Positions 1 to 64,000 of a DNA stretch of 64,000 bases are shown here, piece after piece. The stretch's first letter is position 1. The number at the start of each line of letters is the position of its first letter. Source of the stretch: Lactifluus volemus (Eukaryota > Basidiomycota > Agaricomycetes > Russulales > Russulaceae). The stretch lies in the NCBI GenBank assembly GCA_022376515.1, contig WTXI01000116.1, positions 48,648 through 112,647 of the forward strand, read 5' to 3'. A model generated the notes under the pieces. It did not search any database, was not told the DNA's origin, and was given only the letters and a program-made list of their open reading frames with translations. The translations under genes were made by a program, and so were the position numbers.

Positions 1-16
1 TAGGGCACTGATGCAG

Positions 17-856
17 CTTGCCTTCAAGACTCAACCATGAATACAACGTCTATACAACGATCGCTGGTAGCAGAGGAATCTCTCGAGTACTCTGGTACGG
101 CAAAGAAGGTGTATATGAAGTTATTGTCCTGGACTATCTCGGAACTTCACTGGGTGACCTGATCAATCAGCCCAAGTTTGACCATGGAAAGACATTCTCG
201 TATGCCACCCTAATGGTACGCTTGATATATGAAACAGACGATCGTACTAAATACAGCCTCGTGTACAGCTCTCGGCAGTCGAGTCACTTCATAGCCAACA
301 CTACGTCCATCGTGACATCAAACCCGGGAATTTCATGATTCGCATTGATGACCTTCATCCTACCGTCTTCCTCATTGATTTCGGCTTGGCACGGTTATTC
401 CGAAATCCTGCAACCTATTTGCATTTCCCTTTTACAACGGATCATTCAATCGTTGGTACTCTTCCATTCGTATCTATCAACGGTCAGCAAGGCTATGCCC
501 AGTCGCGTCGCGATGACCTGGAGTCACTCGCCTATACGATCATTTATTCGGCACTTGGCAATTTGCCTTGGACTAGCAATGCTGTGGGCAACGAGGAGGC
601 AATCCTCCGAAAGAAAACATCAATCACAGCGGAAGAGCTGTGCGAAGGCTTACCCGCTCCTTTCTGCAAATTCGTCACCTGTGTCCGTTCTCTTGGCTTT
701 GACCAGAAACCGGATTATCAGTACCTTCATTCCATCCTCTTACAGTGCTCAGAAGCCGAGGCTAATCAACCCATCAAAGCGCCACCCTTGTACTTGTGTC
801 CCCAGGTCAGCGTAGAGTCCGTAGACCCTGAACCTATCTTCACCAGTCCGGTGTAA
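17..856 (+). CDS. CK1-family (casein kinase I-like) protein kinase, 5' end outside the window
   Basis: Serine/threonine kinase catalytic domain of the CK1 family, missing the exons for the Gly-rich loop and the ATP-binding Lys, which lie left of the window. An acceptor AG at 15-16 opens an exon at 17 that reads into LNHEYNVYTTIAGS, a typical CK1 segment. A 41-nt intron (216-256, GTACGC...ACAG) joins to exon 257-856. Visible motifs are the catalytic loop HRDIKPGNF, the DFG motif in LIDFGLAR, and the CK1-specific SRRDDLESLAY. The frame ends with TAA at 854-856, but those bases lie inside a perfect splice donor GTAAGT (853-858), which touches the LTR of element 1 at 859. The true gene may therefore continue beyond the retrotransposon. 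Family call is firm; the 3' end is uncertain. Confidence 0.85.
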
Positions 857-858
857 GT

Positions 859-1436
859 TGTCAAGGCTCAGAGGGGCCTTGGCGCACGACGGTGCTTATG
901 ACAGTGATCGAGGAGGACTGAGCGTGGCACTAAGCCTCAGTACGACGAGGATCACTCGAGTTCTTCCCTTGGCTTTACTATAGAGGAGAGCGTCGCGCTG
1001 ACGGATGCACTCTACTGTATTGTCAAAGAAGAGGTCAAGGGTAATCACAAGACGAGACTAAGTCTTGGATGACAACGGTCAGGAGGTCTGACTTGAGGGG
1101 ACAGGAAGGGAAGAGGGTTCAACTAGTCTGATTGCAGACGAAGCGAAGTCTAAGGAGACAAGCTACAACAGACCGGTTTATATACTCCTAGAGTGTGATG
1201 CTGAGTCATAGAGTCCCAGGCATGTCACGGTGTGACATGCCTCCTAAGTAATATATCGTAGATCGGATGGAGAAACTATGGAGATCTACGGAGATACCTC
1301 GAAAGATCCAGAGATCTGTATCGTACACGGAAAGATCCGAAGATCCGTATCGTAGATTACCTCGGAATAAAGCGAAAAAGATACCCACAGTCACGTGGGG
1401 CTAATACATAAGCAGATCACGTGCCAAACCGTAACA
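859..1436 (-). repeat. 3' LTR of element 1 (578 bp)
   Basis: Matches 9450-10027 over its full length. Ends TG...CA. Contains the same promoter elements as the 5' copy: TATA at 1177-1184 and the putative RNA 5' end AGACTTCGCTT (complement of 1141-1151), here still perfectly complementary to the PBS. An inverted repeat CATGTCAC-GGT-GTGACATG lies at 1221-1239, upstream of the TATA box. Confidence 0.93.
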
Positions 1437-1450
1437 GTGCCTCCCTTCTC
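1437..1450 (-). other. Polypurine tract of element 1
   Basis: Directly next to the 3' LTR; reads GAGAAGGGAGGCAC on the transcribed strand. Position and purine richness fit the plus-strand priming site of an LTR element. Confidence 0.75.
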
Positions 1451-1473
1451 AAGGGCGCTGTGCCACCAGCGCC

Positions 1474-3081
1474 TCAGTAACTGCGTCGACGCATGATGAG
1501 GGAGGTCGGGCACTCCCATACGGGGTTGCGGACGCCTTTGGGCTCCGCGAAGTCGTGGTCGCTGGGGCAAAAGCAGTCTTCCGCCGTGCACAGGAAGTGC
1601 GGCCATGGGCAATGGCACGAGAGATGTCCGCCTGCACAGTACAGGCAGCGGACATCAACGGGGCAGAGGTCGGCCGAATGGTCGGGCCGACTGTTATTGC
1701 AGCGGTGGCAATACGGGTAGACAGGAGGCGGAGGCGGGTAAGTCGGGATCCAGGTGGTGGCTAGAGGGGCGGAAAACTGCTGAGGGAAATACCACGCGCC
1801 GTGTGCAAGAGGCGCGTATTCGGTGGCACAAACGCCGTGCCAAACGCCTGCGTGTTCCCGTCGGAGTCCACGAGCGCCACCATCTGCAGGAGCCTTGCCC
1901 TTCGCGGTGGCGGCGTGGGGCTCCTCGCCGGTATAAATGGGGTATTGAGGGGGTTCAGCAACATACCCTCCTGCGGGTCGGGGGTAAACGGCGTCCAATG
2001 TAACTGACGCATGCGGGTTGGTGGGCGAGGGGTGGCCGGAGTAGGAGTCCTGACGTGATAGCTGGGACTCCTCGCCGGCGGCGGGCTGGTCAGATCGATG
2101 ACCGTCACTGTTGGGGGCGGGGGTGTTGACCCGCGTGAGGGGCCGCTCGTCGAGTGGCTTGGAGCGCGAGGAGGGTGACGGAACGGGAGAGACTTCTTGG
2201 CCCGCTGCCTCAAGTAGCGGGGCTGACTGGGTTCTCCATTCGTCGACGCGGTGGAAGGCGTCGAGCGCGAGGGAAGCGGGCTCTTCCTCCGAATTGGGAG
2301 GCGCGACGGGCGAGGCATAATCGTCGTCGGAGGGTTCGGGGGACCACTCGCCGTAAGCAATAGGTCGAGTGGGCTGAGGGGCCCAGAGTACAGGTACGGG
2401 TGCGAGGGGCCTGGTGGACGGATCTGGTATTGGGAGGGGTGACGGTGAGGCGGCATCTTCAACGTCGACGTCGAGTCGTTCAGGTTGAAAGTCTTCAGGG
2501 AGGAGGCCGGCAAGGACAATGGCAGCGTAGACGTCATCGGGTAATTCGATGGAGGCAATGTCGAGATCGAGGATGAAGTCTCTGACGGGGGAGAAGTCCA
2601 TAGAGGAGAGGGATGGCGATGGTAGGGGGTCAAGAGTGGGGTTTATATCTCTCCCGACTTCCAGAGTTCTCATGGCTTCGGGGTTTGCCTCGTGGAATTC
2701 TCGGATTAATTCCGGGGAATTGACGTTCTCGACCGGCTCCCACGTGTTATGTGCTGTGGAATACCCCTTCCACTTTAGGAGATATTGCAGTTTCCTGTAT
2801 CGCCTTCTTGATCCGAGGATCTCTTCGACTTCGTATTCCTGATGATCGTCGACCAGATCTGGGGGTGGCTCGGTGTGATTTCGGCCATGTTCGGCTGTTT
2901 CCGAATAGGGGGTCAGAAGGGATGCATGGAAGACGTTGTGGATCTTCCATTGGGGTGGCAAATCCAATTTGTACACATAGGGCGAGATCACTTTGATGAC
3001 GCGGAAAGGTCCGAAGCGTTTCAGTCGAAGCTTCTTTGTCGGATAAGGCAGGTTTAAATTCGTCCCCTCGAGTAGGACCAT
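1474..3081 (-). CDS. Element 1 pol, 3' segment: integrase C-terminus, chromodomain, Cys/His module
   Basis: Open frame of 535 codons, the 3' part of pol after the last in-frame stop. It begins MVLLEGTNLNLPYP and HNVFHASLLTPY, the conserved tail of chromovirus integrases. A chromodomain follows at about residues 83-140 (EYEVEEILGS, LLKWKGY, TWEPVENV), thought to steer integration to heterochromatin. Then comes a long Pro/Ser-rich linker, and a C-terminal Cys/His module near residues 455-510 (CHRC, DH, C, CLYC, GH, C, PH, C, C, DH) that matches element 2. The linker overlaps a conserved ORF in the +1 frame (1761-2633). Confidence 0.88.
   Translation of the reverse strand: MVLLEGTNLNLPYPTKKLRLKRFGPFRVIKVISPYVYKLDLPPQWKIHNVFHASLLTPYSETAEHGRNHTEPPPDLVDDHQEYEVEEILGSRRRYRKLQYLLKWKGYSTAHNTWEPVENVNSPELIREFHEANPEAMRTLEVGRDINPTLDPLPSPSLSSMDFSPVRDFILDLDIASIELPDDVYAAIVLAGLLPEDFQPERLDVDVEDAASPSPLPIPDPSTRPLAPVPVLWAPQPTRPIAYGEWSPEPSDDDYASPVAPPNSEEEPASLALDAFHRVDEWRTQSAPLLEAAGQEVSPVPSPSSRSKPLDERPLTRVNTPAPNSDGHRSDQPAAGEESQLSRQDSYSGHPSPTNPHASVTLDAVYPRPAGGYVAEPPQYPIYTGEEPHAATAKGKAPADGGARGLRREHAGVWHGVCATEYAPLAHGAWYFPQQFSAPLATTWIPTYPPPPPVYPYCHRCNNSRPDHSADLCPVDVRCLYCAGGHLSCHCPWPHFLCTAEDCFCPSDHDFAEPKGVRNPVWECPTSLIMRRRSY
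1761..2633 (-). CDS. Overprinted ORF in the 3' end of element 1 pol (+1 frame)
   Basis: 290-codon open frame in the +1 phase relative to the chromodomain frame. Product is rich in Pro, Ser, Arg and Thr. It aligns without gaps at two places to the ORF at 12008-12550 of element 2, in the same relative phase. Residues 188-199 share RSPSYHxRTPxP. Residues 248-284 share LLQ, L, S, G, Q, GTAxV and RL (13 of 37 identical by my count). The region homologous to the element 2 ORF starts near residue 139 (RYLRQR, base 2219). In the same bases the pol frame is hardly conserved. Function unknown. It could be translated by frameshift, internal start or splicing. See findings. Confidence 0.7.
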   Translation of the reverse strand: MTPYHRHPSPLWTSPPSETSSSISTLPPSNYPMTSTLPLSLPASSLKTFNLNDSTSTLKMPPHRHPSQYQIRPPGPSHPYLYSGPLSPLDLLLTASGPPNPPTTIMPRPSRLPIRRKSPLPSRSTPSTASTNGEPSQPRYLRQRAKKSLPFRHPPRAPSHSTSGPSRGSTPPPPTVTVIDLTSPPPARSPSYHVRTPTPATPRPPTRMRQLHWTPFTPDPQEGMLLNPLNTPFIPARSPTPPPRRARLLQMVALVDSDGNTQAFGTAFVPPNTRLLHTARGISLSSFPPL

Positions 3082-6000
3082 CTGTCCCTCGGTGAAAGGT
3101 CGGAAGTGGCGCTGCCCCTTCCTTCATTCGTGATATTTCCTTGTCATGTCCTGTGCCTGTCGAATAGCCTTTTGCGCTCGTTCCCGCAGTCCTCGGAGGT
3201 AAGTGGATCGTTCTTCCAGGGCCGGTAAGGCCGAGTTCGTCATCTGTTGCTCTTGCGCGTGGGGTGAAGCCCATAAGTAATTCGAAGGGGGTCTTTCCGG
3301 TAGTGGAGCTGGGCCAGGAGTTGTGCACGAATTGGGCAAGAGGGAGCCATCGTGCCCAGTCATTTTGCTGGAAGTTGCCGTAGATTCAAAGGTACTGTTC
3401 TAGCCATTGATTTGTTCTTTCTGATTGGCCGTCTGTCTGGGGGTGGTATGCCGTACTAATGTTTTGGTTTATTTTGAGTCATTTACAGAGGTCTGTTGTC
3501 CATTTCGAGGTAAACCTCGTGTCGCGATCCGATATGACGGTCTTGGGAATCCCATAATGTGGGAAGACGTGTTGAGCGTAGAGTGCGGCTACTCCTTCAG
3601 AGTCGATCTTCTGCGTACAAGGGAGGAAGACTGCCGCCTTTGTGCAGTCGTGGTCCGTAATTGTCAGGATAGAGTCGTAACCTTGTGATGGTGGGAGGTC
3701 TACAATTAGGTCGAGTGCAATCGTTTCAAATGGCAGTGCATTGGGTTTCACAGTAATCGGGTAAATAGGAACCTTGGGTCGGACCGTATTGCTCTTTGTG
3801 GTCTGACAGGTGGCGCATCCCTTGACATATCGCCGGACAAAGGTTTTCATGTTGGGCCACCAATAGCCTTGTTCTACTGCATGTAGGGTTTTCGAAATTC
3901 CGGGGTGTCCAGCGGTGACATGGTCATGATGTGCCGCGATCACCTCCCTCCTCAGGGCGTTGTCTGCCACGACAACGATCTTCCCAGCGCGAGTCCACAA
4001 GCCATGTGGACTCCGCTCGAGTCGAAAGGGAGCTGACCAGCCAGCAATGTCCGTGGGCGCTGCCTCCTGGGCGCGGAGTAGCTTGTCCTCCCAGGGGTCC
4101 AGGGGTGCAAGGGAAAGTGTAGCGACAGACTCAAATAGCTCGCTGGGGAGAACGATGACACCCTTATTGTCCAGGGCCCCAGTATCAAAGTCTGGGCGAC
4201 GGGAGAGAGGGTCCGCCCTCATTGACTTGCCAGGTTTGTGGATAAGGGAGAGGTTAAATTCCCCCAGCAGGGGAATGTAGCGGGCAACGCGCCGGTTAAT
4301 ATCCCGAGGGTGGCGATAATACTGTAGGTTCTTATGGTCGGTGTAGACTTTTACTGGGTGACGCGCCCCTAGCAACAAGTGGCGCCAACGTTTGAGGGCA
4401 TGAATAATAGTGAGGAGTTCCCGGTCGTGGACGTCATAGCCCCGTTCCGGTGGGGACAGGGCATGGGAGTAGTAACTGATAGGGCGCGGGAGGCCGGTAG
4501 GAGTGCGTTGGAAGAGGATGGCTCCAAGGGCAAATTGGGAGGCGTCCACCTCCACTTCAAAAGGTCGGTCGTGGTCTGGGCGGTTGAGGGCCATGTCGCG
4601 CTCCACCAGGCTAATGAGGCGTTTCACAGCCGCCCGTTGTTCGTCTCCCCAACGAAAGGGGACGTCCTTCTTCAGGAGGTCAGTCAGGGGTCGCGCAATC
4701 TCCGCAAAACCCGGAATGAAGGGGCGGTGATAGCCAAATACCCCCAGGGTGCTTCGCACGCCAGAGACGGTGCTTTGCTCGGTCGGCCATTCTAGTAGTC
4801 CTTGTCTCTTCGTCGGGTCCAGGGAGATCTTGCCATCCTCGACTACAATGCCAAGGTAGTGAACGCGTGGTTGCTCAAAGTGACATTTTGCTGCCTTTAG
4901 AAAGAAGGACTCGTCTTCGAAGCGCTGCAGCACCTGGTGGACTATGGTCCGGTGTAGGGCCACGTCAGCCGCGTTCCGATTTGGGGTAGCAATGAGGAAG
5001 TCGTCCATATATATGTGGATAAAGTCAGGGTAGGCGTTTAGTAAGTCGCGGAAAACGGTGTGCATGCAGCGTTGGAAGGTCCCAGGTGCATTTCGCAGGC
5101 CAAAAGGCATGACATTTGGGAGGTATAAGCCAAATGGGGTGATAAAGGCGGCCTTCCACCGATCCTCAGCCTTGATCCGGATATTGTTGTACCCCCAACG
5201 AATGTCGAGGGTGGTGAATAGTTGTTTTCCTTCTAACTGTTCCAGAATCGTCTCGATGCGCGGAAGAGGGTACACGTCTGGTATAGTCCATTCATTGACT
5301 TTGCGGTAGTCTTGGACCGGGCGGAGGGAGCCGTCTTGTTTCTTCACAAAAAAGAATGGGGTCGCCCAGGGCGAGTCCCCCTTTTCGATGTAGCCCAAGC
5401 GTTCGTTTTCATCGATCCACTTGCGCACCGCTTCCATCTCTGCTGGACTAAGAGGGTAGGTTTTACTTTTTATAGTGGTGGGGGCTCCTTCCTTTAGTTT
5501 GATTTCATGGTCATCTAGCCGAGCAGGGGGAAAACGATGGGACAGTTCCTCAGAGAAAACCTTCCAGTGGCGCTTGTATTCGTGAGGCAGGGAAGGGTCC
5601 CCCTGCTGTCGTGGTGCCTTAATGGCCCATTCCGTGGCCACCGAGGTCTTGTTTATGTTTGTAGGGGGTATGACGCGTGGCTCCGATATCTTGGAGACCC
5701 CGTTAGGCCACTCTGGGAAGTATTCCGCCCACTTCTCTAATTCCGGGTGTCTGGCCTCCAGGTCCTTTTTCTGACTTGCAGTTAGTTTGTCGTCTTGCAG
5801 CCGGAGCTTTAGGTGGGCCAACATTTTTCGGCTATTTTCCCGTTTGATGTCCGCTTCTCTGAGTCGTCGTCTAGCATGGTCTTCCACACCGAGGAAGCGG
5901 GCTCTGGTGACTGCACGAGTGGCCACTTCGATAGGGAGGTCGTCCCACGTCATGTTCGTCCAGTTGATTTTTGGGTTGAAGGCCTTAAGCCAGGTAAAAC

Positions 6001-6370
6001 CGAAAATTATCCGGTCTTTCCCCAAATTTGCGATGAGAAATAGCAGTTCTTCGCTCTTGTCACCCCGAGTGACATGGAGTATGGCATATCGTGTGACTGC
6101 ACCACTTCGGTTGTTTGTTCCGTCCACGTTGGTGACTTGCACTGGTATTGGGAGTTGTCGAGTGGCAATCCCCCACCTCTCAACTGTTCGCTGGTCAATA
6201 AAGTTCTCACTTGCCCCACTGTCAACAAGGGCTGCTTCCCCAACCGTTCCACGCATTGATCGAAAGATAAAGGGCATATTTATCGATTTAGTGCCTCGAT
6301 GTCGTACAAACAAGATGCGTGGTCGTTCTGCTCCGTGCCAGGTTGGTGGGCAGGAGCCTAGGGAAAATCC
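3082..6370 (-). pseudogene. Element 1 pol: protease, RT, RNase H, integrase (broken)
   Basis: Main open stretch 3479-6370. Aspartic protease VDSGASENF near residue 32 counted from 6313; RT with IYMDDFL near 434-440; RNase H EVDAS; integrase zinc finger H..H..CATC, then DLIVDLP and SDRDTRF. A TGA at about 3476 stops the frame between the second and third integrase catalytic residues. The same frame goes on through [11 protein letters not shown], meets another TGA in YL-stop-IYG (element 2 has Arg there), shifts by one base near 3270, and meets a third TGA at 3124-3126. Frame entry from gag is by a -1 overlap near 6364-6370. Lesions make this pol non-functional as read. Confidence 0.9.
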
Positions 6371-8280
6371 TCCCCATCCTCTTTTTGCAATTCATCCCAC
6401 ACCTGTTCTCTTTCCTCTTGGTTCATCCTTCGCAGGTGTTGTGCCACCTCCGCAGGAGCCCCAGAGTCTACAACGGGTGTGGGGTCTTCCGAGGAGGGGC
6501 GTAGGTCGATGAGCGGTCCGGCAAGTGGTCCTTGGGCTTCGGGAGCAGTGTAGCCGGTCGTGGTCGTATAGGGTGGTGGTCGCGGCACATACGCCGGAGG
6601 GGGTTGTCGCCAATTTCCTGCGCGAGTTCGGGATTGCGCATAAGACGGCCTGCTTCCTGATGGCTGTCCGCCTTGTTGTCCTCCTCTGGTGGTTTGGGGA
6701 ACACGTCTGGAGGGTTGTCCTTTGGGGCAGTTCTTGACGAAGTGGCCGAACTGGCCGCATCCCATGCAACGACCTTCCCTTCGGAACTTTTCGCGCTGGG
6801 TGCGAGTTGCCACGTTTGCTTCAGTTTGGGCAGTGTCGACGTCCATCGCAAAGGGGTCCCTCCTGGGCTGCGGGGGTCTCAGGGGTAGTCCCATTCCCCT
6901 TCTCAGCTGTTCCTGGGTCAGGGTCGGTCGGCTTGGCTGGCCTGGTCGCTGCCCCAGGAGGGCTACCCGAGCCTTGTGTCGATTGTTTTGGTTCCTAGCG
7001 TCTCGTTCCCACTGGTCTAGGGTGGTAGGCCAGGTTTCTTGGTTAAGGATAGCCTTCTTTAGTTCATGTTTTAGTCCTGCTTGGAACAGGTCCATAGTTC
7101 CAGCATCGTTTCGCGACCATCCGGCTTGCTTGACTAAGGTTTCGAAGCCTGCAATGTACGTATCGACGTCGTCGTTAACCATTTTATGGTCCTTGAGCTT
7201 TTCGTAGGCACGCTGTTTCTTATTTGAGTCGGTAAAGGCGTCTTTGAATGCCTGCTCAAACTCAGTCCAGATGGCCTCGTCATTGTGCGGGTGCGTGGTG
7301 CTTTCCAGTTTCGTCAACTGCTCTTCTTGCCAGTCGTTGACTCTCTCTCCTTTGATATAGCTGAGGGCCATGAGGACTCGGTTGAACGGGTTATTCATCT
7401 CGTCGCTGTTTCGGTTTATGAGCTTCCACTGTTTAAATTCCTTCAGGAAGAGGTCGCTCCTGTTTCGATCTCCATAGAAGATTGAGGGGGCCAGCCCTTT
7501 CAATCCTCCGGTCCCTGGATTGGTAGGGGCGGCAGTGGCGGCGGTTATAGTGCTCCCCGCTTGGACTGCCCTTTGGCTAGAGGAAGAGGCGGCGGCAACT
7601 GGGATGGGAGGTAACCCACTAGGGGTACCAGGGGCGGCTTGGGAGGATAGTAGCGGGGGAAGGAGGCTTCCTCCGCGCTGGTAGAGGTCGTAAACTTGTG
7701 ATGATATTTGTTGGGCCATAGTGGGTGGTTGCTCAGGAGTGAGGGGATGAGTTCCTTGTAAGGTGACGATGGCACTAGTAGCAGCGGCGAGGGTATCGTC
7801 CGCGAGGGGGTTTGGCTGTTGTTGAGGGGAGGCTGGAGGCTCTTCTTCGGCCTCGGAGTCAGAGGAGTTTGAGTTTGAGACTCCGAATCTACCCGGCGGT
7901 CTAGGGGATCGGTACGTGGGGTGTTCTCTGTCAGTTTCTCTCCAGTAGCCTAAGCCTGCTGTAGAGCAATGTATGGGTTGTAAGAGGTTTCCTGAGCGGG
8001 TTCAGAAGATGTTTCCCTCTGGATCTGGTTCGATTAAATACCAGGAGTTATTTATGAATTCGCAAAAGTCGTTGAGTAGATTTCCTTGTCCATCACGGGT
8101 GGTAACTTGATAGGCTCCCCTTCCAACGTCTGGTCAGATTAAGACCCAATGAGCACCTCCTTTTACGTGCGCAGGTAGGCTGTCTCCGATTCGAAGAGGG
8201 ACGTAGGTCCAATGGTTATTGTCAGGGATCGGGGCGTTTAAGGACGTGTTGCCTGAACTGCCGCTGCTTCTGGTACTCCT
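6358..8280 (-). pseudogene. Element 1 gag (capsid and CCHC zinc knuckle)
   Basis: Continuous ORF 6358-7719 (453 codons) with a retrotransposon capsid region (PSIFYGDRNRSDLFLKEF) and a zinc knuckle CMGCGQFGHFVKNC. The same frame extends upstream without frameshift to about 8280 but crosses two TGA codons (about 8127 and 8003). This N-terminal part aligns to the gag N-terminus of element 2: shared EFIN, WY, then GYW or GWW, then D and HP-Y. So the real gag was longer than the open ORF and is now broken. Both TGAs sit where CGA (Arg) would be one transition away. Confidence 0.82.
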
Positions 8281-9190
8281 AGTAGTACCAGTAGCGCAAC
8301 CTTATAGTAGCGGTAGGTGTTAAGCTTAGGTTGGTGGTGTGGGGCAAACTGTGGGTATTCCCTGATATATTGTTCAATGAACTCGATCTCTCGTGTGATG
8401 TCGGCGAGTTCGTCGAGGGTGGATTGGATGAAACGGAGGCGGTCTACTTCTGCTTGTAGGTCCTGGATTTGTTGGCTGGTCTCGAGACGGATCTCTTCTT
8501 CGTTCTCTGTTAGGGACTGGGGGTCTACTCGTTCGTAGGGGTTCGGGTTAGGTGGTCGAGACGTTGTGTGAGGTTTTCTCTACGATGAATAAGGATTCCT
8601 ACTGCAAAGGCGATGACCCCCTCTGGATCTGGGTGTGTGGAGAGGTGGATTAGGAGTAAGTCAAGGCTCTCTTCGACGTCAAAGAGTTCTAAAATAGTTT
8701 CGTCGACGAGAGCAGCGGTATCCTCAGTCGATGGTGACGTCGGTCCTGTTGTATTCGAGGATATGTTGGAGGAAGAAGCGATACTGTTCAAGGAGGTGGA
8801 TGGTGTTTTCGAAGAAGGTGACGAGTTCCGGTTCTTCTTCTCGTAGAGAGGCGAAGAGAAGTAGGTCAGTATGGACCCACTCAAGTTCTAGGCGGATATG
8901 GAAGATAAGGTCTCTAGGTTGGCTTCGCAAGCGGCGGTTAAAGAGGTAGGGTCTAAGGTTCGCTCTGTTTAAGAGAGGGGTCCTTTCGGGTGCTTGCAGT
9001 CTTTCTGGGTAATCGGGTGCGTGCGAGGGATCTATCTTTTGGTGTGGTACCGGCAACGGTCTTCCTTGCAGAAACACTCGTGCTGAAGGGCGTGGATGTG
9101 GGTGTAGTGTACCTTCTTCCCTGGTACGAACTCGTGGAAGGTGTGAGTGGTGTATGGTGGTCCTCGAAGTAGGGCTCGGAGATCAAAGGT
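8240..9190 (-). pseudogene. Decayed extra ORF between PBS and gag in element 1
   Basis: Protein-like sequence in at least three frame segments. The first has a Cys/His patch (HECFCKEDRCRYH) ending near 9035. The second (8724-9077) holds LELEWVHTDLLLFASLREEE. The third (8525-8884 frame) holds ILELFDVEESLDLLLIHLS. A downstream segment (about 8240-8550) reads as coiled coil (EEEIRLETSQQIQDLQAEVD). Frame changes and stops separate them. Element 2 has only about 180 nt between PBS and gag, so this is an element-1-specific leader coding region. I do not recognise the family. Confidence 0.5.
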
Positions 9191-9437
9191 AGGTGGGGGA
9201 ACAGGAGTGACAGGTTCTCGGGGGAGTCGAAGGGGTTTCCTTATACGAGGTATGATGACTAAGGGTGACTGGGGTCTTGGTAGGGCACAGGGTTCTTCCT
9301 CTGGGTGCGACGACGCGACGGGGTTCTTCCTCTTCCTTCACTTATAAGGGCACGTAGCCTCTTCAAAAGTGGAGGGTCGACTTGGGTAGTGGCTTGGAGA
9401 CCAACTGAGGTCTTGTAGGGTTTAGGGTTGTTTTAAG

Positions 9438-9448
9438 AGACTTCGCTT
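9438..9448 (-). other. Primer binding site of element 1 (self-priming type)
   Basis: The 11 bases one nucleotide inside the 5' LTR read AAGCGAAGTCT on the transcribed strand. They are perfectly complementary to AGACTTCGCTT in the 3' LTR copy of the predicted RNA 5' end (1141-1151). In the 5' LTR the matching site (9732-9742) differs by one transition. I see no obvious tRNA 3'-end match. Confidence 0.6.
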
Positions 9449-9449
9449 T

Positions 9450-10027
9450 TGTCAAGGCTCAGAGGGGCCTTGGCGCACGACGGTGCTTATGACAGTGATC
9501 GAGGAGGACTGAGCGTGGCACTAAGCCTCAGTACGACGAGAATCACTCGAGTTCTTCCCTTGGCTTTACTATAGAGGAGAGCGTCGCGCTGACGGATGCA
9601 CTCTACTGTATTGTCAAAGAAGAGGTCAAGGGTAATCACAAGACGAGACTAAGTCTTGGATGACAACGGTCAGGAGGTCTGACTTGAGGGGACAGGAAGG
9701 GAAGAGGGTTTAGCTAGTCTGATTGCAGACGAAGTGAAGTCTAAGGAGACAAGCTACAACAGACCGGTTTATATACTCCTAGAGTGTGATGCTGAGTCAT
9801 AGAGTCCCAGGCATGTCACGGTGTGACATGCCTCCTAAGTAATATATCGTAGATCGGACAGAGAAACTATGGAGATCTACGGAGATACCTCGAAAGATCC
9901 AGAGATCTGTATCGTACACGGAAAGATCCGAAGATCCGTATCGTAGATTACCTCGGAATAAAGCGAAAAAGATACCCACAGTCACGTGGGGCTAATACAT
10001 AAGCAGATCACGTGCCAAACCGTAACA
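9450..10027 (-). repeat. 5' LTR of element 1 (578 bp)
   Basis: Promoter-bearing LTR for the (-) transcript; same length as 859-1436. Differences from the 3' LTR that I can see: near 9541, two near 9709-9712, at 9735 in the start-site motif, and two near 9858-9859. All are transitions. Confidence 0.93.
9732..9775 (-). promoter_or_regulatory. Core promoter of element 1: TATA box and predicted RNA start
   Basis: On the - strand TATATAAA (9768-9775) is followed after 25 nt by AGACTTCACTT (9742-9732), the predicted RNA 5' end. The spacing is the same as in element 2. Confidence 0.55.
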
Positions 10028-10605
10028 ACAACCGGCAGACAACCTGTGTTGAACAGGAAAGCCAGGGAAGTAGGACTTTTCGGGGTATCACCTTGATCAC
10101 CAAATTTTCTAAGAACCCAAAAGCCCACCGAAAAAAAACCACAGGAAGGAAGACCTAAGGAGAAAAAAGGAGTGTCAGTAAGCAAGCAACATTTTAGGGT
10201 AAGACACACACCTCAAATGAGGCACCAAAAATGTGTAGAGGGAGGTGGCAAGATGAGTGGTGAAAGCAGTAAAAGCTAAGGGAGATAAGATAAGATTTCG
10301 ATTTTTTACACAGTGAAAAGAGCAAAACATGCCTTTGTACAATCAGAATATGATAGGTTTGAAGAGTGAAAGGGAACAAAAATGGTTAAGGGAGCAGAGA
10401 AAGGGGAGGGAGATGTGGAGATGAAGTTGAAGAGTTTGAGGGCTGTGTATGTGGAAAATTTTCGTCGAGCGACGTCGAGATTTTGCTTAGTCACGTTCAC
10501 CTTCCTTTTTCGAGGTGAGCAGTGGCTGGAGTGACTGCAGCGCGCAGAGTTCGTTCTTACTAAGCAGCACCTTCCGTTTTGGGCCTGTAAAGCGGAGCAG
10601 CCCCC
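10028..10605. other. Spacer between the two Ty3 elements
   Basis: Purine-rich on the + strand, no convincing gene. An acceptor-like AG at 10055-10056 followed by about 13 open codons (V-K-A-R-E...) could be the displaced next exon of the kinase at 17-856; this is speculative. Confidence 0.4.
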
Positions 10606-10683
10606 GCTGACTAATAGTGACTAAGCAAAACGTCCAAATGCGGGACTGAGCTGTTTTATATTATGGACAAGCTCTTGTCCGTG
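10606..10683. repeat. ~140-bp tandem repeat, left part (split by element 2)
   Basis: Contains GTGACTAAGCA and TGTTTTATATTATGGACAAG, repeated at 19220-19298. Its last five bases CCGTG are the left target duplication of element 2. Confidence 0.8.
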
Positions 10684-11620
10684 TGTCTCGGTTCGCAGGG
10701 ACCGTGGCTCGAAGTGAGCGTCGTTCTGGTTGGCTATTTGCTGTGGTGAGTCGGACAAGACTAGCAACACCAAATAGTCGATTCTAGCACGCGCAGACAA
10801 GGTCCTAGAGGAGTAGACTTGACTGTGCGAACTCTTGGTGTCTGTATCGCGCGAGGCGGTTAATACGGGCCGGCGCACGCGATGGTCGGAGTTACCGTTC
10901 CCAAAAGGGATAGACGGTGGCAGATGGGTTAATGACAATGTGTAGGTTCAACCGCAACACGGGCGCGAGTGTAATTGGAATGTAAGAGATGCTCGCCTTC
11001 CAAGGACACTCGTGAGAGGTTGAACTAAGGTTCGAGGGCGGACGCGGGGTGAGAAGTGGGGACTACTTCTCACAGCGCGTTCGTATTAGGGTTCAGGCGT
11101 CTGGGGACTTGTTGCACGGAAATGGAACAAATTCACAGATGTCTGATCGTGGCGCGAAGTACCTGGATCAAGGTACGAAGAGGGGATTCACAAGAAGAGG
11201 GGAGGAGATGCGATGCGAGTGTGAACAGGAGACAATGAACTGCGATTCTAGACGAAGCTGAAGCTGGGGCTTTAGCTCGTCTACAGGGCCCTATTTATGC
11301 GTACAGAGGGCCAGCCAACTATCCTACAAAGGTCACAGTACAGTAGCGAAGTCAAGACTATTGACTAAGGACCTGAGTCAGTTCTGATGACTCAAGAACT
11401 GACTCAGTGCGTCTGACTCAAGATCTGAGTCAAGAACGCTGACTCAAGATTTGAGTCATCATCCCTGAGTCAAATACACGTCCAAAACGGCGATGCACAG
11501 CCCCTAGAAATCGCACAGAGGGGGCTGGCCAAGGAAAGGGATCCTAGGTCATAACACAAGTCGAAAAATAGACAGAAAATAGCAAGAGGAATGGGCCGGG
11601 CGGCCCGCATAACCGTAACA
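10684..11620 (-). repeat. 3' LTR of element 2 (937 bp)
   Basis: TGTCTCGG...CCGTAACA on the + strand, matching 18220-19156. Carries the TATA box (11290-11300) and the TGASTCA cluster (11374-11472). Confidence 0.95.
11374..11472. promoter_or_regulatory. Eight TGA(C/G)TCA sites in the 3' LTR
   Basis: Same cluster as 18910-19008 in the 5' LTR; see that entry. Confidence 0.75.
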
Positions 11621-11633
11621 GTACCCTCTCTCC
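11621..11633 (-). other. Polypurine tract of element 2
   Basis: GGAGAGAGGGTAC on the transcribed strand, directly next to the 3' LTR. Confidence 0.75.
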
Positions 11634-11657
11634 TAGGCGCATGTACCACCATGCGCC

Positions 11658-14600
11658 TTAGTCACCCCTGTCCATGGATTCCCAGTCAATGTCATCCCAA
11701 AGCGCCTCACCTGCATCAACGTCATCGGCGTCATACTCATCCCAATAATGAGCAACGGGCTGCAACTCCGTGGCTCTGACAGGACAGCTCCTCCCATAGT
11801 ACTGGTGGTCAGGGAAGACCCGGCACCTATGGACAGTGCAACGCGTATGGGGGTGGTGACAGTCATGGGAGTAATGCCCTCTCTTTTGGCAGTAGAGGCA
11901 CTCCCTCCACAAGGGGCAATCTTCGTACCTGTGGTCCACCCCATCCTTGTTGCACTTACCACAGTAGAAGGAGCGCTTGCCCTTCCTCTTGCGCTTGCCT
12001 GTGATTTTCAGAGGGCTGACTCCGGAATCACCACCAGACGGCCCCCCATGCGCCGAAGACGCGACGACGAGTGGACGTAGGCCGTCCCCATCTGCTGCAC
12101 GTACCCCCTGGAGTTGATGAGCACTGTCACCTGCAGAAGGTTGGGCCCAGCTGAAGACCTTCCAGGGATCGTAAGGGGATTCGGATCGCAGCGCGTGGGG
12201 GTCTCCAGCGACATGACTTCTGGCTGGAACCTCATGTCCGCTGCTAGCGTCTCCAGGGCTTCCTGGATAGGCGAGAGTTGGGGAGGCGGCGTTGGACCTG
12301 GGAGAGGAGATGGGGTCCTCGGATGGTACGAGGGGCTGCGGCGAGGCTCTTGGCGAGGCGAGCGGGTGGTCCTCCTGTACGGTGGAGGCGCGGATCTGGG
12401 CTGGTTCTGCTGGGGTGTCCTCGGCAAGGGACGCCTCTGAGAAGGACCACTCTCCCCCCTCACAGACCGCGAGGGAGTTGAACGACGAGTCGAGGAGTTG
12501 GAGGTAGTCCTCCTCTGAGTTGGGGTATTGGAACGCAAGTTGTAAGGCATTACTCATCAAGGAGGAGGTAGTGGGGGTGATGATGGTGCGAATACGTCGT
12601 TTCTTCTTGGCTTTTATCCTCCCCCCTCCTATCGCATTGGGGTTGCGCTGATAGAACTCCTTAATGAGCTCCGGAGCTTTCACATTGCCAGCGGGTTCCC
12701 AACTATCATGAGCGGGTGAATATCCCTTCCAATGAAGGAGATACTCAAGCTTTTCTGCCTTCCCTTTCTTGCGCGCATCAATGATCTGTTCCACCTCATA
12801 TTCCGGTTCGCCTTCCATCAGATCAGGTGGCGGTTCCATGAAATTGCGCCCATGCTCCTCCGTCTCCTTGTAAGGTGTTAACAAGGATGCATGGAAGACG
12901 TTGTGAATGCGCCAGTGTGGGGGAAGCTGAAGGCGGTACACCACAGGGGAAATGACGTCAATGATGGGGAATGGACCATATCTCTTTGGTCCCAACTTTG
13001 CGGACGGATACATTGTCTTTAGGTTTGTTCCCTCCAACAACACTTGTTGTCCTTTTTCGAATGGGTAGAAGTGCCTTTGACCCTTCTTTCTCTGGCGCCT
13101 TTTTAGCCACAGTTCCTGCGCTTTTCTGATAGCATCCTGGGCGCGCTCCCTAGCCTCCTTAAGCCACATCTGTCTTTGATGTAACGCTGGGATATTCGTG
13201 CTTTTCCCGGAGGGGTGGATGATTGGGTTTGCGCCCCACAAGAGCTCACAGGGAGCCTTCCCTGTGCTCGCATTTGGCCAGGAGTTGTGAACAAATTGGG
13301 CAAGAGGAAGAAGGTTTGCCCAGTCGTCTTGTTGGCTGCTTCCATAGATCCGCAAATACTGCTCCACCCACTGATTAGCGCGTTCTGATTGTCCGTCAGT
13401 CTGCGGATGATAAGCAGAGCTGATGTTCTGTGTGATTCCTAGCAGTTCACACATCTGGCGGGTGAAGTGTGCAGTAAAACGGGGATCTCTGTCTGAGATG
13501 ACGTGGTGGGGGCAGCCAAAGAGAGGGAAGATGTGTTCCACGTAGAGCCGGGCCACTTCTTCTGCGTCAATTGTCTTCTGACAGGGCAAGAAGAAGGCTG
13601 CCTTCGAGCAATCGTGGTCCACCACTGTGAGGATCGAGTCATATCCCTTTGAGACTGGGAGATCGGTGATGAGGTCAAGGGAAATGGTCTGGAAGGGGAT
13701 TGCCTTTGGCTCAACAGTGATTGGCATCAATGGTGGTTTAGGTTTCACAGTGTTGGGTTTCGTCATTTGGCAAGTTGCACATCCTTTGACGTAGTTCTGG
13801 ACGAACTGCCGCATCGTCGGCCACCAGTAGTCCTCGGACACCTTCTGAAGCGTCGTGGCAATGCCTGGGTGCCCGGCCAAGGCATGGTCATGGTACTCAT
13901 GTAAGATTTGTCGCTTCAGATCCTCCTGGTCCGCGACCACAGGTCTTCCCTGATGCACCCAGTGGTGATTTACTGAGTCCAGTGGGTAGGAGCGATGCAG
14001 CTCTGCGAAATAGCTCGGTGTGCGTGCTTGCCAATCCCAAACCTGTTGTTCGAGACTGCTGACCTCCGCTGCCCGCGCGAAGAGTTTGTCAGGCAGGACA
14101 AGGGTGTTTTCGTTGTCATGTTTTCCTTCGTCCACCCCTGGTGGCCTGGACAATGCGTCAGCCTTGTTCAGCTTGCCTGGGCGGTGCACTAGTTTGTAAT
14201 TGTAGTCTGCAAGGTCACTGAGGTACCTTGCTACGCGTCGGTTGATTCTTTGGGGTTGCCGGTAATATCGAAGATTATTATGATCGGTGTGCACAATGGC
14301 AGTGAAGGGAGAGGAGAGGAACAAGTGTCTCCATCGTCGCAAACCCCGAATCACCGCCAAGAGCTCTCTATCATGGACGTCATACCCTCTCTCAGCTTCG
14401 CTCAATGTCTGGGAGTGGTAGCCCACTGGACAGAGCCTCTGTTTGTCATTTCGTTGGTAGAGGATGGCCCCAGTGGCATACTGGGACGCATCCACCTCCA
14501 TCTCGAAGGGGCGGTCATAGTCAGGTCTCTGGAGGACAGGGTCGGACTCTATGATCTGGAGGAGTGCATCCAAGGCTTTGGTGCACTCGTCCGTCCACTT

Positions 14601-16118
14601 GAATGGTCGTCCCTTCTTCAGTAAGGCAGTGAGTGGCGCCGCGAGGTGTGCAAAGTGGGGAATGAACGGTCTCTGATACCCCAACACACCAAGCGTGCTC
14701 CGGACCTCCTTTACTGAAGACAAGGTTCGAGGCCATTGAGATAGTCCTTTCCTCTTTGTGGGGTCGATGCGGATGGTCCCGTGTTCCACACGGATGCCAA
14801 GGTAGTCAATGCTGGTCTGCTCGAACTTGCACTTCGACAGTTTGAGGAAGAAGGATTCTTGGCGGAACATCTCGAGGATTTCTCGGACTATCCTCCTATG
14901 TTCCTCCACGTCTCCTCCTGTGGCCACCAAGACATCATCCATGTACACAAACACCTTCCCTGGGTAACGGTTCATGATCTTAGCAAAGACCCGATCCATG
15001 CAACGCTGAAAGGTGGCTGGAGAGTTCTGGAGGCCGAAGAGCATCACCTTTGGTTGGTACAGGCCAAAGGGAGTCTTAAACGCAGCCTTCCATCGATCCT
15101 CAGGGCGAATCTGGATGTTATGATAGCCCCAACGAATGTCCAGTGCCGTGAAGAGGGTGCGTCCGTGCAACGCTTCCAGAATTTGCTCAATGCGAGGGAT
15201 GGGGTACACATCTCGAATCGTCCAACTGTTCACTTCCCTATAGTCCTGGATGGGTCGGAGACTCCCATCTCTTTTCTTTATAAAGAACCAAGGGGTCGAC
15301 CAGGGAGAGTTGGACTTTTCGATGAATCCCCACTGCTCATTCTCTTTCAAGAACTTCTGGGTCGCTTCCTTCTCCTCCCTCGTGAGGGCATAGACTTTAC
15401 AATTGATGGAAGCTGGGGCGTCCTCCTTCAAGACAATGGCGTGATCCTCTGGTCGTGAAGGTGGGAAACGATGGGATTTTTCTTCGTCAAAGACGTCCGC
15501 ATAGTCTCGGTATTGGGGTGGTAGCACCTCGTGCTTTTCCCCACTGGCTACCTGCTCTTGGTGCGCCTTTATGGCCCATTCCTGGGCCACATTGGTGCGA
15601 TCAATGCGTGCTGGTTCCTTCTCCCTGTCCTTGTATATCTGACGAGGGCGCTGGAACTTCCTCCACTTGGTTTCGATCCGTACTCCCCCGTTCTGTACTT
15701 CTCCCTTGGTCCAATCGATGCGAGGATTGAACTCTGAGAGCCAAGGGTGCCCCAAGAGGACACGATCTTTGCCAAGATTGGTGACATAGAACCGCTGGAG
15801 AGTGTCTTTGTCCCCCACGACACAGCGAAGAACACAATACTCCGTAAGTGTCCCAGCCTGGTTCTGGGTTCCATCCACATTGTAGACGTAGCGGGGGTGA
15901 GGGAGTTTATGAGTGCTGAGTCCCCATCGGCGGACTGTGCGCTGATCAAGGAAGTTTTCCGTGGCTCCACTGTCGACTAAGGCGACATCTGCGACCGTTT
16001 TGTGGACATTTGAAAACGAAATGGGCAAATTCAAAGCATTGGCATTGGCATAGCTAATGTACATTCGTTTCAGTCCTAAGGCTCGTACCCAGGTCGCGCG
16101 GCACGAGCTCTTCAAAAA
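11658..16118 (-). CDS. Element 2 pol: protease, RT, RNase H, integrase, chromodomain, Cys/His module
   Basis: Open over 1,485 codons from 16115, entered from gag by a -1 overlap. Residues: aspartic protease DSG 48-50; RT YMDD 391-394; RNase H EVDAS 540-544; integrase HHCC finger (H739/H742, H744/H749, C779, C782); integrase core D814, D875, E911 with 35 residues between the last two (DD35E); chromodomain about 1103-1158 (YEVEQIIDARKK, LLHWKGY, SWEP). Then a low-complexity linker 1160-1380 overlapped by a conserved +1 ORF, and a Cys/His module 1385-1445 with CX2CX6HX4C, a canonical CX2CX4HX4C (CLYCQKRGHYSHDC) and a third C/H group. All catalytic residues are present. A module beyond the chromodomain is unusual for this family. 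Confidence 0.95.
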   Translation of the reverse strand, partial: FLKSSCRATWVRALGLKRMYISYANANALNLPISFSNVHKTVADVALVDSGATENFLDQRTVRRWGLSTHKLPHPRYVYNVDGTQNQAGTLTEYCVLRCVVGDKDTLQRFYVTNLGKDRVLLGHPWLSEFNPRIDWTKGEVQNGGVRIETKWRKFQRPRQIYKDREKEPARIDRTNVAQEWAIKAHQEQVASGEKHEVLPPQYRDYADVFDEEKSHRFPPSRPEDHAIVLKEDAPASINCKVYALTREEKEATQKFLKENEQWGFIEKSNSPWSTPWFFIKKRDGSLRPIQDYREVNSWTIRDVYPIPRIEQILEALHGRTLFTALDIRWGYHNIQIRPEDRWKAAFKTPFGLYQPKVMLFGLQNSPATFQRCMDRVFAKIMNRYPGKVFVYMDDVLVATGGDVEEHRRIVREILEMFRQESFFLKLSKCKFEQTSIDYLGIRVEHGTIRIDPTKRKGLSQWPRTLSSVKEVRSTLGVLGYQRPFIPHFAHLAAPLTALLKKGRPFKWTDECTKALDALLQIIESDPVLQRPDYDRPFEMEVDASQYATGAILYQRNDKQRLCPVGYHSQTLSEAERGYDVHDRELLAVIRGLRRWRHLFLSSPFTAIVHTDHNNLRYYRQPQRINRRVARYLSDLADYNYKLVHRPGKLNKADALSRPPGVDEGKHDNENTLVLPDKLFARAAEVSSLEQQVWDWQARTPSYFAELHRSYPLDSVNHHWVHQGRPVVADQEDLKRQILHEYHDHALAGHPGIATTLQKVSEDYWWPTMRQFVQNYVKGCATCQMTKPNTVKPKPPLMPITVEPKAIPFQTISLDLITDLPVSKGYDSILTVVDHDCSKAAFFLPCQKTIDAEEVARLYVEHIFPLFGCPHHVISDRDPRFTAHFTRQMCELLGITQNISSAYHPQTDGQSERANQWVEQYLRIYGSSQQDDWANLLPLAQFVHNSWPNASTGKAPCELLWGANPIIHPSGKSTNIPALHQRQMWLKEARERAQDAIRKAQELWLKRRQRKKGQRHFYPFEKGQQVLLEGTNLKTMYPSAKLGPKRYGPFPIIDVISPVVYRLQLPPHWRIHNVFHASLLTPYKETEEHGRNFMEPPPDLMEGEPEYEVEQIIDARKKGKAEKLEYLLHWKGYSPAHDSWEPAGNVKAPELIKEFYQRNPNAIGGGRIKAKKKRRIRTIITPTTSSLMSNALQLAFQYPNSEEDYLQLLDSSFNSLAVCEGGEWSFSEASLAEDTPAEPAQIRASTVQEDHPLASPRASPQPLVPSEDPISSPRSNAASPTLAYPGSPGDASSGHEVPARSHVAGDPHALRSESPYDPWKVFSWAQPSAGDSAHQLQGVRAADGDGLRPLVVASSAHGGPSGGDSGVSPLKITGKRKRKGKRSFYCGKCNKDGVDHRYEDCPLWRECLYCQKRGHYSHDCHHPHTRCTVHRCRVFPDHQYYGRSCPVRATELQPVAHYWDEYDADDVDAGEALWDDIDWESMDRGD
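12008..12550 (-). CDS. Overprinted ORF in the 3' end of element 2 pol (+1 frame)
   Basis: 180-codon ORF with a true ATG at 12550, starting MPYNLRSNTP, in the +1 phase of pol, ending with TGA just before the Cys/His module. Arg/Pro/Ser-rich N-terminal half; a more ordered C-terminal part (LLQVTVLINS, GTAYV, SRLRR). It matches the ORF at 1761-2633 of element 1 in the same phase. Over the motif RSPSYHxRTPxP the two elements differ mostly at synonymous third positions of this frame, while pol codons for the same bases give different residues. That points to selection on this frame. Function unknown; basic and Pro-rich character would fit nucleic-acid or protein binding. Confidence 0.75.
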   Translation of the reverse strand: MPYNLRSNTPTQRRTTSNSSTRRSTPSRSVRGESGPSQRRPLPRTPQQNQPRSAPPPYRRTTRSPRQEPRRSPSYHPRTPSPLPGPTPPPQLSPIQEALETLAADMRFQPEVMSLETPTRCDPNPLTIPGRSSAGPNLLQVTVLINSRGYVQQMGTAYVHSSSRLRRMGGRLVVIPESAL

Positions 16119-18031
16119 TCCTGGGGCGCAGAGTCGGTGGAGTCAACCATATCCTTGATAAAGCGTTCCTTGTCGTCGTCAGACAACTTCATAAGTCCGT
16201 CCATGAGCTGGTCGCGTGTGATTTCTTTCTTCTCTTCTTCAACGGCCCGCACTGCAGCGGGGCGCTGTGCAGGCTTGCTGCCCTTGTTCTGGTTCTTTTT
16301 CTTCTCAGGACACATGCGGCTCACATGGCCCTGTCGTCAACAGGTGAAGCAGCGACCTTCCGCCACTAGTTTCTTCTTTTCTTCAGGGGTAGGCCCCCCT
16401 GTAGAGATGGCGTCAACATCCATGGCGTCAGAGGGTCGGGGTTTCGTGTGCCTGTCCTGCTGGTACCTCCCTAGCGCCGCAGCAAGGCGTTGGCGGAAGT
16501 TTTGGCCTGGCTTGTCTCCAGAGGTGGCTCTGGCTTCGATCCACCTCCCTTGGCGCCTCAGGGCCGCGTCTTGCCATCCCTTCAGAGTATCAGGTAGGGT
16601 GGCCTCAAAATCAATGATCTTTTCACGGAGGACTCGCTTCAAGCCATCCTTGAATCGAAGGAGGGTCCCTTGCTCATTTGGACCCCACTTGGCGAGAGCG
16701 ATTAGTGTATTGAAATCATTGATGTACGTTTTGAGGTCCTCCCCTTGCATCTGCAGGGTGAGCAGGCGCCCCAATGCCTCCTCTCTGGCCACAGTGTTCT
16801 GGAACTGAGCTTTGAACGCATTGTCAAAGTCCGTCCAGACCTGTTCATTGTTTGGGTCAATGGCCAGAAGGTGGTTTGGGTACTGCCGCCACATTGCTAC
16901 CCCATTCATCAAAGGTTGGATGATTCCATCGACCCACTGATCGACTGCTTTGCCTCGGATCCTTCCCACACAGGTGAGGACCCGCATGTAGGGGCTGCTT
17001 ATGGAGGGGTGGTCCCGATTCATCTCCCAGAAGACTGTGAAGGTGCGGCGGAAGCGCGCGAGGTCGTCGCGATCTCCATTGAAAATTTCAGGGATCGTGC
17101 CAAAAAGGGCCGATGAGTGGGGCGGTTGGCCCCCTGCTGGTTGTCCTCCTGCAGGAGCGCCTCCCCCACCACCGCCTCCTCCGCCTCCACCTCCGCCTCC
17201 ACCTCCACCTCCACCGCCGCCTCCACTTCCTCCCGGCTGTGCCCCAGCCGGAGGTCCTCCTCCGGGTTGCCCAGAGGAGCTGAATCCTGTGATGCCAGCT
17301 AGTGCTGCTGGTGCGGTAATGGCAGTGCTGACTGCAGCCGACCTGATGAACGCACTACCACTAGGCACACTAGGATGAGGTTGTGGAGCGGGGGAGAGAG
17401 CGGCTGGAAACATGGTGGGGTCCACCAACATTCCACTGGTTGGGTCTGTCACCATTGACACACTGACGTCGGAGTATGGTGAGTCCATTTGCTTTTGTAC
17501 TGGGGGCACTTGCAACGTTGAGGTTGGTTCAAGCTGCTGATGAATTCCTGGGGGAACACTGGTTAAAGGGGGCTGTGCGGCTTGATAGACCGGTTCAAAT
17601 AACTGTCCACTAGGTGAAAGTGCTTCGGGTCGTTCTGGGGTACTTCCAGATCCTGAGCCTGCCGGTGTTAAGGACAGCGCGTGTACTGGATAGTCTGGGT
17701 GCTGTGGATCACTTGGTTTCCACCAGCCGAGTTCAAATCGTGCGATGTCGTCGTCTGTGACGTATCTCCCTCTCTCTGTCGCGTAGGTCTGCGGTTTATC
17801 GAACCACTCGACGTGATACCACTTCTGGTTGATAAACTCGATGGGTCCGTGTGGATCTCCTTTGTCAAAAGCCCAATAGGCACTTTGCTTGGGGTTTTCT
17901 TGACGTTCTATCCAAAAGGCGTGCCCAACTACGTGGTCTGGGAGGTCTGGTGTGTCTCTGGTTTCGACTCTGGTGAGCCCCCCCTTCTCTGAGGTCCAAC
18001 CAACAGTTATGGAAGCCGTTTTGTCGATCAA
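16112..18031 (-). pseudogene. Element 2 gag (one in-frame TGA in the zinc knuckle)
   Basis: Starts at 18031 and is open for 564 codons to a TGA at 16337-16339; the same frame goes on for 75 more codons to 16112. N-terminal domain shared with element 1 (EFIN..WY...GWW..D..HP-Y). A poly-Gly tract sits in the middle, then capsid (PEIFNGDRDDLARFRRTF) and nucleocapsid with a CCHC knuckle in which the residue after the second Cys is the TGA: CFTC-stop-RQGHVSRMC. Gly is common there (GGA to TGA is one change). Either a recent nonsense change, a sequencing error, or a readthrough site. Pol starts in the -1 frame at the gag end. Confidence 0.85.
17161..17230 (-). repeat. GGN trinucleotide tract (poly-Gly in gag)
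   Basis: Run of CCN triplets on the + strand coding about 23 consecutive Gly on the - strand in the gag linker. Likely length-variable. The + strand Pro-rich frame is a by-product. Confidence 0.85.
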
Positions 18032-18207
18032 TCGCCCACTCTTCGCAAGAGGAGCGGTCTCAGTAGCCTATAAGTTGTTCCCTCTAGCAAGAGGAACGAA
18101 AAATTTCTGTGCACTCTGGCACACACTTTCTCGGCCTGAAAAGAAAGTGGGCAACGGTCTGGTTCGTTCGGGGTACACTTCTTGTGACGAAGAAGTGGAG
18201 GGGTAGG

Positions 18208-18218
18208 AGCTTCAGCTT
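18208..18218 (-). other. Primer binding site of element 2 (self-priming type)
   Basis: AAGCTGAAGCT on the transcribed strand, one base from the 5' LTR. It is an exact 11-nt complement of AGCTTCAGCTT (18801-18791), which starts 25 nt after the TATA-like box and is the predicted RNA 5' end. Confidence 0.72.
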
Positions 18219-18790
18219 ATGTCTCGGTTCGCAGGGACCGTGGCTCGAAGTGAGCGTCGTTCTGGTTGGCTATTTGCTGTGGTGAGTCGGACAAGACTAG
18301 CAACACCAAATAGTCGATTCTAGCACGCGCAGACAAGGTCCTAGAGGAGTAGACTTGACTGTGCGAACTCTTGGTGTCTGTATCGCGCGAGGCGGTTAAT
18401 ACGGGCCGGCGCACGCGATGGTCGGAGTTACCGTTCCCAAAAGGGATAGACGGTGGCAGATGGGTTAATGACAATGTGTAGGTTCAACCGCAACACGGGC
18501 GCGAGTGTAATTGGAATGTAAGAGATGCTCGCCTTCCAAGGACACTCGTGAGAGGTTGAACTAAGGTTCGAGGGCGGACGCGGGGTGAGAAGTGGGGACT
18601 ACTTCTCACAGCGCGTTCGTATTAGGGTTCAGGCGTCTGGGGACTTGTTGCACGGAAATGGAACAAATTCACAGATGTCTGATCGTGGCGCGAAGTACCT
18701 GGATCAAGGTACGAAGAGGGGATTCACAAGAAGAGGGGAGGAGATGCGATGCGAGTGTGAACAGGAGACAATGAACTGCGATTCTAGACG

Positions 18791-18836
18791 AAGCTGAAGC
18801 TGGGGCTTTAGCTCGTCTACAGGGCCCTATTTATGC
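18791..18836 (-). promoter_or_regulatory. Core promoter of element 2: TATA-like box and predicted RNA start
   Basis: On the - strand GCATAAATAGG (18836-18826), then 25 nt to AGCTTCAGCTTCG. Element 1 has the same 25-nt spacing and the same CGTCT after its 11-nt leader. Start site inferred from spacing and PBS complementarity. Confidence 0.6.
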
Positions 18837-18909
18837 GTACAGAGGGCCAGCCAACTATCCTACAAAGGTCACAGTACAGTAGCGAAGTCAAGACTATTGA
18901 CTAAGGACC

Positions 18910-19008
18910 TGAGTCAGTTCTGATGACTCAAGAACTGACTCAGTGCGTCTGACTCAAGATCTGAGTCAAGAACGCTGACTCAAGATTTGAGTCATCATCC
19001 CTGAGTCA
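18910..19008. promoter_or_regulatory. Cluster of eight AP-1/Gcn4-type sites in the U3 promoter
   Basis: TGA(C/G)TCA occurs at 18910, 18924, 18936, 18950, 18962, 18976, 18988 and 19002 within 99 bp, about 75-175 bp upstream of the TATA box. This heptamer is the binding site of bZIP factors of the Gcn4/CpcA and AP-1 types. The density suggests bZIP-driven, stress- or starvation-linked transcription of the element. Confidence 0.75.
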
Positions 19009-19156
19009 AATACACGTCCAAAACGGCGATGCACAGCCCCTAGAAATCGCACAGAGGGGGCTGGCCAAGGAAAGGGATCCTAGGTCATAACACAAGTCGA
19101 AAAATAGACAGAAAATAGCAAGAGGAATGGGCCGGGCGGCCCGCATAACCGTAACA

Positions 19157-19385
19157 CCGTGCCTACGGCACGGGACAGAGCTTGCGGGGGCTGCGCCCCC
19201 GAAGTCAAGGCGTTGCTGGGCGGGTGCTGACAAATAGTGACTAAGCAATGACCGGTTTTGGGACTGAGCTGTTTTATATTATGGACAAGCTCTTGTCCAT
19301 GCCTACGGCACGGGACAGAGCTTGCGGGGGCTGCGCCCCCGAAGTCAAGGGGTTGCTGAGAAAGTGCTGACCAATATACCGTTTT
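19157..19385. repeat. ~140-bp tandem repeat, right part
   Basis: GCCTACGGCACGGGACAGAG recurs at 19161 and 19301, a 140-bp period. Each unit has two short palindromes: CCGTGCC-TAC-GGCACGG at the element 2 insertion point (the second unit keeps only the inner part) and CGGGGGC-TGC-GCCCCCG. About two units, the first split by element 2. Confidence 0.82.
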
Positions 19386-19431
19386 TGGCAATCAACTTCC
19401 TTTTTTGGCACCGTTCTGTTTGTTTTCTCAC

Positions 19432-19501
19432 CTGTTGTGGTCGATTACTTCAGCAATGACAGCTATGTGACCTGCACGAGGGCTAGCCTTGAGAAACACA
19501 G
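19432..19501 (-). pseudogene. eL14 ribosomal protein remnant, copy A, exon (part 1)
   Basis: Reads AVFLKASPRAGHIAVIAEVI then DHNR on the - strand, the KOW-like N-terminal segment of 60S protein eL14, with splice sites on both sides (CAG before, GTGAG after). Preceding exon is at 22231-22270, separated by a 2.66-kb insertion in the intron. Downstream exons are missing, so it is a dead fragment. Confidence 0.7.
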
Positions 19502-19550
19502 CTGTACAAGTTTTAGTTGTTGGAACGGGAGATGAAAGTAGTCCCAACTT

Positions 19551-22213
19551 TTTTTTTTTTTTTGACAAGCGATGTATTAGGTAGACGAAGATAGTAACTA
19601 TGTTACCTAACAGCTCTAACCTAATGCGCTGAAGCGGGCCGTAGTGGTCCGGGCTCGGAGGGAGGGCAAAAAATGCGTTTACGCACACCCCTGTTACGGG
19701 GTAGTGTGGGGCTCAGGAGGCGGATATTTCCGCGTTTACTACCCACTAAAAAACCTCTTCTCGAGTAATGAGAATCCTGGTATTTCTTTTAAGGGCATTT
19801 TCCCAGGTTGTTTTAGCCCTATGTCACTGATTTCACTTGTAAGATTTTTGTCGCCGCTATCTTATCATCGGCAATTCTTTTGAAAAAATTCCGCATTTCT
19901 CGACATTGGAGCGGGTGTGGTCGGTCTTTTATTGATTTTTCCTTTCAGCGTTTTTCAATTTTGGGGCTGGTATGATATTTATCTTGATTCACTCTCTCGC
20001 ACATAGGGCCCATCTCTAGCGGTTTTCATCATTGCAGACTTGTCATTGCTCCGGGGTCGAAATCGCGCTTATTACTGGGATGGCCAGATCGGTTTGGGAT
20101 AAATGCCTGTCCCCAGACATCCTCTATGGGCTAAGTGTACAACCATCGCATTATTCGTCTGCCAGTTATCTAGATTCATTGGGCAGGAGGAGGGGCGATT
20201 CCGGCTTTGGGTCCATCCCTCACAGGGCAATTCCTTCGTGGTTTTCACTCGCTCATCGCGACTTGGTGCCTAATGAGATACTAGTACATGATCAAAGTAT
20301 GGGGAACTGTGCGATACGGGGATCTCCAGGGTATCTAGATAAGTGAAGCATTCTATCATGCCGGTCCATGCCACCATCCTCGACACATCGTTCTCCGTGT
20401 CTTCCTCACGTTTGCGTAGAACTCAGGTACCATCTCTTTGGCTCCATTCGATTTCGGTGGTCACAGGTATTCAAGTGGTGGTGGTGAGGGATAGACAGGC
20501 CCTTTCAAGGCGTCAGGTAAGGGGTCGATTCTGCAATCAGAGAGGGTGGGCAATGAAGTGTCGGTGTCGACTTGGAGGGAAGATGTCGTGGCGCATTTCG
20601 GGGTGGAGAGGTACGCAGTGATGATGTGCTCGCCTGTTTAGAAAGCGGACTCCGCAGGGGTGGCTGGGTGGCAGAAGAGACGCAGTATCATGTGATATAC
20701 AATTACTGAACGCGAGAGCGGACGGCGGATGTGATTGTCGCTAGTTCGCAACAGGTGAAACTCTGACGGGTGCGCTTGGAGATCTTCCTTGGGCTTAGCA
20801 ACTTTTTCGTCCTGTGACTGAGCACTCACTTCCGAGTCAGATGAGCCCATGCTGGACGTGTTAGGATCAGGCAGGTGACCTGCTTTGAAAACTTCTAGGG
20901 ATGTCCTCGTAACGCGAACGTAGTTGCCAAGACTTATAGCAGTACTGATCGGAGCGTATATTGGCATCGCCATTTTGCTGCCCGTATCAGACCCCAAGAA
21001 AGGGGCGTCGAATGTTCCAGTGGCTATCTGCCGGTGCATCTGGGTGGTGACATGGTGGCGAGTCGAATATGGTTATGATTCACCGGCTCTATCAGCTCCG
21101 GATTGTCCTCGAGTCAAGGTGTCAGAAAAGAGATGAAGGAGTAAGTAGCGTGGTTGGCACGCCTTTGGGCGGAAGGTCGACGGGGGATGGAACGTGACCA
21201 GCATGTCCGAACGAAAGTGTTGACAGTTCTTCAGGTGCCATATTAAGACGAGTGAAATGACTGTCGATCGACTGTGCACCTATATGTATGTGGTAGAACA
21301 AGTTGGAATGGAAATCTCAGACTCAACGTTGTGGCCGTTGCAGGACAGCATGGCGGGTATCGGGATGGAATCTAGCAGTGTGTGGGCCAATAAAGGCGTG
21401 CCCCAGTGAGAAGGCAGATGAGGATAGCTCTCTTAGAGCCTTTGAGCCCGAAAGCTTGCAAGACAGGTGGGAGTTTGTCTGTGGGACAGGGAGCGTGATG
21501 TGGGCCGGGGAGCGGTGGTCGTTGTTTTGTCAGTGGGTGCCCCACACCTCGAGGTCGGCGTTTTCTGCCTTGGGGTGGGGAGTTGCTTCCGGGTTCCCTG
21601 AGGGAGCGTGTCATGTGGATTGTGTAGGGTTGCAGGGGTTTTGGGGGGGGGGGGTTGGTCATTTGTTCTCTTCGGGGTTTGTTCTGAGAGGGATTCAGAG
21701 AGGGCTCTCTTCCGTTTTTGGGATTGGTTCGTGAGGGGGGGAGGTGTCTTCCATGTTGATTAAGGATTTGGGGTGGGTTGGTTGAGGGCTGTTGTAGCGT
21801 TCGGCGTGTGCTGTCGGGGACGGGTGGCTACCATTTTGGATAGTGTACCTTACGTTTTCAGGTGGTTGGTTTTCGGGTTTATGTTGGGTGGGCGGTTAGC
21901 GGTTGGTTCTCTAGGGGGGGGTTGGTGTGGGGGCTCAGCGTTCAGTGTTTATAGTTTTATTCTAGGTGGTTACTACAGGGGGGTCATTGTTTAGGTTACG
22001 GGGTTATGTAGGACCTGTTAGGTGGTCTGGGGGGGTCTCCCGTGTGGGTCTCTTGGGTCTGAGAGTGTTTTAGGTTTATTTGTTTCTGGAGGGGTCATCT
22101 CCTGGGGGGGCGGGTTTGGTCTCCGAGAGTGAGTTGTGCTCTTCCTCAACCTTGTCCTCGCCGAAGCGAGGGATTGCCAAACCATGGTGGTGGTTTGGTT
22201 TCAAGGTCCCCCC
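19551..22213 (-). mobile_element. Non-LTR (poly-A tailed) retrotransposon insertion, internally deleted
   Basis: 2,663 bp beginning with a T-run on the + strand (poly(A) tail of a - strand element) and flanked by a 15-bp direct repeat AAGTAGTCCCAACTT (19536-19550, 22214-22228). The paralogous eL14 copy at 34663-34677 has the empty site with one copy. The 5' end (right) starts GGGGGGACC, has a CCTCGC-TTCG-GCGAGG hairpin and a short Pro/Arg-rich ORF start near 22184. No reverse transcriptase is visible, so it is a deleted or non-autonomous LINE-type copy. Confidence 0.8.
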
Positions 22214-22230
22214 AAGTAGTCCCAACTTAC

Positions 22231-22270
22231 CCCGGCCAACCTCTACGAAGAGAGGGAAATTTGATTCAAA
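22231..22270 (-). pseudogene. eL14 remnant, copy A, exon (part 2)
   Basis: FESNFPLFVEVGR followed by GTAAG; joined across the intron it reads into the exon at 19432-19501. Confidence 0.6.
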
Positions 22271-22281
22271 CTGGGATAAAC

Positions 22282-24050
22282 AATGTCAGATGAGTCCCAC
22301 GCTCATTGAGAGCTCCGCCTGCAGATCTAGAAATCGTCAAGCCATTGGTGGTGCATCAAACACCGTAAAGTGGTATCCATGTAATAAACAGGTCTGATCG
22401 CCTCAGGTGACATGGCACGACTGTTTCTCTGTTTCTGCAACATTCGGACGCATGAAAGTGTCTTGAAGTTATGTTCGTTGTTGTCGAAGAATGAAAGTTT
22501 GAGCGGAGTCTCAATGAGATAGCTGACAACTCTTCCCACGATCCAAACTCCCCTCTGCCGCACGCAGATCGGGGAGTTAAAAAAAAGCCACGTAGGGAAA
22601 AAAACCCTAATATACACCTCCTTCCCCAAAGGCGTGTATGAACATTTTGCAGTCGCATGCGAAACTTTGGCTTCGAAGGGTGAGCGCTGCGCAGAAAGAG
22701 TTGGTTCAGCTAAAAGATGACCATCGACGTATTGCTACGAGTGCCATTCCTTCGGTGTCTTGGTCGTGCGCCCATCAGACACAAGCATGGTGTTACCCTA
22801 ATTGGGTTGCTTCGCAATTTCTCACTGCGATACCGTGACCTCACATACCACGTGTCAACGCATATACCCGTGTTCCACTCTCAGCTTCTTAGACCCTCAT
22901 TGAATCTCAAGTCACCCTCCGGTTCGTCAACTCACGTCCTACAGGCCTCAAGGTTCACACGGCCATCAAAGCGTCCGCATATATCCCTGACAGTAATTCC
23001 ATCCACATGGTTAGCAGCGTCTCCTTGTAGCTCTCATTTCTGACTCGCGGTCCCGACTGGGCAGTAACTTGTACTCCGAGCGGGAATTCGTTCAGTGGTA
23101 CTTCAGTGAAGACTTGTTCTCAAAGACGTGGGAGCATCTTGGCAGGTTTTGATAAGATTTTAGAGAGAGTAAGGATTGGCTCTGTGAAAGGATAGGGAGG
23201 AGAAGCCCGGGAACGCTAGGTGCGTGGCGCCACCACCCCTCTCATTTCTTCTACGGTCATCCTTACCTTCTGTTTCTCTAGTTACTTGTTTGTTAATCCA
23301 TGACGTTATCGTTATGTCGTCCAAATACAAATTGTAGCTGTCATACCGACACGGCGTACACGATACACGCTCTTGTGTTGCCCTAGCTTCATTTCCGGAC
23401 AGTCATAAATTGTACTCCATGAAACTAACTCTTGGCGTCCCTCAACATACCGATGCAATGGCCAGCCTCAAGAGTACCCGTTGGAGGTATAGCTGCAGGC
23501 GGCTCATCAGGGTGTCCACGGAACTTCGTGGCACAGGCAAGACCTGGCTCGGGCACATTGCAACTCGCCTCCCAAACAAACAATATACAAGACGGCTAAG
23601 GATTGAACCTTACTCACCGTTTTCTTCATGAAGGGCTTCCAAAGTCCGGACCAGATCCGAGCCTTGGTAGCGAACAGTATGTCTTGTTGGTCAGCGTAGC
23701 GAAAGTTGGATTACTGTAAGCATATTAATCTCTGGTACACAAGCCACTGCATCCCGAGATGTCTTTGGACAGCTGCAGTATCCTCCACAAGTCAGAAAAT
23801 GATGTCTCAGATGAAATACTCGATGCCCTCAGCGACTTCAGCAAGAAAGAGAGTACCTGAGCAAGAGACAAAAACTAGGCTCATCCGAGACTCCGAGAAG
23901 GGTAATGCGGTGGTGGGGTTTACGCAGTGACCCAGATACTAGTACCTGACTTGATATTGAAGACGACTCATAGTACTGGCCGTACCTCAGACAGACTCGC
24001 TGGCGGTAACTGAATTCGAAAGATACAAATTTGCGTATATATATGTGACT
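22282..24050. repeat. Duplicated 3' flank of NACHT-WD40 copy 1
   Basis: No gene recognised. 22440-22780 matches 34820-35280; 22770-23400 matches 46970-48060 and 57050-57700; 23340-23960 matches 37440-37900 and 57640-58290. These are the spacer parts of the ~10-kb array unit. Confidence 0.7.
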
Positions 24051-25874
24051 CTATTTAGATGAACTGTGAATGTACCCCATAGCCCAATTTAATCCATACA
24101 CAAAATTCGACAGATCTACCTCCATTCTATCTTTGCCACCAACCCAGACTGTGTTTGCTCTATGAAGGTATGGCCGGTGAATGGGAGGAATCCACAACAG
24201 GAGTTCTTTATCTTCCCCATACATCCACCCATCACTACTGACTGGGAACTTGTCCATAATGTGATCTTTCTCAATATCTTCTGCTCTGAGCTTCCCTACA
24301 TGAATCGTGTGATCTCGTAAGGCCGAGGTGATAGGCTGCCTATCATGAGTGGACGCACCAGAGTTTGTCGATTGAGCAAATTCGGTAGATGAGCTCACAA
24401 TATCCTGTCCTGTTGTGGCATCCCACATGCGAATCGTGCAATCTCCCGAGGCCGAAACGATCCGCTGTCCGTCTGGTGAGAATGCAACCGAGTTGACCCA
24501 TTCAGTGTGTCCAATAAACGGCCCGCTACGGCCACTCCTGTTGCAGAATCCCACAAGCGAATCGTGCGATCGTTCGAGGCCGATGCAATGCGCCGCCCAT
24601 TCGGTGAGAATGCAATGGAGGTGATGATATGGGCATGTCCAGTAAACGGGCCGACTACTGCTTGTCCTGTCACAGAATCCCACACACGGATCGTGCGATC
24701 GAACGAGGCTGAGGCGATTCGCTGTCCGTCCGGTGAAAACACGACAGATTTGACGGATTGAGTGTGACCAGTAAATGGACCTGCTACGACCTCCCTGTCG
24801 CAGCATCCCATACTCGAATTGTGCGGTCATTTGAGGCAGAGGCGATGCGCTTCCCGTCCGGCGAGAATGCAACAGAGCGGACCCAATCAGTGTGTCCAGT
24901 AAGCGGGCCTACTACAACCACTCCCGTCCTGGCATCCCACACGCGAACCGTGCGATCTCCCGAGGCCGACGCTATGCATTGTCCGTCCGGCGAGAATGCA
25001 ACAGAGTGGACATCATCGGTATGTCCAGTAAACGGGCCCACTATAACATTTCCTGTCACGGTATCCCACACACGAATCGTGCGATCTCGCGAGGTCGAGG
25101 CGATCCGCTGCCCTTCAGGCGAGAACGCAACAAAAAGGACCCAATGGGTGTGACCAGTAAACGGACCTGCTGTGGTTTCTCCTGTTGCGGCATCCCACAC
25201 ACAAATTGTGCAATCTGCAGAGGCCGAGGCTATCCGTTGCCCATCTGGTGAGAGTGCAACAGAAAAGATCGATTGGGTATGTCCGGTAAACGAGGTCCCT
25301 GCCACTCCTTTTCTGGGATGCCACACGCAAACCGTGCAATCTCCCGAGGCCGAGGCAATGCGCTGCCCGTCAGGTGAGACTGAAATAGAAAATATGGAAG
25401 ATGTGTGTCCAGTAAATGGGCCTGCTACGATCTGACTTGTTTCGGAATCCCACACGCAAATCGTGCGATCGAGCGAGCCTGAGGTGATGCGTTTCCCGTC
25501 CGGTGAGAATGCAATAGAGTAGATGGCATTGGTGTGTCCAATAAATGGGCCGGCTACCACCTTTCCTGTTGCAGAATCCCACACACAAATCGTGCGATCG
25601 TCAGAGGACGAAGCGACATGCTTCCCGTCCGGTGAGAATGCAACACACATGACCGGATCGGTGTGTCCAGTAAACGGGCCCGCTATGGCCTCTCCTGTTG
25701 CAGCATCCCACAGGCGAATCGTGCAATCTTGAGAGGCAGAGGCGATACGTTTCCCATCTGATGAGAAGGTAACAAAGAAGACCGCGCCGATGTGTCCAGT
25801 AAACGGGCCTGCTATGACCTCTCCAGTTGCGGCATCCCAAACACGAATCGTGCGATCGTCCGAGCTGGAGGCAA
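24051..25874 (-). pseudogene. NACHT-WD40 copy 1, 3' part (WD40 repeats 3-14)
   Basis: C-terminal part of the gene whose 5' part is 29082-32501. Holds WD40 repeats from the second half of repeat 3 to repeat 14 plus the family C-terminal tail ([20 protein letters not shown]). The right end stops at the TIR of a 3.2-kb insertion inside repeat 3. Two one-base frameshifts, near 24796 and 24525, lie in short homopolymers (CCCC to CCC, GGG to GG relative to copy 2). With the insertion the gene cannot make the full receptor. Confidence 0.9.
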
Positions 25875-28800
25875 CATCAGAAAAAGTGACAGCCGGATAT
25901 ATGGAAATACATGACATCGTAATAGTTACAAGTCCGGATTTGCTAAGTATTGAAGACTACAGTATATGCAGCCAAGAGTAGATTGAAAAAAAAGTCTCAC
26001 ACCACAATATATGAGATGGGGTCACACTGTATCTGACAAGCAGGTCTTGTTATCTGCCCTGCACTGGGCCAAGGGAATTGCAGTCACAATACAATGTGAT
26101 ACAGGACTTGCCGGTGACATTGGCATAGGGACAACAGAAATGTGGTCTCAATGTAATGCACAAACTAAATTTCATCATGAATACAAGTAATGTGATACAG
26201 AATACTTTGGACTATGTCCTCTACATAGGACTACATTCAAAGGCATAGCATGTAGTACTCATTGTCTGCAACCAAGTCTCGAGTCTGAGACTCCGCCGAC
26301 TCGGAGCTTGCCTGCCAGTGCTGGGATGGCCCGGGTCACCCAAGCTTGCTCACTACGAGCTTCACACTTGGCCAACATCATTCTCTTTCATCTACTAGTA
26401 TGTAGTGTCTCTTGTCACAGTCTGGAAGCTTGTACTTTGTTTTTGAAAGTGATTCATTCTCTGTCTTAACTCATAACTCAAGGGGAAGATTGCACGCGCT
26501 GGACCTACTACCGTGGCCCAAGCCACCAGACTGGTACTTTTCACTTTCTCCACTCCGGGCCGCCGGCCGTTGTAGCTCCCTTGAAACTTCACGCTCTCTT
26601 GCCCTCTTTCCCATGGCGCACCTCCCCACCCAAGCCACTTAGCCACTACCGATGAGGACACGTTGCCTCTATTTCAACTACCATGCTCACCACCGAAACC
26701 TCTTTTGCGTCCGCGATGGAGTTCTCGAGTACTCCGGCACTCTTCTTCCACCACGGCCATCCGCCTCCAACATCCCTCTCCCAAGCTCGATGTCTGTGTC
26801 ACCTCCTGCACCACCATCACTACTTCCCGCACGCAGGAGCGTGATATTGCTCTCCGAAGCACTCTTTTGATGAGTCATCCGGGTCGTCCGAAGTATCAGC
26901 TACGAGTACAAACACTGCAAGGCGCGCGGGATGGTGCACGGGCTCGTAGCTGCCCCGCAAGATGACGTGGATGCTGTTGTACATTGGAATCAGAGCATAT
27001 ATTAGCGCATATAGGTTGCTTTCGGGCTGCCTTACCCTCTGGTGCGTCGACGGAGCCCTCGAACTGTGTGATGGTGATACGTCTGACTTAGAACGGGTGG
27101 CCAAAGATGCTGAGACCAAAAGTGCGGCAGCCCTCAATGCTGCTGTTGAGCGGAGACCCTCTCTACCATTATCCACAGTTAGAGTCAGTCCCTTCTATGT
27201 TCTCCATTTATCCCTTGCAACTCAGCATCATTACAGCCTTCACGAGAGGACTCTGCCAGCAATGCTTCCCCCCCGTCAACTCCCCTACAGCATGTCAAAC
27301 TTGGTTCAAGTTCCTGTCCTCCCACACCGGGCTCGCATCAGCCGGCCTTTCCCATGCACTACATCCGAAGCAGCCAATCCAGACAGGAGGAGGAGAGGGG
27401 GGGGGGGGGGGCGAAGGGCTTCGGGTTCGTGTCCGTCAGAGTCAGGTGAGGCTTCGCTCTTTAACGAACGGCTTGTCGAAGAGTAGACTTTCGGGCCTTC
27501 GTTCTTCGTCGTCCTTGTTGACATCATCACCACCCAACAGCGCCTCTGTACCTGGAGGCACGGCTGATTCGCTTTTTGGCCTATGCTTGCGCTGACGTTT
27601 ACGAGCGTGCTTGCCCATTACTTGTCACAGAGTGTCGAGTCGAGCATGGATTTTTCGAACCCGGCCCGCGTTGTTCCGTCCCAAGTCGATGTTCCGGTCT
27701 TTCCCGCTGTGAATCGTATCTTTATCTTGATCTCCACAACAATTTTATGACTGGTTTGCGCTGATAGATGGCTCAGTGGTGCATAGCCAGGAGGCACACT
27801 TGCGACAGGCTTGTCGGCCGCATCGATCAGGTCGATACAGAAGTTGCGAGTACGTTGGATAGGCAGAAAAGCGTGGAGGAGGGCGGTAAAAGTCTGCAAG
27901 ACGCAAGTCAAAAGTTCGTTGGATGAGCGGGTGCGTATTGCCTTCCTCACACATCTTTCGGACGCATAGAGGAGCTTGATATTTGTGTCGTCATTTTACA
28001 AGATCAACTGGTGGAGTTGCAAACAGCTATGCTACACACTCGAACTCGTCGACCGCAAACAACGTATGAGCGTCGCGATGTGCAATAACAGCGAAGTTTG
28101 CGGTGCGCTCACGAAGCTATCCGAATCGGTCGAGGCGATCATCCCCAAGGGCAAGTCTCTCGCTAACGCCAACGGGGACATTGGCGATCTCGTCGAACAA
28201 GAAATGGTCGGCGCCACAAGGGCGATCGAGGCTGCGACGCAACGCCTTCAACAGTTCATGGCGCGTCCGCACGACTCGACGCACTTCTCCACCATCGATC
28301 TGCAAGTCCACAACTCGACCCTAGCCGCCGCTCTGGCGATCACCAACGCGATCGCGCGTCTGATCAAAGCGGGGACCGACTCGCAGCAAGATATCGTCGT
28401 GCAGGGCAAGGATGCCAACTCGACCCAACAATTTTACAAGCGAAACAATCGGTGGACCGAGGGGATGACCTTGGGATACTTTCAGGAACTGAGAATGCGA
28501 TGCGCCTGCTCAATCACCCTGGTGAGTCGCCCGTTCTCCAGACGTTCTTAATAATCAAATCTGTCTGTTCCAAGCTTCATCAACCGTTGCCTAATACGTG
28601 TTCTCCTTTGTCAGCGGTGTGGGTAGTGCCATCTCCCTAATCATCCTGCAGACAAAGAGCTCAAGTGGGAGGAGGAACACCATGTAAGTGCAAATTGTTC
28701 TCGACATGAGGTTTCTGTTTGTGGATCCTAGGCATGCTGTGGATGCCCCACCTTCCTTAATGAGATGAATTATTTGTTCTGCAATTATATCATGATGTCT

Positions 28801-29081
28801 GGCCTGAAACATGCTTATTTTGAGATGTAACACAAAACTGTACTAGCAAATTGTTGTACATGGCAGTACATGAGTCAAGCTCAATACATTCCCATACAGT
28901 AGAGATTCACAATGTACTCAAGTATATTCTAATAAATGGTAATACATGGTCTGCATCAACTACATTTCAATGTCAGCCGTTTCACAATGCATTCTGTTGC
29001 AGGACTGGCAAGACATACAACAAATGTGGTATTATATATCATAATACATAATTATATAGTGGGCCATCTTTTTTTCTGATG
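25875..29081. mobile_element. 3.2-kb TIR element carrying host gene fragments, inserted in WD40 repeat 3
   Basis: Ends are inverted: CATCAGAAAAA at 25875 and TTTTTCTGATG at 29071-29081, with weaker matching for about 29 bp. Flanked by AA on both sides, a possible 2-bp duplication. The empty site is known from copies 2 and 3. No transposase is visible. The middle has several coding-like pieces on +, including a Sla2/HIP1R-like fragment. This looks like a non-autonomous, Pack-type DNA transposon. Superfamily not assigned. Confidence 0.78.
28080..28467 (+). pseudogene. Sla2/HIP1R-like I/LWEQ (THATCH) domain fragment inside the TIR element
   Basis: Reads GDIGDLVEQEM, ATRAIEAATQRLQQFMA, then DLQVHNSTLAAALAIT, and FYKRNNRWTEG: the conserved helical core of the actin-binding I/LWEQ domain of Sla2/End4 endocytic adaptors. 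Similarity stops abruptly at about 28467. Upstream on + (27780-27910, 27960-28050) there are coiled-coil-like segments (DQVDTEVASTLDRQKSVEEG) broken by a stop and a likely intron, perhaps from the same gene. It is a captured fragment, not a full gene. Confidence 0.8.
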
Positions 29082-32000
29082 AATGTGTTGCCCGTTCGGT
29101 GAAAATGCAACGCATCTGACGTAACTCTTGTGTCCAGTAAATGGTCCCGCTATGACCTCTCCTGTTGCGGCATCCCACACGCAAATCGTGCGATCGGCCG
29201 AGGCGGATGCCATGCGTTTCCCGTCAGGCGAGAATGCGACAGAGAAGACTTCTTTGGTGTGTTCAGTAAACGGTCCCGCTACAATTTCTCCCGTCGTAGC
29301 ATCCCACACCCGAATCGTGCAATCTCTCGAAGCTGATGCGATGCGTTGCCCATTTGGCGAGAATACAACAGAGTTGACTGGTCCGTCATGTGCTTGAATA
29401 GTCATTTCCAATGCTGGCCAATTAGGCAACCGTCCGCGTTTCAAAAACAATGTGTGAGGAAAGAGGCGAAGATGGTGCTCAGTGATGTGGGAAGAGGATG
29501 GCGCGAAAGGTAGAGCAGATATATAAATGTGGGGGACACTTCTTGATATCGCCATCCCGAAATACCGCACAAAAGCGAATGCATCATCCACAAATGCTAA
29601 CAGATTCTGAACCTCTGATTGGAATGATCGCTGTAATTAGACCCAATAGTTACAACATGTCCTATAACATGATAAGAGCCGCCTACCTTCTGCTGATCAG
29701 ACCGCAACCATGTGTTCAGGGATGACAATGCTCGTGATGCAAGACCGACACTGCTCTTGATGCTAAGCACTTCCAGCCAAAAGAAAAACCTTGTCTCGAA
29801 CAGCAATCGGAGTTGTGGAACAAGGTCCTGTTCAACACCAAGATGTTCTAAATGATCCCCCCAAAAAACGCAGCCATATGATAGAGCAGGCGGGACATAT
29901 TTGGCAATTCGAGATTCCAAATCTGGCACGTCCCTGTTGGCAACGTATGACGATTCCAGTTCACAAATGTTGAATTTGAGGTCATTCAGCATTAATCCAA
30001 GACAGGAATGTGCAAGCTGACGGTGAGCCCTGCCAAGGTCGATGTGAAATACCCCACTCTTCTCATCGGCCAGGAAGTCACGAAATGAGGTGTGGAGAGG
30101 GATGATCGGGAGGGTATCGTCGGATGAGGTCACGTTACTGAGAAGTGAGCCAAGGTGACGGAGCATCTCAATAACGCATTCAGAATCCTCAGGGTCAGGG
30201 TCTTCGGGGTCATCCTGGGGTGCATGTCGTCGCAGAGTAGTCAATGAACGGATAGAAAGCGGAACGAGAGCAGCAAAAAGCTGCCCCATCACGGAACGAA
30301 ATAGGGTCTGTGCTGCAACTGGCTTGAAGTACCCTTCCAGAACTTCTCCATATAGCTGGTCCAAAGGATCTTGCCCATCCCGACCTCGAGAGTGCCCCAA
30401 CAGACGCTGTATCACCTGCTTCCTGCTAAACCCAAAGCTAGGAGGAGGATAGTTTATTAGCCCTGAAGCAACGGCTGCCCACTGAAACAACCCTTCCGCT
30501 GCCTTTGCGAGTTCAACACCATGTCGTTCGAACAGGTTCAAAGGGAGTTCGCTCCGGAGATATAATCCAATATCTTGCTCCGTCTTTGCAGCCAGTTTGT
30601 GATCGTCCATATAGAGGGTGCGTACCGACATCGCATTACAGAACGCACGTTCGATTCCGTTCTCCGGCCTCGAGGTGATGAGGATACGGAAATTGGATGG
30701 GAACTCGAACAGATGTTGAGCCAGAAACTTGTGCAACCCGTTTGGACCGATCACATCACCACTCTCATCCAATGCATCGATCACGACAAGAATTGGGTCG
30801 CTAGACTGAACGTTCTTGACTGGTTCGAGGAGAAGGGATTCGAAGAGTGTGCGATAATGTCGAGTATTACGAAGAGACGGATCATTCTTCAGTACCTTCC
30901 CGAGCGCTAATTTGAACGGAGGATAGCGATCGGACAGATCGCGAGCGAGCGTCGTGAATAGTTGATAAGCTTCATCTTTCGATCCCTCTTTCCGCAGAAA
31001 CGCCAAGTAAGTGCAGAGGCACTTATTCTGGAATAGACGTGCGACCTCATGAACGATTGAAGACTTTCCTGTGCCTGCTTGGCCGAGGAGCACGAGCCCA
31101 CGCTGAGATTCAGGACTCTCGACCCACTTGACGATATGATCCAAAAAGTCTTCGCGTGTGCCCGGAAGACATCGCTTCCCATCGCCATATCGCCAACCTC
31201 CTTTATAAGGTAATTCTCTGATTTTTGCGTCCAATTCTTTGTGCCCCTCGTCAAGAAGATTGTCCGACAGTCGTATTACTATTAGGACTACGCACCAGCT
31301 TCTAGCACGGCAATCCCAGTGACGACGGCAGTACGCGCGAGGAAATTATCTCGCAGTCGAGCGAGACTTGTGCGGTACTGATCAACTTTCGCATCAACTT
31401 GGCTCACGACATTCTTCAAAGTCCGCTTTCCTGAAAATCGAATGTCCATGATGGATGGCCAATAAGAGAGGCCAAGATGACGTACCGACTCGCACATTCT
31501 CCGCATACGATATGATAAATTTGGCACATTCCGAGACGCACTCCAGCATCTCATCCAGGATTCTTGCCTGAGTAGACGCTGGTTCCATGTTCTTCAAGGC
31601 ATCCGCCTCCCTTGCGAATTCAAACCCATCCTGTATAGCCTTGAGTAGTGTTTGGACGTTGTCGTCACGCTGAAGCTGGAGTAGTAAAGTCTGGCAATTG
31701 ATGAGATCCATTGAACGCTCCCTGTCCTCCGCCAAGGCACGGAGACGCACCTCGGGAATCTTTGAGAGCAGCTTCCATGCCAGCTGTGCATGTGGGAGCA
31801 ACTGAAGCGCAAAAGCTAGCTCAGCGAAACAACAGATGCGCAAAATCGATATGAGACATACATCTGCGATTGGACCGATAGCGTCGAGTACTTGCTTGAT
31901 AACACCAATGGCACCCTTCCATGCCATCATTGTATCCATAGCGTTCATGGCTTCCTCGGCACGGTCAACAGCACGTGAGATCTCCGTGTGGCCAGCTTGT

Positions 32001-32501
32001 ACTGGTCCCACAGGAGTATTGCCCCCAGTGGGAAGGTCACCAGGACGTGCACCACCTCCTTCAGCACCATAATTGTCCAGTGTTGTCGTTGTAGGACTTG
32101 GGCTAGTGGCTGCCGCATTTAGAGAGTTCGTTAACGCGGTGATAGTCAACAGGAGTGTGACCGGCTCTCTTAAGTGTCTACTATGTCCATCGGCACTGCT
32201 GAATATAATCTCGAGTTCTACATGTACGATGCTCAGCAAGCGCACGAATAAGAATTGGAAGGAATAGACGGACCACGTCGAGCTTCGCAGGTGATCTCCT
32301 GCCTTCCGAGAAGGATGTCTGTCCGCACGGTCCTCTTCGCATAAAGAGATATTGTAATACCGGAGAGTGGTGGTAAAGCACTGCAGGAGAGTCAGTTGGA
32401 CCTTGGTATAAAAATCCGACACTAGCAGCTCTCACAATGCGTCAACTTTTTCGTTCCACTCCACGTGCTGAGCCACGCTCTGCCTCGATCGTGTCTGCCA
32501 T
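29082..32501 (-). pseudogene. NACHT-WD40 copy 1, 5' part (N-terminus, NACHT, WD40 1-3)
   Basis: N-terminal helical region, NACHT NTPase with Walker A GQAGTGKSS and Walker B LVVIDALDES, sensor LITSRPE, then WD40 repeats 1, 2 and half of 3. Introns with clean ends include 31802-31861 (GTATGT...CAG) and 29631-29686 (GTAGGC...ACAG); others match copy 2. The coding sequence is intact up to the TIR element at 29081. Start not certain: no in-frame ATG opens the long first exon; an ATG at 32501 (MADTIEAERG) shared with copies 2 and 4 is a candidate first exon. Confidence 0.88.
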
Positions 32502-32998
32502 GTATTCTTCCCGTTGGTCACTGTAACATAAAACTGTCTCTCTTTACCCGGGAGGACTTTAAGACGAGGAAGATTGTGCGCCCTTAGGACTGACAAGAGG
32601 GAGAGATTTAGTAGTGATCAGAGTAGAATTACTAAGATAGGTACCAGTGACCTCGAGCTGGGGTATAGTCGATTGCATTTCGCTGGCCTGGTCGCTGATC
32701 GCGCTAAATCAAAGGCAATTATCTGAGTAAACACTAGAATCGAAAATGAAGACGAAGTGATTGATGTACCCGATTCCGGAGTTTGGATGATCTGGGCTAT
32801 AGTAATGGTTAACGGGAACATCGGCATCAGGTGTGAAAGACGTTGGCATACGTATTCGGTTGTGGAAGAGCCATCGTAGAGTGAAGTGAGAAGTTGAGAC
32901 AAGCACTGGCACCGCTGCCGCATGTTCAGGCTGCTGTTGACAGCCTCGTGCTTCATTGGGAACAAACAACAAACAACATTTCACACCTTACTGGCAAT
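32502..32998. repeat. Conserved upstream block of copy 1
   Basis: Same ~500 bp lies upstream of copies 2, 3 and 4 (43211-43720, 53400-53890, 63612-64000). Probably promoter and leader. A - strand frame with DADVPVNHYYSPD is open in three copies, but most differences change residues, so I do not call it a gene. Confidence 0.6.
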
Positions 32999-33057
32999 TC
33001 CAAATTATTTCGCACGGCGCATTGCTCGACACGTCGGCGATGGCCCTTGTCCCACTT

Positions 33058-33658
33058 GTCTGGTCAATGCCGATAGATTTGTGCGGGCTCAATCTCAGTC
33101 CCGCGTCTATCGGCATGTGGCTGGATGCTTGAATGGCATTCTCCAATTCGTCTTCCCGCGCGTCGTCGGGCGTCTCGGACCAGGACGCATAGTATGGCTG
33201 CATACGTGATCATCTACACCATGTTCCCGTTCAAGAATCTGGCGGCTCGCTATATCACCCGTGGCCATGATGGCGCCAACGAGACCGTATGTTTCATCGT
33301 CTTGTTGCAGCTCTCGTCAATTTGCATAACCGACATGGGATTCAGTGCGTCGTTTTCGCGACCACGACGCCCCGTCACTGAATATATTTGTGCGCAAAGG
33401 CTCGGTATTCGTGTTCGTAGCTGCGGCAGCGCCGAACAAGCGTTCGCTCGGCGCAACGAACGGCCTCGCTCAGCCATGGTTGCTTTCCAGCGCACTGTCG
33501 GGCCCGCGGCCGCCGCATCGCTGTTTGCGTTCTCGCTCGCAAATGATGTCTTGAGCGGGAATTTTGTCTATGTCGTGCTCATCGCATTCGTCTGTGTCGC
33601 GCTCTGCGTCGCCGCTCAGCTGCCGAGGCACACATGCAAGCACGGGGATGGCAAGTAA
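33058..33658 (+). pseudogene. MFS transporter C-terminal fragment
   Basis: Pieces in different frames: MPIDLCGLNLSPASIGMWL, NGILQFVFPRVVGRLGPGRI, LAARYITRGHDGANETV, AAAPNKRSLGATNGLAQ, then AAAASLFAFSLANDVLSGNF and a final hydrophobic helix to 33658. This is the C-terminal half of a fungal major-facilitator drug/solute transporter (DHA1-like), with at least three frame changes. It begins right where homology to the other array units ends. Confidence 0.8.
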
Positions 33659-34037
33659 CCCAACGGTAACTCGCATTCCCCCGAACTCTGTATTTCAAAT
33701 ATTTGAATCGCATACCATTATTTTACCCCTACGGTTGTGATGCTATCGCAATTGGTGCCGCGTGAATTCATAGAGGCGTCACTGTCTGTAAAATAGATGC
33801 TAAATATTGTGCTGTGATGTCGGGTACTGCCCTGACAGCGCGGGAGCCGAAATGCCGACGCGTTAGGATGGCCGATGGGCTACACGGAACCTCTTGCTGG
33901 GCAGGCATGTCGTGTGACGCGCGGATTGATGAGTGGAAGCGAAGAAGATACAGTTGGCGATGCCTCGCTGCTCCATGACCTCACGATTTGGAGGTCTTTA
34001 AGTACATTGAAATCTCATAAGCTACTATAGTAGGCGT
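33659..34037. other. Spacer, nothing recognised
   Basis: No ORF, RNA gene or repeat recognised between the MFS fragment and the eL14 pseudogene. Confidence 0.5.
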
Positions 34038-34715
34038 TTAGGATGACCGTGAGGGTAGTCCTACGAAACTGATGGATGGGAACAACAGATGGTGGTGTAA
34101 GGCCAGCCGTGCAGCTGGCCATTGTATGCTCTTTACGCGTCGGGCTCGGTGTAAAGTCACACAGCTACGACACCCCAAACACTCTAGCCAGTCACCCTGA
34201 TGTCCCTCTGAAAGTTCATGCCTTGCGGCCTTGAGTACCTTGCGCACCTTATCACGCCGTGACTTTTTGTGCGCCATGTCCTGGAAGCGCTCAAAGTCGG
34301 TGAGTGTTCGCCGCTTCTCTGCCGCAGCACGCTTCTTCGCCCATACCGTTGATCCCATTTAGCAACGACCTCAGCGTGTTTCTTCACAATGCCAGAGCTG
34401 GCGCTGCGTGGAAGTTTTGGAACGGTGAGGGGTGTGAGGGTGAGGTGGCGATAGGGAAAGGCCTGGCGCGGAACGCCCGTTGTTGGGCCGTCGATGACTT
34501 CCTGAGTATCAAGAGTAAGGAAACATGAACAGTGGTGATCAGCAGTGATATGCTCACCTTGTTGTGGTCGATTATTTTAATGACAGCTATGTGGCCTGCA
34601 TGGGGGCCAGCCTCGAGAAGCACGACTGTCCACGTTCAAGTTGTTGGAACGGGAAATGAAAGCAGTCCCAACTTACCCCGGCCAACCTCTGCGAAGCGAG
34701 CAAGTTTGATTCAAA
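34038..34715 (-). pseudogene. eL14 ribosomal protein pseudogene, copy B
   Basis: 60S ribosomal protein eL14-like. Exons read on -: 34677-34715 (FAEVGR, one base short of copy A's exon), 34558-34625 (VLLEAGPHAGHIAVIKIIDH), and 34501 downwards (EVIDGPTTGVPRQAFPYRHL, TVPKLPR, then WAKKRAAAEKRRTLTDFERF and KKSRRDKVRKVLKAAR). A one-base deletion near 34350 separates KKHAEVVAKW from VWAKKRAA. Introns are normal (GTAAGT...CAG, GTGAGC...CAG). Two frameshifts make it a pseudogene as read, unless they are consensus errors. Confidence 0.82.
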
Positions 34716-35412
34716 CTGGGATGAACAATGTCAGATGAGTCCCACATTCCTTGAGAGTCCCGTTGCAGAAATTGTCAAGCCAGTGATGGCGCATCCAGCA
34801 CCGTAAGGTCTAACACACGGACGCATGAAAGTATCTTGAAGTTGTGTTCGTTGTCGTCGACGGCGTCGAGGAATGAATTTGTTCAATGAAAGTTTGAGCG
34901 GAGTCTCAATTAGATGGCTGAGGGTTGACAAATCTTCCTCTCATCACAAATTACAAACTCACCTCCACCCCCTCGTGCTTTAGCGCTTTAGCATGCAGTA
35001 CTGTACAGTATCACTGGCACAAACACCACCGCGGTCATAGATCGGGGCGTTAAAAAAACCCCGTAGGGAAAAAAGCCTGCCGACCTCACGCAACCCAATC
35101 CACCTCCTTCCCCAAGGCGTGTATGAACGTTTTGAAGTCGCATGCGGAACTTTAGGCTTCGAAAGGTGAGCGCTGGGCAGAAAATGTGACGGCTGGTCCA
35201 GCTAAAAGACGTCCATTGACGCATTGCTACGAGTGCCCTGCCTTCGGTGTCTTGGTCGTGCGCCCTGATCACTGTCAGCCGTCACAATCCCTACCTTGCC
35301 TTGCTGACTTCCACTTCTCTTGTCCCTTAGAAACCATATGCCACCGATGCGTCACCACCCCGCTGTAACTTCCATCCCCTCCCCAGACCTCGCGTCAACA
35401 GCGCCCTGCTGA
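34716..35412. repeat. Duplicated flank shared with 22271-22780
   Basis: 34716-35280 parallels 22271-22780 (TGAACAATGTCAGATGAGTC type sequence, then CGTGTATGAACNTTTTG and GTGTCTTGGTCGTGCGCCC). No gene recognised. Confidence 0.65.
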
Positions 35413-36210
35413 CTACATGCGGTGAAGCGCAAGCACGTTTTTCGATTCGTCCCTCACTCCGTCATCATGGATTTCCACCTGAGTGATGGCGTTGAATTCG
35501 GAGAAGAGTGCGTCTTCATAAGAGGCGGACTCGTGCATAAGCACTGGCGTAAAGTGAGGCGTGCTCGGCCCGCTCTCATCATCGGACGGCGTGGATGTTC
35601 CCAGAGTTGATACTGGCGTCGGCGGGCAAAAGAAGACAGAAGTAGGGCTTGGCGTCGTCCAAGGGCTACTTTGGCCTGCGGCAGAAAAGTAGCTTGGTCC
35701 ATCACCACAATGGGCCTCCAAGATGCTTGGCTCGGAGATGTCATCGTCGTCTCCCAACTCTTCCTCGTTTCTTGAAGCGCTGTCGTTTTCAGTCTCGGGG
35801 TCGCTTAGGGTGTCGTCAGCCTCCTCTTCCGCCACCAGCATTGCGTGGTATTCCGAATCCCCACGCTCCCACGCGTCGTCACTTTCTTCCAGGATGTCAT
35901 ATTGGTCCTGGTACCAGTCGTCATCGGCAGCTGTCTCAAGACTGTCGGGATCTTCCAGAGTCATCGATGCGTGTGTACTAGAGTATACGTTGGTGCATGC
36001 ACCCCTGTGGATCTGGACACGTGCACGGCGGCGGATGGGATTCAATGGCGACTTTGTCTCTTCGGTAACAAAGATGTGCGGGATGTGAAAGTCCTCAGGG
36101 GCAGTGACAACTGGCGCGGGACAGCGTGGCATTGACTTGAACCAGAGGTTTTTTGCTTTTCCTACGGCGATTAACGGACTCCCCAGAGCGGACTGAAAGG
36201 AAGAAACCAA
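35413..36210 (-). CDS. Hypothetical acidic protein
   Basis: 265-codon open frame present only in the spacer between copies 1 and 2. Strongly acidic, Ser/Thr/Pro-rich middle (ESDDAWERGDSEYH, EEEADDTLSDPETEN, EEELGDDDDISEP). The frame opens with TTG, not ATG, so an upstream exon is likely; 36171-36479 (-) has a coding-like stretch QHYDREFYKELVMRLYAVK that could supply it. No family recognised; it may be a low-complexity tail of a multi-exon gene. Confidence 0.45.
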   Translation of the reverse strand: MVSSFQSALGSPLIAVGKAKNLWFKSMPRCPAPVVTAPEDFHIPHIFVTEETKSPLNPIRRRARVQIHRGACTNVYSSTHASMTLEDPDSLETAADDDWYQDQYDILEESDDAWERGDSEYHAMLVAEEEADDTLSDPETENDSASRNEEELGDDDDISEPSILEAHCGDGPSYFSAAGQSSPWTTPSPTSVFFCPPTPVSTLGTSTPSDDESGPSTPHFTPVLMHESASYEDALFSEFNAITQVEIHDDGVRDESKNVLALHRM

Positions 36211-36479
36211 CCGAGGACGTCCAGGCCGGCGATCCGGATGCGGCCGAAAACAGTGCGATTCTGAGCCTTGACAGCATAGAGACGCATGACGAGTTCCTTG
36301 TAAAACTCGCGATCATAATGTTGCTTGGGGCCCTCAACAACAAAACCAATGGGCGGCGAAGAATGCGGAGCAAGTTTGGAAGTGAGGTTAACAGTAGCTG
36401 ATAGCATGAACGTCAACATGTTTTTTAAAGCAAAGTGTGGGTGTGTGCAAAAGGTTTGCAGAGAAGCGGTATGAAGCAA

Positions 36480-37979
36480 GTATAAAGCAGGTTGAGAAAC
36501 CTTTCTTAGCGGAATCTTTTCTTATTTGTGTTGTTATCATCCAGACTGCCAGCCTCACTCGTCTAAGTGCCAAGTGCAACTTGAAGCAGAAATTACGTCA
36601 TACGTCCTCGCGAGGCCCGAAGAAGCCACACGTAACTCAGTTTGCATCTCTAAAAAAAATGGACAAAGAGGGAGAGAAGATATATAAGATTAAGCTTGAA
36701 TGCGACACTATATGGATCCGGAGCTGCCATGTTATTAGTGGCACACGTCCCTCAACGAAAAACAGTCCGCAAACTTGAAATTATGACTTTCATGCTACGC
36801 AAGCCGCAATGGCGCCGCGCGAATCCATGAGCCGAATAGAACGTTTCCGAGTCAACTCAGATAAGAGCCAGCAGGGCAGTGATGACATTCCATCGAACTC
36901 CGGGGAGATGGCGATCTTGACAATCCCCCTCTGGACGCCAATTCGGAACTCGCGCGCGCTCGCGTTGGTCGTCATTTGTGGGAATTTGTGGCGCGGACCT
37001 GAGCATCGGCCCGGAGCACCGACTGGCAGCTGCGTCGAGACGGCACGACTAGCTACAACTACCATGAAGACTTTGCCAGTGTGAGAGGAGGATAGTAATA
37101 CGTTGTAGGTGTATTTTTCGTCAACGCGCGCAAGGGGCGTTTGGTGCGTTTGTGTCAATTTTCAATATGTTCGATGGGGTCTGGGATCAGTGCGCGCAAC
37201 AACCAGGTTGAGATCCTTCGTGCGTGCCAAGTTTTTCTGATCATCATGTGGCGGGGGGGAGCAGGTTTTCCAGAGCTACGGCCTACAGCGGCATGAAGAC
37301 GTGATTCAGCATCGTGATTGAAAGATACGACATGAACAAAGTACCACTTGCACTGCAGTTACATCGTGCAATGTCACGGGTGGCTATCATGGCGATCATA
37401 GCTGACTCACACACCCCTTCCCTTGTCTCGCTTGGCCCGATACACGCTCTCTGTAGCCCTACTAGCAGCTTTACTTCTCGATCGCTCATAAGTGGTATTC
37501 CATGACGCTAATACTTGGGGTCCCCCACTGCGACACACTGATGCCATCGCCAGCCTTAAGTGCACCCGTTGGGGATGCAGCCGCAAGTGGCTCACCAGGG
37601 TGGCCACGGAACTGCGTGACACGGGGAAGACTTGGCTCGGGCGCATGTTATTCTTCGGTGCACAGGCCACTGCATCTCTAGGTATCTTTGGACAGCTGCA
37701 GTATCTTCTGCGAGCCAGAAAATGATGTCTCAGACAAAATACTTGATTCCCTCGGCGACTTCAGCGAGAACGTGAAAGGAAACCTGAGCCGCTAGACACA
37801 AAAACCAACACCGCCTTAAGCCTGAGAATGCGTGTGTTTTAATGCAATGACCAACTTGAAATACCAGTACCTGACCTAATATCGAAAAGACGACTCTGCT
37901 GGCCATATCTCAGACACACTCGCTGGTGCTAACTGAATTCAGGATTCACTAATCAGAGTTTGCATATATACATGTGACT
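36480..37979. other. Spacer before copy 2
   Basis: 36480-37420 holds short ORFs on both strands with no recognised family. 37440-37900 is the duplicated 3' flank shared with copies 1 and 4. Confidence 0.5.
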
Positions 37980-40900
37980 CTATTCAGACGAGCTGTGAAT
38001 GTATACCATAGCCCAATTTAATCCATACACAAATCTTGAGAGATCAACCTCCGTTCTATCTTTGCCAGCAACCCAGACTGTGTTAGCTCTATGAAGGTAT
38101 GGCCGGTGAATGGGAGGAATCCACAAAAGGAGTTCTTCATCTTCCCCATACATCCATCCATCACTATGGATTGGGAACTTCTCCATAAAGTGATCTTTAT
38201 CAATATCTTCTGCTCTGCGTTTTCCTATATGAATCATGTGATCTCGTAAGGTCGAGGTGATAGGCTGCCCATCCAAAGTGGACGCACCAGAGTTAGTCGA
38301 TTGGGTGAGTCCGGTAGACGAGCCCACAATATCCTGTCCTGTTGTGGCATCCCACATGCGGATCGTGCAATCTCCCGAGGCAGAAACAATCCGCTGCCCA
38401 TGTGGTGAGAATGCAACCGAGTTGACCCATTCAGTGTGTCCAATAAACGGGCCTGCCACAGCCACACCTGTAGCAGGATCCCACAAGCGAATCGTGCGAT
38501 CGTCCGAGGCCGATGCAATGTGCCGCCCGTTCGGTGAGAATGCAACAGAGGTGACAGCATCGGCGTGTCCAGTAAATGGACCGACTACTGATTGTCCTGT
38601 CACAGAATCCCACACACAGATCGTGCGATCGAACGAGGCTGAGGCAATTCGCTGCCCGTCCGGTGAAAATGCGACAGATGCGACCAACTGAGTGTGACCA
38701 TTGAACGGGCCCGCTACGACCTCCCCTGTCACAGCATCCCATACTCGAATCGTGCAGTCCTCTGAGGCAGAGGCGATGCGCTTCCCGTCCGGCGAGAACG
38801 CAACAGAGAGGACCGCATCAGTGTGTCCAGTACACGGGCCCACTACAACCTCTCCCGTCATGGCATCCCACACGCGAACCGTGCGATCTCCCGAGGCCGA
38901 CGCGAGGCGTTGTCCATCTGGCGAGAATGCAACAGAGTAGACTGCATCGGTATGTCGAGTAAATGGGCCCGCTATAACATCTCCTGTCGCGGGATCCCAC
39001 ACGCGAATCGTGCGATCGAACGAGGCCGAGACAATCCGCTGCCCTTCAGGCGAAAAAACAACAAATTCGACCCAAGCGGTGTGACCAGTAAACGGACCTG
39101 CTATGGCCTCGCCTGTTGCGGCATCCCACACACAAATTGTGCAATCTGCAGAGGCCGAGGCTATCCGTTGCCCATCTGGTGAGATTGCAACAGAAAAGAT
39201 CGATTGGGTATGTCCGGTAAACGAGCCACCGGCCACTCCTTTTCTGGGATGCCACACGCAAACCGTGCGATCATCCGAGGCCGAGGCAATGCGCTGCCCG
39301 TCAGGTGAGACTGAAATAGAAAATATGGAAGCTGTGTGTCCAGTAAATGGGCCTGCTACTATCTGACCTGTTGCGGAATCCCACACGCAAATCGTGCGAT
39401 CTCCCGAGGCTGAGGTGATGCGTTTCCCATCCGGCGAGAATGCGATAGAGTAGATAGCATCGTCGTGTCCAGTAATTGGGCTAGCTACCACCATTCCTGT
39501 TGCGGTATCCCACACACGAATCGTGCGATCGTCAGAGGCCGAAGCGACATGCTTCCCGTCCGGTGAGAATGCAACACACCTAACCGGATCGGTGTGTTCA
39601 GTATACGGGCTCGCTAGGACCTCTCCGGTTGGGGCATCCCAAATGCGAATCGTGCAATCTTGAGAGGCAGAGGCGATACGTTTCCCGTCTGGTGAGAATG
39701 TAACAAAGAAGACCGCGCCGACGTGTCCAGTAAACGGGCCTGCTACGACTTCTCCAGTTGCGGCATCCCAAATACGAATTGTGCGATCTTCTGAGCCTGA
39801 GGCGATGTGTTGCCCGTTTGGTGAAAATGCAACGCATCTGACCCAATCCGTGTGTCGAGTAAATGGTACCGCTACGACCTCTCCTGTTGCGGCATCCCAA
39901 ACGCAAATCGTGCAATCGGCCGAGGCCGATGCGATTCGTTTCCCGTCGGGCGAGAATGCGACAGACAAGACAAAATTGGTGTGTCCAGTAAACGGCCCCG
40001 CTACAACTTCCCCCGTTGTAGCATCCCACACCCGAATCGTGCAATCTCGCGAGCCTGATGCGATCCGCTGCCCATCTGGGGAGAATACAACAGAGTCGAC
40101 TGGTTCATCATGTGCTTGAATCGTCATTTCCAGTGCTGGCCAATCAGACAACCGTCCGCGTCTCAAAGAAAATGTGTGGGGGAATAGGTGAAGGTGGTGC
40201 TCGACGACACGGGAAGAAGATGGCGCAAACGGGAGGGCAGATATATATATATGCGGGACGCTTCTTGATATAGCCATTCCGAAATATCGCACAAACGCGA
40301 ACGTATCATCCACTAATGCCAACAGATTTTCAACCTCTGATTGGAATGATTGCTGAAATTGTACCCAATAGTTATTACATGTCCTATAACATGATTAGAG
40401 GCGCCCACCTTCTGCTGATCAGACCGCAACCATGTGATCAGAGATGCCAATGCTCGTGATCCAAGACCGACACTGTTCTTGATGCTGAGCACCTCCAGCC
40501 AAAAGAGAAACCTTGTCTCGAACAGCGATCGAAGTTTTGGAAACAGATCCCGTTCAATATCAAGAAGTTCTAAATGATCCCCCCAAAAAATGCAGCCATA
40601 CGATAGAGCAGGTGGAACATATTTGGCAATTCGAGATTCGAGATCTGGCACGTCCCTGTTGGCAACGTATGACGATTCGAATTTGCAAATGTTGAACTTG
40701 AGGCCATTCAGCATTAATCCAAGACAGGAATGTGCCAGCTGACAGTGAGCCTTGCCAAGGTCGATGTGGAATACCCCACTCTTCTCATTGGCCAGGAAGT
40801 CACGAAATGAGGTGTGGAGAGGGACGATTGGGAGGGTATCGTCGGATGAGGTCACATTACTGAGAAGTGAGCCAAGGTGACGGAGCATCTCAACGACGCA

Positions 40901-43210
40901 TTCCGAATCCTCGGGGTCAGGGTTCTCGGGGTCATCCAGGGGTGAATGTCGTCGCAGAGTAGTCAATGAAAGCATGGAAAGCGGAACGAAAGCAGCAAAA
41001 AGCTGCCCCATCACGGAACGAAATAGGGCCTGTGCTGCAACCGGCTTGAAATACCCTTCCAGAACTTCTCCATATAGCTGGTCCAAAGGATCTTGCCCAT
41101 CCCGACCTCGAGAGTGCCCCAACAGACGCTGTATCACCTGCTTCTTGCTAAACCCAAAGCTGGGAGGAGGACTGTTTATTAGCCCGGAAGCAACGGCTGC
41201 CCACTGAAACAATCCTTCTGCTGCCTTTGCGAGTTCAACACCATGTCGTTCGAACAGGTTCAAAGGGAGTTCGTTCCGGAGATATAACCCAATATCTTGC
41301 TCCGTTTTCGTGGCCAGTTTGTGATCATCCATATAGAGAGTGCGCACGGACAACGCATTACAGAATGCACGTTCCATACCGTTCTCCGGCCTTGAGGTGA
41401 TGAGGAATCGGAAATTGGATGGCAACTCGAACAGATGTTGAGCTATAAATTTGTGCAACCCGTTTTGACCGATCGCATCACCACTCTCATCCAACGCATC
41501 GATCACGATAAGGATTGGGTCGCTAGACTGAACGTTCTTGACTGGCTCGAGGAGAAGGGATTCGAAAAGTGTGCGATAATGTCGAGTATTCCGAAGAGAT
41601 GGATTATTCTTCAGTACCTTCCCGAGCGCTAATTTGAACGGAGGATAGCGATCGGAGAGATCGCGAGCGAGTGTCGTGAACAGCTGGTAAGCTTCATCTT
41701 TCGATCCCTCTTTCCGCAAAAACACGAAGTAAGTGCAGAGGCACTTATTCTCGAACAGTAGTGCGACCTCATGTGCGATTGAAGACTTTCCTGTGCCTGC
41801 TTGGCCGAGGAGCACGAGCCCACGTTGAGATTCAGGACTCTCGACCCACTTGACGATATGATCCAAAAAGTCTTCGCGTGTGCCCGGAAGACAGCGCTTC
41901 CCATCGCCAAATTGCCAGCCTCCTTTGTAAGGCAATTCTCTAATGTTTGCCTGCAATTCTTTGTGCCCTCGTCAGGAAGATTGCCCGACAATCGTATCAC
42001 CATTAGGACTACGCACCAGCTTCTAACACAGCAATCCCAGTGACGACAGCAGTACTCGCGAGGAAATTATCTCGCAGTCGAGCAAGGTTTGTGCGATACT
42101 CATCAATTTTCGCATCAACCTGGCGGACAACATTCTTCAAAGTCCGCTTTCCTAAATCAAATCTTTATTATGATCAATGACCACAAAGAGGTCAAGACGA
42201 CGTACCGACTTGTACATCCTCCGCATACGATGTGATAAAATTGGCACATTCCGAGACACACTCCAGCATCTCATCCAGGATCTTTGGTTGCGTAGACTCC
42301 GGGTCCATGTTCCTCAGAACGTCCGCCTTCTTTGCGAAGTCAAACGCGTCCAGGATTGCCTGAAGTAATGTTCTGACGTTGTCGTCACGCTTCAACTGGA
42401 GTAGCAAAGTCTGACGGCAGAAAATATTGAGCTATCGATATCCTCCGACAGAGCACGGAGACACACCTCTGGAATCTTTGAGAGCAATTTCCATGCTAGC
42501 TGTGCATGGGGGAGCAACTGAGCGCAAAAGCTAGCTCAGAAAAGCAACGGAGAAAATTGATGAGACATACATCTGCGATTGGACCGATAGTGTCGAGTAC
42601 TTGCTTGATAACACCAATCGCACCTTCCCATACCGTCATCGTATCCATACCTTTCATGGCTTCCTCTGCACGATCGACAGTACGTGAGATCTCCGTGTGG
42701 CCATCTTGCCCTTGTCCCACAGGGGTGTTACCCCCGGTGGGAAGGTCACCAGGACATGCACCACCTTCTTCAGCACCACGATTTTCCAGTGCTATCGCCG
42801 TAGGACTTGGGGTAGTGGCTGCCGCATTTAGAGAGTTCGTCGAGGCGGTGATAGTCAATATGAGTGTAGCCGGCTCTCTTAGGTGTCTACCAGGTCCATC
42901 AGCACCGCTGAAAATAATCTCGAGTTCTATGTGTATGATGCTTAGCAAGCGCATGAGTAAGGACTCGAAGGAATAGACGAACCGCGTCGAGCTTCGCAGG
43001 TGATCTCCTGCCTTCCGATAAGGATGTCTGTCCGCACGGTCCTCTTCGCATAAAGAGATATTGTAAGAGTTGAGAGTGGTGGTAAAGCACTGCAGGAGAG
43101 TCAGTTGGACCTGGGTATAAAAATCCGACACTGGCAGCTCTCACAATGCATCAACTTTTTCGTTCCACTCCACGTGCTGCGCTACGCTCTGCCTTGATCG
43201 TGTCTGCCAT
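37980..43210 (-). CDS. NACHT-WD40 (STAND/NLR, HET-E-like) receptor, copy 2, intact
   Basis: Predicted intracellular NLR-type receptor. Model: exons 42571 to at least 43131, 42467-42517, 42206-42410, 42017-42151, 40409-41958, 37980-40352, with GT-AG introns of 53-58 nt; phases agree throughout. N-terminal region (PTGGNTPVG, GHTEISRTVDRAEEAM) is not assigned to a family. NACHT has Walker A GQAGTGKSSIAHE, Walker B ILIVIDALDESGD, LITSRPE and the family segment PLHTSFRDFL. WD40 region: 14 repeats of 43 residues, then a conserved tail ([14 protein letters not shown]). About 1.6k residues. Families of this type act in heterokaryon incompatibility and fungal immunity. Start uncertain (candidate ATG at 43210). 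Only copy without lesions. Confidence 0.92.
38306..40112 (-). repeat. Fourteen 129-bp WD40 repeats in copy 2
   Basis: Each unit begins GHT-x-x-V-x-x-VAFSPDG and ends IRVWD-ATGE--AGPF. Repeat 7 is distinct (VCVWHPRKGVAG) at the same place in every copy, dividing the array 7+7. Long antisense frames here are by-products. Confidence 0.9.
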
Positions 43211-45189
43211 GAATTCTTCCCGTTGGTCACTGTAACATAAAACTGTCGCTCTTTACCCGGGAGGACTTTGAGACGAGGAAGACTGTGCGCCCTGAGGACT
43301 GACGAGAGGGAGAGATTTAGTATTTATCAGAGTAGAATTGCCAAGATAGGCACCAGTGACCTCGATCTGGGGTATACTCGATTGGATTCCGCTGGCCTGA
43401 TCGCTGATCGCACTAATCAAATGCAATTGAGTAAATACTAGAATCGAAAACGAAGATGGAGTGACTGATGTACCCGATTCCGGAGTTTGGAGGATCTGGG
43501 CTATAGTAATGGTTAACGGGAACATCGGCATCAGGTGTGAAATGCGTTGGCATACGTATTCGGTTGTGGAAGAGCCATCGTAGACTGAAGTGAGAAGTTG
43601 AGACAAGCACTTGCGCTGCTGTTGGCAGCCCCGACTCGGAGGGCGCTTCATCGTTCGGAACAAACAACCAACAACAGTTACGTGACATTTGGCCGCGGAA
43701 TCGCACTGGCAGCCCAAACTTTTTTGCGCGAGTAGGGCAATTCGCTGGATTTATGCCAGTGCACATTCTTACTTCCGCACGCTGGAATACTTCACTGGCA
43801 AGGGCCGGCGTTAGGCTGAAAATGCTGGGATTCAGGTATCCTTGCGAGGTCGATGCCCAATCTTAACGAATGAACGTTCATGAACCTTCGTAAAGAAGCG
43901 TCTTGACAAAGAGATATGAATTATGACAGCCAATTACATAGTCCCGATACGATGAAGATGCCCTCCACTGAAGTACTGAAAGACTGCCTATGGTCCTGAA
44001 TCAGACGAATCCTTGTACATCCTGTTCCCTTTATCCTTTCAAGTAGAAAATGTCAATGCAGGTGGCCCATGCCTTAAAACTATGCTCTAGCGAAAATTGA
44101 TACGCTGACCCTTCGAGAGCTTGACGAATCCGAAGGGTGCGGCTAGGGCACCACTGGGGAATTTGACTTCGTCGCTTGGCGAGTACGTGCCCCTGGTGAA
44201 GCCTGAGGAAGCTACATGTCTCGTGTTTGGCAGTAGTAACGGTAGAGTATAGTGATTGTCTGCAGCTGCTACATTCCGGACAGTACAAGGGTGTCTTGGG
44301 CATTTCCAGGGCTAGACGCATCGGAGCCCACGGACTGCAGAAAGGAAGAATCTTCGCGCAGGCGTCGTAGCCGTGCGAGTTGACCCCTTATAAGTTGCCT
44401 CTTTGCTCCCTTCCATCTTGCGGATTCCTCTTTCTTTTGCTTAGAGTTAGGTCAGCAGGAAGGCGGATATCTAGCGACGGAGATGGTTGAATAGGAAGCA
44501 AGGATGGTTGGGGAGACTGTGTGAGTCGACGACTAACGAAATGAACAGCAAGCAACCGGTGAGTGAGACTAGTGAAGGACACAGGCCCAGGTGAGAGGAC
44601 TCGGAGCGGAAGTCGGAGTTTGGCAACAAAGCAAATCACGGAGCGCTGACTCAGGCCTCTTTCCGACCGCCTGTCTTTGCGTCTGACCTTCCTTCACCGT
44701 CATTCGCAGCTGCTAACAGCTGCCCACTCTCAGATCGACGTCAGCGGCGTGAGAAACTACAGAAGGGAAACAGTGATGGGACATGTCGCCCGGACGGGTT
44801 TGCTGGATGACTACCTAACCATCTCAATGGCGGGTGCCAGTGGAAGACGAAGAGAGTGGGCTTTATTCGGAACCGACATGGGGATATAATGTACGCTATC
44901 TAACGATCTCATTTGCCTTATAAACAAAATGCTGAGTTTGCATCCTACCTCGTTATGTAGGCAATCGTTTTGCCTCCTCCGAGTCGTGTGCCATGTGATC
45001 GTTCCTGCCAGCTTCGATGGCGTGGTTTCGCTGCAGTGTCTTCATTGTTTTCTGTATTTCCTTTAGGTTTTGAGACCCTTAGAGACTCAATTGCTAAAAT
45101 TGCATCAGATTCACGTCCGAGCGAACTCACACTAAGCGCGCAGTAGTCGGGATGCGTACGTCGCGTCAAGTGATTGAAGAACTCACTAA
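43211..45189. repeat. Upstream region of copy 2 (duplicated unit)
   Basis: Parallels 53400-55429. No gene recognised; small ORFs (44388-44639 -, 44677-44889 +) are not conserved as proteins. Confidence 0.55.
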
Positions 45190-46275
45190 CTCACTTCAGT
45201 TGACCGCCTGAAAAACTGAAATAGCCACTTTCGACGGCTCTCACAGATTTCGGTTTTTGCCTCACACAAGCAACCCGGGTTTCCGCGCGCAGGTCAGAAG
45301 TTATATTGATGATGTCCTGATGCTCTCCATGCGCATTAACGTGACGCTCTCCCCGACCTGGGCACGACTCTGATTCATTGGCTTATACGGATCATGATCG
45401 AGATCGCTCAGAGCGCGCTATCTCACCCTCTCAGGCAGCATACATCATCATCAAACGCTTTGGGGCTGCCGACTCCAAGTTGCAGAAAACTCCCATGCTA
45501 CCGAATGCAGTTTATTTGAAGGACGACATCCCCTCTGGTCCATCCCACGTTACCAGAAAGAAGAACTCACGCTACCGCGAGGCCACCAAGGCTATCGGGA
45601 GTCTCATGCACGCTGCGGTAGCCACCCGGCCGGACATAGATTTTACCGTATCCACCTTATCGATAATCCGGGGGAGCACCATTGGAAATTCGAGCGGACC
45701 TTCTACTACCTTTCTGGCACCAAGGACCTCGAACTCACCTTCGGTGGAGACGCTACGCCTTGTACGGTTCCACAGACGCCAACGGTGTTACTCGTACGCA
45801 GCTACACCGGCACGCCATGTCTGGGCACGCATTTTCTATTGATGGAAAGCGGTCTTCGGAGTTCACATGAGCAAGGTCTTGTGACACTCTCAGCTGCAGA
45901 GTCGTCAGGATGTGATGGCGACGCATGCTGAAAGGAGGTTGTCTGGCTTCACGCCTAGCAGGAGAGCTTGTATCCATCACTTTATATCACAGTTATGTTA
46001 CTCTACGACTACCAGGCGCACTGAAGCTCACCACAGACGATAAATAGTGAGATCTAACCAAGCATATTGACCTACGCAACCATTTCATCACCGAACCTAT
46101 CAGTGTGGGGGAGATCATGGTCTCGTTACCCAACAATGTGCTGACAAAGCCGGTACTCCTAAGTTAGATGCTTGGAGAGTCCGAGTCGCCCGATACGCCG
46201 ACTTAGGTCTGCGCCATCGTGCAACTGCGCTTGCAAGAAAGTGTTGTAGTTCGATAGTACTAATACGGTGGGAGA
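45190..46275 (+). pseudogene. Ty1/copia remnant A: RT-RNase H fragment and polypurine tract
   Basis: Broken pieces of copia pol: ILTDFGFCLTQA-like, YIDDVLMLS (about 45302), SPSQAAY...KRFG, TPMLPNAVYLKDD, GSLMHAAVATRPDIDF, then RNase H (DANG, ISGHAF, STAES-like) and a terminal ADVLTK-like segment near 46140. GGTGGGAGA precedes TGTTGGAG at 46276, a likely polypurine tract and LTR start. Several frameshifts. The same remnant is at 55430-56403. Confidence 0.78.
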
Positions 46276-47493
46276 TGTTGGAGGGCCGAGGGGGAAATGC
46301 TGATGAATTGGGGATGGGTAGCTGATCATTACAAGCACCTGCGATGAACACTTGGATGATGTCTTGGATTCTCCGGAGGGACCCGTTTCAACTGCAGAAC
46401 AGTTTGTGCCTCAAGCACCCCGATCCGGAGTCCGTAGCTATGGTCAGGTATCCCATTTGAAGATGCTCTTCTGTGACCTACTAGTATGAAGGTCACATCG
46501 TCGCACATCACAAATCAGAGGGGCACATTGGGGCCGTACACGAGCTCGACAACGCGTTGGGGTGAAGTGCAGCAGTAAAGGAAAGGCTTGGGTCGGGTTT
46601 TGGCACCTTGAGCTGCGAGTGTCATGTGAGCGTAGGAGCCGTCTTCGTCGCGCAACGGCTATATTATTACCATTTGACTCTCGCCCATCCAGGCACCTAA
46701 AGTCGCTTGGGAAAGAATGACGGTCTAGTATCTGCCTCGAGGTTTCAAGATCCCGGCGGTGGAGAGAAATATAAAAAATACAAATAAAACTGCTACTTGA
46801 AGAGCTACGTACATCGCCATGCCCAACTCCGGCCCTTGGTCACCCGAACTGAAGAAGTTAGGTTTTTGTGCGTACGCGACGTTCATGGTCGTGCGAAAAC
46901 GACGTACGTTATGCCACGTCACTCTTACACGAACGCAGTTTCACTGCCAGAGGAGAAGTGAGTCAGATACGCATGGTGTAACCCAGATTGGGTTGCTTTG
47001 CAACTTCCAACCACGATCGGAGAAGAACTGCGATTGGCCTCCAGTGCCTTCACCAACCAATACCGTGACCTCACACACCACATTTCAACGCATATACCCG
47101 TGGTCCACTTTCCACTTAGATCCCCATTAGCCATCTCCATCTCATGACACCCGCCGCGCCCTCCGGTTCCTCAACTTATCACGAGCCTCAACATTCACAT
47201 GGCCCTCAAACCATCCGCATATATTCCATCCGCATGGTTAGCAGAGTCTGCTTGCTGTCCAATTAAGCTTCCATTTCTGACGAGTGGTCCCAACTGGGCA
47301 GTGGCTATACTCTCAGAGCAGGTTTTCATTCACTGGTACCTCAGTGAAGACCCGTTCTCAGAAACCTGGGAGGATCTTGGCAGAGTTTTCAAGACTTTAG
47401 AGTGTGTAACCATTGGCTCTGTGAAGGTGTATGAGGGAGAGGAGCGCTAGGTGTGTGGTGCCACCACCACTCTCATTTCGTCTGTGGTCACCC
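46276..47493. repeat. Copia 3' LTR start and duplicated 3' flank of copy 3
   Basis: 46276 onwards probably begins a copia LTR (end not defined). From about 46800 the sequence matches the flanks at 22770-23280 and 56870-57550. No gene. Confidence 0.55.
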
Positions 47494-47960
47494 TGCTGGA
47501 ATGTTATAGCGGAGTGGGAAAGGCTGTTGGGTACCGATGATGGAGAAGACGATGCGCAGAGCGAGCAGGGGCTCGAGGAAGGGACGGCCGATGTCAAAGG
47601 CGGCCCGAGGGTAACCCGACGCGGATAACGGGCGCTCCCCGTTGGGGGCGATCGCTCCCGGCCGGTAATCATGATAATCCCTTCATTTTCGCTTCAAGAT
47701 CCTTTTTTATTTAGTGTCTCAGTCTCATTTCGCAGGTGATGCACTAGTCACCCCAGGCCGATCGAGCGGCCAATTTCGGGCAGTAGCATATGATATTTTT
47801 GTACAGTAGCCTAAGTACTTCTGTACCCATTGACAGTCGTAAGGGCATCAATTGATTGCCCACTTTGTCCCCCAACTTCGTGTGATCTTACTATCCCTCG
47901 TGACCTCTCGTTTTCGCCTCGCGTGCCCATTATAACCTCGGAGTTGCAAACGCGATTTTA
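47494..47960. mobile_element. 467-bp insertion flanked by CACCC repeats
   Basis: Copies 1 and 4 read straight through (GTCANCC then TTACCTTC) where this one has 467 extra bases between CACCC (47489-47493) and CACCC (47961-47965). Begins TGCTGGAATGTTATAG, like many copia LTRs. Probably a solo LTR. Confidence 0.6.
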
Positions 47961-48174
47961 CACCCTTACCTTCTGTTTCTCTAGCCACTCTTTGATGTTA
48001 TCGTCATGTCATCCAAATACAAATTGCAGCTGTCATACCGACTCCTACACGATACACGATACACTCTCTCATAGCTTGATTTCTGGATTGCTCTATTCAT
48101 CCTCAGACAGACTCGGTGGCGCTAACTGAATTCGAACGATTCACTAATCGGAGTTTGCATATATACATGTGACT

Positions 48175-51100
48175 CTATTTAGATGAACTGTGAATGTATA
48201 CCATAGTCCAATTTGATCCATACACAAAATTTGAGAGATCTACCTCTGTTCTGTCTTTGCCACCAACCCAGACTGTGTTAGCTTTATGAAGGTATGGTCG
48301 GTGAATGGGGGGAATCCATAAAAGGAGTTCTTCATCTTCCCCATACATCCACCCATCACTATTGACCGGGAACTTCTCCATAAAGCGATCTGTCTCAATA
48401 TCTTCTGCACTGAGCTTCCCTATATGAATTGTGTGATCTCGTAAGGTCGAGGTGATAGGATGCCCATCCAAAGTGGACGCACCAGAGTTAGTCGAATGGG
48501 TGAGTCTGGTAGACGAGCCCACAATATCATGTCCTGTTGTGGCATCCCACATGCGAATCGTGCTATCTCCCGAGCCCGAAATGATCCGCTGCCCGTCTGG
48601 AGAGAATGCAACCGAGTTGACCCATTCAGTGTGTCCAATGAACGGCGCCGCTACGGCCACACCTGTAGCAGAATCCCACAGACGAATCGTGCGATCGTTC
48701 GAGGCCGATGCAATGAGCCGCCCATCCGGTGAGAGTGCAACACAGTTAACGTTTTCGGCGTGTTCAGGAGCGGGGCCAACTACTTCTTGTCCTGTCACAG
48801 AATCCCACACACGAATCGTGTGATCTCCCGAGGCTGAGGCGATTCGCTGCCCGTCCGGTGAAAACGCGAGAGAAATGATGAACTGAGTGTGACCATTAAA
48901 AGGGCCCGCTACGACCTCCCCTGTCGCAGCATCCCATACTCGAATCGTGCAGTCACTCGAGGCAGAGGCAATGCGCTTCCCGTCCGGCGAGAATGTAACA
49001 GAGTCGATCGCATCAGTGTGTCCAGTAAACGGGCCCACCACAACTACTCCTGTCCTGGCATCCCACACGCGAACCGTGCGATCTCCTGAGGCCGACGCGA
49101 TGCGTTGTCCGTCCGGCGAGAATGCAACAGAGTAGACATCATCTGTATGTCCACTAAACGGGCCCACTATAACATTCCTGTCGCAGTATCCCACACACGA
49201 ATCGTGCGATCTCGCGAGGCTGAGGCAATCCGCTCACCGTCAGGTGAGAACGCAACACAGAAGGCCCAATCCGTGTGGCCAGTAAACGGACTTCCTATGA
49301 CCTCTCCTGTTGTGGCATCCCACACACAAACCGTGCAATCTGCAGAGGCCGAGGCTATCCGTTGCCCATCTGGTGAGATTGCAACAGAAAAGATCGATTG
49401 GGTATGTCCGGTAAACGAGGCCCCTGCCACTCCTTTTCTGGGATGCCACACGCAAACCGTGCGATCTTCCGAGGCCGAGGCAATGCGCTGCCCGTCAGGT
49501 GAGACTGAAATAGAAAATATGGAAGCTGTGTGTCCAGTAAATGGGCCTGCTACGATCTGACCTGTTTCGGAATCCCACACGCAAATCGTGCGATCGAGCG
49601 AGCCTGAGGTGATGCGTTTCCCGTCCGGCGAGAATGCAATAGAGTAGATGGCTTCGGTGTGTCCAGTAAATGGGCCGGCTACCACCTTTCCTGCTGTGGC
49701 ATCCCACACACGAATCGTGCGATCGTCTGAGGCCGAGGCGACGTGCTTCCCGTCTGGTGAGAATGCAACACACCTGACCCGTTCGGTGTGTCCAGTAAAC
49801 GGGCTCGCTACGACCTCTCCGGTTGAAGCATCCCACATGCGAATCGTGCGATCTGTAGAGGCAGAGGCGATACGTTTCCCGTCTGGTGAGAATGTAACAA
49901 AGAGGACCTCGTCGTTGTGTCCAATAAATGGGCCTGCTATGACCTCTCCAGTTGCGGCATCCCAAACACGAATCGTGCGATCGTCCGAGGCTGAGGCGAT
50001 GTATTGCCCGTTCGGTGAGAATGCAACGCATCTGACCCAATCCGTGTGTCCAGTGAATGGTCCCACTACGACCTCTCCTGTTGCAGCATCCCACACGCAA
50101 ATCGTGCAGTCCTCCGAGGCCGATGCGATGCGTTTCCCGTCGGCGAGAATGCGACAGAGAAGACATCTTTGGTGTGTCCTGTAAACGGTCCCGCTACAAC
50201 TTCCCCCGTCGTAGCATCCCACACCCGAATCGTGCGATCGTGCGAGGCTGATGCGATCCGTTGCCCATCTGGGGAGAATACAACAGACTCGACTGGTCCG
50301 TCATGTGCTTGAATAGTCATTTCCAATGCTGGCCAATCGGACAACCGTCCGCGTCTCAAAGAAAATGTGTGGGGGAATAGGTGAAGGTGGTGCTCGACGA
50401 CACGGGAAGAGGATGGCGCAAAAGGGAGAGCAGATATATATATATGCGGGACGCTTCTTGATATAGCCATTCCGAAATATCGCACAAACGCGAACGCATC
50501 ATCCACTAATGCGAACAGATTTTTAACCTCTGATTGGAATGATTGCTGAGATTTTGCCCAATAGTTACTACATGTCCTATAACATGATAAGAGCCGCCCA
50601 CCTTCTGCAGATCAGACCGCAACCATGTGTTCAGAGATGCCAATGCTCGTGATCCAAGACCGACACTGTTCTTGATGCTAAGCACCTCCAGCCAAAAGAG
50701 AAACCTTGTCTCGAACAGCGATTGAAGTTTTGGAAACAGATCATGTTCAATATCAAGACGTTCTAAATGATCCCCCCAAAAAACGCAGCCATACGATAGA
50801 GCAGGCGGAACATATTTTGCAATTCGAGATTCCAGATCTGGCACGTCCCTGTTGGCAACGTATGACGATTCGAGTTTGCAAATATTGAACTTGAGGTCAT
50901 TCAGCATTAATCCAAGACAGGAATGTGCCAGCTGACGGTGAGCCCTGCCAAGGTCAATGTGAAATACCCCACTCTTCTCATCGGCCAGGAAGTCACGAAA
51001 TGAGGTGTGGAGAGGGATGATTGGGAGGGTATCGTCGGATGAGGTCACGTTACTGAGAAGTGAGCCAAGGTGACGGAGCATCTCCACAACGCATTCCGAA

Positions 51101-53340
51101 TCCTCGGGGTCAGGGTCGTCTGGGTCATCCTGGGGTGCATATCGTCGCAGAATAGTCAAAGTGCGGATGGAAAGGGGAACGAGAGCAGCAAAAAGCTGCC
51201 CCATCACGGAACGAAATAGGATCTGTGCCGCAACCGGCTTGAAGTACCCTTCCAGAACTTCTCCATATAGCTGGTCCAAAGGATCTTGTCCATCCCGACC
51301 TCGAGAGTGCCCCAACAGACGCTGTATCACCTGCTTCTTGCTAAACCCAAAGCTAGGAGGAGGATTGTTTATTAGCCCGGAAGCAACGGCTGCCCACTGA
51401 AACAATCCTTCCGCTGCCTTTGCGAGTTCAACACCATGTCGTTCGAACAAGACCAAAGGGAGTTCGCCCCGGAGATATAACCCAATATCTTGCTCCGTCT
51501 TTGCGGCCAGTTTGTGATCATCCATATAGAGGGTGCGTACGGACAACGCATTACAGAACGCGTGTTCGACGCCGTTCTCCGGCCTCGAGGTGATGAGGAT
51601 ACGGAAATTGGATGGCAACTCGAACAAATGTTGAGCTAGAAACTTGTGCAACCCGACTTGACCGATTGCATCGCCACTCTCGTCCAACGCATCGATCACA
51701 ATAAGGATTGGGTCGGTGAACTGAATGTTTTTGACTGGCTCGAGGAGAAGGGATTCGAAAAGTGTGCGATAATGTGGAGTACTACGAAGAGATGGATCAT
51801 TCTTCAGTACCTTCCCGAGTGCTAATTTGAACGGATGATAGCGATCGGAGAGATCGCGAGCGAGTGTCGTGAACAGCTGGTAAGCTTCATCTTTGGAACC
51901 CTCTTTCCGCAAAAACCCAAAGTAAATGCAGAGGCACTTATTCTGGAATATACGTGCGACCTCATGAGCGATTGAAGACTTTCCTGTGCCTGCTTGGCCG
52001 AGGAGCACGAGCCCACGTTGAGATTCAGGACTCTCGACCCACTTGACGATATGATCCAGAAAATCTTCGCGTGTGCCCGGAAGACAGCGTTTCCCATTGC
52101 CATATCGCCAGCCTCCTTTGTAAGGCAATTCTCTGATTTTTGAGTCCAATTCTGTGTGGCCCTCGTCAGGAAGATTATCTGACAAATCGTATTACCTTTA
52201 GGACTACGCACCAACTTCTAGTACAGCAATCCCAGTGACGACGGCAGTACTCGCGAGGAAATTATCTCGCAGTCGAGCAAGGTTTGTGCGATACTCATCA
52301 ATTCTCGCATCAACCTGGCGGATAACATTCTTCAAAGTCCGCTTTCCTAAATCAAATCTTTATTATGATCAATGACCACAAAGAGGTCAAGACGACGTAC
52401 CGATTTGCACATCCTCCGCATACGATGTGATAAATTTGGCACATTCCGAGACACACTCCAGCATCTCATCCAGGATCTTTGGTTGCGTAGACTCCGGGTC
52501 CATGTTCCTCAAAATGTCCGCTTCTTTGCAAAGTCAAACGCGTCCAGGATTGCCTGAAGTAATGTTCTGACGTTGTCGTCACGCTTCAACTGGAGTAGCA
52601 AAGTCTGACGGCAGAAAATATTGAGCTATCGATATCCTCCAACAGAGCACGGAGACACACCTCTGGAATCTTTGAGAGCAGCTTCCATGCTAGCTGTGCA
52701 TGGGGGAGCAACTGAGCGCAAAATCTAGCTCAGAAAAGCAACGGAGAAATTTGATGAGACATACATCTGCGATTGGACCGATAGTGTCGAGTACTTGCTT
52801 GATAACACCAATGGCACCCTCCCATGCGGTCATCGTATCCATACCTTTCATGGCTTCCTCGGCACGATCCACAGTATGTGAAATCTCCGTGTGACCATCT
52901 TGTACTGGTCCCACAGGAGTATTACCCCCGGTAGGAAGGTCGCCACGACGTGCACCAGCTTCTTCAGTGCCAGGATTTCTCAGTGCTGTCGTTGTAGGAC
53001 TTGGGCTAGTGGCTACCGCATTTAGAGAGTTCGTCGACGCGGAGATAGTCAACAGGAGTATGGCCGGCTCTCTTCTATGTCCATCAGCACTACTGAGAAT
53101 AATCTCGAGTTCTACATGTACGATGCTCAGCAAGCGCACGAGTAAGGATTCGAAGGAATAGACGGACCGCGTCGAGCTCGCAGGTGATCTCCTGCCTTCC
53201 GATAAGGATGTCTGTCCGCACGGTCCTCTTCGCATAGAGAGATATTGTAATACTAGAGAGTGGTGGTAAAGCACTGCAGGAGAGTCAGTTGGACCTGGGT
53301 ATAAAAATCCGACACTGGCAGCTCTTACAATGCATCAACT
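48175..53340 (-). pseudogene. NACHT-WD40 receptor, copy 3 (few small lesions)
   Basis: Same architecture as copy 2: N-terminal region, NACHT (continuous frame 50506-52185 with GQAGTGKSS and ILIVIDALDES), 14 WD40 repeats and tail. Lesions: a one-base loss near 50139 in WD40 repeat 2 (GGG to GG), another near 49178 between repeats 9 and 10 (TTT to TT), an in-frame TAG near the start of the long first exon, a one-base loss near 53178, and loss of the candidate start ATG (ACG-strand change at about 53393). Either a young pseudogene or a gene with consensus errors; the NACHT half could still be made. Confidence 0.88.
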
Positions 53341-55429
53341 TTTTCGTTCCATTCCACGTGCTGCGCCACGCTCTGCCTCGATCGTGTCTGCCACGTATTC
53401 TTCCCGTTGGTCACTGTAACATAAAACTGCCTCTCTTTACCCGGGAGGACTTTAAGACGAGGAAGATTGTGCGCCCTTAGGACTGACAAGAAGGAGAGAT
53501 TTAGTACTGATCAGAGTAGAATTACTAAGATAGGTACCAGTGACCTCGAGCTGGGGTATAGTCGATTGGATTTCGCTGGCCTGATCGCTGATCGCACTAA
53601 TCAAAGGCAATTATCTGAGTAAATACTAGAATTGAAAGCGAGGATGGAGTGACTGATATACCCGATTCCGGAGTTTGGAGGATCTGGGCTATAGTAATGG
53701 TTAACGAGAACATCGGCATCAGGTGTGAAAGGCGTTGACATACGTATTCGGTTGTGGAAGAGCCATCGTAGACTGAAGTGAGAAGTTGAGACAAGCACTG
53801 GCACCACTGGTGCTGCTGTTGGCCACCCCAACTCGGAGGGCGCTTCATCGTTGGGAACAAACAACCAACAACAGTTACGTTGACAGCCAGTGGAAGCGCA
53901 CTGGCAACCCTCGCGCGAGTAGCAATTTGCTGGAGTTATGCCAGTGCAGATTCTTACTCGCACGCTGGCATATGCAAGGGCCATTTGGCTGAAGACCTGG
54001 GGTCTGGGGGATGCTTGCGAGGTCGAAGCCAAATCTAAACGTAATCGCTTATTCACCTTCATATGAGCAAGCGTGGTATGGTACACGGCGCGGGAGAAAA
54101 GAAAAGAGATATCAGTTATGACAGTTAATTACATAGTCCCATATACAACGAAGATGCCCTCCACTGAACGACTGCCTATGGTCCAGAATCAGATGAATCC
54201 TCGTACATCCAGTTCCTTTTATCCTTTCAAGTAGAGAATGTCAATGCAAGCGGGCCATGCCTTAAACTATGCCCTAGTGAAAAATGCTGTACCGTGGCCC
54301 TTCAGGAGGATGTCTTGACAAACCCGAGGGGTGCGGCTAAGGCACCAGTGGGGAATTTGACTTTCGTCGCTTGTCGAGTGCGTGCCCCTGATGAAGGAAG
54401 TTGCAAATGTCTCGTGCTTGGCAGTGTTGACAGGTCGTAAGTGATCGTCTGCAATTGCTACATTCCTGACGGTACCAGGTGTGTCTTCTGCACTTCCAGG
54501 GCTACGCATCAGAGCCCACAGATGGCAGAGAGGAAGAATCTTCGCACGGACATCGTGACCGTGCATGTTGACCGCTTATAAGTAACCTCTGTGCTCCCTC
54601 CCATTCTTGAGGATTCCTCGTTCTTTTGCTCAGTGTTATGTCAGCAGGTAGGTGGATATCTAGAATTTGGGGTCACGATAGCGACGGAGATGGTTTTATA
54701 AGAAGCGAGGATGGTTGGTGAGACTGGCCCGGGGTGAGTCGACGACTAAGGGAATTAACAGCAAGAAACCGTTGAGTGAAACTAGGAAAGAAAGACGAGA
54801 GCATTGGACGCAGAGGACTGGCGAATGCGGACGCATGGTCGGAGTTTGGGCACCAAAGCAATTCATGGACCGCTGAGGCATCTTCCGAATGCCTGTCTTT
54901 ACATCTGACCGCCTTGGATCGACATCAGCGCCGTGAGCAACTACAGAAGGGAAACAATGATGGGCATGTCGCTTGGACACCCATTTGCTGGATGACTACC
55001 TAACGATCTCAATCACGAGAGCCAGTGAGAGATGAAGAGAGTGGGCTTTATTCGGAATAGACATCGAGATATAATGTACACTACCTAACGACCTCGTTTT
55101 CCTTCTAAACGAAAGGCTGAGTTTGCATAGTACCTCGTTGGTAGAGTCGTTACAATCAATCGTTTTGCCTTGTCATGTGCCTTGTGATCGTCCCCGCCAG
55201 CTTCCACAGCATGGTTTTCCTGCAGTGTCTTCGTGGTTTTCACCTCCGGTCCTCCGAACTAAACCACGAAAAGATGTGGAACTGCCAAAAATATGTGACA
55301 TTTTACACATAGTACTTTTGCTGGCTTTGTCCTACGTTGAAACGATTCAATTGCTACGAGGGGGGAGACAGATGCGTACGTCGCGTCAAGCGCTTGAAAA
55401 AGTCACTGACTCGCTTCAGTTTACCACCT
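53341..55429. repeat. Upstream region of copy 3 (duplicated unit)
   Basis: Parallels 43150-45189. No gene recognised. Confidence 0.55.
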
Positions 55430-56403
55430 GAAACAGACTGGCCAAAAGCGGTTTGGACCACTTTTCGAGGATTCTCACAGATTTCGGTTTTTGCCTCACA
55501 CAGGCCGACCCGGCGAATTTCCGTGCGCAGATAAGAAATATATTGATGATGTCCTGATACTCGCCAAACTACCGTGACGTTCTCGCCCTCTCAGGCAGCA
55601 TACATCGCCATCATCACTAAACGCTTTGGGCTCGCCGAGCTGCAGAAAACTCCCATGCTGCCGAGCGGCGCAGTTTATTCGAAGGACGACACCCCTTCAG
55701 ATCCGTCCTACGTTACCAGAAAGAAGAATTCATGGTACCGCGAGGCCGCCAAGGCGATCGCCGGGAGTCTCATGCACGCTTGCGGTAGCCACTCGACCAG
55801 AAATAGATTCACCTTATCTCAGTTCCTCGAGAATCCGGGGTAGCACCATCGGAAATCAAGCGGATCTTCTACTACATTTCTGGCACCAAAGACCTCGAAC
55901 TCACCTTCGGCGGAGATGCCACGCCTTGTGCGGCTGCACAGACGCCAACGGTGCTACTAGCATGCAGCCGCACCAGCGCGCCATGTTTGGGCACGCATTT
56001 TCTATTGAACTAAGGGCGGTCCTCGGGGTTCACATGAGCAGGATCTTGTGACGCTCTGCAGACCCAGGATGTGATGGCGACGCAGGGTGAAAAGGGGGCT
56101 GTCTGGCTTCTCGCGTAGCAGGAGAACTTGTATTCATCACTTCATAATACGATTATGTTACGCTACGATTACAAGGCGCACTGAAGCTCGCCACGGACGA
56201 TAACTAGTGAGATAGAACCAAAGACATTAACATTTCATCGCCAAACCGATCAACGTGGGGGGATCGTGGTCTCGTATTGCCGGCGCGATGTGCTGACAAA
56301 GCCGCTACCCTTAGATGCCTGGAGGGTCGCTCGATAGACCGGCCTAGGTCCGCGCCATACGCGCTTGCCAGGGAGTAATGTAATGCGATGATACGGTGGG
56401 AGA
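55430..56403 (+). pseudogene. Ty1/copia remnant B
   Basis: Second copy of the remnant at 45190-46275, with different indels: ILTDFGFCLTQADPANF, then SPSQAAY, KRFGLAELQKTPML, RNase H pieces and GGTGGGAGA before TGTTGGAG at 56404. Its place in the unit shows the copia insertion is older than the duplication. Confidence 0.78.
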
Positions 56404-58375
56404 TGTTGGAGGCCGAGGGGGGAACACTGACGACTTGGGGATCATCACAAGCACCCATGCAGCCTGGGGTCACGTGCGCATGCCACGCCCCAACATGCGA
56501 TGAAAACTTAAGATGGTGTCTTGGATTCTCTGGTGGGACCTGTGCAACACCAGAACAGTTCGTGAGCCTCAAGCACCCCAATTCGGAGTCCGTACCTATG
56601 GTCAGGTGAATGCCATTTGAAGATGCTCTTCTGTGACCCATGAAGGCCACATCATCGGATGTCGCACATCACAAATCAGATCAAATCTTGGGCATAACGG
56701 GCTGTACGCGAGCTCGACAACGCGTTGGGGTCAAGTGTAACAGTAATCGAAGGGCTCGGGTCGGGTTTTGGCACCTTGAGCTGCGAGAGTGTCACGGAGG
56801 CGTAGGAGGCACCCTCGTCGCGCAACGGCCACCATTTGACTATCGCCCATTGATGCGCCCACAGCCGCTTGGAAAAGAATGACGGCCTATTATCCGTCTT
56901 GAGGTGTCAAGATCCCGGCGGTTGAGAAATATGAACACTACGTACATGGCCATGCCCAACTCCGACCCCTTGGTCACCGGTATTGAGTAGGTGTCTGTGC
57001 GTACTCGATGTTCATGGTCGTGCGAAACAGACATACATTGTGCCACGTCACTCCCTGGTCACTAAACATTTCGCTTAAGATGAGTGAAGTGAAAGGAAAG
57101 GGAACAAGGCCTTTATCCAGCCATGGTTAGGTTGAAGAAAAACTGCCGGCGTGACCTCACACACCACGTGTCAACGCGGCGCGTATACCCGTGTGACACC
57201 TCCGGTTCGTTAACTCATGTCCGGTCAAGGGTCCGGTCTCAAAGATTGACATGGCCCTCAAACCATCTGCATATATCCCTGACAGTATCTCCATCCGTAT
57301 GGTTAGCAGAGTCTGCGTGCTGTCCACTATAGCTTCATTTCTTACGCGTGGTCCTGGTCCTGACTGGGCAGTAACTTCAAGTTGTACTCGAGCAGATTTT
57401 CGTTCACTGTAGCTCAGTGAAGACGTGTTCTCAGAAATCTGGGGGCATTAAATAAGACTTTAGAGAGAATAAGAATTGGCTCTGTGAATGGGTAGGAAGG
57501 AGAGGAGCGCTAGGTGCGTGGTGCCACCACCACTCTCATTTCTTCTGTGGTCACCCTTACCTTCCGTTTCTCTAGCTTCTCGTTCGTTATTAATAATTCC
57601 TCATGTTATTGTCATGTCATCCAAATACAAATTGCAGCTGTCATACCGACGCTTTCACGATACATGCTCTCCGTTGCCGTAGCTTGATTCTGGACCACTC
57701 ATAAACTGCACTCCGTGATACTAACACTTGGCGTCCCTCAACATACCGACGCTATGGTCAGCCTCAAGAGCACTCGTTGAAGCTTTGAAGGTGCAGCCGC
57801 AGGCGGCTACCAGGTGGCCACGGAACGCCATGGCACACGCAAGACCTGGCTCGGGCGCAGTGCAACTCGCACCTCAAGTAATCAATATAGAAGACGGCTA
57901 AGGAGTGAACCTTGCTCACATTTTCTTCATGCAGGGCTTCCAGATTCCGGACCAGATCCGAGCCTTGGGGGTGGACAAGTATGTGTCATTGGTCAGCGTA
58001 GCGAAAGTTGGGTTACAGATCTTTCGTAGACACGCCACTGCATCTCTAGATGTCTTTGGATATCGTTTGCAAGCCAGAAAACGAGCCTCAGACGAAATAC
58101 TCGATCCCCTCAGCGACTTCAGCGAGAAAGAGACAACCAATCTCATCCGAGACTCTGAGAAGGGTTCACCTTTGGGCAATATCCTACGTTCTCCGTGGAA
58201 AGCGAGTAAGCTAAACACAAGCACCTAACCGCTTTAAGAATGCCGTGGATTTTGACGTAGTGACCAGACTTGATATTGAAGATCTATTGGCCATACCTTA
58301 GAAAGACTCGCTGGCATGCAGCAATTGAATTCGAAGGAACACTAATCGGGGTTTGCATAGTATATACATGTGACT
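56404..58375. repeat. Duplicated 3' flank of copy 4
   Basis: Parallels 46276-48174 without the 467-bp insertion. A 107-codon + frame (57905-58228; DQIRALGVDKYVSLVSVAK) is a protein-like remnant broken in the other units; family not recognised. Confidence 0.5.
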
Positions 58376-61300
58376 CTATTTAGATGAACTGTGAACGTAT
58401 ACCGTAGCCCAATTTAATCCATACACAAATTTTGAGAGATCTACCTCCGTTCTATCTTTGCCAGCAATCCAGACTGTGTTAGCTTTATGAAGATATGGCC
58501 TGTGAATGGGAGGAATCCACAAAAGGAGTTCTTTATCTTCCCCATACATCCACCCATCACTATTGACCAGGAATTTCTCCATAAAGTATTCTGCTCTGCT
58601 TTTCCCTACATGAATCATGTGATCTCGTAAGGTCGAGGTGATAGGCTGCCCATCCAAAGTGGACGCACCAGAGTTAGTCGATTGGGTGAGTCCGGTAGAC
58701 GAGCCCACAATATCCTGTCCTGTTGTGGCATCCCACATGCGAATCGTGCTATCCCTCGAGCCGGAAATGATCCGCTGTCCGTCTGGTGAGAACAACCGAG
58801 TTGACCGATTCAGTGTGTCCAAAAACGGGCCCACTACGCCTACCCTGTAGCAGAATCCCACAAGCGAATCGTGTGATCGTACGAGGCCGATGCAATGCGC
58901 CGCCCGTCCGGTGAGAATGCAACAGCGACGACGCTATCGGTATGTCCAGTAAACGGGCTTGCTACTACCTGTCCTGTCACAGAATCCCATACACGAATAG
59001 TGCGATCGAATGAGGCTGAGGCAATTCGCCGCCCGTCCGGTGAAAACGCGACAGATTCGACCCACTGAGTGTGGCCATTAAACGGGCCCGCTACGACCTC
59101 CCCTGTCGCAGCATCCCATACTCGAATCGTGCAGTCATCTGAGGCAGAGGCGATGCGCTTCCCGTCCGGTGAGAATGCAACAGAGCGGACCGCCTCAGTG
59201 TGTCCAGTAAGCGGGCCCACTACAACCTCTCCCGTTATGGCATCCCACACACAAACCGTGCGATCCTCCGAGGCCGACGCGATGCGTTGTCCGTTTGCGC
59301 CGATCGCTCATCCGATAAATTCATCAATTTTTATCTCCATGCAAGCGCTCAGACATACAATGTACAAACCGGCGAGAATGTAATACAGTAGACTATATCG
59401 GTATGTCCAGTAAACGGGTCGCTACAATATTTCCTGTTGCGGTATCCCACATGCGAATCGTGCGATCTTCCGAGGCTGAGGCGATCCGCTCACCGTCAGA
59501 TGAGAACGTAACACAGAAGGCCCAATCCGTGTGGCCAGTAAACGGACTCCTATGACCTCTCCTGTTGTGGCATCCCACACACAAAGTGTGCAATCTGCAG
59601 AGGCCGAGGCTATCCGTTGCCCATCTGGTGAGAGTGCAACAGAAAAGATCGATTGGGTATGTCCGGTAAACGAGGCCCCTGCCACTCCTTTTCTGGGATG
59701 CCACACGCAAACCGTGCGATCATGAGGCCGAGGCAATGCGCTGCCCGTCAGGTGAGACTGAAAGCAGAAATATGGAAATGTGTGTCCAGTAAATGGGCCT
59801 GCTACGATCTGACCTGTTGCGGAATCCCACACGCAAATCGTGCGATCTCCGAGGCTGAGGTGATGTTTCCCGTCCGGAGAGAATGCGATAGAGAGATGGA
59901 GCGGTGTGTCCAGTAAATGGGCCGGCTACCACCTTTCCTGTTGCGGTATCCCACACACGAATCGTGCGATCGTCGAGGCCGAAGCGACGTGCTTCCCGTC
60001 CGGTGAGAATGCAACACACCTGCCCATTCGTGTGTCCAGTATACGGGCCGCTACGACCTCTCCGGTTGCAGCATCCCACATGCGAATCGTGCAATCTCGA
60101 GAGCAGAGGCGATACGTTCCCGTCTGGTGAGAATGTAACAAAGAAGACCTCGCGACGTGTCCAGTAAACGGGCCTGCTACACCTCTGTTGCGGCATCCCA
60201 AATACGAATCGTGTGATCATCCGAGGCTGAGGCGATGTGTTGCCCGTTGGTGAGAATGCAACGCATCTGACCCAATCCGTGTGTCCAGTAAATGGTCCCG
60301 CTACGACCTCTCCTGTTGCGGCATCCCACACGCAAATCGTGCAGTCCTCCGAGGCCGATGCGATGCGTTTCCCGTCAGGCGAGAATGCGACAGAAAGACT
60401 TCTTTGGTGTGTCCAGTAAACGGCCCGCTAAATTTCCCCCGTCGTAGCATCCCACACACGAATCGTGCGATCTCCGAGGCTGATGCGATCCGCTGCCCAT
60501 CTGGGAGAATATACAACTGAGTAGACTGGTCCGTCATGTGCTTGAATAGTCATTTCCAATGCTGGCCAATCAGACAACTGTCCGCGTCTCAGCACCAATG
60601 TATGGGGGAATAGGTGAAGGTGGTGCTCGACGATGCGGGAAGAGGATGGCGCAAAAGGGAGAGCAGATATATATATATGCGGGACGCTTCTTGATATCGC
60701 CATCCCGAAATACCGCACAAACGCGAACGCATCATCCACTAATGCCAACAGATTCTCAACCTCTGATTGGAATGATTGCTGAAATTGTACCCAATAGTTA
60801 CTACATGTCGTATAATATGATTAGAGCCGCCTACCTTCTGCTGATCAGACCGCAACCATGTGTTCAGAGATGCCAATGCTCGTGATGCAAGACCGACACT
60901 GTTCTTGATGCTAAGCACTTCCAGCCAAAAGAGAAACCTTGTCTCGAACAGCGATCGAAGTTTTGGAAACAGGTCCTGTTCAACACCAAGACGTTCTAAA
61001 TGATCCCCCAAAAAACGCAGCCATACGATAGAGCAGGTGGAACATATTTCGCAATTCGAGATTCAGATCTGGCACGTCCCTGTTGGCAACGTATGACGAT
61101 TCCAGTTTGCAAATGTTGAACTTGAGCTCATTCAGCATTAATCCAAGACAGGAATGTGCCAGCTGACGGTGAGCCCTGCCAAGGTCGATGTGAAATACCC
61201 CACTCTTCTCATCGGCCAGGAAGTCACGAAATGAGGTGTGGAGAGGGATGATCGGGAGGGTATCGTCGGATGAGGTCACGTTACTGAGAAGTGAGCCAAG

Positions 61301-63611
61301 GTGACGGAGCATCTCAACAACGCATTCCGAATCCTCGGGGTCAGGGTTCGGGGTCATCCTGGGGTGCATGTCGTCGCAGAGTAGTCAAAGAACGGATGGA
61401 AAGGGAACGAAGCAGCAAAAAGCTGCCCCATCACGGAACGAAATAGGGTCTGTGCTGCAACCGGTTTGAAGTACCCTTCCAGAACTTCTCCATATAGCTG
61501 GTCCAAAGGATCTTGCCCATCCCGACCTCGAGAGTGCCCCAATAGACGCTGTATCACCTGCTTCTTGCTAAACCCAAAGCTAGGAGGAGGATGTTTATAG
61601 CCCGGAAGCAACGGCTGCCCACTGAAACAATCCTTCCGCTGCTCCTTTGCGAGTTAACACCATGTCGTTCGAACAGGTTCAAAGGGAGTTCGCTCCGGAG
61701 ATATAACCCAATATCTTGCTCCGTCTTTGCAGCCAGTTTGTGATCGTCCATATAGAGGGTGCGTACGGACAACGCATTACAGAACGCATGTTCGATGCCG
61801 TTCTCCGGCCTCGAGGTGATGAGGATACGGAAATTGGATGGCAACTCGAACAGATGTTGAGCTAGAAACTTGTGCAACCCGTTTGACCGATCGATCACCA
61901 CTCTCATCCAACGCATCGATCACGATAAGGATTGGGTCGCTAGACTGAATGTTCTTGACTGGTTCGAGGAGAAGGGATTCGAAGAGTGTGCGATAATGTC
62001 GAGTATTACGAAGAGACGGATCATTCTTCAGTACCTTCCCGAGAGCTAATTTGAACGGAGGATAGCGATCGGAGAGATCGCGAGCGAGTGTCGTGAACAG
62101 CTGGTAAGCTTCATCTTTGGATCCCTCTTTCCGCAAAAACGCGAAGTAAGTGCAGAGGCACTTATTCTGGAATAGACGTGCGACCTCATGTGCGATTGAA
62201 GACTTTCCTGTGCCTGCTTGGCCGAGGAGCACGAGCCCACGTTGAGATTCAGGACTCTCGACCCACTTGACGATATGATCCAAAAAGTCTTCGCGTGTGC
62301 CCGGAAGACAGCGCTTCCCATGCCATATCGCCAGCCTCCTTTATAAGGCAATTCTCTGATTTTTGCGTCCAATTCTTTGTGCCCTCGTCAGGAAGATTAT
62401 CGACAAGTATTACCATTAGGACTACGCACCAGCTTCTAGCACAGCAATCCCAGTGACGACAGCAGTACGCGCGAGGAAATTATCTCGCAGTCGAGCGAGG
62501 CTTGTGCGGTACTCATCAATTTTCGCATCAACTTGCTCAGGACATTCTTCAAAGTCCGCTTTCCTGAAAATCAAATGTTCATGACGAATGCCAATAAGAG
62601 AGGTCAAGACGACGTACCGACTTGCACATCTCCGCATACGATATGATAAATTGGCACATTCCGAGACGCACTCCAGCATCTCATCCAGGATTCTTGCCTG
62701 AGTGACGCTGGTTCCATTCTTCAAGGCATCCGCCTCCCTTGCAAATTCAAACCATCCTGTATGCCTTGAGTAGTGTTTGGACGTTGTCGTCACGCTGAAG
62801 CTGGAGTAGCAAAGTCTGGCGATTGATGAAACCATTGAACGCTCCCTGTCCTCCTCAAGGCATGGAGACACACCTCGGGAATCTTTGAGAGCAGCTTCCA
62901 TGCTATGTGCATGGGGGAGCAACTGAAGCGCGAAAGCTAGCTCAGCAAAGCAAAGGTGGCAAAATCGATGTGAGACATACATCTGCGATTGGACCGATAG
63001 CGTCGAGTACTTGCTTGATAACACCAATCGCACCCTTCCATGCCGTCATCGTATCCATACCTTTCATGGCTTCCTCGGCACGATCGACAGTACGTGAGAT
63101 CTCCGTGGCCATCTTGTACTGGTCCCACAGGAGTATTCCCCGGTAGGAAGGTCACCAGGACGTGCACCACCTCCTTCAGCACCAGATTGTCCAGTGCTGT
63201 CGTTGTAGGACTTGGGTAGTGGCTGTCGCATTTAGAGAGTTCGTCGACGGTGATAGTCAAGAGGAGTGTGGCCGGCTCTCTTAAGTGTCTACCAGGTCCA
63301 TCGGCACTGCTGAAAACTATCTCGATTCTACATGTAGGATGCTCAGCAAGCGCATGAGTAAGAATTCGAAGGAATAGACGGACCGCGTCGAGCTTCGCAG
63401 GTGATCTCCTGCCTTCCGAGAAGGATGTCTGTCCGCACGGTCCTCTTCGCATAAAGAGATATTGTAATACTGGAGAGTGGTGGTAAAGCACTGCAGGAGA
63501 GTCAGTTGGACCTGGATATAAAAATCCGACACTGGCAGCTCTCACAATGCATCAACTTTTTCGTTCCACTCCACGTGCTGCGCCACGCTCTGCCTCGATC
63601 GTGTCTGCCAT
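58376..63611 (-). pseudogene. NACHT-WD40 receptor, copy 4 (many small indels)
   Basis: All domains are recognisable: WD40 tail, repeats (a clean stretch at 58840-59250), NACHT (GQAGTGKSS near 62220, ILIVIDALDES) and N-terminal region. But dozens of 1-3-nt deletions relative to copies 1-3 break the frame, in coding and non-coding parts alike, from about 58790 to the window end. About 70 bp of foreign sequence replaces part of a WD40 unit near 59298-59370. Candidate start ATG at 63611. As read it is a pseudogene, but consensus errors are a real alternative. Confidence 0.85.
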
Positions 63612-64000
63612 GTATTCTTCCCGTTGGTCACTGTAACATAAAATGTCTCTCTTTACCCGGAGGACTTTAAGACGAGGAAGATTGTGCGCCCTAGGACTGA
63701 CAAGAGGGAGAGATTTAGTACTGATCAGAGTAGAATTACTAAGATAGGTACCAGTGACCTCGAGCTGGGGTATACTCGATTGCATTCCGCTGGCCTGGTC
63801 GCTGATCGCGCTAATCAAAGGCAATTATCTAGTAAATACTAGAATCGAAAACGAAGATGAAGTGACTGATGTACCCGATTCCGGAGTTTGGAGGATCTGG
63901 CTATAGTAATGGTTAACAGGAGCATCGGCATCAGGCGTGAAAGGCGTTGTATTCGGTTGTGAAGAGCCATCGTAAAATGAAGTGAGAAGTTGAGACAAGC

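Follow-up and report, generated by a model that had tools for sequence, protein, structure and literature searches.

A second reading frame within the 3' end of pol is under selection as a protein in two families of fungal chromoviruses

Can the 3' end of a retrotransposon pol gene also encode a second, unrelated protein? The question is raised by two chromodomain Ty3/gypsy elements, E1 and E2, that lie on the minus strand within the window, the whole stretch of 64,000 nucleotides analysed here. Both have the pol domain order, the C-terminal chromodomain and the flanking LTRs of chromoviruses. The E2 domains (protease, RT, RNase H, integrase, chromodomain, linker and Cys/His-rich end) are all in one frame, and those of E1 are in two pieces in different frames. 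The relevant features are as follows.

11658..16142, minus strand: E2 pol frame, stop to stop, 1494 codons
12645..12800, minus strand: E2 chromodomain (Pfam PF00385), pol residues 1115-1166
12008..12550, minus strand: E2 +1 frame, candidate overprinted gene encoding 180 aa before its stop, from the ATG at 12550-12548 (MPYNLRS)
11784..11963, minus strand: C-terminal part of E2 pol, Cys/His-rich and zinc-finger-like, which begins directly past the +1 stop
10684..10983, no strand assigned: E2 3' LTR, a 300-nt repeat 100% identical to 18220-18519; the true LTR ends may differ
18220..18519, no strand assigned: E2 5' LTR, 300-nt repeat
1474..3123, minus strand: E1 3' pol frame, with SH3-like domain, chromodomain, linker and Cys/His-rich end
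2689..2835, minus strand: E1 chromodomain, spanning residues 97-145 in the 549-aa pol frame
1761..2456, minus strand: E1 +1 frame, candidate overprinted gene encoding 231 aa before its stop, from the ATG at 2456-2454; up to 6 aa longer in other copies
1510..1710, minus strand: E1 Cys/His-rich C-terminal stretch of pol
858..1157, no strand assigned: E1 3' LTR, a 300-nt repeat 99% identical to 9449-9748
9449..9748, no strand assigned: E1 5' LTR, 300-nt repeat

A previous sequence-only reading proposed that each element carries an accessory gene overprinted on this part of pol, and the second long frame is indeed present in both, in each case in the +1 phase relative to pol. In E2 it is open for 180 aa from the predicted start, MPYNLRS. 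For E1, that reading placed the gene at 1761-2633; the +1 frame is open there (1761-2642 from stop to stop, 293 aa), but the start is an invariant ATG at 2456 rather than at 2633. The ATGs are present in 32/32 aligned E2 rows (one place counted twice) and 28/28 E1 rows.

Comparison of the two +1 products bore out the shared motif RSPSYHxRTPxP, in which 10 of 12 residues match. Across the 13 residues of this first block, 10 are identical in the +1 frame, 2 in pol and 3 in the third frame, and different codons are used at 8 of the 10 identical residues. A second block contains the 13 identities counted earlier, over 34 residues as cut here rather than 37; over the same 34 residues pol has 9 identities and the third frame 11. 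When profiles were compared with hhalign, the E1 and E2 products aligned over 96 columns with 39% identity (E 2.5e-8), and a search of the genome with the E1 product also reached three E2-type places (best 34% identity, E 2.9e-5). Judged on these alignments, the two +1 proteins are homologous.

An open frame in a linker rich in Pro, Ser and Thr could be fortuitous, and openness by itself is weak evidence, as it is only mildly unlikely. When pol codons were shuffled synonymously, a +1 frame as long as that observed arose with P = 0.0245 for E2 and, for E1, with P = 0.0005 from stop to stop or 0.0065 from near the ATG; for a further family, E4, P was 0.23. In the genome, the E2 query returned 96 rows, with 49 covering the whole query and 46 of these free of stops, and the corresponding figures for the E1 query were 53, 24 and 22. 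Outside the window copy, 25 of 27 E1 rows are longer than it within the gene by 15 or 18 bases, multiples of three; the exceptions among loci L032-L057 and L059 are L059 (14) and L047 (17). The pattern of substitution is what decides the matter.

This pattern was determined in a 62.4 Mb genome (628 contigs). All DNA comparisons are between paralogous copies within that one genome, and relatives elsewhere are represented by seven JGI proteins. From the loci fetched, 32 E2 rows (31 without one place that was fetched twice) and 28 E1 rows were aligned. The window's own places (L003 and L031), two loci broken into pieces (L058 and L060) and E2 or E1 matches shorter than 450 bases were removed before counting, as was the second piece that matched in each of L028 and L030. 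L074, which is the same place as L024, was removed from the counts of distinct changes, and L081, which is short, was excluded from the stop count; L040 and L041, E1 rows of identical sequence, come from different places and were retained. A shared change is a distinct change that two or more copies carry, counted on the background of an existing copy, and the expectation for each class was set by the rate of pol-silent changes outside the +1 gene.

In E2, mean diversity at pol positions 1, 2 and 3 is.021,.020 and.126 before the gene,.097,.014 and.028 inside it and.035,.042 and.115 after it. The E1 values are.045,.021 and.162 before,.156,.052 and.108 inside (here the whole stop-to-stop +1 frame) and.099,.089 and.262 after. 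In 45-base steps, the switch of variation from pol position 3 to position 1, which is the wobble base of the +1 frame, follows the +1 ATG and reverses at the +1 stop; in E2 it comes about 60 bases late, and the start of the gene does not yet have the shift. Shared changes at positions 1 and 3 number 57:9 inside and 30:137 outside the gene in E2 (Fisher p = 1.1e-22), and 126:64 and 49:181 in E1 (Fisher p = 5e-21). Between 2642 and 2457, upstream of the E1 ATG, the ratio is 43:65 (27:51 for shared changes), a mild tilt towards position 1 relative to the sequence outside (Fisher p = 0.011 for all changes, 0.023 for shared). As changes in this upstream part still peak at pol position 3, the constrained E1 gene starts at 2456.

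Shared changes that are silent in pol and alter the +1 protein occur at 0.06 of expectation inside the gene and 0.64 outside in E2, and at 0.29 and 0.76 in E1. With singletons included, which takes in changes from dead copies, the inside values are 0.39 (E2) and 0.46 (E1), against 1.04 and 1.00 outside. Changes creating a +1 stop number 1 where 10.2 are expected in E2 and 0 where 14.4 are expected in E1, at the pol-silent rate, though many of these would also alter pol. The +1 frame has no stop other than its own in 30/31 E2 rows and in 26/28 E1 rows (E1 from coordinate 805). Purifying selection on the +1 product, which had been suggested from two elements, therefore holds across many copies of both families; within this genome the +1 frame is neither closed nor evolving at a dN/dS near 1 over a constrained pol. 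The selection on particular codon positions, whose limits are the ATG region and the stop, leaves a frame open by chance with a negligible probability, as do the E1/E2 homology in the +1 frame and the ordinary pol pattern at the same place in the linker of another family, E3, in which no +1 gene was detected. On the substitution pattern we reject it.

The reciprocal class, shared changes that are silent in the +1 frame and alter pol, stands at 0.51 (E2) and 0.56 (E1) of expectation inside the gene. The E2 value is close to the 0.64 for pol-silent changes outside, that is, near neutral, as it would be if ribosomes passed from pol into the +1 frame and back, making a single hybrid protein and leaving the linker unread in the pol frame. 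This is very improbable, because the +1 frame has its own stop before pol resumes and because pol stops are avoided across the overlap: changes that create a pol stop and are silent in the +1 frame number 3 among shared changes, where 10.3 are expected (P = 0.008), and 7 among all changes, where 16.0 are expected (P = 0.010). At least one pol-phase stop is found in the counted overlap in 2/31 E2 rows and 5/28 E1 rows, some via frameshifts, so pol is not intact in every copy. Past the +1 stop, variation at position 3 is ordinary or high again in the Cys/His-rich stretch. Pol is kept open through the overlap and continues into its Cys/His-rich end. Both frames are open, with the second under purifying selection at the protein level, as in an overlapping gene. 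We regard it as almost certain that the +1 frame is under such selection from its ATG to its stop, while constraint on the overlapped pol residues is nearly absent in E2 and weak in E1, and pol stops are avoided.

Two other sources of constraint could be imagined. An antisense gene with its wobble base on pol position 1 would likewise move variation to that position, and an antisense frame is open over parts of the zone. That frame is interrupted inside the zone, by two stops in E2 (including the window copy) and five in E1, and across E1 and E2 shared changes silent only in the antisense frame number 3 against 16.0 expected, a larger deficit than for those silent only in the +1 frame (14 against 22.6). 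Both points disfavour an antisense gene so strongly that we give it next to no weight. Constraint on the RNA or DNA itself, such as a structure or a splice or packaging signal, is also highly unlikely as the general explanation, since one base in three varies freely in E1 and E2, precisely in step with the +1 codons, a pattern that a structure would not produce. It would suit E4, in which variation at pol position 3 is reduced and that at positions 1 and 2 is low too, although suppression there runs from near the ATG to the stop. It would also suit 2404-2448 (E1 coordinates 675-720), just past the E1 +1 ATG, where all three positions vary little over 45 bases in 28 rows. This stretch is possibly a nucleic-acid signal in addition to encoding two proteins.

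We conclude, with a probability of roughly 85% for the model as a whole, that the +1 frame would be an overprinted accessory gene situated in the flexible linker between the pol chromodomain and the Cys/His-rich end. Translation of its product is likely to begin at its own AUG. The invariant ATG and, in E2, an in-frame stop at -6, two codons before it (31/31 rows with letters there), favour this over the alternative that the +1 frame is read as a fusion to Pol, via +1 frameshifting or the removal of a small intron close to where the chromodomain ends. A fusion would account for the +1 phase being shared by all three families, and the open +1 frames of E1 and E4 extend for some distance beyond the ATG on its upstream side. 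Start codons generally have a purine at -3, and the E4 ATG lacks one in 6/6 rows. Because of the preceding stop, any fusion junction in E2 would be confined to the few bases before the ATG, and in E1 and E4 suppression begins near the ATG rather than at the preceding stop. We therefore consider a fusion unlikely, though less so than the other alternatives. Four JGI proteins are related to the E1/E2 gene, all of them gene predictions on short contigs. Two, P0001 (180 aa) and P0003 (237 aa), start at the same two ATGs, that of P0003 corresponding to the E1 ATG at 2456; P0002 (131 aa) and P0004 (204 aa) start elsewhere.

An AUG thousands of bases downstream is out of reach of scanning on a full-length RNA, so initiation at the gene's own AUG on a shorter mRNA would be the likeliest route. 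By analogy with the env and ORF3 genes of other LTR elements, there is an even chance that a shorter, probably spliced 3' mRNA carries the +1 gene. An AG dinucleotide is found at -4 in 31/31 E2 rows with letters, at -38 in 28/28 E1 rows and at -29 in 6/6 E4 rows, and no splice acceptor common to the families was found in these rows. Nor did inspection by eye of the 40 leader sites listed for each family (40 of 62 and 40 of 41 candidates scored) reveal spliced retrocopies, with the leader joined near the +1 gene, which speaks neither for nor against splicing.

The +1 products in the window are very basic (pI 11.8 and 11.9) and rich in Pro, Ser, Thr and Arg. An AF2 model (mean pLDDT 50.3) is of low confidence and mostly disordered, apart from four strands in a C-terminal segment at about 60; a second model, likewise weak, has a mean pLDDT of 44.6. 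The predicted protein would have an Arg/Pro/Ser-rich disordered N-terminus and a small C-terminal beta segment, and its composition suggests, tentatively, a putative nucleic-acid- or chromatin-associated accessory factor. It matched no Pfam family at E <= 10 and has no long hydrophobic run by eye, giving no similarity to a viral envelope protein. IMG/VR yielded 29 pattern stretches and no relative, and a sequence search of the PDB returned two p53 chains (best E 0.28), which we took as chance. Residues 55-58 of the E2 protein are PPPY and the E1 protein includes VIDLT; these presumably resemble short binding motifs, of the late-domain and SUMO-interacting kinds, respectively.

Related families were examined for a gene at the same place. 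In E4 there is one candidate.

L078:1148-1738, plus strand: E4 +1 gene, 197 aa; ATG in 6/6 rows

The E4 query returned 88 rows, 38 of them over the whole query and 33 of these free of stops, and two of the six rows aligned, L076 and L077, carry +1 stops. Pol-silent changes with an effect on the +1 product occur at 1.00 of expectation outside the gene, 0.98 just upstream and 0.33 inside, and changes that alter pol are as rare inside as elsewhere. Three JGI proteins are of the E4 type: P0005 and P0006, both 197 aa, match over their full length, and P0007 matches over 15%. The E4 gene ends at the same place as the E1/E2 gene and in the same phase, and no homology between the proteins was detected by hhalign (E 0.24 over 14 columns). 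With the limited power of six rows, E4 seems to have a similar but unrelated +1 gene with both frames constrained; the suppression may instead reflect constraint at the RNA level.

No +1 gene was detected in E3 (10 rows), where pol position 3 is the most variable throughout. The E3 linker has slightly more changes at position 1 than its flanks (positions 1 and 3, 68:270 vs 36:234; p = 0.03, shared p = 0.29). In the three rows of E5, too, none was detected, and the +1 frame is closed by stops over much of the linker. In most steps of E5 it is again position 3 that varies most; between 900 and 1170, one step of three is reversed and one is tied, and with three rows the evidence from E5 is weak. 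An E5 +1 frame of up to 197 aa that runs into the Cys/His region is attributed to chance, since pol variation from 1170 on is highest at position 3. The Cys/His-rich, zinc-finger-like pol end past the chromodomain is common to all five families, E1 to E5 (seen in the window at 11784-11963 and 1510-1710, and also in L064, L068, L071, L073, L074 and L078); Pfam gave no match to it in E1 or E2.

A tree built from nine pol fragments places E1 and E5 as sisters and E4 at a distance. On this placement, the E1/E2 gene was probably lost in E5, a separate gain being the alternative. We suggest, again tentatively, that the linker past the chromodomain could be a nursery for new genes, where overprinting in the same phase, before the same Cys/His end, would have arisen at least twice (in E1/E2 and in E4) and been lost once (in E5). 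The products would be regulatory accessory proteins, similar in role to the ones that complex retroviruses encode, in a lineage otherwise credited with gag and pol alone.

Genes that start inside the 3' end of pol and are expressed from a spliced mRNA are familiar from the env of insect gypsy-type errantiviruses and from retroviral accessory genes. These overlap pol only in part, and env is a membrane glycoprotein, whereas the gene described here is nested in pol and its predicted product is a soluble-looking basic protein. Paramyxovirus C is a viral overprinted accessory protein, a second protein in another frame; unlike it, the +1 gene resides in an endogenous retrotransposon lineage of a fungus. 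For rotifer LTR retrotransposons, the ORF3s are reported to be separate units whose expression is from spliced messages (PMC5408684), and aORFs are placed upstream or downstream of gag-pol, those of the plant Retand elements being mostly antisense and located between pol and the 3' LTR (PMC11963269). Like these plant and bdelloid rotifer genes, as far as those accounts describe them, the +1 gene is additional to gag and pol and is kept in most copies and across families. It differs in being in the sense orientation and nested inside the pol frame rather than outside gag and pol. For fungal and related Gypsy elements, the parts of PMC2864245 consulted report one or two ORFs, gag and pol, in most full-length elements and describe no overlapping ORF, and a figure legend includes an 'add. 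ORF of unknown function' (PMC2864245), a likeness to E1 and E2 that extends, as far as the legend goes, to the presence of an extra ORF.

A limited search of the literature, with sources consulted in part, found no overprinted gene inside a chromovirus pol, and a gene within a gene, as known from viruses, appears to be new in the pol of a fungal chromovirus. As the +1 gene is more constrained than the pol it overlaps, annotation that allows one frame per strand misses coding content of the element. With dozens of paralogous copies in one genome, selection can be measured in both frames, which makes this a tractable case of overprinting, and one may ask by what means an element of this kind produces a third protein. 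Elsewhere in the window, the minus strand from 24784 to 52185 contains repeated gene units with NACHT (NPHP3_N) and WD40 repeats, for example at 29597-31234, 37980-41956 and 48175-52185, which we take to resemble the NLR-like NACHT-WD40 genes of fungi.
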